Of a stretch of DNA of 64,000 nt, positions 1 to 64,000 are shown piece by piece. Within the stretch, counting starts at the first letter, position 1, and each line of letters begins with the position of its first letter. The position numbers and the translations under genes were made by a program. Under the pieces are notes generated by a model. That model worked only from the letters and a program-made list of their open reading frames with translations. It ran no database searches and was not told the DNA's origin. Source of the stretch: Macrosoma leucophasiata (Eukaryota; Arthropoda; Insecta; Lepidoptera; Hedylidae); contig JAWQUS010000008.1 of assembly GCA_036365455.1 (NCBI GenBank), forward strand, positions 12,259,501-12,323,500. The letters run 5' to 3'.

Positions 1-1372
1 CTAATCAACTACCTATGACCTTTTTTCCTCATTGTAAATCTTACATTAATTATTATAATAATATAGTACGTATGTACCACGAACCTATTAGTTCCTTAAG
101 TTTCAGTTAGCTAATGAACGATGTCTAAAAAACATCTACACGCATTTCTGCGTTTAAATAAACTTTTGATTATATCATTTACCGTTAAACAGTTTACAAG
201 TTCCGATGACATCACAACTCTGTAAAGCCCTGTCTTCTGTGCATGTTTGGCCCTTTTATGGAGTACATATAAACATGCACAGAACAAATCTCGTGCATTC
301 ATAAATTCATATTTCGTCACCTGCTCTACGAACGAATGTTTCATAAAATCGACAATTCAGCTGTTATTAAAAATGGCTTTGACGGGTCGACGTAGGAGGC
401 CAAAAGGAGACGATCAGAACACGTCCTAAAAGACCCGGACGAAGAGACCACGTTGACCATCGCCGCAACACTTTTCAAACACCCGACAAACGCGCCGTCG
501 CGTTTTTCGCCGCGCTCGCCCCCAGCCCTATCACGACCAAAGCGAAAGATGCACCGCCCCTAATCGCATATGTCTTGTGTCCCACCGCAACGCCCTGTTC
601 CGTGGTCTCTACAGGGGCTCTATCTCCCGGACTTACAGGGGTCTCCCTTAGGCAGATGCGCTAAGTTGTGCTGTCTCGACCATATCAAAAAATATATATA
701 TATCTAGATGGCACTAGTCTTCATCACTGGGCGGTTGGCTAGCCTACGGGAGATCCTTGGCTTAGTGCAGCGACAACCTTAGGGCGTTGTGGAGGGACAC
801 ATAAGATATATGCGATTAGACTCTACATCTGTTGAGTGTGCAGGAGATACGGTTTTGTCAACATGTAAAAACAATGTTTTTCAAACAATGTATGTAGCAC
901 ATGTGAAATGAGCCTTACGTTTACAATACAAGTACAGAGCACGCGGTAGGCACTAGGCACCTCCCCGGCGTTTAACGTGTGCATCAACCATTACGGTATT
1001 AACAACTTGTACCATGATCAATGTCCCTATCATGAAAGGCCATTCATAATCGTCTCGCTTGTACATCAATCGGATACAATGTATTTATGTTATCACTTGT
1101 AGATCCTATATTATCCTGTATTACTCTTTTTTTATTCTTTGCATGTATTTTAGAATTGAATGGAAGTAGTCTAGTTAAGTCTGGTGTTACATGATGTACA
1201 AGTGTGTTTGCTGATTGATTGCTAATATTTTATGATGTACAATTACTACAATTAGATACTTGAATGAACAATGATAAACAGATAAAATCGAGTTATAATG
1301 ATGCATTGGAATGTTGTTATGCGGTAGATATTTTCTTAAATACTTATATAAATTTATATAATTAATTTACAG
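1..1372 (+). other. DIP2 intron (5' part outside window) with dispersed repeats
   Basis: No exon was recognised here. Positions about 390-475 match the poly(A)-tailed retroposon seen at 56513-56705. Positions about 705-830 match a repeat at 14815-15000. The rest is AT-rich sequence ending in the acceptor TTAATTTACAG before 1373. Confidence 0.6.
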
Positions 1373-1501
1373 AAGTGAGACAGGAGGCTGTTCAGCAAGC
1401 GTTAGCTGAAATGCAGAACAGGCCTAAGCCCTCTTTGCCGATGCCGTCAAAAAGGACGTCTATGATGGCCAAAAGTCCTGACAGGGAGAGGCACGACCTT
1501 T
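1373..1501 (+). CDS. DIP2: DIP2 exon (first in window)
   Basis: The acceptor is TTTACAG and the donor is GTAAGT. The exon enters with the last two bases of a codon and leaves with the first base of the next. It encodes [13 protein letters not shown] followed by a lysine/arginine-rich stretch with [10 protein letters not shown]. This corresponds to the segment after the DMAP1-binding domain in other DIP2 proteins. Confidence 0.9.
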
Positions 1502-4500
1502 GTAAGTAACTACCTATATTATGACAACGAATTCCATCTCAAAATAATCGTGCCTACAGATCGAAGTATAAATATTAATAAATTAAATAGTATTCAAGCT
1601 GCGTCCTCTAGTCCAGTGATGGAGTTCCTGTCAGGTGTATGTGGACCTGTAGTTTGAGGGTGGGGTAACAGTTCGCCCTACTGTTGTGTCTGGGGCACTA
1701 TAATAAATAAATACGCTAACACTCACAGCCCCACACTAGGTATAAACCTGTGTCGTGAATGCCGTTGTACACAGTGTACACACACAACACATACCTACAC
1801 ACACCCAGACCCGAAACAAATATCTGTAGACCATACAAATATTTGTCCTGGTGCGGGGATCGAACCCGCGACCCTTCGAATCAAACGGTCGTCTCACACC
1901 GCTGGACTAACCGGGTCGTCAAATAAAGTATGGCATATTAATCTAACGCTCTAAGGGCAATGTCGCGTATGGATCAGATAGAAAAAAACCAGCATTCAGT
2001 CAGTAAAGTCATTTGGTAATACTTACCCAATACTTGAAATTCAATCTTTGATATAATATTAGGTAGGTATACTGAATTATCATTATTTTATATTTGAAAA
2101 TGCTAATACACTTGGATCAATAGTGTCCTATTAATCTTACAATATTGACTTGGAATTGGATTTGAGAGCATAAATCAGCTACCAAAACCAAGTGTATTGT
2201 GATGTCATGAGTGTAATAATTTTCTAAGTAGTCTTTAGTGTATAAAAAATTTAAGATTCAGTGTGAAAACTCAAAAATTAACAGGCTTGTTATGTTATGG
2301 GCAAAATAAGCGTAGGCAAACCTGTGTCTTATTAGGACAAAATTAAACATGATATAGGTATACGCAATCGATTCAGTTACTGATTCTGGAGATCTGGAGA
2401 CACTACTTTCAGATCTCGTATGCCAATTCAGTCAAAATATGGCCGAAACACAAATGAAGTAAGTGCTAGTGCTAAGTGAGTTTGGAAAAGACGCCATTTT
2501 GTCTGTCACATTCACCTAATCTGTATGTCAGATGTATTTTAATATGGCTGAAGCCAGTAGTGACAGTTTTTCTGAACACACCCATCATAACAATGTGTTC
2601 CAAAACAAGATTAAGATCAGACGTGTATTGTATTATGGCATATTATTCTAAGCTCATGGATTTATCGTGAAACAATGTATTCAATGTGCAGCATCTAGTT
2701 CCGACGAAGACTCATGCGCCGGGGACTCGGAACTGCCGCCGCCTCCGGAACTCGGGTCCCCTCCCGCTCGCCGCACTGTCGCTCCCCACCCCCGCGCGCA
2801 CCCGCACCCACTGCCGCAGCCGCACCACCAGAGGGAAAAGAAACACCCTCCCCGGGAACGAACAGAAATTGATATCTCTGATGTTACACATTTACCTGCG
2901 TGTGAGTAATTTTGATAAAACATTTATGATTCTCTCGTATGCTCTGTTGAGAGATCCTAATGGCCAGTGGTATATCTAGAGAGGGAAAGGGGATAAAGCC
3001 CTCCTCCTCCCGCAGCTTGTCCCGTCCAACTAGGACAAATATCTAACTTACTACCTTGATATAACTTTTCTCTAGCCCCTCCCCCGCCGTAAATTATAAT
3101 TGTGCATCTGCCAATTCCCATCGTGCCATTAATTGACCAATGCATAGTATGCACGGGAATTGCATAGCGTAGACCAGCGTTGCCCATTTGCCGGACCGGG
3201 ACTCGGTACCGCGCCATTAAAATAAAATAACGGATAGCTCATTTCCGCTTTGTTAGAAAAAAAAATTACCTACTATCGATCGACGCATCCTAAATAATAA
3301 TTATAATAATAATATCGGGGGCAGAGCAGCTTGTGGCGAGCTATTGGTGAATAGCGACACCACCCCCTACCATCATCTCGAGTTCCTCCGAGAGAACTGG
3401 GCTCCGCCTCGTCCGCCATACAGAGGTACGGCCGGACAGAGCATCAGGTCTCTCACCTCTGGCTTGCCTTCATTGGCTGGTCAGAGTGGGGCGCTAGAGG
3501 TATGGCATTTGCAGAAATTTGGATAATAGGCTGTTGTCTAAATTTCTGCAAGAGCCATACACTCGGGGGTGGAAGTGTCTAAAGGCATAATAGCGGGGAA
3601 GCCCGCTCCGAGCTCGAGATTACTCGCTCGTGATGGTGAAACCGGGGCCACACCTCTCGACACCCCCAGCCTCTCTCAACAGTGTTGCCCCCCGTCGACC
3701 ATCGGGTTGGCTGTTTGGGGGGCCCACCAAGGAGAGGCGAGTCACCACCTGCCTAAAGTAGGATTCGATAATGTGAGATGTTGAATATAGGCAGGTGCAG
3801 GATCTCACTCCATAGACCCAGCTAGCTAGTCCCCCCAGTTCACCCACATAGCCCAAAGTTTGGCGAATTACTTATCATTACAATAGTCCCATTATATTCT
3901 GCGGGGTCTGTCTGTGCCTGTATTAACTATTGATGCAGTCAGAGAGAGATCCCGCCGAATATAACCCATTACAATGTAGATCAAAATTCTCGAAAGGGCC
4001 TCTACGTGTTGGACCCCCCATGTCCCCGCGCAAGCCTGACAAAGGTCCGGGGTTCAATGTCAAATGTGTGTGTGTGTGTGTGTGTCGTGCTATATTAAAC
4101 GTTGCAACATTGCTTCTGTTTCCTCATAGTTTAATGTTTGTAACCAATTTATAATTTGTTTTTTTCATCCATGTTTTTGCTTGCCATATATAGATATTTG
4201 TTTGTTGAGTCTGTTGTATAAATATCCCGACATAATGTTATACTGCATTCTCGCAAATTTAGTTTTTGGTTTTGGGGATCCCTACAATAGTATTTTTTCT
4301 TCTTTTCGTTAATATCTTTGAGTCATACGGAACTTCTTTATGTTTTCTTAAAACAATGTGTTGTATATATAGTTGCCTTACTAAAAGTAAATTACTTATT
4401 TTATATAGTCTTTCTGTAGAAAATGATCTTTTTTTAAAGTACATAATTTTTAATATTTTTCTCTGCGCTCTCTCTAACGCCAAAAATTTAGATTTTGCGG

Positions 4501-7500
4501 CAGCGCCCCAAACCGAAATACAATATATTAAGACAGATTGTACCAAAGAGATGTAAATTTCAGTTAGAAGATTCTTAGATTGTGCCGAATCTTGACTATT
4601 TTTGTCCTTTTCTGGTACAACATGTCTTAGCACCTTAAATAATAGGTTGGAGAAAAAGTCTTTTCGCATTATAGTATGTATGAACTTGTAATAAAATCTC
4701 TTTGGCTGTAGTATTTGTATCTGGCTGGTTTTGGTATCATTGAAAGTTAAAATTTTAAAGAACATAATTCCAAATTCAAATTAGGCAAATGTGTGATTTT
4801 CATTTGTTTTTCGTACTGTCAAGATGAGTGAATCTAATGAAGAAATTCGATACATTTTAAAATTTTACTACAAAAAAGGTAAAAATGCAACGCAAGCCGC
4901 GAAAAAAAATTGCGATGTTTATGGACCTAGTGCAGTGTCTGTGAGAGTAGCACAAATTTGGTTTAAGCGTTTTCACTCCGGAAATTTTGATGTCAAAGAT
5001 GCACCTCGCTCTGGTCGCCCTATTACGGATAAAATGGATGCCATTTTTGAAAAAGTGAAGCAAGATCGACATATCAGTAGTTACGACGTAGCTGAAGAAC
5101 TGAGAATTGATCACAAAACAGTTTTGGCGCATTTGAAAAAAGCTGGGTACAAAAAAAGCTCGACATTTGGGTACCTCACGAGCTCACTGAAAGAAACCTA
5201 ATGAACCGTGTACTCATTTGCGATTCTTTATTACGACGTAATGAAACCGAATCATTTTTGAAGAAGCTGATAACTGGTGATGAATAGTGGATCACGTACG
5301 ACAAGAACGTGCGAAAAAGGTCGTGGTCAAAGGCTGACAAGAAGACTGTGGCGAAACCCGGGTTAACTCGCAATAAGGTGATGTTGTGTGTGTGGTGGGA
5401 TTGGAAGGGCATTATTCATTATGAGCTATTACCACCAGGCAGGACTATCGATTCTGAACTCTACTGCGAACAACTGATGAGATTAAAGCAAGAAGTTGAG
5501 AGAAAGCGGCCGGAATTGATCAACAGAAGGGGTGTGGTGTTTCATCATGATAACGCTAGACCTCACACATCTATAGCCATTCAGCAAAAATTAAGAGAGT
5601 TTGGCTGGGAGGTGTTAATGCATCCGCCGTATAGTCCTGACCTTGCACCTTCAGATTTCCACCTGTTTCGGTCTCTTCAGAATTCTTTATGCAATGTTAG
5701 GTTAACATCACGAGAGGACTGCCAAATCCACTTGTCCCGGTATTTTGATGAGAAGTCCCAAAATTTTTATAGCAATGGGATCATGTACCTACCTACAAGA
5801 TGGCACAAGATTATCGAACAAAATGGTACATACATACTTTAGTTAAATTTAAATAAAGTATATTAAAAAATGTTTTGAATTATCTTAAAAAATGCGAAGA
5901 AACTTTTTCCCCAACCTAATGTATAGATCAGTGTACCTATTCTGCTCATAACTTGATGTAGATGAGGATACCATGACAGACGCTGATCTATTACTACTCC
6001 CAGATATTTAATACAATTAACTTCACCAAAAGTAGGACATTGACAGGTTAAATCACTCATAAACCTACTGCAATTATGTACCTTAATTGCAGAGTCTTTA
6101 TTATTATAAATGCTAAAACAGATATAGTTTGTTTTACTAGTATTTAACTAAATACTAAATACTACTAATATTACTACTAAATACTTCTAATAAATTTGTA
6201 TTATTTTTTCTAATGGACCTTGAATTTAAAAATTTTAAGTTGGTCACAAAGGGGCTGTGTGAAAATTACCGTAGACCACTAGTGATCTGTTTGTCGGTAA
6301 TGTTGATCGCGATGACGGCTTGAAACCAATCGAGACAGAACAGTGAACCGATGATCTGAAAGTGATCTGAACAAAGCCTTACCACGACATCTTATTGTCA
6401 TTAAATTCTGAAAGTGCCTAAATTTTTTATTTGTTTCATTGGTGCATAATATCACAACGCGTATCAAGAAACAAGATTCAGTTCAGGTCCGCAATAACCA
6501 AAAATATGGAACAGTCGCAGAATCGCAAATTAGGCGAAACTCGCGTCTAAATAATTTGTTGTATTTTCTCTATGTACCCAAGCCTTGAAAATCATTAGAG
6601 TTTAAAGTTAGAGAGACAGCTATTTTGCGAGCATACGTTGGATAAACATTTAGTCACCCGCCGCGTGTAGTTAGTCACCACACTTCAAAAGTTGTAGTCT
6701 TTGATTATTTTATTATACTAGCTGTGCCCGCGACTTCGTCTACGTGAGAAGAAATATGATTGTTCAGTATCTACCCGGACGAAGTCGTGGGCGTAGCTAA
6801 TGTAAAAGTAGCGTAAGTTACTCCTTAATACATCAGCTATCTGCCAGTGAAAGTCCCGTCAAAATCGGAGACACTCAAATTCTGTTTATTTGTATGTAGT
6901 TGTGTATGTATGTACGGTTGTATGGAGATAAAAGTAGCTCAAGTTACTCCTTATCACATCAGCTATCTGCCTATGAAAGTCCCGACAAAATCAGAGACAC
7001 TCAAATTCTGTTTATTTGTATGTAGGTATGTATGTATGTATGGAGATAAAAGTAGCCTAAGTTACTCCTTGTTTCATCAGCTACCTACCCGTGGAAGTCC
7101 CGTCAAAGTCGGATACACTCCAATTCTACTTATTTATATGTAGGTATGTATGTGTATGTTGCCAGGACAATCTCTTCCTGTTGAAATTCGACAAGCTACT
7201 TCAGTCGTAACGTTCAAAAACGACTACGATCATTACGTCGCCCAGATCTTTCCCTTGTCGAGTTAAGTCCTGATCACCTAAAAGTTACCTATAATTATTT
7301 TTATTATTTTAATTTTTTTTTCTTTGTAAGCTATAATTTTAAATTAACTTGCATTAGTACACCCCTAATATTCTAATTTACACAGTTTCCTAAACCCAAA
7401 GGTTGTCTGGAAGAGATTGCAGTTTTGTGATAAGACCGCCTTTTGTATCGTCTATTTCTTCTACTTTTTTGTCTCTTTAATGTATTGGTGTACAATAAAG

Positions 7501-8335
7501 TATAAAAATAAATAAATAAATAAAAATAAATATGTGTATGGATGTATGGAGATAAAAGTTGCCTAAGTTACTCCTTATCACATCAGTTATCTGCCAGTGA
7601 AAGTCCCGTCAAAATCGATCAAGCCGTTCCCAAGATTAGCCCCGCCAAACAGACAGACAGACAGACAAAATATGTAAAAAATGTTGTTTTGGTATATGTA
7701 CCGTGTATACAAACATATGCGTTTAGTAAAAAGCGGTTATTTTAATATTACAAAAAGACACTCCAATTTTATTTATTTGTATGTATGTAGATTTATTATG
7801 GAAGCTACAATAAAACATTAGACCTAAAAATTCTGTGAAAATTTAAAGCGTCTCTACATTATAGCGGTAACAGAAAAACATAATTTTGTAAATGTTAGCT
7901 TTCTAGCTATCACTATTTATAAGATACAGCCTGGTGACAGACAGACGGACGGACGGACGGACAGGCAGACAGACAGCGGAGGATTAGGGTCCGCAGGGTC
8001 CGTTCTTACTTATTAGGTACGAAACTCCCTAAAAGATAGAATTAAGATACAGAATAGCTTAAAAATATTCGATACGATTCTTTAAATTGACATAACTTTT
8101 TTATTTCTGAACCGATTCACATGACACAAACACTAAATGTTAAGTGAAACTTACCACAATGTATTAGTGAAACCGCAAATCTAATAAGCCGTTTCTGATA
8201 TTAGCGTGCACAAACACACAGACAAACAGACATTTTTCCGAGATAAAAAGTACCCAGTGTTGTGCGCCAAAGGTTAAAGTATAATCATACCAAGTTTCAT
8301 TGTAATCGGACCCTTAGTTTTTATGTGATGCTTGA

Positions 8336-8384
<49 letters not shown>

Positions 8385-11300
8385 AAAAAATCTAATCACA
8401 TATTTGTGTTCGGTATCGATCTAATAACATCCCCTGGTATTTATTTTTTCAATATTTTTAATGTACAGAATTTACACTTCTACAGATTTATTCTAAGTAT
8501 AGATTAGTCACCAAGTAACCAGTCACTAGTCTTGGCAATTCGTTGCTTATGTGTTCAACTTGGTCGTTTTCGAGGTGACATATTCATGAATTATAACAGT
8601 ATGGACCATAAGACGTGTTGTTGTATGTCTGTTCTTGTTCGGTATCTACTTGTTCACGAACATTTGGTATTACATTATCAAAATAGGAAGAAACTAGTTT
8701 CGAAGCTCAAGAATAGATTTTTTCTTACTTTTGTTTAAAAATAAACGAAAATTAATATTAGCCTTGTTTACTCAAATCTTGAGGGAGTGACGACATCTTT
8801 TCTTTTCACAGCATTTTAATAGCTTGCAAACATATATACAAAATTCAAAATTAGCTAGAATTTCATCCACATTTGCGGTGAATGCAGGCGCGGATATTTT
8901 AGGATCCCACTGCAGAATTATTTCGTTCATCCAGATATGCTGTAAACATATTTTTTACTATAAGCTAGAGAATATATATTATATCCACTAGGTTGCGTTT
9001 CAAAATATGGACTAATAATATATCTCATGTACTAACGAGGGGAAGTGCTACTCATTGCTACTCCTGAAAAGTCCTTACTTAAATACTAACCAACCGAAAT
9101 CAAATTGTTGTTTTCATTTTTAATTAGGCACATATCTTTCAATGTGAATGCGTTGACTGGTTGACAATCCTATATTGATACTTTACTTGACATTGTAATG
9201 TTTAGACATCCAACCCGACGTAACCCACACGACCTCCGGAGCGCGGCGGGGTGGCGCTCTGGTGGCTGACCGAGTGCAATGCTACGCCCAACCTGAAGAC
9301 ACGGGCACTGGCACCGGCAGATGGAAGGTAATAGTCTCCTTGTATCTGTGAAGCGCTTCATACAGTTTTTTTTCTATTTAATGAAGGTGGCAACGCATTT
9401 GCATTGAAATCTAGTTATGTAGATGTTTATAGGCTACAGCATTACTTACCATCAATGTAAACTGTATGGTTGTTTACCATTTTATGACATAAAAAAATAT
9501 CTACCCGAAACCAAAATTCAAAATTCTGATACGTTGCTGCTCAAACGGTACGATATCATAACAAATAGATGAGGTAATGTGATGGTGCCTACGCCTTAAA
9601 GCTGCGACACTGTATCTTTAACACCTAGCTAGAACATTATATGATATATACCACTAGTAAAAACCAAACGCCTTCGATAAGAATCGCTAGGATATCAAGA
9701 AACTTATAAAATACGTGTCATCTTCACTCGTAGGTGTCAGCAAAAATCCAACAACTTCTAAACACACTGAAACGGCCGAAACGCCGGCCGCTGCCAGAGT
9801 TTTATGAGGACGACGATATCGAGTTGGAAATAGCAGCGAATCCAAAAGATCCGAATGCACCGAAGCCCGAAGGGGGGACGATGACACCGGCTGTCGGCGA
9901 ACAGCTCGTGGTCCCCGCTGGACTGCCGAGGAACCTAGAAGCGGCCCTCCAGAGATACGGCACGGCGTCTTTCAAAGCGAACGTCGCCACCGTACTCGAC
10001 CCGAATGGGAAACTCAGCAATTCTCTTACGTATGGTACGTATTCTATATTGAAGTAAATGCGGCTTAACAAATATGTGGTATCCTAGTGATCCTAATGCA
10101 CCATAGCAGGAAAGGGGTAGAATCACGAACAATTCGTGGTCCCGTTTACGTATGGTGGTGATGGTGGCTTAACAAAATAGTACTATCCTATCAAATGTAA
10201 TGCGCGTTATCTGGAGGAGGTGGATGACTCCGATGGTCGGCGAACAGCTCATGGTCCCTATTTAGGGTTGCCAGGCGTCCGAATAAAGCCGGACATGGGC
10301 TTTTTGATTGCGTGTCCGTTCAAAATATACGGTGTCCATCTTTTATTAGGCTTTTGACGTTTCTTAAATAAGCGAGCGCCGAGCACAGCCGAACGCTTCT
10401 ATCGCGGGTGTCCGGCCTTTTTATCCAAATGTCCGGCTTATCTTGATAGTCTGTTCGGCTATTAGGTTAAGTGACCTGGCAACATGGGGAGGCTATTATT
10501 GGAGTGTCGAGGAATATATCGGCGGCGCTCCAGATACATAATTAACATTTTGGAACTTTGTAACTTTTATTCTTCTTACGCAGTCTACAGAAATAAAACA
10601 TCAAGAGTATTTTATTTAGCGAAACCTTATTCGGTAATTGCTTCCTTTATCAATTCGTAAATCAACATAATATTATAAGTAGGTATTACTTCCTCGTATT
10701 GAATGCTCGCGCAAAATTCCCATAATTCATCTTATAATTTCATAATTTCAACTGGTGAAGACTGATTTGCTGTATCTTATGTCTATAATACCTATTGCCT
10801 ATCAAGCCCGTAAAAATAAAATATACCACCACTAGAAGCTTACTATGAATCTGTCGAATAGATTTTTCATAAAATTTTGAATCATCAAACTACAGTTAAC
10901 TCACATCTTCCACAGGAAAACTATTGAGCCGATCTCTAAAAATTGCTCACGCATTGCTCAACAAGACGTTCACATCGAAAAGCAGCAGCGGTGGGCCGCT
11001 GTCTGGAGATAACTCCATCAAACCGGGCGACCGAGTGGCGTTGGTGTATCCGAACAATGATCCAATAAACTTTATGTGCGCATTCTACGGATGCCTTCAA
11101 GCCGGTGTCGTGCCCGTGCCTATCGAGGTGCCGCTGACTCGACGCGATGCGGGACTGCAACAAGTCGGATTTCTTCTGGGCTCTTGTGGCATACAATATG
11201 CTCTCACTTCGGACGCATGCCTCAAAGGTAAGCTTTTGTTTTTTTTTTTATTACAGGACAGTACGCTGACTTTGGCCTTTTTTAGATGTGCTTCTCAGTA

Positions 11301-14300
11301 ACTATAAAAAAAAACTGATGATACAAAGTGGTTGATACAATAGGATATTTGACTGATATTTTTATTGTAATTCAAAAACAATAGGAAATGTCAGTAAATA
11401 TCGTCCTTGGGACTACTAGTCTAGAACGAATAGTTTTTAGATATTCTTCTTCTACACTCTTCATTTTTAACATGCAGAATGACGAATGAGCGCGGACAAA
11501 ACAGACATACTATGCGAATGTAGGTGGTTACAGAGACAGGAAAACCATAAGAGACCTACCTACCGACCATGCCTGCATAAAGAAAGTGGCGAATGTAGAA
11601 GAGGCTTGAGGGGTGTGTAATATCGAGATACATTTCCCGTAAGGCACTTGGTGTGGAGATATATACATATTATACATACCTACATATAAATAGTACATAT
11701 ACAATGTACACAGAACTAACACTCGGTACACAAATATTGAATTTTGGTGTAATAAATCAAACCTCCGACTTTTGCAGAACTTATCGGACCTAACCAACAG
11801 ATCAACCATAATTAATCCGCGCAAAACAGTTACTTATAAATTTACAACCCATTCGTCGATACTATTGCTTCCACGGATAAAGGATTTCGGAATGCACATT
11901 TCGCATCTTTATGCTAAGCATTATGGAGTTCGCTTTTGATGTTCGGATAAAATGAAAGCGAATGCTGAAAATTACATTCTCTTATAAGAGGTATTTGCAC
12001 GAGAAAAACTGGGTATGTTTTGATATCCACTCGCTGCTCTCTACCAGTTTATATTCCATATTGTGTTTGTCTACCACGAATACACGAGTACACGTCTTTT
12101 TTTCAAATGTATCTTTACTTAATTCAAACGAAAACACGTGTTCTTCGTAGATTACTGTAAAATGAACATAAATGTTTTATTACAAACGAAATGTTCTGTA
12201 GTCTGCAGAATATAATATCGCAAGGACATCGTCCGGTGCGTTGACTTCATTCGAAACTTTACAGAGTCACTTTGAGATTCAAGTAGGTATCTCTAGTCTA
12301 GCTTTATTTAATCGCCGTGATATCGTACCACGCAATTTAATCAATGTAATATGAGATTTTTAATATGTGGCTTTGATATTTGAACCCCGAGTAGTGCGAT
12401 GCTATTGTACGATAATACGATCTTAGAATCACGGAGTTATTTATAAATATTTATAAATACTTATCTTCTAATGTTTGGGGTTGGTCCATGGCTCGTGATA
12501 TATTATTATTTAGAACTCTAGCCTACATTTTTGCTAATTAAGTGTATCATGTACATATTAACTGTATTTGTTATTGTAAGTTAATTTTCAATCACAACCT
12601 AGTCAGGTCAAAATAACAGAATAGTTTTGATAATACATCGGTTTGTTGTGTTATAATAGGAACAGTTAGGGAACTCTCCGCTTATCAAAAATCAGTCAAA
12701 TATAGCTTTATTTACCAACGATTAAGGTACCTGTGTGATCGAGCGGCGGGTGCCCCGATAGTACATTCTGCAATTAAATATCATAATAATATGATTATCA
12801 GTTCAGATGCATGTGTGATGTTTAGCGGTTAAAGCCTCTCATATGACGTGAATAAGTAATTTCAAAGTCTTCCGCACAAGTAAGTACACTCTGTGGACTC
12901 TGACGTTTATGGAAAAAAGTTGAGGATAGTAGGGCCAACAAACAAAAAACTACTTTTTTATATAAAAAAAGGTGACAAACAAGTATGCTGTTTTCATGGA
13001 TGTTAATTGATGTCTGCAGCCTATAAATACCTACACAAAAACCAGAGGTCGAATGAAGATGCGTTGCCAACCTCTAAAACATTAGTTGTTAAGTATGTCT
13101 CTGTGATAGTTGTAACGGGGCCATACATTACCGTCTACTCGGAACATAATAGTGCTGAGCACTATAATTTGGGTCAGATAGATGCTTTGAAACGTACTTA
13201 CTGGAAAATAATAATAAAAAAATATAATTTTAAAAATTGCTACGGGTATCCTTGTTACAACGTTCACAGAGACATACTTAACAACTAAGGTTTTAGAGGT
13301 TGGCAACGCATCTGCATTCGACCTCTGGTTTTTGTGTAGCCTGCAGACATTAGACAGTATTGAATAATAAGGAGGAAAGATAAATATCAGTTATTTTAAC
13401 CTGTCAAATATGCGAATATTTTAACATAATAATATCAATGTGCTCAAAATACTAAAACTTATTGAATACACATAGGTACATTGTATATTATATCTACTAT
13501 AGTCTATTCATCGAGACTATAGGGAAATTCGGACTGGCATCTCATTGGTCGTAGATAAGGAACATAGGGCAAGGGCGCTCCATTAGACATTCTGGGTGAA
13601 TAGAGTACAGTTCTATTAAGCGTGCAAATTTTGTAATGCATGTAATATAAGGAAAATGTATGGTACTTGCGTGATCATGAGGAAGAGGTGGGCTGAACAG
13701 TGCTGCTCGGTCAACGATGATTCGATTCCCGGGCGACCGACGATAAAAGTGTAAAATCCTTTATACTGAGATTTTTCCATTTTCTGGAATTTTCTCAGTA
13801 TCTCTGATATTCACCTGCATAGAAGTGAATTAGTAATGACCGAATACTCAGCGGAGGAATCATATGGAAACGATGATTATTATTAACCCATCACGCGTCA
13901 TAATAATAACTACCGGTCGTGTTTCATTCTTCGCCTTCTATATGCAACTCTCGACCAATTTTTAAGCATTTTATTTTGCCGTAAATGAACAATGCTCTTA
14001 GCGATCCTCACTCTGTCATTCAGCGCTCAAGATAGCTACTAATACCTCAAACCTTGACAAGTCCTTTCATGTCTTTGTTTTGCTAGGTCTGCCGAAAACG
14101 TCTTCAGGCGATGTAGTTTCGTTTCGAGGTTGGCCGTCCTTACAATGGGTATCAACGGAGAAGCTGCCGCGACCGCCGCGGGATTGGATCCCACCGCCGC
14201 GGCCAGCCGAAGACAGTCCCGCGCATATCGAACACACATCCGCGGCTGACGGCTCGGCCATGGGCGTTATTGTTACCAGGTGAGTAATTCTTCTAGAAAT

Positions 14301-17300
14301 ACGCATTATTGTAAGATATTTTTTTTTATTTGATCTCCAAGGAAACGGATTGGAACTCTTCATACAATTATAAAAATCCATTATTGTCATATGTTGGAAC
14401 TAAAAGGAAAAACGGAACCCTTATTGGATCACTCTGTTGTCCGTCCGTCCGTCCGTCTGTCAAGACGTTTTTTCTCAGGAACGCGTGGAGGTACTAAGGT
14501 CCAGTTTCCCGTGGAGCTGTGAGAAAATTATAATTCTAAGCCAATGCAATCAAAAGACAGCCGTTTATGCCGCGCCGCGAAAATTTTCGAAACTCGCAAG
14601 TGAGTCAGTACCTACAGGTCAAAACCTACTACCCGTGAATTCAGAATCTTGAAATTTGGTACGAAGCAATATAGCACAGATAAAAGAAAAATGCGCGGAA
14701 TGCGGAAACCGAAGATTTTTTGTTATATTATATAAGAAGAATATTTTTATTTATATACATGTCTGTACGGAACCCTCGGTACGCGAGTCCGGATCGGATA
14801 GGCGGCTCGACTCGAAATGGCACTAGTCTACTTCACCAGGCAATTGGGGAACGCAAAGGCCTTTAGTCTGTGTAAATTTACTCAGCAGTCTAAGGGAGAT
14901 CCCTGTCTGTCTGATTCTCGGCTTAGGCTTTAAGCAGAGAATCGGACCTTTTCAGGGCGTTGCGGAAGATACATAAGGCGTAATGCGATTAGGGGCGGTG
15001 TAACTTTCACTCTAGTCATCATTCATCGTGGCGATGGCCAAGGTGGATGAGACCACCATCCATCGGGATCTTTTAGGACGTGCTTTGAACGTCTCCTTTT
15101 GGCGCGATGTAACGAGCTGGTTCGGGTGACTCGCGATATCGTTTTCGCCAAAACTCGTTAGGCTGCAGTTGGACCAATATCGGTACACGAACAATTAGAA
15201 ATCAATTGACATATTTTTCTCGCGGCAGTGACAGATTACCACAAATGGAGTATACATATTGGAAAAATTGTCAAGAATTGTCATCGCTTTCCCTTTATTT
15301 CAAACCTATCAGAAGTCTGTGGTTTTTAAAGTTACGTAGAAAATTTCTCAATATTACGCAAATCTACATACAGCATCCAACAAGAAATAATGCACATCGA
15401 CCTCAGGAAGAGACGTCGGCTTATTTCGGATCTGTAGAGCGTTATCTCTTTTGCACCTTACCTATTTGACGTTTGTCGACCATTTTGATCAAGTTCTGAC
15501 CAATACCGGACTACGGTATGCTTACGTAGGCAGTGTGCAGCAGAGATAACGCTCTATGAAGCCGAAACTAGCCGATTGTCCCTTTCATAGGCTCGATGTG
15601 TATTATTTCTAGATGAGCACTCGAGTACTGTATGAGTCTGACTCACACTTGGCCAGCTTTCGTTCAATGCTATTGCGTAATCAACATTAAGTATAGGATG
15701 TAAAAATAACTGTAACTGTGTAACTGCCTCGGTAGCCTAGTGGTTGCAGGCCACTACTTCTACGCTGAGGTCCTGGGTTCGATTCCCGGGTCGTGGGTAA
15801 TCAGATATAATGGTGTAAAGTCCTTTATGTCTGGTTCTATTGGGATTTTTCCATTTTCTGGAAATTTCCCAGTACCTTGAAGTTTGGTAATGTGCCTGGA
15901 GATATCAACAGGCTCGCCACCTGTTATATAGGCCAAAACGTAACCGGCGAATCGTGGGTGTTTGCATGTATGCTTGAATGCATGCATTTACCTCTGCCTA
16001 CCCCTTCGGGCATTACAGGCGTGAAGTTACGTACGTATGTAAAAATAGTATCCCATTTTTATACAAAAAATGTGTAAGTTTATTATTAATAGTAGATAGA
16101 TGTTTAATACTTTTTCACTCGAAAACCACTGATAAAAATTGTATACTTTTCATTCCCCGGAATACTACCTACTAGACCGGCGAAACGCGCATATTTACTC
16201 TACAAAGATACATTGTCGTTATCAGTACGTGTGCTAGAAAGCTAAATAATAATAATTAAGACAAACAGCTCTGTGCAGCTTGTACCTATACAATTATAAT
16301 TAAACAACACATAATTGACGCATGAGAAGTAGATCATAGTTTCCGCAGCTCGAATAAACTTGCTGTATTTATTTGCAATTGAGTAACATAGTTATGGAAA
16401 GTCAATTATAAACTTACTGAAGAATAGAGTATTGCGCTTCTATTATAATTTATGAAATAGGTACCTAGTAAAACAAAAGCAACTCGTACGTGCAATAAAT
16501 AGAAAACACTTCAATGGTTTCTTTTGTATGATGAACATAGTCTTATTTCAATTTAGAATGATCTATTAGTTCGTTAGTCTCGCTAAAACTCTAGAACGGC
16601 TTGACCGATTTGGTTTATTTTGGTTTTGAATGATTTTTGGAAATCCAGGGAAGGTTTAAAAGGTAAGAAAATATGAAGAAGTTGAAAGGAAATAGTAAAA
16701 ACCACAATTTCATTTTCCCATACAAATAGTCCGTATCTTAAAACCTTTGACACATTATTTCATTCTGAGGCAATACAAAGTTTGCATGGTAGCTAGTATA
16801 AAATAAATATTTCAAAAGTATGATTACGTTTCAGTTATTTCCGTCATCACTTTTTCATAATATACACATACATTACCAATTGTGAGGTGCAGGTGTTCGG
16901 GCGTGGCGGGAGTCCGCCGATTTTTGCGTAATTGCATTACCATAGGCTGAATTGATGGGCAAAAAGTATTTTAGTGAGATATTTAAAAATATCTACTATC
17001 TGCAGTGACAGATGACCACTTTATAGCGATAGTGATTCTTGTGCGATGTTTTGGGAGTGTAGTAATATTAACTTTTAAGAACTTCATCATCTTTCAGCAG
17101 CAGATTTATTAATATTTATTATACATTATTTATTATTATTGTTATATGATAATATAGTATTTTATTTATATTATATAAATATAATTATTACATCTAATGG
17201 AAGGTAGTTATCTTTCTATTTTAAATACTTTCTCTCCAGGGTTTTTTATTTGCACTCTCATCATCTTGTCTCACTACCCTAAGGTCGACTGGTAGAGAAT

Positions 17301-20300
17301 GCCTTACGGCATTAAGTCCGCCTTATGTGCTTACATTGTGCATTAAAGCTTAAATAAATAAATAAATAAATCTTTTTGTTCGTAGGGAATTCTTCCGTTA
17401 GTGCATTCAGTCAACTGAATAATGCCGGTAAATCCATTCCAATATATGTAGTAAGTGCAGTAACGTAGGTTGGGCGGCAGCGTCTTGTGATAAAGCTACG
17501 AATGAAAGTTTGTCGACCATTTTGATAAAGGTTGGACACTATCAGGTCTATCAGTGCTTACGTAGGCAGTGTGCAGTAGAGATCGCGCTCTACAAAATCG
17601 GAACTAGGCGAATGTCTCTGTCGTAGTCTCGATGTGCAATATTTATTTCTGGGTACTGTAACATTACAAACTAGATGTCTATAGTAAATTACTGCTAATT
17701 ATTATAATGACACTAGCTGTTGCCCGCGGCTTCGCCCGCGTGGAAGTCGTTTTATAAATATTTTATCGCGAATTTTTTATCTTTAATCTGAATCTTCTAT
17801 AAACCTGACGGAGCCTGAGACCTTTCCAACGAATGCAAAACCGTGGAAATCGGTTCGTGCGTTCTGGAGTTATAGCGTCAGGAAGGAAAACCCGATTTAT
17901 TTTTATATTATAGATAAAAAAAACGTCATTAAAATTTTTGAAAATTCACCACTTATTTAAATAAAAGAAAATGTAATCTTGTTTGTGAATTGACCACTCC
18001 GAACTAAAGTCAACATCAAAAAAAACTTCTTGAAGGCGAAAATGGAAAAATATCTGCCACGCATTCACAGTTGAGTAAAATAAACCTATTACGATGAAAA
18101 AAGTCACTGCAAATGACGTCTGGTTTCATCCCCTGCTCAGATGTAAATTGGATATTGCATTGTAATAAAATTCATCAGTCCCGTTCATAAACGGTTGCGA
18201 CATTGTGATTTAAAACACTTTATTTATAGAGAGCTTACACCATTTGCATTGCATTTAAATTACAAATTGTCTAGTGACTGAGACTCGAGTTTAAAACGGC
18301 TGAAACACTTTATAACTAACTGCCTTTTAGATGAAACTACTTTGAGTGACACGTATGTAGGTACCTATACTGAGAAGCATTCAAAATGTGTCACCAATGT
18401 GAAGCTGTGTTGTGTCGTCCATGGAAAAAACGTTGCTTTTTACGAATTTTTATTGTTTTAAGGACGTTTTACTACTATTACATACAAAACATAGGTGTTG
18501 GCCTCACTCAGTGTTCTTTTTAGGGTTCCGTAGTAAACAAGGAACCCTTATAGTTTCGCCATGTCCGTCTGTCTGTTTGTCTGTCCATCCGTGGTTTGAC
18601 ACAAAAACGATTGGTACTAGAAACTTGAAATTTGGCAAAAGTATACACCTCAATCACGCCGACAAAGTGGTATAATAAAAACATGAATTTTAATTTTATT
18701 TAGGGTACCTCCCCTACATGTAACGCGCGGATTTTTTTTTCAATTTTTAGTTAAAATCGTAGGATACGTCGTTTAAAACTGTTAGGGTTGTGCAAACATC
18801 ATATTTCGATTTAGTTAACTGTTCGTGACTCATTACGCTTTAAAGTGACAATTTTTGTTAGAGTCAAGTGTCCTCCCCCTCTATCTACTAAACGGTTGTT
18901 GTTAGAAATTCAAACGTTACGGCAGTAGTAGCTACGTATAACGAAATTAAAAGAAAAAAATATCACTCCTAAGCTGGCTTTACTAGTTTGCGAGTAATAG
19001 TCGACCAAATGTAATACTCCAAATTTTTTAACAACTCCATAGAAAATATTTATTTATTTTCTTTACTACATTAATCAAAACTTAAAAACTACGGAACTCA
19101 ACACTGCGCGTGGCTCAACACGCACTTGACCGGTTTTTTTATTTAAAGTACAATAGCCCATAGCCATACAAGCTGCCCTGATATGAAATAAATACTTTTT
19201 ATGATATCATATGAAAATTTAATGCAAATAAAATATACTAGTATTCAAATTATGAAAATCGGAGTAAATATAGTTGTGACATTTGAGGACAATTTGAAAC
19301 ATACGAAAAATTGTGAATAAATACTTAACATTAATTATCTACAAAAATGTAGTGCGTGTATCAAATTGACGGTTCAACAAAAACTTTCATACAGGGCACG
19401 ATGCAGAACATTTTCTTTATGTAGCGAAGGTGGCAAACAAGCGTGCAGCTCACATTGATGTTAAGTGATGACTGCGTCTATAGTCATCTACACAAAAACC
19501 AGAAGGTATGCTGATGCATTGGCACCCCTGAGACCTAAATTGTCATGACTCTGTGATAGTTTCAGGCCATACATTACCATTTTACTAACCGAAACACGAT
19601 AGTGCTGAACACTACCATTTAGCGGCAGATAAATTAGGTAATGCGGTGGTGGCCTACGCTCTCGAGCTCCTGCACTGGAACTACCACCAGTCAAATTACC
19701 TAATTATCTCATTTAATAAATAAGTTCACCCTTATAAAGTTACGTATCCGCTGGACATGCTATTTCATACGTATGCCATGTTCTTCTTACATTTACGCTA
19801 TTGATACGTTTCAACGGATTTTTAGCGGGCGCACTTGACACAAAATTATTACTGAAATCTGTTGCAGAACAAGTACAATTAATATTTAATATATACCTTA
19901 ATAATGATCACATCATCAATGCACACTGTATGTAGAAACTTTCCTGTCCCGTAATATTATTTACTATGAAAATAAATAATAGTAATAGTATTTTATTATA
20001 AAGAAGTTTTGTTTTCCCTCATGAAATCCCCATCGATGAAACAAGTTCTAGATAAAAGTCCAGACAATGCGCCAGCAATAGCGTTATCCGTTGTTACAAA
20101 CTTTAAATTTCATACGTAGGTACACCTCTTGAAGTTGAGTATAATAACTTGAATTTGTGTTGGTGTCTGTACGTTGCAGTATTAATTAATCTATTGTTTG
20201 CCACCTCTATAACATGAATAATTTCAGGGCATCGATGTTGGCACACTGTCGGATGCTCTCGGTGGCGTGCAACTACACAGAGGGCGAGCACATGGTGTGC

Positions 20301-23300
20301 GTGCTCGACTTCAAGCGGGAGACGGGTCTGTGGCACGCGGTGCTGTCGAGCGTCCTCAACGGAATACACGTCATATACATACCTTACGCCCTAATGAAAG
20401 TCAGCCCGGCCTCGTGGATGCATATGATAACTAAATACAGGTTAATTGAAGTTTCTTACAATTTTGAAGTTCGTAACATTGATAACGACAATTCCGTCTT
20501 AATGAGATCCTACGTCCTAAAAAAATCCTTTATGCTTAATTTGAAACTCCTAGCACTTGTATTTCATGAGATTTCGTGATCATTGAATGACTAAATATAT
20601 AATTTTTGCTATAATTTTTATGCATATTTATAATCTAGAATCTAGAAAATATATCTACTAGGTTGCCAATCAAAATTTGGTCGCAAATATTTTTAATTAC
20701 ATTATTTTATCCTTAACAGCCAGCACCTCTTATTTGCGACCGATGTATTTTGGCTCTCGTTTATCATATTAATGAGAAGTAATTAAATACATATGCATCC
20801 AGATATGGGAACTACCTATTTAAAAAATGAGGCAACTGTCTGCAAGTCTGCTATGATGGACTATATTATGGAGTAAAATATTCATATAAGTATATGTGTG
20901 TGTTACCAGGGCATCAGTGGCTATAGTGAAGTCCCGGGACCTCCATTGGGGGTTGTTGGCCACGCGCGATCACAAGGAGATCTCGCTCAGCTCCCTGAGA
21001 ATGCTTCTTGTCGCTGACGGTGCCAATCCCTGGTCGCTTTCGTCGTGTGATCAGTTCCTTTCAGTCTTTCAGAGCAAAGGTATGGTTCCCCATGTTTAAA
21101 AATATTTTGTAGCAGGTAAAACAAATTTTATGGTTCAATAAATGATGTCGATGGGTTTCGATGGTTGATGAACTTAAAATATTAAAGTGGTAACATATAC
21201 TTAAAGTAAAAATAAAATGTATTAAAATTTTTAAGAAGTACCTTTAAACTTTACTAACCTTGAAGTTCGTATTTTGGTCACTCAGGTTCTTTTTATCTTC
21301 TGTAACCAAGAGATTCTTCTTCATAATTTTTATCTTCTGTTTGAGAAATGTTATTGTAATGTCATGTCATTACCTAATACTTGCTTCTTGCCGCTAATAG
21401 GTAGTTTTTAGTATTATCGTGTTTCGGTCATATAATTTAAGGCCTCGTAATTTGCTACACAGGCATAACAATCTAGGCCTCTATAGTAGCAAGTAAAGTA
21501 GTATCTAAATTTAAAGCTCTGTTCTACGTACTAATTTGCCTTGCCTTACTTTAAAACAATCAAAGAACGTAGCTCCATGGAAGATCATTCACAGGAGTTC
21601 GAGGCGATGCGATATGCCCGTGCGCTTGCAGCAGCGAATCGTTGACGGTGTGTGTAAGGCGAGCAGGACGAGGGGGCTCATCAGCCGGCCGCGGAGTACT
21701 CTCTATGTCCGGCCTCTCATACGGCGTGGTGCGCGTCGATGCAGAGAACTCTCTCACCTCGCTCACGCTGCAGGACTGCGGCCAGGTCATGCCTTCCTGT
21801 GAGTACTTTAACGACATTTATATGCCGTAACATAAAACCTAATCATAGCATTTGAATCGATACGTTTATTATCCTCCTTAAATACGTCATACAATGTCCA
21901 ATATGCGTAAATCGGAAAATCCCTACTTCCCTACTAATATTATAAATGCGAAAGTAACTCTCGTCTGTCTGTTTGTTACCTTTTCACGTCCAAACGACTG
22001 AACCGATTATTAAATTTGGTACAGAGATAGAGCTGACTTTGAGAAAGAACATAGGCAACTTACCTAGTTATTTATAAAACGACATCCACGGTGGCGAAGC
22101 CGCGGGCAACAGCTAGTATTTCATAAACCACCAAATCAAAACATTTGAATCGACACGTTTATTATCCACCTTAAATGCGTCATACAATGTCCGATATGCG
22201 TAAATCGGAAAATATTTCATAAACCTAAAAACCTCGATATCAAAACCTGTTCATTCAGTTTTCAAATTCGGACATTAACATATTTGACGTGTTGTCCGAT
22301 AATGCCCCGCGTCTCGTGTTAATCGAAGAGCGTGCCCATATTAGCGATGCGCGAGTATGAATGATTTCATTGACCAATTCGAATGATAATCAAACGTGGA
22401 AAATTCTATGAATAAAATACAATATTGTTTGGGTTTTGAACATCTATTACCTACGTTACTCCAAAAAAATCACTGGTAGGTGGTAGGGGTGGTTGCCGTT
22501 GTTGGTTTCGCCCTCCACTTACACCCTACTTTTTGTCGGTTGATATTAAATATCTGGTGTTTACAGGCGTAATAGTGGTGGTCAAGATGGAGGGGCCGGC
22601 TTTCCTCTGCAAGACGGACGAGGTGGGTGAGATCTGCGTGCTGTCCGGGGCCACGGGCTCTGGTTACTGGGGCCTGCCGGGCCTCACCAACACGGTGTTC
22701 CGCGTGCGTCCCCTGGACTCTGACGGCGAGCCGATCGGCGAGGAGCATTACGTCCGCAGTGGCCTTCTAGGATTCCTTGGCCCTGGGGGTAAGTTGATCT
22801 GTAGAAAGGCGACTCATCACAATTTTCAAAAAATCGCCACTTACGCACCGCACCTTACTTTCAAATCGTGGAACTTTTTAATAGAAAACACCCTTATTTC
22901 GTGACGCGTTCAGGGCCATGATCTTTTAAAATAACACAGTTTCAAAAGGATACAACTTTTTTAAAAAATATATGTAAACCACACTTCTGAATATGATTAA
23001 TGTATAGTTTTATATAACTTTTTATGTGACACTAGTTTAATACTCGGTAGTCATCTTCGTTTGCTAAAACAACAACGCGAAAGTAACTCTGTCTGTCTGC
23101 CTGTCTGTCTGTTACCTTTTCACGTCCAAACGACTGAAAACATTTTAATAAAATTTGGTACAGAGATAGCGTTGACTTTAAGAAAGAACATAGGCTACTT
23201 TTTAAACGACTACCACGCGGGCGAACCCGCGGGCAACAGCTATTTTAAATATATACTTAATCCTTAATAGGACAATAAATATATCTTATTCTCATGTGAT

Positions 23301-26300
23301 ATCGTGACAACTTATATAAACAATAAAAGTTCAGCACGCTTCACATCGGCGCGTGCCTCGTACAAACATGCAAAGTTGTATAAATAACATGATCCGTGGT
23401 AATTAATTTTAACGATTCATTCGAATCGCAGGTCTGGTGTTCGTTTGCGGTTCCCGCGACGGTCTGATGACTGTGACCGGTCGTAAACACAACATGGATG
23501 ACATCATTGCGACAGTCCTCGCCGTGGAACCTATGAAGTTCATATACCGTGGCCGCATTGCTGTTTTCTCCGTGCGTGTGCTTCGTGACGAGAGGATATG
23601 TATTGTCGCTGAACAGAGACCTGATTGCGGCGAGGAAGAGGTGATTTTATATACCTTTTCTATCCTAATTTGATCCTAAGTTTTTTCAGTCAAGTACAGC
23701 ATTAATCCTTATCAAATTAATTACTTTGATTACTTTTAGAATTGCAAGCACATTATTATAATGTATTTGAAATGATTATCTAACGCCAATTTAATTCAAA
23801 CGCATTGCTCACTTCGAGTACGTGACTCGCTTGATGTATGTTTTTCCTTTGTAGGGACTGTTAGTCGAAAAATAATGCTGCGGTGTGGCGAGCGATATTA
23901 ATGCTATTTAATACTATTTATTCAACTCCTAAAATAAACATAATTATAGTAATATAAATAAAAAAATGTTTCCTTCAATATAATACCTATTCAAATTCAT
24001 ATTTTAAATCCAACAGTCCTTCCAATGGATGTCACGCGTGCTGCAAGCGGTAGATTCCATTCATCAAGTAGGCATCTATTGTCTGGCCTTGGTTCAGCCG
24101 AATTACCTTCCGAAGACACCGCTGGGTGGCATCCATCTCAGTGAATGCAAGCGTCGTTTCCTCGAGGGCACTCTTCATCCAGCCAATGTGCTAATGTGCC
24201 CTCATACGTGTGTTACCAATTTGCCTAAACCAAGGGAAATACATTCAGGTTAGTAATAATGTTATTATTGTAATGATACTCATATCTCTAATGCGGTCAA
24301 ATTGGCTATAGACTTCTTAGATATTTATCAATAAAATAAATGTTCAACATTGCTTTTGCTGTTTTATAAGGTTGACGTTTATCAATAATGTTGTTAATTA
24401 GCAAACCATTCAAGATAAATGTGACTATATTTTCACATAATGTAATAATGTTTCCCTAGATGTTGGTCCAGCATCCGTGATAGTCGGTAACCTGGTACAA
24501 GGGAATCGATTGGCGTCGGCACAGGGCAGAGATATGGGATACACGGACGACTCCGATGCCGCCCGCAAGGTAAACCAATTATTTAATTATCACGTGTAAA
24601 AGTCTTGTGTTTTTCTTACTTTGTTTTTATTCCTTTTTATTGGTGCACAATTGAGAATATATTAATGTTCATTGATCTGATTTTCTTACTTATTATTTAA
24701 AACATGCAACTAAAAGTTTGTTATTTTATTTCCAGTACCAGTTCATATCTCAAATACTAAGATGGCGCGCTCAAAGTACATCCGACCACGTTATATTTAC
24801 ACTCCTGAATTCTAAAGGAGCTGTGTCAAAAGTATTAACATGCGCGGAATTACACAAGAAAGCTGAAAGAATCGGCAACTTACTCCTTGAGAAAGGTCGC
24901 GTCAACACTGGTGACCACGTGGCTCTAATATTCCCTCCGGGGCTTGATCTCATTTGCGCATTTTATGGATGTTTGTATGTGGGTGCGGTACCAGTGACAA
25001 TCCGTCCACCTCATCCGCAAAACCTCCACACAACATTGCCTACAGTACGTATGATAGTCGACGTAAGCAAAGCGACACTAGTCCTCTCTAACCAGTCTGT
25101 GATAAAACTGCTGCGATCTAAAGAAGCCAGCAACGTCCTAGACAGCAAAGCCTGGCCAATCACGCTCGACACTGACGACATGCCCAAAAAGAAATTACCA
25201 ATTTTATACAGAGCACCTACAGCCGAGATGCTCGCATATTTAGATTTCAGTGTGTCTACAACGGGTATGCTAGCGGGTATTAAGATGTCGCACGCCGCTG
25301 TCACCTCATTATGTCGCTCAATGAAAATAGCTTGTGAATTATACCCATCTCGACACATAGCACTATGCCTCGACCCGTACTGCGGCCTCGGGTTTGCCCT
25401 CTGGTGCCTCAGCAGTATATACTCCGGGCATCACTCCATTCTCATACCTCCTTCTGAAGTTGAAATCAATCCCGCTCTTTGGCTTAGCGCAGTGTCTCAA
25501 TACAAAGTCCGTGACACTTTTTGCTCCTATGGAGTTATGGAGCTATGCACCAAAGGTTTAGGCAGCTCGGTTAATCAGTTGAAATCTAAGGGCATCAATC
25601 TAGCCTGTGTTCGAACATGCGTAGTAGTCGCGGAAGAGCGTCCAAGAATCAATCTGACGAATTCGTTTTCTAAACTATTTTCGGCCTTAGGCCTCAGCCC
25701 CAGAGCGGTATCCACTTCATTCGGATGCAGAGTTAATATAGCGATTTGCCTTCAAGGCGCTTCTAGTCCCGAACCGTCAACGGTGTATGTTGATCTCAGA
25801 GCGCTGCGGAACGATCGCGTGTCCCTAGTTGAACGCGGAAGTCCACACTCTCTATGCTTGATGGAATCTGGCAAGTTACTCCCTGGTGTAAAAGTTATCA
25901 CGGCGAATCCTGAAACGAAAGGGCAGTGCGGCGATTCGCATCTTGGCGAAATTTGGGTGCAATCTCCTCACAATGCGAGCGGCTATTTCACCATTTACGG
26001 CGACGAAAGCGACTACGCCGATCATTTTAGTGCTCAGTTGGTGACGGGTAATACTGGTGAGATTTATGCGAGGACAGGATATTTAGGATTTTTGAGAAGA
26101 ACTGAGATCAGTACGACTACTTCTACATGTGATGATACATCGATAATGACGAGAGACAGTGACACCGAATCGCTAGCGTCGGGATGTGGAAGCGTTGGCG
26201 GTATGGGCTCGGAAACACACGACACGCACGACGCTGTATTCGTTGTTGGAGCTTTAGACGAAACTATAATGCTTCGTGGTATGCGTTATCACCCCATCGA

Positions 26301-27370
26301 CATTGAGAATTCCGTGATGAGATGTCATAAGAAAATAGCTGAATGGTACGTATTCATTGCTTACTATTGTAAAAAAATTAGTAGTCAAATTAAATTATCC
26401 TCTCACAAAAAGAAGCTAGATGGTTCTACAATGAACCAGTCATTGTACAAGGCCAACTCAATATTAGTTCACCTATGGTGGAACTCGTCCTACTAAATTC
26501 GCTAGAAGAGCATTTAAAATTACATATCGTAAAAAGGGAGTTGCATGCATTCAAGCATACATGCAAATACCCACCATTCGCTGGTTACGTTTTGGCCCAT
26601 ATAACAGATGGCGAGCGTATTGACATTGCCGTGCATATTACCAAACTCCGAGTGTGGCATTGAGAACCAGCACCGGATATAAATGATAATACATCTTTAA
26701 CTCTTGAAGGCTTCGACCCAGTCGTCGAACCCAGGACGCTGGGGCGTAGCAGTAGTGGCCTGCTACCACTGGACTACTGAGGCAGTTAAACTTATTTTTG
26801 ATTTTTTTTGATGTAGCAAGCAGACATGCAGTTCACATTGATTTTAAGTGATGACTGCAGCCTATAGACACCCACACAAAGACCAGAGGTCAAAATGCAG
26901 ATGCGTTACCACTTCTGAGGCCTAAGGTGTTATGCTTCTGTGCCAGAAATTACGGGGCCGTACAAAACCCGTACAAATACTGAAGTTGGTTTCCATGTTT
27001 GTCACTCTATTCCGTCAATAAGTATATATTGTACCTTATTATAATTGTTGGTCTTACTTATTTATTTTCCTATAGAAATTTATAAGAACTCAAAGAACAA
27101 TAAAAATTATATTTCAGTGCCGTTTTCACCTGGACGAATCTGTTGGTGGTGGTGGTGGAGTTAGATGGCAACGACAGCGAAGCCCTCAATCTTGTACCAT
27201 TAGTGACGAACACAGTGTTAGAAGAACACCATCTGATCGTCGGTGTGGTGGTAGTTGTAGACCCCGGTGTAGTTCCCATTAATTCGCGCGGCGAAAAACA
27301 ACGTATGCATCTACGTGATGGATTTCTATCCGACCAAATCGATGCTATATATATAGCTTACAATATGTAA
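1373..27370 (+). CDS. DIP2: DIP2 (Disco-interacting protein 2), 15 exons, 5' end outside window
   Basis: Joined exons give about 1,495 residues ending in TAA. Seen: a basic segment with [14 protein letters not shown], an acidic/proline-rich linker, then [20 protein letters not shown] and two tandem adenylate-forming domains (roughly residues 180-840 and 876-1490). Diagnostic strings are [19 protein letters not shown] and [10 protein letters not shown] in the first domain, and [29 protein letters not shown] and [17 protein letters not shown] in the second. The C-terminus is AYNM. These match the metazoan DIP2 family closely; animal members are about 1,550-1,800 residues, so only the N-terminal DMAP1-binding part is missing. 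Family knowledge: DIP2 proteins are FAAL-like, bind the Disconnected transcription factor in flies, affect axon branching and control diacylglycerol levels. The canonical ANL phosphate-loop (TSGTTG) is altered to SVSTTG, as usual in this family. All 14 intron phases agree. The window opens inside an intron. Confidence 0.95.
1690..1920 (-). mobile_element. tRNA-headed SINE, type 2
   Basis: On the minus strand the head carries a polymerase III B-box, GGTTCGATCCC, inside the stem GCGGGTTCGATCCCCGC. It is followed by the body TTTGTTTCGGGTCTGGGTGT and a tail with short A/T runs. The same head and body occur at 51586-51800 and 60364-60523, and a diverged head at 54697-54790. Intron insertion, antisense to DIP2. 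Confidence 0.8.
2692..2901 (+). CDS. DIP2: DIP2 exon, acidic/proline-histidine-rich linker
   Basis: Acceptor ATGTGCAG, donor GTGAGT, phase compatible with both neighbours. It encodes a serine/aspartate patch (SSDEDS), then a proline-, arginine- and histidine-rich low-complexity stretch, then [12 protein letters not shown]. The exon is far more GC-rich than its flanks. A longer frame on the opposite strand is a shadow of this GC-rich exon. Confidence 0.85.
3300..4060. repeat. GC-rich dispersed-element-like block in DIP2 intron
   Basis: A 750-bp block much richer in GC than the intron around it, with no open coding frame of note and a TG microsatellite at its right end (4065-4085). Composition and sharp edges suggest an inserted retroelement, perhaps a LINE untranslated region. 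I could not assign a family. Confidence 0.35.
4065..4085. repeat. (TG)n microsatellite
   Basis: About ten uninterrupted TG units. Confidence 0.9.
4645..5916 (+). mobile_element. mariner-family DNA transposon with TA target duplication
   Basis: Terminal inverted repeats begin GGTTGGAGAAAAAGTC on the left and, read inward, GGTTGGGGAAAAAGTT on the right. Each is flanked by TA (4643-4644 and 5917-5918). Length is 1,272 bp, usual for mariners. A second, truncated copy with the same left end lies at 49964-50200. Confidence 0.93.
4824..5842 (+). pseudogene. mariner transposase, inactivated
   Basis: It starts [19 protein letters not shown], followed by the paired helix-turn-helix DNA-binding region with APRSGRP. 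The catalytic part has D1 in TGDE, D2 in [10 protein letters not shown] and D3 in [13 protein letters not shown], the D,D34D pattern of mariners. It is broken by a frameshift in an A-run near 5155 and by an in-frame TAG at 5285-5287, just after TGDE. The remaining frame from 5309 to 5842 is open to a natural C-terminus. The copy is fairly young but not functional as it stands. Confidence 0.9.
6719..7790 (-). mobile_element. Helitron-like element with internal tandem repeats
   Basis: The left edge is CTAGCTGTGCCCGCGACTTC, the reverse of a lepidopteran Helitron 3' end (hairpin then CTAG). It contains four copies of a roughly 120-bp unit, marked by AGTTACTCCTTA at 6817, 6942, 7060 and 7566, each with AGTCCCGTCAAA or a close variant. 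A LINE tail at 7159-7530 splits units three and four. The right limit is uncertain. Confidence 0.55.
7159..7530 (+). mobile_element. 5'-truncated LINE tail with 10-bp target duplication
   Basis: The insert is flanked by TATGTGTATG on both sides (7149-7158 and 7531-7540). It begins with the last codons of a LINE ORF2 ([18 protein letters not shown], then a stop after FPLSS). A 3' UTR with CTGGAAGAGATTGC and GATAAGACCGCCTT follows, then an (AAAT)n-type tail. The 3' UTR motif recurs at 17240-17372. This is a textbook target-primed insertion. Confidence 0.9.
8336..8382. repeat. (CAGA)n microsatellite
   Basis: About eleven CAGA units, followed by an A-run. Shorter related runs occur at 7650-7668 and 7938-7972. 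Such runs are common near the ends of lepidopteran short repeats. Confidence 0.9.
9206..9327 (+). CDS. DIP2: DIP2 exon ending in GTGTGRWK
   Basis: Acceptor TGTTTAG, donor GTAATA. With the base carried from the previous exon it reads [17 protein letters not shown] and ends TGTGTGRWK, which precedes VSAKIQQLL in insect DIP2. Phase 0 at its end. Confidence 0.88.
9386..9490. repeat. Dispersed repeat family A (fragment)
   Basis: Contains GGTGGCAACGCATTTGCATT and a stretch ending in TGTTTACCATTTTATGACAT. These match fuller copies at 19425-19690, 26812-26990, 48905-49160 and 53680-53985. No coding capacity; probably a MITE. Confidence 0.7.
9734..10034 (+). CDS. DIP2: DIP2 exon with [16 protein letters not shown]
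   Basis: Acceptor TCGTAG, donor GTACGT. It encodes [43 protein letters not shown] and SLTYG. This is the conserved entry into the first adenylate-forming domain. Decayed copies of its 3' half lie in the next intron (10086-10540). Confidence 0.97.
10086..10540 (+). pseudogene. Decayed tandem copies of the preceding DIP2 exon
   Basis: 10087-10155 resembles the exon text from its PNAPKPEGG codons to its splice donor (GATCCTAATGCACC, TCGTGGTCCC, TTACGTATGG). A second partial copy at 10224-10260 has GTCGGCGAACAGCTCATGGT and continues at 10485-10535 with GGAGTGTCGAGGAA and GCTCCAGATAC, after a 220-bp MITE. Frames are broken. Confidence 0.7.
10262..10485. mobile_element. Short inverted-repeat MITE
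   Basis: Begins AGGGTTGCCAGGCGTCCG and ends GACCTGGCAACATG, giving an imperfect terminal inverted repeat around GTTGCCAGG. The interior has CCGGAC/GTCCGG repeats. It interrupts the second ghost copy of the exon. Confidence 0.65.
10916..11227 (+). CDS. DIP2: DIP2 exon, start of first adenylate-forming domain
   Basis: Acceptor CTTCCACAG, donor GTAAGC. It encodes [44 protein letters not shown] and [20 protein letters not shown]. All are strongly conserved in DIP2. Confidence 0.97.
13011..13346. repeat. Inverted repeat made of family A halves
   Basis: Arms at about 13011-13118 and 13250-13346 are near-complementary. Both contain GAGGTCGAATG, TTGCCAACCTCTAAAAC and GTTAAGTATGTCTCTGTGA. The two short protein-like frames that mirror each other here are by-products of this symmetry. 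Confidence 0.85.
13700..13835 (+). mobile_element. Degraded type 1 SINE
   Basis: GATTCGATTCCCGGG (B-box), then GTGTAAAATCCTTTAT and ATTTTTCCATTTTCTGGAA, matching the body of the better copy at 15725-16049. Confidence 0.7.
14087..14279 (+). CDS. DIP2: DIP2 exon ([21 protein letters not shown])
   Basis: Acceptor TTTGCTAG, donor GTGAGT. It encodes [40 protein letters not shown] and GVIVTR. The alignable segment in other DIP2 proteins has the same order. Confidence 0.95.
14398..15115. repeat. Cluster of dispersed repeats in DIP2 intron
   Basis: 14400-14790 resembles the 18522-19140 repeat (GGAACCCTTAT at the left, then a run of GTCCGTCC). 14815-15000 matches 705-830. About 15018-15115 is a reverse-orientation fragment of the poly(A)-tailed retroposon at 56513-56705 (CTCCTTTTGGCGCGATG). 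Confidence 0.6.
15384..15613. mobile_element. Palindromic MITE
   Basis: Terminal inverted repeats: left AAATAATGCACATCGACC; right, read inward, AAATAATACACATCGAGCC. The symmetry extends through GAGCGTTATCTCT on both sides. A partial second copy sits at about 17440-17645 (TTGTCGACCATTTTGAT, GTAGGCAGTGTGCAG). Confidence 0.8.
15725..16049 (+). mobile_element. tRNA-headed SINE, type 1 (best copy)
   Basis: The head carries TAGCCTAGTGG (A-box) and GGTTCGATTCC (B-box). The body has AGTCCTTTATGTCTGGTTCT. The 3' end CTCTGCCTACCCC then GGCGTGAAGTTACG is shared with the LINE at 61160-62577. Other copies are at 26542-26785 and 54331-54605, both minus. Confidence 0.88.
16571..16796 (+). mobile_element. 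Non-autonomous Helitron-like element
   Basis: Ends in GTAGCTAG followed by T, the Helitron CTAG|T signature. It shares nearly its whole length with the minus-strand copy at 63622-63853 (AATGATTTTTGGAA, AATTTCATTTTCCCATACAA, ATAGTCCGTATC). Confidence 0.7.
17240..17372 (+). mobile_element. LINE 3' end fragment
   Basis: GACTGGTAGAGAATGCC, GCATTAAGTCCGCCTTATGT and an (AAAT)n tail match the 3' UTR motif of the insert at 7159-7530. Confidence 0.7.
17713..17925 (-). mobile_element. Helitron-like fragment
   Basis: Its left edge, CTAGCTGTTGCCCGCGGCTT, is the inverse of the hairpin-plus-CTAG end at 22091-22116. The interior has ACCGTGGAAATCGGTTCGTG. Confidence 0.65.
18522..19140 (+). repeat. Dispersed repeat with 3' CACGCACTTGACCGG
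   Basis: Begins AGGGTTCCGTAGTAAAC with GTCTGTCTG runs and ends CTCAACACGCACTTGACCGG then poly-T. This organisation is common in moth and butterfly introns. A related copy lies at 14400-14790. Confidence 0.6.
19425..19690. repeat. Dispersed repeat family A
   Basis: GAAGGTGGCAAACAAGC, TGTGATAGTTTCAGGCCATA, CACGATAGTGCTGAACACTA and GCGGTGGTGGCCTACGC. The same order of blocks is found, in reverse orientation, at 48905-49160 and 53680-53985. Confidence 0.8.
20228..20440 (+). CDS. DIP2: DIP2 exon ([20 protein letters not shown])
   Basis: Acceptor AATTTCAG. The donor GTTAAT is weaker than the others but phase-correct. It encodes [38 protein letters not shown] and [10 protein letters not shown]. 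Confidence 0.95.
20910..21079 (+). CDS. DIP2: DIP2 exon ([14 protein letters not shown])
   Basis: Acceptor GTTACCAG, donor GTATGG. It encodes [35 protein letters not shown] and [11 protein letters not shown]. Confidence 0.96.
21595..21798 (+). CDS. DIP2: DIP2 exon ([18 protein letters not shown])
   Basis: Acceptor ATTCACAG, donor GTGAGT. With the preceding base it reads [37 protein letters not shown] and [10 protein letters not shown]. The correct frame has no ATG near its start; the frame and phase come from the match to DIP2 and from splicing. Confidence 0.93.
21849..22218. repeat. 96-bp tandem duplication, first copy split by a Helitron
   Basis: CATTTGAATCGA starts at 21849 and again (CATTTGAATCGAC) at 22142. 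Both copies run through ACGTCATACAATGTCC-type sequence to GTAAATCGGAAAA. Offset is 293 bp, of which 197 is the Helitron, leaving a 96-bp period. Confidence 0.88.
21920..22116 (+). mobile_element. 197-bp non-autonomous Helitron with canonical ends
   Basis: Starts TCCCTACTTCCCTACTAATA and ends GGCAACAGCTAG, with the GC hairpin GGCGAAGCCGCGGGC just upstream. It sits between A and T. The empty site is preserved in the second tandem copy at 22212/22213 (GGAAAA|TATTTC). There is no target duplication, as expected for Helitrons. Confidence 0.93.
22567..22788 (+). CDS. DIP2: DIP2 exon ([12 protein letters not shown])
   Basis: Acceptor GTTTACAG, donor GTAAGT. It encodes [32 protein letters not shown] and [13 protein letters not shown]. 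Confidence 0.96.
23065..23243 (+). mobile_element. Decayed Helitron-like copy
   Basis: GCGAAAGTAACTCTGTCTGT, AATTTGGTACAGAGATAG and a 3' hairpin GCGGGCGAACCCGCGGGC before AACAGCTA. The terminal G of CTAG is lost. Confidence 0.75.
23432..23640 (+). CDS. DIP2: DIP2 exon, end of first adenylate-forming domain
   Basis: Acceptor AATCGCAG, donor GTGATT. It encodes [42 protein letters not shown] and [13 protein letters not shown]. The GR-H-N-DDI stretch corresponds to the hinge/A8 region of ANL enzymes. Confidence 0.97.
24017..24248 (+). CDS. DIP2: DIP2 exon, inter-domain link
   Basis: Acceptor CCAACAG, donor GTTAGT. It encodes [56 protein letters not shown] and LPKPREIHS. Confidence 0.97.
24460..24569 (+). 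CDS. DIP2: DIP2 exon ([18 protein letters not shown])
   Basis: Acceptor TTCCCTAG, donor GTAAAC. It encodes [20 protein letters not shown], then [16 protein letters not shown], leading into the second domain. Confidence 0.95.
24736..26345 (+). CDS. DIP2: DIP2 large exon, second adenylate-forming domain
   Basis: Acceptor TATTTCCAG, donor GTACGT; 1,610 bp without a stop, far longer than its neighbours. It encodes [125 protein letters not shown] and [20 protein letters not shown]. The upstream frame reads into the intron; the phase-consistent start is TAC-CAG at 24736. Confidence 0.97.
26542..26785 (-). mobile_element. tRNA-headed SINE, type 1
   Basis: Reverse copy of the element at 15725. It contains the complement of TAGTCCAGTGG, an altered B-box, and the conserved 3' body TTGCATGTATGCTTGAATGC. 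It lies in the last DIP2 intron, next to a family A copy. Confidence 0.82.
26812..26990. repeat. Dispersed repeat family A
   Basis: Blocks GATTTTAAGTGATGACTGCA, ACACAAAGACCAGAGGTCAA and CTGAGGCCTAAGGTGTTATG match other family A copies. Confidence 0.75.
27118..27370 (+). CDS. DIP2: DIP2 terminal exon
   Basis: Acceptor TATTTCAG. It completes [12 protein letters not shown], then [40 protein letters not shown] and the conserved C-terminus YIAYNM before TAA at 27368. The protein ends exactly where other DIP2 proteins end. Confidence 0.98.
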
Positions 27371-29272
27371 TCACGTTAAGGCCATATCGAATGATTGACG
27401 AGGCGCTTCTTTTGCTATGGTTATACAATAGCCGAGTATACGTTGCTGTTGTAAACTGTTCGTCATTTTAAATATAACACAAGTTGAGGTTATGATACAA
27501 TGTGATGTCATTCGTTCGATAGGAAATATTCCCATCGCTAATTGTAAGTCTTGTATTAATATGTTTTTACTGTCGTAGGGTCAGTGCATACTTGCATATT
27601 GTATTTCTGTGAACCGTCTTGATACTTTGAAAATTTCTTTCTTCTATTGTATATTACTCCTATTCAAATGCAGATGTTTGGAAGGAAATTATAAATATAC
27701 ATTTGGTGTGATGTTAAAAAAACGCTCAAGATAAAATCTTAAGATAATAGGAAACGTAAGCGCTCTAGTACACTTTAGTGTCTAGGCTTTTTTGCGATTA
27801 GTCGGAGATAATTAAGATGAATAACAGCGATGCAATTCGTTGAGTCGGAACGAATTGTAAGACTGCTACTGTTAAGTTCTAAGCAACACATTCAGTCATT
27901 TAATGTCGACACGCTATTTCGCTTTTTATCAGTTATCGAGACAAGACTGATGTTAGTCTGAATTTTAATTTTACTTATGATAACTTTTCCTTCTTCCCGA
28001 GCATATCTCGCGTCTGACTCTACAAAACTGTTTCCTTCAAATAATAAATTGAAAAAAAAATAGGTATTTCATCTGTATACATATTTATATATTCAGCACA
28101 AGTATATCTAGTATAATCGGGACTATGTCATATAGGACACAAGTGCAGCTACCGGTTAGAGATTTAAGTCGGTGACTGTACTTCCTACTAGACAAGCAAT
28201 TTAGCTAAAGTATGTTAATTTTATCGCAAGTGAACTTAGCACGGCTCAGGGGTGCTTTTCCTCATTGCCGGCTTCGGCCCTGACCAAATATAAAAAGCCA
28301 GATGTTCCCATTCCTTGGCTTGTCACTTCCATTATTAAATTACGTATATATATGCAGCTAAATTAATTAAATCTGAACATTAGTATTATAGTGTATTTTA
28401 TTATATTGTAGTGTTATGGAAAAGATTATAAAATATGTCAATATGTCACCAGTCACATAACCCAGAATGGTTTTTATTTGCATAGCTTAAACTATTAATC
28501 GCAACGCATTAATGATAAGTACTTTCATTAATTAATATTGAGTAATAGACCCTGCAGTCGTTCTTCAAAAATATGTTTTGTGGTAGACACCCCGGTTCCT
28601 GACATAGGTATTGCTTGTCTAACAGTAGGTGTACATTTGAATATTATGGAAATGTGTGCAGCTTAATTATGTTTAGGGTGTTAAGTAGGGAATTATATAA
28701 TTGAGTTAGTCGACGAGTAAATCGTTAATGTACCGTTTTATTATACACAATTATATTGTTGTGATTACTCTGAATGGTGAAATTTTTAATACTAGTTTGT
28801 ATGTAAATGTATTGTGACATTAATATTAAAGTTAGTATTAATATTTATTATTATCAAAATGTATTGCATTTAATGTGTTAACAATATTTTCGTGGTTCTG
28901 TTGACAATAAAATTGAAAGGGCACACCGCTCATGTTATGTGAAGGTGGATCAAATTCGAGTTTCTGCATTGACAACAATCTAATTAAACAGATTGCAACA
29001 GTAGCGCAACCTTCAAACGTCAAAAGTTGACTTGTATTTAAACAAATCTACAATATTTACCATTGCATTGCTAATTTGCGGCTCAGCACAATAAAGCTGA
29101 AACAAGAAAGTGGTTATTTGTTGAATTTGAGGCAACTACAAAAATTGAGGACAGGCTAATGGTCGGTAATGGTATAGTCGTATAGATATAGAGTTAGATC
29201 CCAGGGCCCCCAGATCTTACTTATTTACGAAGTTACGAATTTTACGGCATAAGCACTTCTATATGTGCTTAA

Positions 29273-29706
29273 GTGTATGTGCATACTCCTTAGCTTGCCA
29301 GGCAGCCCGTTCACATGTAGCAAATAGAAAAGGTAGACAAAAATATAACTTACTTTTTTGTAGTAAAAAAAAATGTGTCTGGGAAGTTGTTTGGCCCTTG
29401 GGAATGGTCTGGTTGTCTACAAAAGATCTGAAAATAGTCCCCAATTGCATCATTTACAAACTTAAAATGTAAGAAAAATTAAATATTTATATGAGATTTA
29501 AAGCGTCTTGGATGAATTACCGCCGATAGAAACGGTCTGTCAATGTAACATTTTTATTTTTAATAACTTGTAGTAACACAGAATGTGTTACATATATAAA
29601 AATCAGTGCTTCGAATTTAACAAAAGTAAGTTATATTTTTGTCTACCTTTTCTACCTACTACGTGTGAACGGACCGCCTAGCAAGCTAGTGAGTATGCAC
29701 ATACTC
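29273..29706. mobile_element. TTAA-flanked MITE (piggyBac-type target)
   Basis: Flanked by TTAA at 29269-29272 and 29707-29710. The long terminal inverted repeats start GTGTATGTGCATACTC on the left and GAGTATGTGCATACTC on the right. They continue about 80 bp inward (AGCTTGCCAGGC / AGCTTGCTAGGC, then AGGTAGACAAAAATATAACT on both arms). No transposase. Confidence 0.88.
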
Positions 29707-32593
29707 TTAACCCATTCCCAGTGCTATGTACCACATGTGTCCATTTGTATTGTTAAAACCATTGTATCTGCTTATGGGACAGTAAACAAGAAACACATAT
29801 AGGAAGGTCTATTCCGTAAAATTTGTTACTTCTAAAAAAGTAATGTCTCGGGGCTCTGGGTTCTAGACTAATAGTGTATTGGGAAATCGGGCATAGTTTC
29901 GGGTTTACAAAGAAATCTTCACCCAGTTTTCTCGAACAAATTAACAGCTGCGGCGTATCCGCAGACTGCCACTACGTCGATCACTCACTGAACTATAATA
30001 AATATTAGGTAAACCAAGATCTACAAATATGAAAGTTAGGAAACTCGAATGGGAGCACGCTTTATATATGTCAACATTTGTAACACGAACACCCACGAAT
30101 TATGTAGGTGTAGTTTATAGTACTTGTTTATATTATATTTGGCATTCCGATTGCCTATGTCTTTGCGAAGACTGTAATTACGACCCAATACGGGTGATGT
30201 TGACACGATAGAAGTAGGTAAGCGGTATCTGATTAAATATCGCAATAGACTTTGTATATTTTGATGTTGTAGTGATCGATACATACATATTAGTATTCTT
30301 CTGTGTGCCTCTTTCCCTTTTACAATATCAGTGCCAATATTCTCGGTACATTTACTTATATACTTACGTATTTAAACAGTAATCATAAATGTGTAGTAAT
30401 ATCGAGACATGTGAAATATATCTCGCGTGTTATATAAAATCTTGTATGTGTACACAGTCTTAATTTTTATTACAATATTGGCACATAATAATCTTGTGTA
30501 ACCATAGATTAAGTAATCATCTGATTGACGTGGATTTTTAGTTAGTTTAACTCTACTTATCACCCACATTATTATTATAATTAGCGTGAAAATTATATAT
30601 CAACACACATCTGAAAGAATTAAGTATTTACATATATTTTAGTGAGCGTGCACATGAAATCTCATTTAGTAGCAAATATAAGTGTCGCGAGTATATTTGT
30701 GTGATGTTAGTAAAGCATATGTTTGTTTGTTTCTTTTTTCGTTTTAATTTAATGAGAATTTGTTTAGCATTTTTTCGTAGCATTTTCTTCTACGCAGCAA
30801 TATAGATCAATAAAGCTTCTTGAAGTGGAAAAGTGCACGCATCACACTAATAATGTACACTGTTTAAAGTATCGCCACGGATCTTGAGCGCTGATCTTCG
30901 CTGAGCTTGCCGTATCGGCGGGCAAAATAGCGATTCGGCTACGCAATGTTTTCTCAGGGGCGTCCCAGCTGCGTTGGACAGTCTGTTCAGTAATCATAAC
31001 GCAACAACTGAGCGGTGCTGATTCGACGTCTCAACGCATTCACCCTTCCCCGACTCTTCACTTGCAATTCCGGTATGTCGCTGGTGTAAATGCCATAGAT
31101 ATTTCCATCTAGACGACAACGCATGGTGTCATGGTGTGGTCCAATAGTGTGGTACAAACCGTCGGTCGCGAAATGTTCTTTCCTATCGCCGTCCGTGTCT
31201 CTAGAGCAATTGAAGCGCATTTTATTTTGACGTAAGTGAAGGATGCGCAAGCTTATCCCCTGCTCTGACCAGCGGTCAAGTACCGTGCCGAGTTACAAAT
31301 AAAACGAATACATAGTATAATTTTCTCACATATTAGTTCCCGCTCCAATTTGTGTGTCAAATAGATTTAAAAAATGGTATTTTTGTAAAATTACTTAAAT
31401 TGCCATTGAATAGTACTGAAAAATCCATTACCTACTTGTGGTCTCTTATAAATCTTGGTAGGCATGTCCCATTGGCACTAATCAGTTCTGTTTGAATCCA
31501 AGCTATTAAAAATATATTCACATTAGATCCTTGGTTTTCCGGAACACTGCGTGGCTAAAATATAATAAATGTAGTGAGTAATAAATAGGAGTAGTATAAT
31601 TTTGATCTTGTTCCATTCCACTATACTATTATTAACCTATTTGTTCATCGGAATTTCATGGAAGTCATTTTTAATGTTGAATTGAATTTATTTTCATTTA
31701 CTTTATATAAATATATATAATAGATTTTATTATTGACTATTAATCACATTATTATTTTCTTGTAATTATTTATTGCTAAATTGTAAATATATTTTGTTAT
31801 TTAATTTTACGTTTAATGATTTGTGTTTAGCTTATGATAATTGTTTTGACGAATTAAGTCATTGGTAATAGGACAAAAATGTATCGTCTCATTTATATAC
31901 CTACGATATCATTATAATTCCTTTAGTGATTGTGACAAATATTTTATCTTTATTTCAGAATGTAGTCATCTTATTGATAAGTATACAACAAGTAGTTAAT
32001 AACTCAGTTTTATGAACGAACAATGTCGTATTTGTATTTCTTCTTTGTAATGTAACTCATTTTGCATAAGTATAGGTACGGGGTCCTACAGTTTTATATT
32101 GCATATTGAGCGACGTCGCTGAGCACTTATTATATTATTAAATTGCTTCAAACACCTGCAATCCTCATTTGAAGTTAGTAGGTACATTATAGAGGTGTCT
32201 AAAGATATCTAATTCAACAAAATATTTATTGTTAAAAAATTGACGATTTTGGGATACTATGTTTCAATTTAAAATTGTTGCCATAATATAAATTAAGTTG
32301 CAGTTTAGCACATAGCCATAAATTAACTATAGATATAAATGTAGACACCTCTAAAAAATCTTGGGTAATAGAAAAATATACAAATTAAATTCTTCATTGA
32401 CAATACTTTATGAACTGCAGTTAACCAATGTGATTACACTGTAACGCACAATAACAATTTGGTAATATGTATGTATTTTTAATTTTGGAAATAATTTACG
32501 ACTCTTCATGTTTTATACTAAAATTTCGTCGCCAAAGAATGGTCTGTTGGGACTTTGTAACCGCTTTTACAATTGTGATTTTTCTGGATCATG

Positions 32594-32640
32594 AATAAAT
32601 AAATGTGCATCCTGGTTTGTTTTTTTTATTTTAATTATAA
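32594..32640 (+). terminator. Candidate polyadenylation signal
   Basis: AATAAATAAA, followed about 20 bp later by GGTTTGTTTTTTTT, a typical signal plus downstream GT/T-rich element. It could be the distal 3' end of DIP2. No transcript evidence. Confidence 0.35.
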
Positions 32641-33264
32641 TTTTTTTAGTAGGTGTGGAGACACGTTAGCGTCACTATTAAAAATAATTCACTGACTGCG
32701 TTCCACATCTGTGGCTAGAGTTGGTTATTACTTATTACTGAAAGAATGCAAGCTCTCAAATTTCTACCAGTTACCTAGATCAAATCCTAATTAAGGTTTT
32801 CAGAAAATTCAATACATTGATATATGAAGAGGTGGTTTGCAGTTTTCCTACAATACTATCGTAGAGGAGCCAAAGAGAGGATTTTTGAATTTACTCTAGC
32901 GCGTTAGATGAATATAAAGGAGATACCTTGAACCCTGTTCAGTACCTCCACCAAATCTAAGATTTCCATAAAAAGCCGAACCGTTACGCTTCCGCATTCA
33001 ATTCGTCAGAATTTTGGATTGAGCTTTGATTGAGGATGAGTTGAGTATCAGACATTCTAGAGTATTTTTTACCTTCATTTTTGAAAGAATCTAATGTTTT
33101 TGAAAAGGGCTTGGCAACAACGCCATGGGTAACAGCTAAACAATGCTCCTATCCAAAATTCAAACGATTAGGCAGATGAGTAAGATCGCAGCGACCTTTC
33201 GAATTTAAAATAACTAATAATAGACCACTCGCAACCTCACTGCTAAAGTTTATTCAACTGCCTC

Positions 33265-33360
33265 TCGAGGAGGGGTGATGGATGAGGGGGGCGAAAACGG
33301 GCGGGACGTCGAAGTGTCCATTCTATACTTAGTATTATTACATATTCTCTGTCCGAGAGT
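33265..33360. repeat. Dispersed repeat family B
   Basis: GACGTCGAAGTGTCCATTCT and TATTATTACATATTCTCTG. Copies also at 35905-35985 and inside 60524-60741. Confidence 0.75.
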
Positions 33361-33848
33361 AAAACGCTACAGGCGTTGAAGTGTGGTGATGGTGGTACCA
33401 CACTCTCTTACGAGTGGGTGGTATGTGTACAGTCAAGGGCAAAGATATGTATACAACTGTAGTTACAGAAAATAAGTCATCATAGAAAGTTGCATAAAAT
33501 TGTACGCGCACATATGCTCATAAATATGTACACATGACTGACCCCATAAATATGTATACATCACGAGCAATAATACTGTGGCATTAATATGTATACAACA
33601 AGAAAATTAACAAAAATGCATGGTATGTAAGTATGTATTTGAGTAATTATAGAGTATAGGTAAGTACCGTCGTGGCAGCAGGAGCGGCTTAACCTATAGT
33701 GCTGGGTGTATACAAATGCAGGAATTCTGAACCGCATTGTTACTTGTGACTAGTAATGTATCTTGTTTGACAATCGTAAGCGCTCAGCAAGTTGGTTGGA
33801 CCCTGATTCAGCACCCCAATGCCCTAAACGAAAACTTACCCCAGAAAA

Positions 33849-34240
33849 GTGATGGTCATTGTTTGCTGGGATAACGCGGATGTAATTAATCACAGCTTCT
33901 TACCAAACGGGACGAACATTACTGTAAATGCGTACTGTGAAGAACTGAACACAATTATGGAGAAACATGCACGTCTCCAAACCAGCTTTGTTCAATTTTG
34001 CTCCACTGCTCCTGCACGACAACGCGCGACCTCATACTGCACAGCAGACGGGCTCCAAGCTGCAAGAGCTGGGGTTGGAAGAGCTCCGTCATCCGCCGTA
34101 CTCACCAGACCTTGCGCTTACAGTCTTCTACTTTTTCCAGAATTTGGAATACTTCTTGGCGGGAAAAAAATTCAGTACTTACCCGAGAGGCAGTACAAAA
34201 TTACAACAATTTTTTCAGCTACAAAAAAATATTAAAGTAG
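33849..34240 (+). pseudogene. Degenerate mariner-superfamily transposase fragment
   Basis: Successive frames give CWDNADVINHSFLPNGTNI, then [20 protein letters not shown] and [19 protein letters not shown]. The layout is the DDE/D catalytic half, but frameshifts break it, and the third acidic site (normally PDLAPTD) reads PDLALTV. Not functional. Confidence 0.82.
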
Positions 34241-34340
34241 GAAATTCGTGGCAGAGCTCGAGTGATCTCGAGCTCGTTCAGCACCACTATATTATAATCA
34301 TATGTATATAATTTACCTGCAGCTAAGTGGTAGTGGTAAT

Positions 34341-35655
34341 ATACGGTGGTAGAGCTTCAGTGATAGAGCTCAAAGGTACAAATATCATGTTAGTAGGTAA
34401 TATGGGTAGGTATGTCCGATACCCCATAATGATGGGTGTCAATTTGGGCTGCTGATTTCGAAAATGGCATCCGTTTTCAGATCTAAGATGGCGGACAGAC
34501 TTTTTTAATATAATAAGTGTGTCAATTTGGAGGTTTCTTGGTGTTCTAATTACGGAAATGTCATAATTATTCAGATCCAAGATGGCGGACATTATTATTT
34601 TTCCAAATTTTGATGGGTGTCAATTTTGAGGTTTTTTGGGGTGCTGATTACGAAACTGGTATATATTTTCAGATACAAGATGGCGCTTTTTTTTTTCGAA
34701 ATATGATATGGGTGTTTCATTTGAGTTTTTTTGAGACGCTGATTACGAAAATGACATTTTTTTTGATATCCAAAATGTCGGACTTAATTCAAAATTGTGA
34801 TATGGGTGTCAATTTCGAGGTTTCTTGGGGTGTTGATTACGGAAATATCATCATTTGTCAGATGCAAGATGGCGGACATTACAATTTTTTCAAATTATTA
34901 TATGTGTGTCTATTTTGAGGTTTCTTGGGTTGTTGATTACGAAAATGGTATTTCTTTTCTATCCAGGATAGCGGACATAATTGTTTTTGATTTGGATACA
35001 TCTATACAGTCTAATAGTCAGTAATAGCACTATATATGGTCCAAGGGACCTCGTAAGTTACAGGTATTTGATTTAAAATAATAGTTAACAGCCATCTTAG
35101 ATTTGAAAAAGATTTTATTTTTATAATTAGCACCCCAAGAAACCTTGAAATTGATACCCATTTCATATTTTGAAAGAAAAAAATCTGTCCGCCATTTTGG
35201 GTGTCAAAACAGATGCCATTTTCGTATTCACCACCCAAAGAAACCTCGAAATTGAAAACCATAGCACATTTTGAAAAAAAAAGTCTGTCCGCCATCTTTG
35301 ATCTGAAAACAGATGTCATTTATGTAATCAGCATCTCAAGAAACCTTGAAATCGACACCCATATCATATTTATAAAAAATATCTATCCGCCATCTTGGAT
35401 TTCAAAAGTCTGCATCTCAGGTAACCGTGAAATAGAAATCCATATCATATTTTAGAAAAATAAGTGTGTCCGCCATCTTTGACTTGAAAGGTGATACCAT
35501 TTTCGTAATTATCGCCTAGAGCAACCCTAACATTGACACCTACATTGCTTACATAATATATTATCGTTAGGTACTTACCATTAAGTGAAATGTGAATTGG
35601 GAAATGCGGTGGTGCTCGTACGCCCTGGAGCTTCATCACTGAAGCTCTACCACAG
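34341..35655. repeat. Foldback block: head-to-head arrays of ~97-bp units
   Basis: Left array, + orientation: AAGATGGCGGAC or close variants at 34485, 34579, 34677, 34772, 34866 and 34965. Right array, inverted: GCCATCTT-type cores at 35091, 35191, 35291, 35389 and 35472. Each unit also has GGGTGTCAATTT, GAGGTTTCTTGG and GATTACGAAAATGG. The outer ends carry opposed family A pieces (GTGGTAGAGCTTCAGTGAT at 34350 and its complement near 35640). Confidence 0.88.
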
Positions 35656-36197
35656 TATGACCTACCCGGAACATGATAACGGTTTACATTGGAGAAAATC
35701 GATAACCACTTACTGGCAGGTCAAGTAGGTAACATGTAGGTGTTCATGGCTTCGAGCTCGTTCATTGGAGCTCTTTCACCGTACATTATCACCGAACGCA
35801 ATAGTGTTACAACTACTTACCGTTTTAAGTAAATAAAATAAATACAAAATGTTATCAAACCTAGGATGCACGGCACCTCGCTGTAGATTATCTTCCTTTG
35901 CCTAAAGAGGGGGAAGGTTGGGTGAGGCGGGGAAATCGGGCGGACGTCGAAGTGTCCATTCTGTACGTTACTTATTTTCTGTATAAGCGGTACATTTTAA
36001 ACAATGATTCTGTAATTCTGCTACGTATTTTTTTTTCTATATAGTGGAATCGCTATTACGCATTTTGCCAGTGTCAAGTAAAACGATATTTGGTATTCGT
36101 AATAAGCAGCGTAAAACCAGTAAAAGTCAGAGTCAGTCAGTCAGTCAGAGTTACAGTCAGTAATTCGAGTATAGCGATGGCTACCTTACCAGAACAT

Positions 36198-36400
36198 TTA
36201 CAATGAAGTTTTGTTGTGGTATAGTAGGATTGGTCCCAATACACTACCTTGTGGTACACCAAAAGAGAGTTTCGAGTCACGCTGAGTTCTGTTAGAAATA
36301 CAGAAAAATATCCAGCAAACCGTGCAGTCTTGCGTATTGTTGACATTGTTGACTTTACTGATGTATATATATAAATTTAGAAACACCATGAATTTCTAAA
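36198..36400 (-). pseudogene. LINE reverse-transcriptase fragment
   Basis: The minus strand encodes LSFGVPQGSVLGPILL, the RT motif before the YADD box, preceded by SNRTQRDSK. It is too short to classify and is broken on both sides. Confidence 0.75.
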
Positions 36401-36998
36401 TTTATGCGTTGATTGTTGGTGACATATTACCGACCCTGTTGCTTACATACTTTTCTTTCAAACAGTGTATACATATTTTTGCAGCTTTTGATGTTCCCTT
36501 ATTTATGATACTATTGATGATGTCTTTTTTTTAGACTTTGTGGTGTATACATATTTTTGCCCTTGACTGTACCTACTGGGGCACTGCGCCAGAACCTATA
36601 CTGTCTAATTTCTAACGGAACATAATTTTTTACAGTACAGCACTAGCATAGTGGCCGCAGTCCGCAGTGCTTTTTGGAACACAACCATAGTTATTATCTA
36701 TGGTGAGCTATGGTGAGAACATGGACTTATTAAACCTAACAGGACTGAGCACTCGCATCAAAAATCCGAGCCGAGTGAGATAGACAGAACCGAGACTGTT
36801 TGTCTCTTTTTATTAGGGTGTCCATTTTTTTGATAGGCAAAAATATTTATGATTATTTTATTAAATTTATTTTATATATATTATTTTATAGATTATTAAA
36901 GAGACTACAAATTGAAGTGTTTAACTGACGGCGATTATACTCGATTACGTAATCCAGATATGACCTAAACTGAAGTGCATCAGAATTTTATCGCTATA

Positions 36999-37155
36999 TT
37001 AGGCTGCGGCCTGGAATCTTGCGGGCAGCGGCGAGGTCCTATGCGCATAGGACCTAGCACATTTAAATGGACCCGTTCTGGAACACAGCGGCGCGCTCAA
37101 GTAAAATCTCGCCGCTCCCGCGCTGCTGCCCGCAAGATTTCAGGCCGCAGCCTAA
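36999..37155. mobile_element. GC-rich palindromic MITE
   Basis: TTAGGCTGCGGCCTG on the left and CAGGCCGCAGCCTAA on the right. The arms continue as ATCTTGCGGGCAGC / GCTGCCCGCAAGAT. An inner 22-bp palindrome is centred on GCGC at about 37044. Sharply GC-rich in AT-rich DNA. Confidence 0.85.
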
Positions 37156-37529
37156 AGCGCGGAAGGCGCGTCGCTTGCTCAGTCTCACTATTAAAGGCGG
37201 CGTGCCGGCATAGTCAGTGTGTACTGTGTCTACAGCGTCGAGACTGTGACACGCTACCTAAGAATGAATCAGAATGACAAAATGGTAAAGCCTTCTTCTT
37301 TACCCGTTATGATTTAACTGATTTAAAAAAGAAGCAGCAGTTTGTCTGCTTACGCTTCGGTACAGCATCGACTCTTGTAGAGGCTCTATATAAATATAAA
37401 TTCTTCGAAAAAAAGTACCTTGTGTTATCATATTTTTTTTTATGTGTAATAGTTCTTAGTTGTAAGGTTGCTTGCATACGCAGAAATTCTGGAGTCTCTA
37501 AATAATGAGAATCACAATTTTACTACTAA

Positions 37530-38681
37530 TTAATCAAAAAACCCATTAAACCCACGTTTAATGGGTTTTTTGGGCACGTATTGTCTTAAGGATGATCGCC
37601 CTTTAAATTTCACCATACACTCATCTATTGACTGTGTACTAGAATTAACTGCCTCTAGCTGGAACTCTTTATTTAGTTCCGTAATCATTGGTCTCAATTT
37701 GTACAATTTGTCATATTCTGGTGAGTCCCTCCTCGGATCATTCTCATTGTCATTGATGTGCAAATTTTCAGTGATTTTCTAAAATCTTTTAACTGTCATA
37801 ATTTTTGACATTTCGGGATTATTATAAAAAGGATCATTTGACCAGTAGAGTTCCATATCGGGCAATGGGTTTAGGCCCATCATAATAAATATCCCAAGGT
37901 ACGCCTTAATTTCTCTTGCTGATACTGGTTACTGTTTTGCTGACTTGCATATCTATTGGTTTGTTCAACTAGGATTTGAATCAAATATTCTGGAAAAAAT
38001 CTATTAAAACATAAATGGGGCGAGTTTTCTGATTATATGCAGATATAGTTGAATTGGATTAATGAATTCTGGAATATTATGTATTCCTTTTTCTATTTTC
38101 CACTCTCGTGGTTGTCTTGGCCTGGATACATTGCAAGCTCTTCTTTGCCTTGAATGATGTTCCGATACTTGATTTACTGTTTCAGTTACATTGTGGATAG
38201 AAGGTCCCGCACTTGTGTCATCTGTGTGAATGGGATAATCGTAACTGGTTTCATGGAATATCTCATCAAAACATTGCTCTATCTCGATTTCTCTATCATT
38301 GAGATTCACTATTTCTCTCCATTCTTCTTGTGTTGTATGTTCTATCATCTGCATTGGTGAAACCTCATTTAGTTGTTCCGATCTCTCGCTTACTCTACTA
38401 ATCGTGCTGTTTCCTTCCAAAACATCTCTCAGCGAACTTTCCGAATATAATCCTGTACATTAAATATTTTCTTCTAAAATACGAGAAGCACCTAAAATTT
38501 CCTCAAGACGACTTTCGATAATGGGATCTTCAATCACATTTAGGTTATCTGCTGGGCTGGTAACAGCGGCTGCCTGATAATAGGCATCATCGTCAGAGTC
38601 TATGTCAGATAAATCAGACAGGTTGTCCACGATGGCTTCCAACTCCGCCTCGCTATGAATTCTCTTATTTTTCCTATTCAT
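37530..38681 (-). pseudogene. piggyBac transposase, truncated and frameshifted
   Basis: Order on the minus strand: acidic N-terminus (DNLSDLSDIDSDDDAYY, 38681-38460); a mid part ending IRKLAPFMF (38420-38004); a decayed piece readable as PDMELYWSNDPFYNNPEMS (about 37900-37800); and KLYKLRPMITELN with SIDECMVKFKGRSSLRQY (37763-37530). The aspartate in SIDE is the first catalytic residue of DDE_Tnp_1_7. The protein stops at a small palindrome (37540-37570), so the later catalytic residues are absent. Confidence 0.9.
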
Positions 38682-39262
38682 GGTCTATAAAACCTGTAGG
38701 TAATTATACAAATTTTGAACATGTCATTAAAAAAACAGCCATAAACAGAAAATTTGATTAGAAGGAGTTGGGACTGACAAATGTATTTTTCATAAAGATA
38801 GTTACGTGTCTAAGTGCAGGCGCAATCGTGCAAAGGGAAATTATTTCCCACTTTGTAATTTGAACTTTTTACAGGTAAAAATCGCTAGAATCTATATGAA
38901 AACTATACGAAACACTTCTGGAATAATCTATTTATACGAAATATTTAACATATTCTACTTACAGAAATCTTTGTTGAACTATTTGAATATTTTTCTTCAA
39001 GGTCTCCGAAAAATAACCGTCGTCGCACGTCATGTCATTTTGACATTGACATAACATCCACAAGATGACTTTATTACCAAATGCATTGCCAGCTTAGAAA
39101 TTTTAAATTAACCGAGAAGCTGATAAGTATACTTGCGTTCATTTAAAGGTTAAACGTCATGTAAAATTAAATATTTTTCAAAAGAAGCCTTGGTGGGAAA
39201 TTATATCCTCTTGCCCTATTAAGGGTTAATACCTTTTTTGATAGTGCTCAGTCCTGTTAGGT

Positions 39263-40287
39263 ATAATAAGTCCATGGGTGAGTATAAGATCTAAGGTGAG
39301 CTTAGATTAAGAAGGTGAGTATGGTGACCACTGACCACAGACCAAGAAGCTTGAAGGTAAAAATGGAGTCCACACCATTGAGCTATATACATGGAGAAGC
39401 CTACCTACAGAATTGGCGTGATTATAAGTCTTAATAAAATCCACTCACTAAATTAGAGTTGAGTATAATTGTAATAATTATGATGTAGTAACAAAATGTA
39501 TCCTGGAATTTGCATGCCAATTAAATGGTAAAATATAAAAGGAAGCTATATTGTTCTTATGCACCTACTATATTTTTAGAAATAATAAAACCTAGAATAC
39601 CACAATAACTAGTTAAAAGATTTAATTCTCAAGAAAACAGCAAAAATATTATGAGCACCTGTTTGTTTGACAACAGATCTACCTACCACAAATCGAGCGC
39701 ATACAATGGCGACCACGGTCACGCGAAGGCATACGTATGACGTCACATCAAATCATGTCCTAAATCAATACTCTGCATGGATTTTGTGTCTCTATTTACA
39801 TAGGGAGCTACTGGTTAGTTAAAAAGAGTCAAAACTGTTTTTGTCAGACGTGTGTCGATTTTATCCATTATTGTATAACTACTGCTTCTATAGTAGAATG
39901 TGCCCTCTCCGTCTCCATGTGTATTAACTCAATGAGTGTGACTGAGTGACATTTATTATGCTCCGCTTTGCTCATTGGCATTGGATTTGGAAGTCGTTGA
40001 TTTTGTCCGAGGATTTTATTCTTTGTTTTTTTTTTATTTTACCATTTATTTAATCTAGACTAGATCCAATATATCATTAAAGAGTGAAGTGTATTTGACA
40101 GTGTTTGGTGTGGATCTTACGTACGGTAAACAATTAGGTCAGTGTCACAGAGTACATTGTATATTGGAGCTGTAGACTGATGTTGAGTGAGTCACTTGTC
40201 AAATTATCGAGAATTGTGTTATTAGACCAGTAAACAATGTTAGTGACGAATTAGCGATTCGTGTATCGTGCTTACCAGGAGATATCC
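39263..40287 (+). other. Upstream region and probable 5' UTR of RhoGAP15B
   Basis: No coding frame. The segment after about 40080 is a plausible 5' leader. It holds two short upstream ORFs, 40180-40233 (17 codons plus stop) and 40237-40254 (5 codons plus stop). An in-frame TAG at 40252 closes the main frame upstream of its ATG. No clear TATA element. Confidence 0.4.
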
Positions 40288-41780
40288 ATGGATACGCCCG
40301 TGCCTAAACCGCGGAGTGCACCTCTCCAACCAAACGATCCAAACAAAAGACCTGTGCCTCTCCCACGAACCAAAGTCCCGACAAACGGCGATAGGGTCAC
40401 AGCATCCGATATTCTACGTTCAATAAGCTCAGTTTCAAAACAGATTACGGAAGATGTTGCTTTGAAGGTCAGCACTTCGGCGAAATCGGCCAACGACAAA
40501 TTGGAAAAGTCATTATTAGATGGCTCCAAATTCGCTAGAGGCACGTTGGAAAAAACAATCACCACTTCCAGAGCAGTGCGGGATTCGGTGGCGAAATCAG
40601 TCATTGAGGGCACAAGAACAGCAGGCCTCAAACTGCGTAGATCAAAGAGGACTGAAAATGTTGAAGAAGAAGATCCACAAAGATGTGTGTCTATGCCTGT
40701 AGTTGATGTGAGTTTATTTGATAACATACAGTTTCACTCTCCACTCTTAGAACAAAAGAGATTCAAGAATGAAGATGCGCAACAAAATGTCTTGCCATGT
40801 GTACAACTGAATGCCACTCACTTTGATGATTTGTCACTTTTTTCAAACAACTCTGATTCGAACACTGACACAGTAAGCAATTTTTCTCATGATAGTAGAG
40901 AAAATGATGTAAACTTGAACATAGAAACTGAAAATACAACATATGATACACCAAGACCTTCTCGAACCAATAGTATTGTCAGCATTATGTCAGCACCTGA
41001 GATTCCAGAGAGAAAAAAGAAGAGGGACAGCAATATAGAAATCATGCGACAGAATTCTCTTTATGAGAACTGGACGCTGCCTCATCCTGGCCCTAAAAAC
41101 AATGAACATAATAACAGACCCAGTAAAAGTACTATTTTTGAATTTGATCCATTGAACAATTGTTCAACAGCCAAGAAATACGATGGACTGAGTAATGAAC
41201 TTCTGCTATTGGAATCCTTCTTGATTGGTGACACATATGGAACAATTGTTACTAATGATAATGAAGATAGTATTTATGATTTTGATGAAAGTGAATATTT
41301 CAATCCGCCTACACCTCCAGAGAGACATGATAGTCTTTTCCCGAATGAAACTCCCCCACAACCTACAACTTCATCAGTTACAGAAAAAGATAAGAATGCC
41401 AACTGGTATGTTAGTGGGGATACTGCAATAAAACCAGTTGAAGGTGAAACAAATAGAACAAATTCAATGATCCAAAAGTTTTCTCACATGCTCAAATTGG
41501 ATAATGTTTTGAACAAATCAAATAAACAAAATTTGCAAAAGGTAGAGTTCGTAGAAAGGCCACCAATTAATAAGATGCCAGTGCCTTATTACAGTGGTTT
41601 TTTGAACAAAACAGTGTCCGGAATGGTTGAAGACTTATTTAAAAATTCACAGTCTAGATATTGTGTTTTGTCTGATCAAAAGTTGATGTGTTACACAGAT
41701 CCTACAAATTCCATTCTAAAGGAAGCGTATACCTTGGATAATATTTATTCATTGCAGATTGTGTTACCTCTATCTTCAAG
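40288..41780 (+). CDS. RhoGAP15B: RhoGAP15B first coding exon
   Basis: ATG in ATATCCATGG, with an in-frame TAG 36 bases upstream. It is 1,493 bp, ending at donor GTAAGT in phase 2. It encodes [36 protein letters not shown], a lysine/arginine patch (LKLRRSKRT), tyrosine- and acid-rich repeats such as [18 protein letters not shown], and the start of PH1. CTTACCAG just upstream could instead be an acceptor for a non-coding first exon. Confidence 0.9.
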
Positions 41781-44700
41781 GTAAGTACAAAATTAAATAC
41801 ATATTTCATTTACTTTTAACCAGTCAAGTCACAAGAAAATATGGCAGTTGATTTTCAATTGGGTCTGGCCACCGGCACCTATAAACAAATCAAATCAAAT
41901 ATTTTATTGCATCAAATATTTACATTCCTTGAAGGGTTAATAACAAGTAAGTATGTCTTTAGATGTGCAGGTCTTAACTGAATATTTAAGTTCTTGAAGA
42001 TTGTGTGAATGTTAGTGTGTGTAAAAAATATATTGTCATATTTTTCTTGTGGTTTTAGCATAAAATATTACCTATATTAAAAATACCTAAAATCAATTCA
42101 GTTATTGATTCTGAACAAACTAGTTTCGGGATGTGCCTTTAATCCTGTTGCATGTTATATAGTTCTACTATTTAGAAGTCAAAAATAATAGGTACATTTA
42201 CTTAAATTCTGTAACTAGCATTAATACCATTTTGCCATTGAGCTACATTTATTAAGCTATATTTTATAATAATTAATAAAATTAAAAATAGAACAAAATT
42301 CTGAAAACTTCCTATAGTTTGAGTACAATTGTAAGTATATTAATAAAAAAAATAATTAGACAATATTAACTTTCAAGATCTTCATTTTGAACTCTTAGTA
42401 AATATTTTTTCTTTCTGCAGCACTACAAGCAATTCATATTGCTTTGAGCTGATGTTATCATCAAGTGGAGTACGTGGTAATCCTCGTAAGGTGCTTTTCA
42501 GTGCAACTAGTGCCTCAGAAAGACGAAATTGGGCTCAAGAGATTGCTGAACATCTCACTTCTGGTTTTCCTACCAAATATACTGCCGAATTTACCAGATG
42601 TGGCTGGTGTTATTTAAAGGTAAGTTTTATTATTTTTTTTTGTGCCTTGTTAGTTTATGGACATTAAACATATGAATAGTTAATTGCCTGAATTTCAAAA
42701 AAAGAAAATATTGCAAATTACATTGTGTGATATCAAACAACAGGTGTGAATATCTCAAACAGATTTTTTTAAATATTTTCAAAATAAATAATTTTGTAGC
42801 TATTTTTTTAAAAAATGTTATAAACATGAGCCAATAATTTTGAAAAAAATATACATAAAATATTGCTTTACAATGTAATAAAGGAAAACCTATGAGAAGT
42901 CTGTGATATTAACTTGACAACAAGTTGCGAAAAAAAATGAATGGAATCTGTGAATGTGAGTCCTTTGTTAGTAATCATTCTGAGGTGGGCACTGCTATCA
43001 GATGCTGTTGCTATTAAGTAAATAATATTCAAATTATGGCCACTCTGGGCTAATGGATGAGAATAAGTATGCCATCTACTATAATAAATAATGTGGGATT
43101 TAGAAAATATAAGTGGTGAATTATGTCTAGTGCAAGATTAATCAATTATTTAGTTAGGACATCACTTTTGAGGGGAGCAAGAATACCAGGGACAGTATAT
43201 TTAAGGATGACCACATTTTTTTAACATACTGCTATATGTAAGCTTCTTCTAATTTTATTAATCAATTTCTCCTTGATGAGCAAATAAATATATATAGCCC
43301 TGCATGAATAGCCCCTATGAATATACAAAATTAGTTTTGTAATTTGAATATGAAAAAAAGGATATGCCTCTATTAATATACTGAAAATGGGGCATATATC
43401 CCCTTTTTTTTGTTCTTTGAGAAAAAGTTGTTGTCAAGTCAATGGATAGGGGCGCACACTCAATCTTAGATTGCTTAGGGCATCAGGCTCTAAATGCTAA
43501 GTTCGAAATATATTCTTAGCTGTTGTAGATTTCTAGAATACATTTAACATACAGGACAGGTAGACACCGACTAACGGCAGTTGCATACAACTTGCATAAT
43601 TCGATCAACATCAATCACTGATTGAAGTAATAATATGAGTGTTGCTTGAATGAGTGATATCCTGAAGTGGGTTGCGTGTTAACTCTGTATCCTGTTATCA
43701 ATTCATCAAAATCGGGGTATGCCAGTGCTTATGATAGACGTGGTATATAGCTCGGAACGTGCTCTATGATGAGATGAGCGTATCTCAATCGACTATAGCT
43801 TGCGGTGATAATGACATATCAGCTATACATTATTGCAATCCAGTAATTAGTTTCGTAATATTTCAATATGATATTGTAGGTATTTCTTGTGTTGTTGACA
43901 TTGCGTGTAGTAACACAAATGTATGTTTAGACTGTGGTTTTAGTGTAAACTTTTAAGGATGTGGGCACCAAAATATTTTGTCGTCGTAAAGTACCTACCT
44001 ATTTCATACATCGGATGGATTGGGATAAAACCTCGCGATAAATGAATCAATAAAAATAGATTCTACTGTCATAACTCCAGAAAAGTCCGACTTCAAAAAG
44101 GAAGCGGTTATCATTATAACTGAAGTCTGTTAAAAGATCTAAAAACTTCAAAATTTCAAATAAGTAGGTATATTTTGTAAGATACAAGTCAACAGAACAA
44201 TAAGTTGACGATTAAGTACCTAATTGGTAAAATAAACTAATCGTTGTGGTTATCAGTTTAGTTAACGATAATAGTACCTAATCTTATTATTTAGTTAACT
44301 AGGTATAATAATAATAAACCCATCACTAAGTAGGTTAAATTTAGTTTTAACTTTTATAGTGCTTTGACTAATTACCTGTATCTATTTCGACACTATTAGG
44401 CCTAGGTTTCTTTCTACATATCTATAATAATATTATATTGTATAAACTAATTTTCCTATTGTGAGTTATCTAATCTCTCTCTTCTCGTTGTATTTCATGG
44501 TATAGGTATATAATATATTATTAGTTTCCCAAACACGCTGAGATTTCTGCAAAACAAAAGATATTTCCATTATTTACCGGCAAACAATGATGACCTGTTC
44601 CGAAGTCTAACTGTACCTACGCGTGTACAGAATCTAACAGTATCTAACAAAGAAAGGCAGGACGAGTACAAATAAGCGTGCATATAATTACATATTGATG

Positions 44701-47700
44701 TTTAATGTATGTACACATCGGTTATCATCGTTTACTTAATCTAACAGACTCGTACTCACATATTGTATTGATTACAAATGTAAGATAATCAGTAAAACGA
44801 AGGGGTGGTCGTTGGTTGTATTGTTTCATCAAAGACTTACAACGATATCATCAAAGCGAATGTACATCAATCTATCTTCATATTCTCGATAGTTAGATAT
44901 TGTTTTTATAAATCAACCAATTGTAATGCGGTATCGAATAGACCACTTCATTATGAGACATTAATGATTTCCATTTTAGTCCTCCGCTGTGCGTTATGCT
45001 GGCTCGATAACCTATAAACTTAATAAGGAATGTTGTTTATGAACTCACTGAGTCTGCTGAGCGAATATTACCTCTGTTATGGCGCATAATCCATATATTC
45101 ATATCTCTGACATTGCAAATATGTCATTTATGCTAATGATATAGGCGATTATATTTTATCCAAATAATACGATCATTACGATAATGTTCAAGACGTCTAC
45201 GTTTGTTGTTGGGAAAGTGTAAAGGCCTGTTCATATTTCTGTGTATACATGTAATATCTAATTCGAAGGAAAAGAGACTGCCTTTGTTCCATTATTTATT
45301 GGGCTCAGAGATTCGGCTATACTAAGCAACTCTATATAATAATATTACGTACAAATTTGTGGTATAATGTGTAGAAATTGAATAGTAGTGGGAGACACGA
45401 AAATGATGCTTCGGTGATATACCTATTTACTGGAGCGCTCAGTATTACCTCTAATAAAATTTGAAATAGTCAAAATTATCAACTCTACATGTCGAACGTT
45501 GTATCCTTTTACTATGTGATTGTGGATTAAAGTGCCTAGGCATTCGTCCGCTTGATCTTTGGTATACATGAAGTAGCTTCCTTTCTTAAGGTTCAATTTA
45601 TCTCCATGCGAAATTTCATCACGATTGGGTCTGCGGTTTGGTAAAATGCTAATTAAATGATTTTTGATTTTAATTGAAGTCAGATGACTTTGAAGATTTT
45701 ACAGTATTATGAAAAGAAATATAATAAGTAAGAACCACCTTTTATGGCATTTGATATGTTATTAAAACTTACGTAACCGATACAAACTTTACAATTTATA
45801 TGATAATATCGATAAGTTGGCCATCATCAATATAATAAAATTTATCGTAATAACACATATTAGTATATTTAAAGATTTTTAAAGAATGCTGCTATTTTTA
45901 TGCCAATACAGTTTCAAACAAGCTTGCAGTTCCCATTTATTGCAATTGTAACTTAATATTTATTGCAGCCTATATGCATCAATATAAATACCTACTAGAG
46001 ATCTTATTGTAGATGTATTTCACTCCAGTCCTAAAATGTCTTGCTTCAAAAAATTACGGGGCGACACACTACTATCAAGGCGGAACACGATAGTGCTGAT
46101 CACTGATATATTTGACACAGAGATTACGTAGTGCAGTGATGCTCTCAGTTCCGTCACTAGAACTACCGGTAAGGTGCATGCCTATGAGATCGGCCTATAA
46201 AATCTGACTTTATTTTCGACACTAACATGCTAATATCCGCATTCACCAATTCTGATTAGGATAATAGCTTGAGTATGAAAAAATATAGTCTCTCTCGTCG
46301 TTGACGACATTTTTGTGTAAGAGGATAGACAAGCTAAAGAAGCTTATATACGAGGAATAGAAAACCTAAATGTGTTGAAACGTGAACATTCAGTTGGCAT
46401 AAAGACCGAGAGGAATGTTTTTTTTTTAATCCTAACTGTTCCACGGTCCATTGTGTTGGCTTTGCGAAACGACTGCGCGAATGTTGACTCATTTTTTACT
46501 CCGCACTTGTTTATTTTTCACAGCAACCGCAAGTAGGTATGATATCGATAAAATGTGCTGCGCGCCGTAGTTTGTTTATGTTCCTTTGGGAACTAAGTTA
46601 TGTTGGATAAATATTGGAAACAATTTGCGAATAATACTTGTACCTATCCTTTGATCTTTTATGCAAGTGTTTATGTACGATGTAGGTACTTTGATATTGT
46701 TTTCCTTCAAAAGTTTGAGTTAACGACGATTTATTTATTGATCTCAATATAATTATAAGTAAAGATTATATTCAACTCCCCCAATTCATACTACCAATTC
46801 AGGTCGTCATTATCAATTCTCATTGATTTTTTTCGGAACGAATTCAATGGATTTGAAACATTGATTGTTTAAATAAAATTTCCTTCGTAATTCGTAGGTG
46901 TATTGGTAAAGCGAACTGGTTATCCTGAGGTCGCAGGTTCGATTCCTGCCTGAAGTCAAATATTAATTCAAGTTTTTTCTATAATTTCTAAATTCATTCG
47001 CATGTGTTTTAGCGAAAATATATATATAATCATGTCCCTACCTACAAGCTGTGTCTATTTTTCCGCGCCAATTCCCTTAATATTAATAAAATTATATAAA
47101 TTTAAAGACAGAGAGGGTAGAGCGTCAAGTATACGTTTTCTCACACATCTAGCTGGATTTTTCTTATGTTATCTTCTCGCTACCTTCATATTTGAGCCTA
47201 AAATTTTGAATTAATGATGTAAGAATGACACTCGACCTTGTTCTTGGCACATAACTCTTTTTTTAAGAACCAAACTGGATAATAGTGGATGTATCATAAT
47301 GTGAGACCCACAACAGACCTTCGTTGCTGTGGCACTCTTTATGATACAAAACCACAGCTGCGAAACCGCAGTAGAGTCCGATATACGATAAGGGAATGAT
47401 TTTATATTTTTTCTTTGCGAATACGCCGTATATTTTTTCTTTGCGGCCTTACTGCCGTAGCCCCTGCGTGGACCTAAATTGTGTGATGAGAGTTGGCCCT
47501 TACATTCTACCAGATAAATCAGAGCTTATACAGCTTATAAAAAAGAACTCGATTGAACAAATCCATTTTTGTTATAATAAAATTAACTATATTTTCTACT
47601 ACACCATTGAAATGTTTGTCTTTTTAGGCTATCTTTAGGTACAATGAGTGAAAAAATTCAGTGTGTATTAATTGCGTGACAGGAAGGCGTGAGCGGAGAA

Positions 47701-50700
47701 TGGCGCGGCGCGTGGCTGATGCTTATCAGGCGGCTGCTGGTGTACACCACCGGCGGCGACGTCTGCTCCGTCGACCTCAGAAAAACTAGATGCGTTGGTG
47801 AGTGCTTACCATTGACTAATCATTTTTGAAGTCCAGTAACTTACAACCTTTATAGTTTCGCCTTTTCCATCCATTCGTCCAGCCGTCCGTCTGTCTGCAG
47901 CTTAAACAAGCCTAACGCAGAGACTCTTAGCCTGTGTTGCATCAATATATTTGTTAAAGTTATTGTAACATTTCACATCCTTCTCTAACTTAAAGAAATC
48001 TGTTAAAGTTAGAGAAGGATGTGAAATGTTACAATAACTTTAACTTTAAAAATATCGTGGTGCAACCCAGCATTAGAACTTAGAAAGCTGTAACGCCTGT
48101 AACATAAGTGTCCTCCTGCATGAGGCAGCTAGCCGCGCGGCCAGCGGGCTGCGCTCTTCTAATTTTCATTTATACCGCGTCTTCGTTTGTATGGCCATAT
48201 CAAAAGACGACTAGCAGATCATGTTGTCCAGATAGAAATCTTAAATCTACCCGAACGTAAACTTGGCAGAGACCGCGCGCCATCAACCTGGTAATGATAA
48301 TGGTCCGTAATAAACCAGAGACCTTAAGATAACCCAATTGCCTGAATCGACAACCCAAGACAGAATGTCTTGGCGCAATAGAAGAAGATCCCTCTACATA
48401 CTCCCAGAATTCTTATAAAATAATTATATTTAGAATAAGTTAGGCTTAAATTAGGCTTAGAATAACCGTAACTTAGCTAACAGTTTAAATTTAACGATTT
48501 AAATAAGACAGAAGTAGGTATGTTTTACAAGTACAAGCTATTTTTTTGCCTGAATAGATTTAAAACGAATGCGACAACGAATGCCTACACGTATTATTTA
48601 CCGCCTGCAATCGTAGGAAATTTACCTATAGGTACCTACGTGAAGTGCAGTGGATCCTATTTCTTTAATGTAATTAGACATTCTTATAATAATTTTCCAA
48701 TTCATACTAGTATACATATATCATATTTTTATAGATAAAATCGCAAAATAACAATGCTTATCTTTTTATACCTTCTTGAACAGTATTCACGAAATTCTCA
48801 TTGTTGCTGTTGGACGCTGGAAAATATGGCGCTATTGTTAAATGTTTAATACCGTTATCAATAAGTTTTTTTCGAATTTAAACTGATTTAAAGTCTAAAC
48901 CGTTTAAACTGGTGGTAGAACTCCAGTGACGGAGCTCGCGGGCGTAGGCACCACCGCATTACCTTATATACTTGCCGCTAAATGGTAGTGTTCACCCCTA
49001 TCGTGTTCCGGTCAGGTGGTAATGTATGGCCCTGTCATTTCCGGCACAGAGGCATAACACCTTAGGCCTCAGAAGTGGTAACGCATTTGCATTTTGACCT
49101 CTGGTCTTTGTGTGACATTGATGTAAACTGCATGCTTGTTTACCACTTTCATGACATAAAATTAAATGCTCAAATTCTTTTCAACCTACTTAGCACTAGC
49201 GTAGTATTATTACATATTATCTGTCACTAGCTAAGTTTCTCCCAGTTGATTGTTAATTCATAATACATTGACATAAATCAAGCAACAAGCCTTTGCACTT
49301 TGTGTTGCGCTTACAAAGCACAGGGTGCTTTCGTGTGGCGCTAATTTACCGTCGTAAAAATATTAATTTTAGTAGGCACCTATAATATATATTTGGAGAC
49401 CAGGGTTTTAATCCATAGATCGGAAAGTTGCCACCTTATTACATGGGACAAAAAAGTAACTGGCGAATTGTGGGTATTTGCGTGTATTCTTGAATGCTTG
49501 CATTTGTCTATATACACTTATATATATATATTTGTTTGTTTACATCTGTGCCTGTATTCAAGAGTAGCAAACAGCAAATTTACATAGCCAATTAGTCGCA
49601 ATTGAAATCAAGAATAGGCCTGCAGTTCGTGCAATTGTTGACTTATGATCCTGGGCTATCAAAACCAAGTACGCTTACACCTTAATGATATTTTTAACGT
49701 TTTGGACTGGCGAATTATGCTGCTGAGTACGAGGAATCATTTAGCAGATAATAAATTAAGTAAATCATGCATGCAAACCTGGTACCGGTGTTTTGACCTG
49801 TGCTACAGTAGGACTGGCAATAATGTAAAAACTGATAATAATTTCAAAATGCATCCCTAAGGATTCTATATTTCAAAAGAATTTATTGGAACTGGCGTCT
49901 AAGATAAGATAAAAGCGTTGCCTCTGTTATTTCTTAATCCCTCAGGCCACCAGGAAAATAATAGGTTGGGGAAAAAGTCTTTTCGACTTGTAATAAAATC
50001 TCTTGGGCTGTAGTATTTGTATCTGGCTGGTTTTGGTATCATTGAAAGTTAAAATTTTAAAGAACATAATTCCAAATTCAAATTAGGCAAATGTGTGATT
50101 TTCATTTGTTTTTCGTACTGTCAAGGTGAGTGAATCTAATGAAGAAATTCGATACTTTTTAAAATTTTACTACAAAAAAGGTACACGGGCAACACAGGCT
50201 ACTGATACAATACATTGACTAATCTCTTAACCAACTTACCCAAAAGGTATGTACCTCTTCGCCAATATTCATTAAAAGGTCACAATTCATCCAGTATGAG
50301 CCAAGCGCATGCGCCTGTGGCTGCACACGGCTAATAGATTAATGAATGTTGGTAAAAGCAAGATTGACAATTCTCAACATGGTTTCGAATTAAATTATGT
50401 ATGTTATATCAAATATGAAATAGGATCTTTTCGAAATGATAACAAGGACTATTCGTTCATTCTAAGGGTAAGGGTAATTTGGCCAAATAAGGCCAATCGG
50501 TTGATTAGCTATCATTAGTTTTTTGACGGTTCCCTTCTTATTATCATAAAAATATTGTAATCGACGGCATGTGTCTGCTCTCAGCTGTCGGTCGTTGTTG
50601 ACATTGTGTTCGAATAGGGCTACTGGATAATTTAGATTATACATATAACTAGCTGACCGGAGATACGAAATTCGCCGAATTACGTACGCCAATCGGCGAT

Positions 50701-53700
50701 TTAACCTTCTCCTCAGAGTAACGAACACAAAAGATTTGCCCAACTTGGTGCAGTCGTTTGAAAGTTAAGCGCTTACAAACATTTTATTTCAATAGATAGA
50801 TTTAAACACAATCTACTCTTTTGTACCTACAATCCGCAACTTAGCAGTGGATGTCTACTGATACATTGACAGTTCTTATTCTTACCTAAAGGCGTATTAA
50901 ACTGGGAACTGCAAACTATCGTTACGGAAGGCACGGCATCACCAATATCAATTAACAGCCTAGGTCAAAGGTAAACGAGCGGTAAACACTACTGGTCAAA
51001 TTTGAGCAAGCGCAAATGTCCGTGACTGCACAAAGTTAATGGATGAATGAATGTTCTTTATAGCAAGATTGACACCGTTCTTAATAATTGGTTCGATTTG
51101 CAAGATAATTGTATGTTCGAGTTTGTAACATAATTATAATTATATTGATATGCAACATTCCTATAAAGCTTTCTAAATTAAAAATAATGAGATACTTTAT
51201 ATATAATATATATAATATTTATTATTTCTTATACAGAATTTATTTATTTTAAAGAACCAGAATTATAAATTGAATAGACGATATCACGACGCTACGACAA
51301 TATCTTAATTTGCGTCATTTCCTTTTCCTATAGGGTCGCGTGCCATAGCATAGAATTTAGATGACATTGACAGGGGGGCGCCAGAGTTCAATTTCATCAA
51401 GTTATATCTCACTGGTAACCTTTAACAGTGAGATGAAACTTCCTCATCTATAGCGAATACATATGGACGATCTAAAAGAGTTTATATTGTAAAAATGGTC
51501 ATTTTGGGATGTAAACAAAATAAACCTTGTTGCTGAATAGATAAGAAGAATTTATCGATCGATACAGATATTTTCTTATTGTTTTGACGACTAGGTTAGC
51601 CCAGCGATGTGATATGACCGTTTGATTCAAGGGTCGCGGGTTCGATCCCCGCATCGGAACACATATTTGTATGGCCTACAGATATTTGTTTCGGGTCTGG
51701 GTGTTTGTGTATGTGTTTGTGTACAACGGTACCCACGACGCAGATTTATACCTACTGTAAGGCTGTGAATGAAAGCGTGTTAAAAACAATAGCTTAAAAA
51801 ATAAAGAATCGTTCTATGAAACTATGTGTGTGTAAATTGTTTTAGAGATATTCAATATTATTAAATATTATAAACATTATTAAAAGGTAGCGATTTAACA
51901 TCAACAGCATTAACACTGATCGAATATTATAATATTCGATCAGTGTTAATGCTGTTGATGTTAAATCGCTGATATATATATAATAAAGAAAATATCTGTA
52001 TCGATCGATAAATTCTTCTTATCTATTCAGCAACAAGGTTTATTTTGTTTACATCCCAAAATGACCATTTTTACAATATAAACTCTTTTAGATCGTCCAT
52101 ATGTATTCGCTATAGATGAGGAAGTTTCATCTCACTGTTAAAGGTTACCAGTGAGATATAACTTGATGAAATTGAACTCTGGCGCCCCCCTGTCAATGTC
52201 ATCTAAATTCTATGCTATGGCACGCGACCCTATAGGAAAAGGAAATGACGCAAATTAAGATATTGTCGTAGCGTCGTGATATCGTCTATTCAATTTATAA
52301 TTCTGGTTCTTTAAAATAAATAAATTCTGTATAAGAAATAATAAATATTATATATATTATATATAAAGTATCTCATTATTTTTAATTTAGAAAGCTTTAT
52401 AGGAATGTTGCATATCAATATAATTATAATTATGTTACAAACTCGAACATACAATTATCTTGCAAATCGAACCAATTATTAAGAACGGTGTCAATCTTGC
52501 TATAAAGAACATTCATTCATCCATTAACTTTGTGCAGTCACGGACATTTGCGCTTGCTCAAATTTGACCAGTAGTGTTTACCGCTCGTTTACCTTTGACC
52601 TAGGCTGTTAATTGATATTGGTGATGCCGTGCCTTCCGTAACGATAGTTTGCAGTTCCCAGTTTAATACGCCTTTAGGTAAGAATAAGAACTGTCAATGT
52701 ATCAGTAGACATCCACTGCTAAGTTGCGGATTGTAGGTACAAAAGAGTAGATTGTGTTTAAATCTATCTATTGAAATAAAATGTTTGTAAGCGCTTAACT
52801 TTCAAACGACTGCACCAAGTTGGGCAAATCTTTTGTGTTCGTTACTCTGAGGAGAAGGTTAAATCGCCGATTGGCGTACGTAATTCGGCGAATTTCGTAT
52901 CTCCGGTCAGCTAGTTATATGTATAATCTAAATTATCCAGTAGCCCTATTCGAACACAATGTCAACAACGACCGACAGCTGAGAGCAGACACATGCCGTC
53001 GATTACAATATTTTTATGATAATAAGAAGGGAACCGTCAAAAAACTAATGATAGCTAATCAACCGATTGGCCTTATTTGGCCAAATTACCCTTACCCTTA
53101 GAATGAACGAATAGTCCTTGTTATCATTTCGAAAAGATCCTATTTCATATTTGATATAACATACATAATTTAATTCGAAACCATGTTGAGAATTGTCAAT
53201 CTTGCTTTTACCAACATTCATTAATCTATTAGCCGTGTGCAGCCACAGGCGCATGCGCTTGGCTCATACTGGATGAATTGTGACCTTTTAATGAATATTG
53301 GCGAAGAGGTATTCAATATTATTAAATATTATAAACATTATTAAAAGGTAGCGATTTAACATCAACAGCATTAACACTGATCGAATATTATAATATTCGA
53401 TCAGTGTTAATGCTGTTGATGTTAAATCGCTACCTTTTAATAATGTTTATAATATTTAACCTTGGATGAAATTTTACCATGGAAGCGTACAATGACGCAA
53501 ACTCACGAATAATTTGATACACGCCTTATCATTGCAATTGTGCGGCATCCGTTCTCTTCACTATGCGTTTTATGATAGCTAAAAATAGTTAATATGTTAT
53601 TTTTTTAATCACTTGTACCAGAATATAAAAATATCTGTTGTCAAAGTTCATAATGCAATATAGATTTTTAAGGTTATATGGTGGTAGAGCTTCAGTGACG

Positions 53701-56700
53701 GAGCTCGCCGGCGTAGGCACCACCGAATTACCTAATATACTTGCCGCTAAATGGTAGTGTTCAGCACTATCGTGTTCCGATCACGTGGCTCCGGCTTCCG
53801 GCTTCCGGCTTCCGGCAGGTAATGTCAGACCCTGTAATTTCTGGCACAGAGACATAAAACACCTTAGGCCTCAGGAGTGGTAATGCATCTGCATTTTGAC
53901 CTTGGTCTATGTGTAAGTGTCTATTGGCTGCAGTCATCACTTAACATCAATGTGAACTTCATGCTTGTTCGCCACTTCCATTATATAAAAAAAATTATGT
54001 CAGTGAATAAACATAGACAAAAATAGTTGGAGTACTATTCGAAGTTTCGAAGATGGGGTCAACAGTCAAGGCAAAATAGAAACAAAATAAGCGTTGAAAC
54101 TCTGTGAATCTCACAAGTTATAATAATATATATATATATATTGTTTACTATATATAAATAGCTCGTGAAGGGAGATTTTTCCCGTACTAAAAGCACCAGT
54201 AACTGGATACCGAGACATGGGATTGACAATGTCCAGATGGCGGTCTAAAATTATCAATGTGGCGTACTTCCGTAAATTTAACTTATGTCCTTGGACTACC
54301 AACTCGACAGATAATTTATATAAAAATACATAACGTAACTTCACGCCTGTAATCCCGAAGGGGTAGGCAGAGTTAAATGCATGCATTCAAGCATACATGC
54401 AAACACCCACGATTCGCCGGTTACGTTTTGGCCCATGTAACAGGTGGCGAGCCTGTTGACATCTCCGGGCACAATACCAAACTTCGAGGTACTGGACCAG
54501 AGATAAAGGACTTTATACCATTATCTGTGATATCCCACTACCCGGGAATCGAACCCAAGACCTCGGCGTAGTAGTAGTAGCCTGCTACCACTAGGCTGCC
54601 AAGGCAGTTAATTACAGATAATTTTTAATATATGTATTTTTATATACTTCTTTTCAATTGCTACATGAGTAAATGTATTAAACGTCTTGTTTTTTAACGA
54701 GCTGGTTGGTCCAGCGGTTTGTGACGACCATTCAAACCGAGGCTCATGGGTTCGATCTCCGAAAAATGTCCTCTTTCTGTGTAGGGCCAGTGACTGCTCC
54801 TACACAGATAGAGGTCATCTTATATTGGCCTGAATATTTTTTTTTCATGAAATCTTGAACCAGAAATATCATATTAAACCAACGTTTCCTATCACCCAAA
54901 ACATACCTACCCAGATCTAGCCCATTTCCTGACCCTTAAATATAATATTTTATACATAGGTACTATTGGGCAATTTATTTTTTCTGTTTAGAATAAATTC
55001 AACTTATTTACATTACATACACACATTTTGAATAAAAACACGTGAGATTGGGATAGGGGGGAGCCAAATCTCGTAACATCTCGCCAGGGGGAGGGAAGGG
55101 TTGAAAATTCGCTTAAAAGGCCTCACGTAATTAATGGACGGCTCCCAGCTGTTAATACGAGGAAGTCTGCTGATCGCTATATGTATATGTATAGCTACTA
55201 TTGAGAAGAACGCTGCGGCAAAAGCCAAATAGGTACTACATTAATTGTTGCATACGATACAAACAGATTGCCGCGTATTCACCCGCGTTAAACCTGATCC
55301 CATGGAACATGGGGAAAATATTTTATTCAGTGAATTTAGTGATGAAAGAATTTTATATATTCGTTACAAAAATATAAATGGTTTATGATAGACAAAATTA
55401 ATGTAGGGTGTTATTCGAACCACAACACAGATATAGGTAATTTGCATTATTTAGTCACAGCAACTATCATTGAAACATAATTTTGAACTCGACATCGTAA
55501 GCTTAGCGATAAGAATTATTTATCGGAACTGTGCCATTACTGATTCATCCGTTCTAGTCAGTACCTATGCCTACTGTAGATGGTCGCGAGAACTCGTGCG
55601 CCGCAACGATGATACGTCTCGACAGTTGTTTATTTAAATGAGATCAACATCGTGACAAGAAGTATGCACACCTAGCTTCCTGCGAGTGCGTGATTGATTA
55701 CTCACTGTACTAAACCAATAAATAAGTTACTGGTGTTAGAGCTTCAGTGTTCAGTGTTTAGTTTTTATTATCTCTTGTTTTAAAAGTTAGAGGTAAGGGG
55801 ATTATTTTACCACTTTAGGGGATTCTATATTTCAAACCATAGGCTTTGATAAAAATGGTTTTAGAAACCTCAAATGTCATTTTCAAAGATTTATATATAG
55901 ATATCAGACATGTACAGGTAAATGAAACAAGTTTTTTAGTTTCAGTCATAAGTATACAAATTCCGAATTTTTGTTTAATTATTATTCTTCTATAAAAATC
56001 ATAAAGCGGTTTACAAAACACATCCAGCTACCGAGTTTCAAGTATGTAGTTCTAAATGTTTCCGAGTAAAGTGGCTGTGACTGTGGACAGATAGACAGTC
56101 ATGACGAATCTATAAGGGTTCCGTTTTTTGTCATTTGGCTACGGAAACCTAAAAATAAGGGGGTAAGGTATTGACTATTAACCGATATTGTATAAATTGA
56201 CCAACCAGAAATTGTAAACGATGCATGTTATATCGGTTGTTATCCTGAGGCAGATCTAAATCAATGTTTTCCTTCCATTTTTTATGTAAGGAACACAACA
56301 CAGATATAGGTAATTTGCAGTATTTAGTCACAGCGACTAACATTGAAACATAATTTTGAACTCGTCGTCGTAAGCTTAGCGATAAGAATTATTTATCGGA
56401 ACTGTGCCATTACTGATTCATCCCTGGTCAGTACCTATGCCTACTGTAGATGGTTCCGAGAACTCGTGCGCTCGAAGGTGGTATATAAGCATGCGTTGCC
56501 ACCCCTGAGACCGTCACCACCCGAATCCGCTGGTCAGAGCGGCCGCGATTTGCACTCCTTTTGATCGCGCCAAAAGGAGACGTCCAAGGCACGTCTTAAA
56601 AGATCCGGACGATGAGATCACGTTGGCCATCGCCGCTATGAACTAGTGCCGTCTCGAGACAGGCCTCCTAAACAAAGGCCGACCTAAAAAAAAAAAAAAA

Positions 56701-59700
56701 AAAAACTGAGACCTAAGTTGTTACATCTCTGTGATAGTTATTACGAGACCATACATTACCATCTAATCGGATAACGATAGTGTTGAACACTACCATTTAC
56801 TGAATGAATATGGTTAAAAATGTATTATGATGGTTACAGTGACTCAAGATCCAGACGAGGAGACAAAACAGTTGTGTCCATCGGACGGCAGCGGCATCCT
56901 TCTCCTCGATTGTCCACACTCTACTCTCTATCTACATTTTCCACATGAACGGGAACTGAAGGTATCACAACTTTTTCAACGATTCTTATTGCATGGACCA
57001 GACAATTCGGCAGTAATTGAAACTGACCATACCCTGCCTCAATCCAAGTGTACCTGGAAAAAAAAATTGATTTAAAAAACAAATAGTATCTCATAGTTTC
57101 TGTATACATATTGTACGAGGGTGGATCCAAAAGTTCGTGGCCCAAAAAAGGAGATATGACATCTTTTTAAATTTATCGTCATATGTCTCATATTGATTTA
57201 TTGTGCACAGTTTCATTCCGATACTGCACAATATAAATTTTCTGTGATTATTTGTTTGAAGCATTCTGACGCGATTTTCAATAATGGAGAAAATTGAACA
57301 TCGTGCAGTCATTAAGTACCTCAATAAAAAAGGCCTGTCACCAAAAGACATCCATCAAGATATGGTGAGCACTTTGGGGGAGTCTGCTCCATCGTATTCC
57401 AGTGTCAAGAAGTGGGTAGCTGAGTTAAAGCGCGGTCGTGAGAGCATTGAAGATGATCCTAGGAGTGGACGGCCTACAACCTCTACCACGAAAGAAAACA
57501 TCGATAAAATTTGTGATCTCGTACTGGGTGATCGACGTTTGACCATTGGTAAGATAGCTGAGACAACAGACATTAGTTATGGCCGGGTGCAACACATAAT
57601 AACGAAAGAATTGGGATTCCATAAGGTTTCTGCTCGCTCTGTCCAGAGGTTGCTTTCAGCTGAACAAAAACGAGTTCAATTCACAATTTCGCGAGACTGT
57701 TTGGAACTTTTTGAGACTGATCCCGAGGACTTTTTGTCTAGATTTGTTACCATGGTTCACCACCATATTCCTGAATCAAAGCAACAATCCAAACAGTGGA
57801 AAAGATCTGACTCACCTACACCGAAAAAGGCTGAGGTCGTTTTGTCGACTAACAGTCATGGCTTCTGTTTTTTGGGATGCGAAGGGCATTATTTTTGTAG
57901 ATTATTTACCGAAAGGTCAAACTATTAATTCTAGTTATTATTGTAACCTTTTACGATGACTCCGAGAAGAAATAAAAGAAAAAAGGCCGGGAATGTTGCG
58001 TAAGAAATTTTTGTTCCATCAAGACAATGCACGTGTTCACACTTCGGTTGAAACAATGTCTGTAATCCATGATTGTGGCTACGAATTGCTGCCCCACCCA
58101 CCTTATTCGCCGGATTTAGCCCCCTCAGATTATAATTTATTTCCAAATTTAAAAAAAAACACTTGGGTGGCTCGAAATTTTCGACCAAAGATGAGGTGAT
58201 AGTCGCAGTAAACGAGTATTTCGCCGACCTTCCAGAATCTTTTTTTTTGAATGGATAAACAAGTTGCAGTTCACGTGGAAGAAGTGTGTTGAGCTAGATG
58301 GAGACTATGTCGAAAAATAAAAATAAATTTAGACCCACTTTTCTTTCATTTTCTTGGTCGGGCTTCGAACTTTTGGATCCACCCTCGTACTTTTGTTTAC
58401 TAAAACGTTAATAACGCTTGGTATCTGTTAAATGAAGCTGTAACAGTTTTAATACTACCACATTTTTTCCTTTACCTATAAATAGACAATAGGGATGTTG
58501 ATTATTTTTTTTGTTCTAATTTCATAAAGTTTACGAAACGTAGTAGGTACATAAAGTTTAGTACGAGTAGACGTTTTAAATTGTTACTTGTTTTTGAAAC
58601 GTCTACTCTATAGCTAATGGTTTTTAAAATAGAACTGTTGAAAACGTTGCGAGTTGTAAAATGACTCAGAACGCCTATATAAAATGACATAATGACGTCA
58701 CCGCGTGTTAAGGTACTTATTCACCATACCAAGGTATGGGAAATAAGTTCCTCATAGATACTGGTATTCTGTTGTGCTTGACCACACCCCCTACACTCGG
58801 CAAAAATTTCGTACAAACGCTTATTCTGGTTACCCTTATCTTATTACACAGACATCAATCAGTTCACGTGCACACAGAAATGTAGCATATAGGGTTATGA
58901 CCTAAAACAATCGTGAAATATGTAAAATTAGCTAAAAATAGATCGTTCGCTCGACCCCCTAACGAAAAGGAAGGAAGAAAATAGTCAACATAAGATTTTT
59001 CAAGTTATACTTCATTTCGCGCGATTGGAAAAAAATGATGAGAGTGAATTATTACGCTGTGCGCGCACACCGACAGATAAAAGCGACAGTCTGAAGTTAG
59101 TGTCTAAACAGATAAAAGCAACAGTCTGAAGTTAGTTGCTCAACTTTTTTTGTCGTTTTGTTTTATTTCTCTGGTATATTGGATTGTTACGCTAAAGAAG
59201 TATAACACTTCTTACGTGCTTACACAAGTACACTTCTTTTTTTCGTATATAAGATATTATTTTGTGTTTAGCTCTATCTTTTTAATGGTATACAAGAGAG
59301 GATATTGTTGTTGTAGATTTCAACAAATGTTTTTTATTTTCAGGGTTGGAAATATATGGTGAAATTAGCGGCGCACAATAACGGTGCTCAAATTCACCAC
59401 CAGCAGCTTACAAAGGAAGATGTCCCAGCCATCGTAGATAAATGTCTCAGTTTCATATATGCACATGGTACGTACCCGTTTCTTTCAATTACGTACTTTG
59501 TTTTAAATGGAAAGTGTTGTGGTATTTGTAAAAAAAATATTTTATTTATAAAAATCATGTTTTAAGATTCTTCAATTCCTATTGTGTAATTGGGAACATC
59601 TTGGACTATAAAAATAATGGGAAACTAAGCGATAGAGAGGCGCGATTTTCTAAGGATTTTATCATATCACGTAAAATTATCGTTAACAACCAATGTTTCT

Positions 59701-62700
59701 TATAATTTTAACAAATTTATATTTGTCTGACGATTCTACTGTATTAATTTTTACCCATCTCCAAAAAGAATAAGTCTCCAATAAGAGTAAGTTATAATTC
59801 GTATTTTATAGATATTTTTTTTACAAATTTACATTCCTCCACCAGGCAGTCTATCGGAGGGTATATACCGGCGCGCGGGCAGTGGGTCGGTACTATCGGA
59901 GTTACTCGCACGGTTCCGGCGAGATGCGTGGTCCGTACAGTTGAGCCCCGGTCACCATTCCGAACACGACGTCGCCGGTGTTCTCAAAAGGTTCTTTAGG
60001 GACCTCCCCGAACCGCTAGTACCTCAGGATCAACATCATACGCTTATATCGGCGTTGGGTAAGACTTTTATTACGTTTTTTTACTCGTTTCTACGAAAAA
60101 CTTAAGCATTTCTTAGACATTATTATCATATACTATACCATTTTAATGAAATTGAAGATCTTAGAGGGTTTCGCAAAAAATAAGGCGCTCGAAAATAAGG
60201 CAGCAATCGTCACTAAACATCCATATGAACTGCATGATTGTTAGCCACCTCCTAACGGTGTATGCAGAGAGAGAGCGCCAATTATCCCTTATTTATTCTT
60301 ATGCACCTCCCGTGCCTCCTCTTCATTTATAATTCTCTTTCTACATGCACGCCGAAAAAAAGAATCTAACGACTCGGTTAGTCCAGCGGTTTTAGATGAC
60401 CGTTTGATTGAACAGCTCGCGGGTTCGATGCCCGCACCGGGACATAGGTTTGTATGGCCGATATTTGTTTCGGGTCTGGGTGTTTGTGTATGTGTTGTGT
60501 GTACAACGGCATCCACGACACAGGCACACCGCGGACTCCACTCCGCCAAAATTCCATACAAATGCTTAATTTGGTCTCTATTACACAGACATCAATCAGT
60601 GATGTGTATTTACACGTGCACGCGTAGAACGTACAAAATACCAACCGTCGCCCATAAGAGGGGAGGAGTTTGGGTGATACGGGGAAATCGGGCTGGACGT
60701 CGAAGTGTCCATTCTATACGTAGTATTATTAAATATTCTCTGACACAGATTTATACCTAGCGTGGGGCTGTGAGTGTAAGCGTACATATTTTTATATTTT
60801 TTAAAATAAAGATTGATATAACAGGTATAAAAGACGAGACGGCCCGCCACGCGGAGTACCGACGCGTCATGAACTCGCTGCCGCTGGTTGCCCGCAACAC
60901 CGCTCGCAAGCTGTTCGCGCATCTCCACTTCCTGCACACTATGGCCCACGCCAACAAGATGGGCGCGGAGAACCTTGCATCGGTCTGGGCACCAACTGTC
61001 ATGCCCGCTGCTATGGTGAGTTCGAGCTTTATTATGCATAGCTAGGCATTGACTAGTTTATTCGTTAATTGTTAAATTTACCTAATAATAATTTAATTTA
61101 AGTTACCATGTCCGACTAACGGATTAAGTTTTGTGTTTAAAAATGTTAACGGACTCGTTAACTTGTGCATTATGTATCTTCACGCCAGGTCCCTAACGGG
61201 GTAGGCAGAGAGTGTAGAGCGCCAGACATCCCGGTTCTGACAAACCTCTCGTGCCTCGTCTACCTTCATCATTCTCTTCATACATGCACGCCGATTCCTA
61301 AGACTTTTGACACCACCATCAGACAGAACTCGACCTATTTGGTCATGGTAGGTCAGCCTTGGTCTTCCTGGGCCTCTGCAACCATCCACATTCGCATTGT
61401 ATATCTGTTTAGTCATTCGCTCATTCGACATTCTTTCTATATGCCCGAACCATCGGAGCATGCCTTTTTTCATTTTTACACCGATACTATCATTCACACA
61501 AAGTCTCTTTCTTACATCTTCATTACGAACGCGATCGGTGAGTGATACACCGCAGATCTTGCGCAAAGATCTCATCTCGACCGCGTTCAACTTACTTTCA
61601 TGCTCTTTCCTGCATACCCAGCTCTCGCTTCCATATAAAAGCGTTGGAGTAAGTACAGCATTATGTACGGCTAGTCGAGCCCGCTGGCTGAGATGTTTCG
61701 ATTCTAGCAGCTTACCCAACGCTCCATTCACGCAATTCCCAGCAAGCACTCTTCTTTCTATGTCAGTGGTGTACCTACCATCCTTGCTAAAAGCACATCC
61801 AAGATATACAATTTCATCAACCTGTTCTAACACTGCATCATCTACTACTACCCTTGCATTTGTTCTCTGTTCATCTCTTTCAAATACTAATACTTTAGTT
61901 TTATCCACATTCAATTGTAAGCCTTTCTCCATACAATCCTCTTTCATGACTGTGACTAGTGCTTGTAGCCCAGATGGTGTAGAGCTAACAATTACCGCAT
62001 CATCTGCGTAAAGCAGACAGTTCACCACTAAGTCACCCATACGCACTCCCACATCCATCAACTTCACCCTCTGGAGGCATTTGTCCAGATATATAATAAA
62101 CAGCCTAGACGAAAGCACGCAACCCTGTTTGACACCGATGTTAACATCAAACCAGGGTGACATGTTACCATCTACCCGCACACATGCTTGACAGCCCACA
62201 TACGTGGACTGTATTGCACGGAGCAGACTGCCATCAATACCATACTCTGGCAAAATGTCCCACAGCTCCTTTCGTAATACCCTATCAAACGCCTTCTCCA
62301 AATCCACAAAACCGCAGAAAACCTTCTGGCTCACAGCCAGATGCTTCTCTACGATGTTGCGGAGGGAGAAAACTTGATCCATACATCCTCTTCCAGATCT
62401 GAAACCACCCTGTGCATCCCACAACAACCCGTCGGACTTCTCTTTCATTCTTCTTTCTAAAACTTGTGCCAAGTTCGTTAACGTTAATCTGGTACTAACT
62501 GCGCACCGCACTGCATCGCCGCAAAATATGCGTTTTATGTAAACTGTAAAGACAACTAAATTCGGGCCGGTCGACAAGTGAAACGCGACGCGTGCGCCTA
62601 TTGAAACTGGACGAAATAGATATTTGTTAAATACAATTATGTATGTAAAAATTACACACAGTACATATTCAAAACAACATTTTTTACAATGTTTTCTATT

Positions 62701-63169
62701 TGTCTGTTTATTCCGGCTAATCTCGGGAACGGCTTTACCGATTTAGACGGAACTTTCACTGACAGATAGCTAATGTATTAAGTAGTAATTTAGGATACTT
62801 TAATTTATACATTATATAATACTAGCTGTGCCCACGACTTCGTCCGCTTCGGTAATGCATAATAATTTTGTTAAATGCTACGCGGACGATTTCGCTGGCA
62901 GAGCTGGTTAAAAATAATTTGACTGTTCATAGACGAGCAACACCCTACAAACCGCGTGGTCGACTAAGGAAGTGCACGTTGTTCGGGACTTCATAGCGAA
63001 CTACGAAGCGATATGGGTGCCGACGGAAGCGGAGACGAGACGAGAGGCTGCCGTGAGGAGGGTTCTGATGAGAGTCCTGAGTAACTCCGCTCCGGCGCCT
63101 CCTAAGGCCGCCGGGGACCTTCGAGCCTGGATCTACGTGCATGATCGAGGGACTTGCTACCAGATCGCT
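40288..63169 (+). CDS. RhoGAP15B: RhoGAP15B / ARAP-like Rho GTPase-activating protein (3' end outside window)
   Basis: Eight joined exons give 898 residues. Order: proline-rich SH3-ligand-like N-terminus ([18 protein letters not shown]); a long disordered, serine/asparagine-rich region; PH domain 1 (about 434-550, YYSGFLNK to the tryptophan in [10 protein letters not shown]); PH domain 2 (about 557-660, RCGWCYLK to [10 protein letters not shown]); RhoGAP domain (about 669-840) with arginine finger at about R693 in GIYRRAGS and the [17 protein letters not shown] motif; and an RA domain beginning [10 protein letters not shown] at about 881. Family knowledge: ARAP proteins are phosphoinositide-binding Rho/Arf GAPs; fly RhoGAP15B lacks the ArfGAP zinc finger, and none is visible here. 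Expected role: inactivating Rho GTPases at membranes. The gene continues right of the window. Confidence 0.88.
42421..42619 (+). CDS. RhoGAP15B: RhoGAP15B exon 2, end of PH1 and start of PH2
   Basis: Acceptor TTTCTGCAG, donor GTAAGT. It encodes [33 protein letters not shown] and [10 protein letters not shown]. The invariant PH tryptophan is in NWAQEI. Confidence 0.93.
42620..47682 (+). other. RhoGAP15B intron 2, mostly unannotated
   Basis: AT-rich. It contains a family A copy at about 45905-46165 and a tRNA-like stretch at 46893-46962. No exon-like frame fits the flanking phase. Confidence 0.6.
46893..46962 (+). other. tRNA-like sequence (pseudogene or SINE head)
   Basis: It has a perfect T-arm, GCAGGTTCGATTCCTGC, and an A-box-like TATTGGTAAAGCG upstream. 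I could not pair an acceptor stem, so a functional tRNA is unlikely. Confidence 0.35.
47683..47797 (+). CDS. RhoGAP15B: RhoGAP15B exon 3, PH2 core
   Basis: Acceptor GCGTGACAG, donor GTGAGT. It encodes [20 protein letters not shown] and [17 protein letters not shown]. Clearly GC-richer than the surrounding intron. Confidence 0.9.
47925..48077. mobile_element. Palindromic MITE with perfect inner stem
   Basis: The inner arms 47953-47990 and 48006-48044 are almost exact complements (GTAACATTTCACATCC / GGATGTGAAATGTTAC). The outer ends have TGTTGCATCA versus TGGTGCAAC. Non-coding. Confidence 0.82.
48905..49160. repeat. Dispersed repeat family A (near full copy)
   Basis: GGTGGTAGAACTCCAGTGAC, GGCGTAGGCACCACCGCATT, GCCGCTAAATGGTAGTGTTC and CACCTTAGGCCTCAG, ending CATGCTTGTTTACCAC. 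Nearly collinear with 53680-53985. Confidence 0.82.
49395..49510 (+). mobile_element. 3' fragment of type 1 SINE
   Basis: ACTGGCGAATTGTGGGTATT and TTCTTGAATGCTTGCATTT match the 3' body at 15935-15990. The tRNA head is missing. Confidence 0.65.
49964..50200 (+). mobile_element. Truncated mariner, sister of 4645-5916
   Basis: Left end GGTTGGGGAAAAAGTCTTTT after TA. A deletion relative to the first copy is followed by near-identical sequence through the start region (GTGAGTGAATCTAATGAAG, where the ATG is GTG) and AAATTTTACTACAAAAAAGG. Homology stops at about 50200, shortly before the large inverted repeat. Confidence 0.88.
50252..53311. repeat. Giant near-perfect inverted repeat, 1,326-bp arms
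   Basis: Left arm 50252-51577, right arm 51986-53311. Mirrored coordinates always sum to 103,563, so there are no indels, and every stretch I compared was identical. The 408-bp loop holds a type 2 SINE (51586-51800) and a truncated copy of a small palindrome (51889-51970). A full copy of that palindrome abuts the right end. Each arm contains a Helitron-like end (CTAGCTGACCGG at about 50649 and its complement). Confidence 0.93.
51586..51800 (+). mobile_element. tRNA-headed SINE, type 2, in the hairpin loop
   Basis: GCGGGTTCGATCCCCGC head, ATTTGTTTCGGGTCTGGGTG body and CAGATTTATACCTACTG tail. It is the only part of the 3-kb structure clearly belonging to a known type of element in full length. 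Confidence 0.85.
53312..53459. repeat. 138-bp perfect palindrome without spacer
   Basis: 53322-53459 is its own reverse complement, centred on TATTATAATA at 53390/53391 (GATCGAATATTATAATATTC). The left two-thirds is repeated at 51851-51970 in the loop of the large inverted repeat, where the right side is cut short. Confidence 0.92.
53680..53985. repeat. Dispersed repeat family A with triplicated heptamer
   Basis: Collinear with 48905-49160. Between GTTCCGATCACGTGG and CAGGTAATG there is a GGCTTCC-type heptamer repeated several times (about 53791-53816), absent from other copies. Confidence 0.8.
54331..54605 (-). mobile_element. tRNA-headed SINE, type 1
   Basis: Reverse copy with B-box GGTTCGATTCC, body and the 3' tail CTCTGCCTACCCC ... 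GGCGTGAAGTTACG that matches the LINE at 61160. Confidence 0.85.
54697..54790 (+). mobile_element. Degraded SINE head (type 2-like)
   Basis: GAGCTGGTTGGTCCAGCGGT and ATGGGTTCGATCTCC resemble the type 2 A- and B-box region. The body differs. Confidence 0.6.
55424..56476. repeat. Pair of ~190-bp direct repeats 865 bp apart
   Basis: 55424-55613 and 56288-56476 share AACACAGATATAGGTAATTT, AACATAATTTTGAACTCG, CGATAAGAATTATTTATCGG and GCCTACTGTAGATGGT in the same order with few differences. A local segmental duplication in the intron. Confidence 0.87.
56513..56705 (+). mobile_element. Poly(A)-tailed retroposon with 8-bp target duplication
   Basis: Flanked by CTGAGACC (56505-56512 and 56706-56713), ending in a run of about 19 A. 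It includes GCGCCAAAAGGAGACGTCC and AAAAGATCCGGACGATGAGA, also seen at about 390-475 and, reversed, at 15018-15115. It is inserted inside a family A copy (56480-56815). Confidence 0.85.
56840..56961 (+). CDS. RhoGAP15B: RhoGAP15B exon 4, PH2 variable part
   Basis: Acceptor TGGTTACAG, donor GTATCA. It reads [34 protein letters not shown] and HERELK. It is needed to join exon 3 (phase 1) to exon 5 (phase 0). Confidence 0.88.
57116..58387 (+). mobile_element. Second mariner-family transposon, TA-flanked
   Basis: Both ends read CGAGGGTGGATCCAAAAGTT inward, flanked by TA (57114-57115 and 58388-58389). It is 1,272 bp, the same length as the first mariner but with different ends and protein. It lies in RhoGAP15B intron 4, sense orientation. 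Confidence 0.94.
57284..58320 (+). pseudogene. mariner transposase, multiply broken
   Basis: Opens [18 protein letters not shown] with a SETMAR-like N-terminal HTH ([23 protein letters not shown]). The frame is lost near 57760. Another frame continues [18 protein letters not shown], then after a stop [11 protein letters not shown] and [19 protein letters not shown]2 and D3 are present. Two or more frameshifts or stops make it inactive. Confidence 0.9.
59344..59467 (+). CDS. RhoGAP15B: RhoGAP15B exon 5, PH2 end and RhoGAP start
   Basis: Acceptor ATTTTCAG, donor GTACGT. It encodes [19 protein letters not shown] and [16 protein letters not shown], the first helix of RhoGAP. Confidence 0.94.
59846..60058 (+). 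CDS. RhoGAP15B: RhoGAP15B exon 6, arginine finger
   Basis: Acceptor CTCCACCAG, donor GTAAGA. It encodes [40 protein letters not shown] and [10 protein letters not shown]. The arginine after GIY is the catalytic finger, and [11 protein letters not shown] is the standard second RhoGAP motif. Confidence 0.97.
60250..60355 (-). mobile_element. LINE 3' fragment, same family as 61160-62577
   Basis: On the minus strand it encodes [15 protein letters not shown], matching [16 protein letters not shown] of the larger copy, and GGCGCTCTCTCT toward the tail. Confidence 0.75.
60364..60800 (+). mobile_element. Type 2 SINE split by a 218-bp insertion
   Basis: The head and body run 60364-60523. The tail CAGATTTATACC with GGGGCTGTGAGTGTAAGCG resumes at 60742. 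The insert 60524-60741 is flanked by GACACAG on both sides and carries family B sequence (GACGTCGAAGTGTCCATTCT). Confidence 0.82.
60825..61015 (+). CDS. RhoGAP15B: RhoGAP15B exon 7, RhoGAP core
   Basis: Acceptor TATAACAG, donor GTGAGT. It encodes [39 protein letters not shown] and [16 protein letters not shown]. The NKM-AENLA-VWAPT motif binds the GTPase. Confidence 0.97.
61160..62577 (-). mobile_element. 5'-truncated non-LTR retrotransposon (RTE-like) with open RT frame
   Basis: Inserted antisense in RhoGAP15B intron 7. The 3' end on the minus strand reads CTCTGCCTACCCC then GGCGTGAAGATAC. The 5' end is truncated before the endonuclease, near 62510-62577. The 3' tail is shared with the type 1 SINEs. 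Confidence 0.85.
61180..62520 (-). CDS. LINE reverse transcriptase, N-terminally truncated
   Basis: About 440 uninterrupted codons from [12 protein letters not shown] onward. RT motifs in order: [37 protein letters not shown] and [12 protein letters not shown] (YADD catalytic box). Then the RTE/BovB-style C-terminus [19 protein letters not shown] and [18 protein letters not shown], ending PVRDLA. No stops or frameshifts, so a recent copy. No endonuclease domain and no visible promoter, so not autonomous. Confidence 0.88.
   Translation of the reverse strand, partial: GDAVRCAVSTRLTLTNLAQVLERRMKEKSDGLLWDAQGGFRSGRGCMDQVFSLRNIVEKHLAVSQKVFCGFVDLEKAFDRVLRKELWDILPEYGIDGSLLRAIQSTYVGCQACVRVDGNMSPWFDVNIGVKQGCVLSSRLFIIYLDKCLQRVKLMDVGVRMGDLVVNCLLYADDAVIVSSTPSGLQALVTVMKEDCMEKGLQLNVDKTKVLVFERDEQRTNARVVVDDAVLEQVDEIVYLGCAFSKDGRYTTDIERRVLAGNCVNGALGKLLESKHLSQRARLAVHNAVLTPTLLYGSESWVCRKEHESKLNAVEMRSLRKICGVSLTDRVRNEDVRKRLCVNDSIGVKMKKGMLRWFGHIERMSNERMTKQIYNANVDGCRGPGRPRLTYHDQIGRVLSDGGVKSLRNRRACMKRMMKVDEAREVCQNRDVWRSTLSAYPVRDLA
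62695..62905 (-). mobile_element. Helitron-like fragment
   Basis: Left part CGGGAACGGCTTTACCGATT, TTTCACTGACAGATAGCTAA. Right part ACTAGCTGTGCCCACGACTT, the inverse Helitron 3' end as at 6719. Confidence 0.6.
62933..63169 (+). CDS. RhoGAP15B: RhoGAP15B exon 8, RhoGAP end and RA start
   Basis: Acceptor TTCATAG, donor GTAAGT, phase 0 at both ends. It encodes [38 protein letters not shown] and [18 protein letters not shown]. The start at TAG|ACG follows an in-frame stop, so the splice site is well supported. Confidence 0.93.
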
Positions 63170-64000
63170 GTAAGTATCTATCGCTCTAATATTCCCAACA
63201 CGATTCTAGTACAAATTTGCACTCTCGTATATCACTGTATAAGAATAATAACAACAATAACATTTTTCTTTAAAATAAATATATTTCACAAGCATGTGTT
63301 AATGCGAAATAATATAATAAACAAGAATAATAACGTAAATACAAACTTATATTTATCGCATTTCTTCTATTTACATTGCCTGTTAATGTCAGGTAAAGTG
63401 ATATGTACCAGACATGTCATACGTAAATAACGTAAATAAATGAAGTTTTTTGCAGAAAGAACCACTCTAAATTATAAAATTTAAAATGATATTTGCACGT
63501 TAGGATAGTGTGGAGAAACGGGTGGAAATGTTCTTCTGAGGGAGGAGCCGACCAGGCTAGATGATAGCGCCTCGCCGGCCGCGACTCAATGATTAACGTT
63601 GAGAAGGTTTATATAGTTCTACTAGCTGACCCGGCAAACTTCGTATTGCCTCACTATGAAATAATGTGTCAAAGGTTTGATAGATACGGACTATTTGTAT
63701 GGGAAAATGAAATTGTGGTTTTTACTATTTCCCTTCAATTTCTTAATATTTTCTTACCTTTTAAACCTTCTTTGGACTTCCAAAAATCATTCAAAACCAA
63801 AATTAGCCGAATAGGTCCAGCCGTTCTCGAGTTTAAGCGAGACAAACGAACAGCAATTGATTTATGTACATATATGATAATACTTACATACATATATTCA
63901 AATTAAATAATAATGTTTTGATCAATGAAGCACAAATAAGTAAAAAACAGGATTAATTTCACTGTATTATCTTCATTCATTATAATATGAATTTAATTTA
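63170..64000 (+). other. RhoGAP15B intron 8 (continues beyond window)
   Basis: AT-rich except for a short GC-rich piece at about 63500-63600. It holds the Helitron-like copy listed separately. The next exon (rest of RA) is not in the window. Confidence 0.6.
63622..63853 (-). mobile_element. Non-autonomous Helitron-like element
   Basis: Reverse-oriented sister of 16571-16796: CTAGCTGACCCGGCAAACTT at the left (3' end), AAATGAAATTGTGGTTTTTA inside, TCCAGCCGTTCTCGAGTTTA at the right. Confidence 0.75.

What the first reader, a model, noticed from the sequence alone, without database searches (positions are those of the whole stretch)
50252..53311. A 3.06-kb near-perfect hairpin inside an intron of RhoGAP15B
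Two 1,326-bp arms, identical wherever compared, surround a 408-bp loop in the sense strand of a probably transcribed gene. If real, the pre-mRNA would contain more than 1.3 kb of continuous duplex. That is the geometry of insect hairpin-RNA loci that feed Dicer-2 (endo-siRNAs) or ADAR editing. Such long identity implies very recent birth, strong gene conversion, or an assembly error.
Basis: partly seen in the sequence, partly recalled or inferred. Interest (0 to 1): 0.75.

Follow-up and report, generated by a model that had tools for sequence, protein, structure and literature searches.

The report
Recent intronic inverted duplication beside palindrome
A 1.3-kb stretch of one intron was copied backwards next to itself, most likely when DNA copying stumbled on a perfect 138-base palindrome; it makes a huge potential RNA hairpin, but nothing yet shows that the hairpin does anything.

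Summary
The hairpin is real in the assembly. Arms 50252-51577 and 51986-53311 are 1326 bp, 100% complementary, loop 408 bp, in a 9,042-bp sense intron (47798-56839) of an ARAP/RhoGAP15B-like gene. It and its partial copy are the two longest short-spacer palindromes of the window; the next has 17-bp arms. One backward template switch explains all repeats: synthesis left the palindrome at 51970, added 15 nt, copied 51577 back to 50252, re-entered at 51849 and went on. This predicts a 1,461-bp insertion (51971-53431). Direct repeats of 8 bp around a SINE in the loop suggest that the left arm is the original. In the 616-Mb genome the full-length arm was found only here; its other scored matches are an ~80-bp dispersed repeat. 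The palindrome was found only here. Neither looks like a transposon family. Zero differences in 1326 bp imply recent origin or homogenisation. siRNA or ADAR roles are untested. A clean example of a known mutation class; modest interest.

The parts
47798..56839 (+). 9,042-bp GT-AG intron of an ARAP/RhoGAP15B-like gene holding the structure
   Evidence: exon ends and frame; RhoGAP exons (and a PH match below cut-off); ARAP3 best PDB match. The exon 47683-47797 was found by a motif pattern of mine, not by a family search
50252..51577 (+). left arm A, inferred original copy
   Evidence: 100% complementary to right arm; adjoins the SINE's left flanking repeat; full-length only here and in A'
51578..51585 (+). 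ATTGTTTT, left target-site duplication of the SINE
   Evidence: an 8-mer match in such flanks in 108 of 20000 random placements
51586..51835 (+). tRNA-derived SINE-like element in the loop
   Evidence: two relatives in the window; hits in 5 of 28 other own-genome loci held, two of them starting at its first base
51836..51843 (+). ATTGTTTT, right target-site duplication of the SINE
51849..51970 (+). D1: first copy of the 122-bp direct repeat, with truncated palindrome 51889-51970 (82 bp perfect)
   Evidence: identical to 53310-53431; palindrome
51971..51985 (+). 15-nt AT-rich filler at the first switch junction
   Evidence: no complete second copy within 49001-55000, longest other match 12 nt
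51986..53311 (-). right arm A', inferred inverted new copy of 50252-51577
53310..53431 (+). D2: second copy of the direct repeat; overlaps the arm end by 2 bp (TA)
53322..53459 (.). 138-bp perfect zero-spacer palindrome P, ends TTAA...TTAA
   Evidence: no other copy found in the own genome
51971..53431 (.). inferred 1,461-bp insertion; leaving it out gives the proposed pre-event allele
   Evidence: direct-repeat spacing 1461; junction shown

Best explanation
It is a recent local inverted duplication of intron DNA (single-copy but for a short dispersed repeat) made by DNA template switching at a perfect palindrome. Proposed pre-event order: left flank - A (50252-51577) - SINE - 122-bp segment leading into palindrome P - right flank. 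Synthesis running rightward entered P, left it at 51970, added 15 nt, annealed to the opposite strand at 51577 and copied A backwards to 50252, then re-annealed through AGAG(G/A)TA at 51849, copied the segment and all of P, and continued. In four-point terms 1 = 51970, 2 = 51577, 3 = 50252, 4 = 51849 (order 3-2-4-1). Shown: the repeats, their identity, boundaries and the copy numbers that the searches gave. Inferred: direction, single event, P as trigger. If the intron is transcribed, the pre-mRNA can form 1.3 kb of duplex; I think it most likely has no selected role.
For: All duplicated segments are explained by two switches: A/A' (1326 of 1326) and D1/D2 (122 of 122), spacing 1461 = 15 + 1326 + 120. 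The exit point lies inside, and the re-entry point 12 bp before, the strongest palindrome of the window: arms 69 (partial copy 41), next best 17, spacers up to 10 allowed. In 28 other own-genome loci (86,310 bases, not a random sample) the longest such arm was 27, and the palindromes listed (arms of 12 or more, in 9 of 28 loci) all have spacers of 4-6. Return junction: 2 bp exact, 6 of 7 imperfect microhomology. ATTGTTTT flanks the SINE on both sides (108 of 20000 by chance), placing A next to the D1 segment before the SINE came. Full-length arm found only twice; left third without outside matches (4 of 4 candidates scored); P only here (2 of 2 candidates scored); no direct repeats of 4 bp or more at the edges of A or P, one AATA for A': no sign of a transposon. 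Hairpin-induced template switching is described in PMC7999016 (passages).
Against: No relative or second haplotype without the insertion was available. The first junction has a 15-nt insert of unknown source and no clear microhomology. The switched tract (1326 nt) is about ten times the longest of the great-ape set (maximum 128, PMC7954356, passages), so it sits with larger FoSTeS/MMBIR-type events. Exact inverted repeats of 40 bp or more are not rare here: 7 of 28 other loci hold one. A history of two or more steps cannot be excluded. The right 778 bp of the arm was never searched alone (all tries unanswered).
Confidence: 0.75

Rival explanations
1. Assembly or sequencing artefact, such as a fold-back read or chimera built into the consensus.
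For: Zero differences in 1326 bp; palindromes are hard to sequence (established knowledge).
Against: A fold-back read gives an outer flank that is the reverse complement of the left flank; here the second arm leads into a precise 122-bp copied segment and an unrelated right flank. The 408-bp loop is largely non-palindromic, with a SINE between 8-bp repeats. The contigs are long (615,993,266 bases in 61 contigs; this one 25,973,610 bases).
Confidence: 0.07
2. Rest of an inverted triplication (ODIRA-like): A-S-D joined to an inverted copy and a second direct copy, later trimmed by two deletions.
For: PMC10766186 (passages) holds that palindromic junctions of inverted triplications are often trimmed by secondary deletion; D is present twice in direct orientation, A in inverted.
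Against: Needs two further deletions; no third full copy of A and no second SINE copy between the arms or beside them; the two-switch model needs one event.
Confidence: 0.1
3. A selected hairpin-RNA (endo-siRNA) locus: the intronic duplex is cut by Dicer-2 and the small RNAs silence a target. (It concerns function and could be true together with the template-switch origin.)
For: Sense orientation in an intron and full duplex; a young Drosophila hpRNA arose inside an existing non-coding transcription unit (PMC10317233, passages).
Against: No target seen: the arm has no other long match; 38 of 40 scored matches (of 222 candidates) are an ~80-bp dispersed repeat at arm positions 450-546, 78-91% identical. 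No RNA data. The duplication mechanism accounts for the structure without selection.
Confidence: 0.06
4. Two insertions, in opposite orientation, of a mobile element 1.3 kb long.
For: Identical inverted copies near each other can arise this way.
Against: No other full copy found in 616 Mb; no flanking direct repeat of 4 bp or more at A, only AATA (with a shifted edge) at A', and 3 of 20 terminal bases matching between the two ends; the same direct repeat lies on both sides of only one arm.
Confidence: 0.02

Closest known systems
Four-point template-switch mutations (Loytynoja and Goldman model, used in PMC7954356, passages)
   Same: Three ordered fragments L-1, inverted 2-3, 4-R describe the locus; hairpin-prone sequence at the exit point.
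   Different: Inverted tract 1326 nt against a maximum of 128 in the great-ape gold-standard set; order 3-2-4-1 with a 122-bp direct duplication and a 15-nt insert.
FoSTeS/MMBIR complex rearrangements (named in PMC10766186, passages; details recalled)
   Same: Short microhomology, inverted templated insertion, extra bases at a junction.
   Different: Small (1.46 kb inserted), seen in one genome assembly rather than as a disease allele.
ODIRA inverted triplications (PMC10766186, passages)
   Same: Inverted copy of a local segment, palindrome at the junction, directly repeated segment.
   Different: Two copies of A, not three; only 1.3 kb.
Drosophila hpRNA loci (PMC10317233, passages)
   Same: Long inverted repeat that can lie inside an existing transcription unit.
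   Different: No small RNAs, expression data or target known here.

Membership tests
Template-switch (four-point) rearrangement | Sequence decomposes into L-1, inverted 2-3, 4-R with precise copies | tested here: met
   1326 of 1326 and 122 of 122 identical
Template-switch (four-point) rearrangement | Microhomology at junctions | tested here: inconclusive
   return junction 2 bp exact, 6 of 7 imperfect; exit junction has a 15-nt insert
Template-switch (four-point) rearrangement | Pre-event allele found in a relative | not testable with these tools
   the tool states that this genome has no relatives held
ODIRA inverted triplication | Three copies, middle one inverted | tested here: not met
   two full-length copies of the arm
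hpRNA / endo-siRNA locus | Long inverted repeat in a transcribable strand | tested here: met
   intron sense strand, 1326 of 1326 paired; transcription itself not tested
hpRNA / endo-siRNA locus | Dicer-2-dependent 20-22-nt RNAs | not testable with these tools
   no RNA data
hpRNA / endo-siRNA locus | Complementary target elsewhere | tested here: inconclusive
   only an ~80-bp dispersed repeat (40 of 222 candidates scored); left third has none outside the locus; right 778 bp not searched alone
MITE or other transposon (palindrome P or arms) | Further copies in the genome | tested here: not met
   P: none found; full arm: none found
mir-3327 (RF03845) | Score at or above the family's gathering cut-off | tested here: not met
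   64.1 bits against 85; 8 of 2000 dinucleotide-shuffled and 3 of 2000 mononucleotide-shuffled palindromes align as well

The most novel reading that the evidence does not exclude
A single-copy perfect palindrome, itself a snap-back product, seeded a second, larger template switch, and the resulting intronic 1.3-kb duplex is a newborn endo-siRNA/ADAR source caught before it has a target. The locus would then show each step from palindrome to hairpin-RNA gene in one intron.
Probability: 0.08. Interest if true: 0.6.

Novelty: new member of a known kind. Interest (0 to 1): 0.35.

Why it matters
It shows, with all junctions and likely polarity still readable, how a palindrome can create a kilobase hairpin in one step. 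Such births are a plausible raw material for hairpin-RNA genes, whose place of origin PMC10317233 calls an ongoing conundrum (passages), and for ADAR substrates. It also makes a simple prediction (a 1,461-bp presence/absence difference) that population data can test.

Tried and rejected
Transposon reading of the arms and of palindrome P: at first I took P for a TTAA or TA MITE because of its symmetrical TTAA ends; the genome search found no other copy, so I dropped it. MicroRNA reading of P: Rfam mir-3327 scored below its cut-off, other hairpin families also matched below theirs, and shuffled-palindrome controls reached the sequence similarity in 8 of 2000 (dinucleotide) and 3 of 2000 (mononucleotide); as the best of 4227 families this is weak, though not nothing. 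A 33-letter pattern from P in viral contigs: 0 matches. Literature: (terms on hairpin RNA and endo-siRNA in Lepidoptera, perfect palindrome MITEs in Bombyx, long inverted repeats in lepidopteran introns) listed 2, 0 and 1 papers, none of them on such a structure by title; I opened none of these three. Other searches. The prokaryotic promoter/terminator scan has no bearing.

Full report
Observation. The two arms 50252-51577 and 51986-53311 are exact reverse complements over all 1326 bases, with 408 bp between. They lie in a 9,042-bp intron (47798-56839, GT-AG, reading frame continuous across it) of a plus-strand gene. Of ten frames scanned, two further along give RhoGAP above Pfam's cut-off and one upstream (42356-42664) gives PH below it (20.5 against 25.1 bits); the exon next to the intron, 47683-47797, I recognised with a PH-like motif pattern of my own, not with a family search. 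The RhoGAP pieces joined by hand match ARAP3 best among solved structures (E 8.7e-31). RhoGAP15B as the insect name is recalled. The genome, G000, has 615,993,266 bases in 61 contigs. No call names the organism; the repeats suggest a moth or butterfly, which is my recollection only.

Anatomy. From left to right: a truncated mariner 5' end in the left flank, arm A, the 8-mer ATTGTTTT, a tRNA-derived SINE-like element (51586-51835), ATTGTTTT again, then a 122-bp segment (51849-51970) ending inside a palindrome, a 15-nt AT-rich filler, arm A', then the same 122-bp segment (53310-53431, 122 of 122 identical) continuing into the full 138-bp perfect palindrome 53322-53459, then the right flank. The SINE has two relatives in the window and hits in 5 of 28 other own-genome loci, two of which begin at the same base as this copy. 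An 8-mer match in comparably placed flanks occurs in 108 of 20000 random placements, so the target-site duplication is likely but not certain.

Copy number. The full arm has two places in the genome, both here; the other 38 of the 40 scored matches (40 of 222 candidates were scored) lie in a stretch of about 80 bp, arm positions 450-546, at 78-91% identity. The window stretch 50200-50690, which covers the left third of the arm, matched only this locus, including an internal 78% repeat (4 of 4 candidates). The palindrome with its edges (53312-53480) matched only this locus (2 of 2 candidates). The tool warns that very common words are skipped, so absence is not absolute. The right 778 bp of the arm (50800-51577) and the SINE with its flanks could not be searched alone; every attempt was unanswered.

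Mechanism. Leaving out 51971-53431 gives a simple order A - SINE - segment - palindrome - right flank. From that order, one excursion makes the present sequence: exit inside the palindrome at 51970, 15 nt added, backward copying of 51577 to 50252, re-entry at 51849 at the imperfect microhomology AGAG(G/A)TA (2 bp exact, 6 of 7 in all). The exit lies in, and the re-entry 12 bp before, the strongest palindrome of the 64-kb window: 69-bp arms, with its partial copy at 41 and the next best at 17 (spacers up to 10 allowed). In 28 other loci, 86,310 bases and not randomly chosen, the longest such arm was 27 and the palindromes listed all have spacers of 4-6; exact inverted repeats of 40 bp or more were found in 7 of those 28, so inverted repeats as such are common here. 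Transposition is disfavoured: no flanking direct repeat at A or P, only AATA with a shifted edge at A', and no terminal inverted repeat (3 of 20 bases). Passages of PMC7999016 describe hairpin formation on the lagging strand followed by template switching. Passages of PMC7954356 give the four-point notation used here and a maximum switched tract of 128 in the great-ape set, far below 1326.

Polarity and age. The 8-bp repeats around the SINE tie the right end of A to the left end of the 122-bp segment; this puts A in its old place and makes A' the new copy. Whether the SINE came before or after the event cannot be told. With the Heliconius rate of 2.9e-9 (start of the abstract seen in the listing, PMC4271535), 0 differences in 1326 aligned sites give an expected 130,000 generations to the first difference and an upper 95% bound of about 390,000; for rates of 1.3e-9 and 5.5e-9 the upper bound is about 870,000 and 206,000. 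Gene conversion between arms would make the event older than this. The palindrome, single-copy as far as searched and perfect, is best read as a snap-back product kept perfect by the same kind of templated repair; that is inference.

Function. If transcribed, the intron can fold into a full 1326-bp duplex, -2537.8 kcal/mol for 50252-53311. Passages of PMC10317233 report a young Drosophila hpRNA that arose in an existing non-coding transcription unit, and hpRNAs with complementary targets. Here no target beyond an ~80-bp dispersed repeat was found, with the limits above. I regard a neutral by-product as most likely; siRNA or ADAR roles are open.

Against the reading. No pre-event allele was available, the exit junction lacks clear microhomology, the source of the 15 nt is unknown, and no read data were seen. 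A trimmed inverted triplication (passages of PMC10766186) would give the same repeats at the cost of two more events.

Noticed in passing
49965-50207: Truncated 5' end of a mariner element in the left flank, nearly identical to the one at 4637-4897 but with a short internal deletion and no further mariner match in 49500-54500.
   Followed up: partly
4637-5842: Mariner element with HTH_48 and Transposase_1 matches in two separate open frames.
   Followed up: no
57284-58199: Second mariner-type transposase remnant in the same gene (HTH_48), seemingly split over frames (by eye).
   Followed up: no
61180-62577: Minus-strand reverse transcriptase frame of 465 aa (RVT_1) inside the gene region.
   Followed up: no
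34421-35545: Array of diverged units, six of them spaced 94-100 bp, in both orientations.
   Followed up: no
15710-15797: ARAGORN (bacterial mode) calls a tRNA-Cys; most of it lies in a stretch repeated inverted at 54496-54610 at 88%, so it may be a tRNA-like SINE head.
   Followed up: no
50297-50369 and 51003-51074: An older 78% direct repeat inside the arm, spacing about 705, found only at this locus.
   Followed up: partly
53322-53459: Palindrome matches Rfam mir-3327 below cut-off on both strands; bmo-miR-3327-3p is a silkworm microRNA in PMC5091789 (passages). Probably a generic hairpin score.
   Followed up: yes
24718-26496: AMP-binding frame upstream on the same strand, with a DIP2-like domain match below its cut-off.
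   Followed up: no
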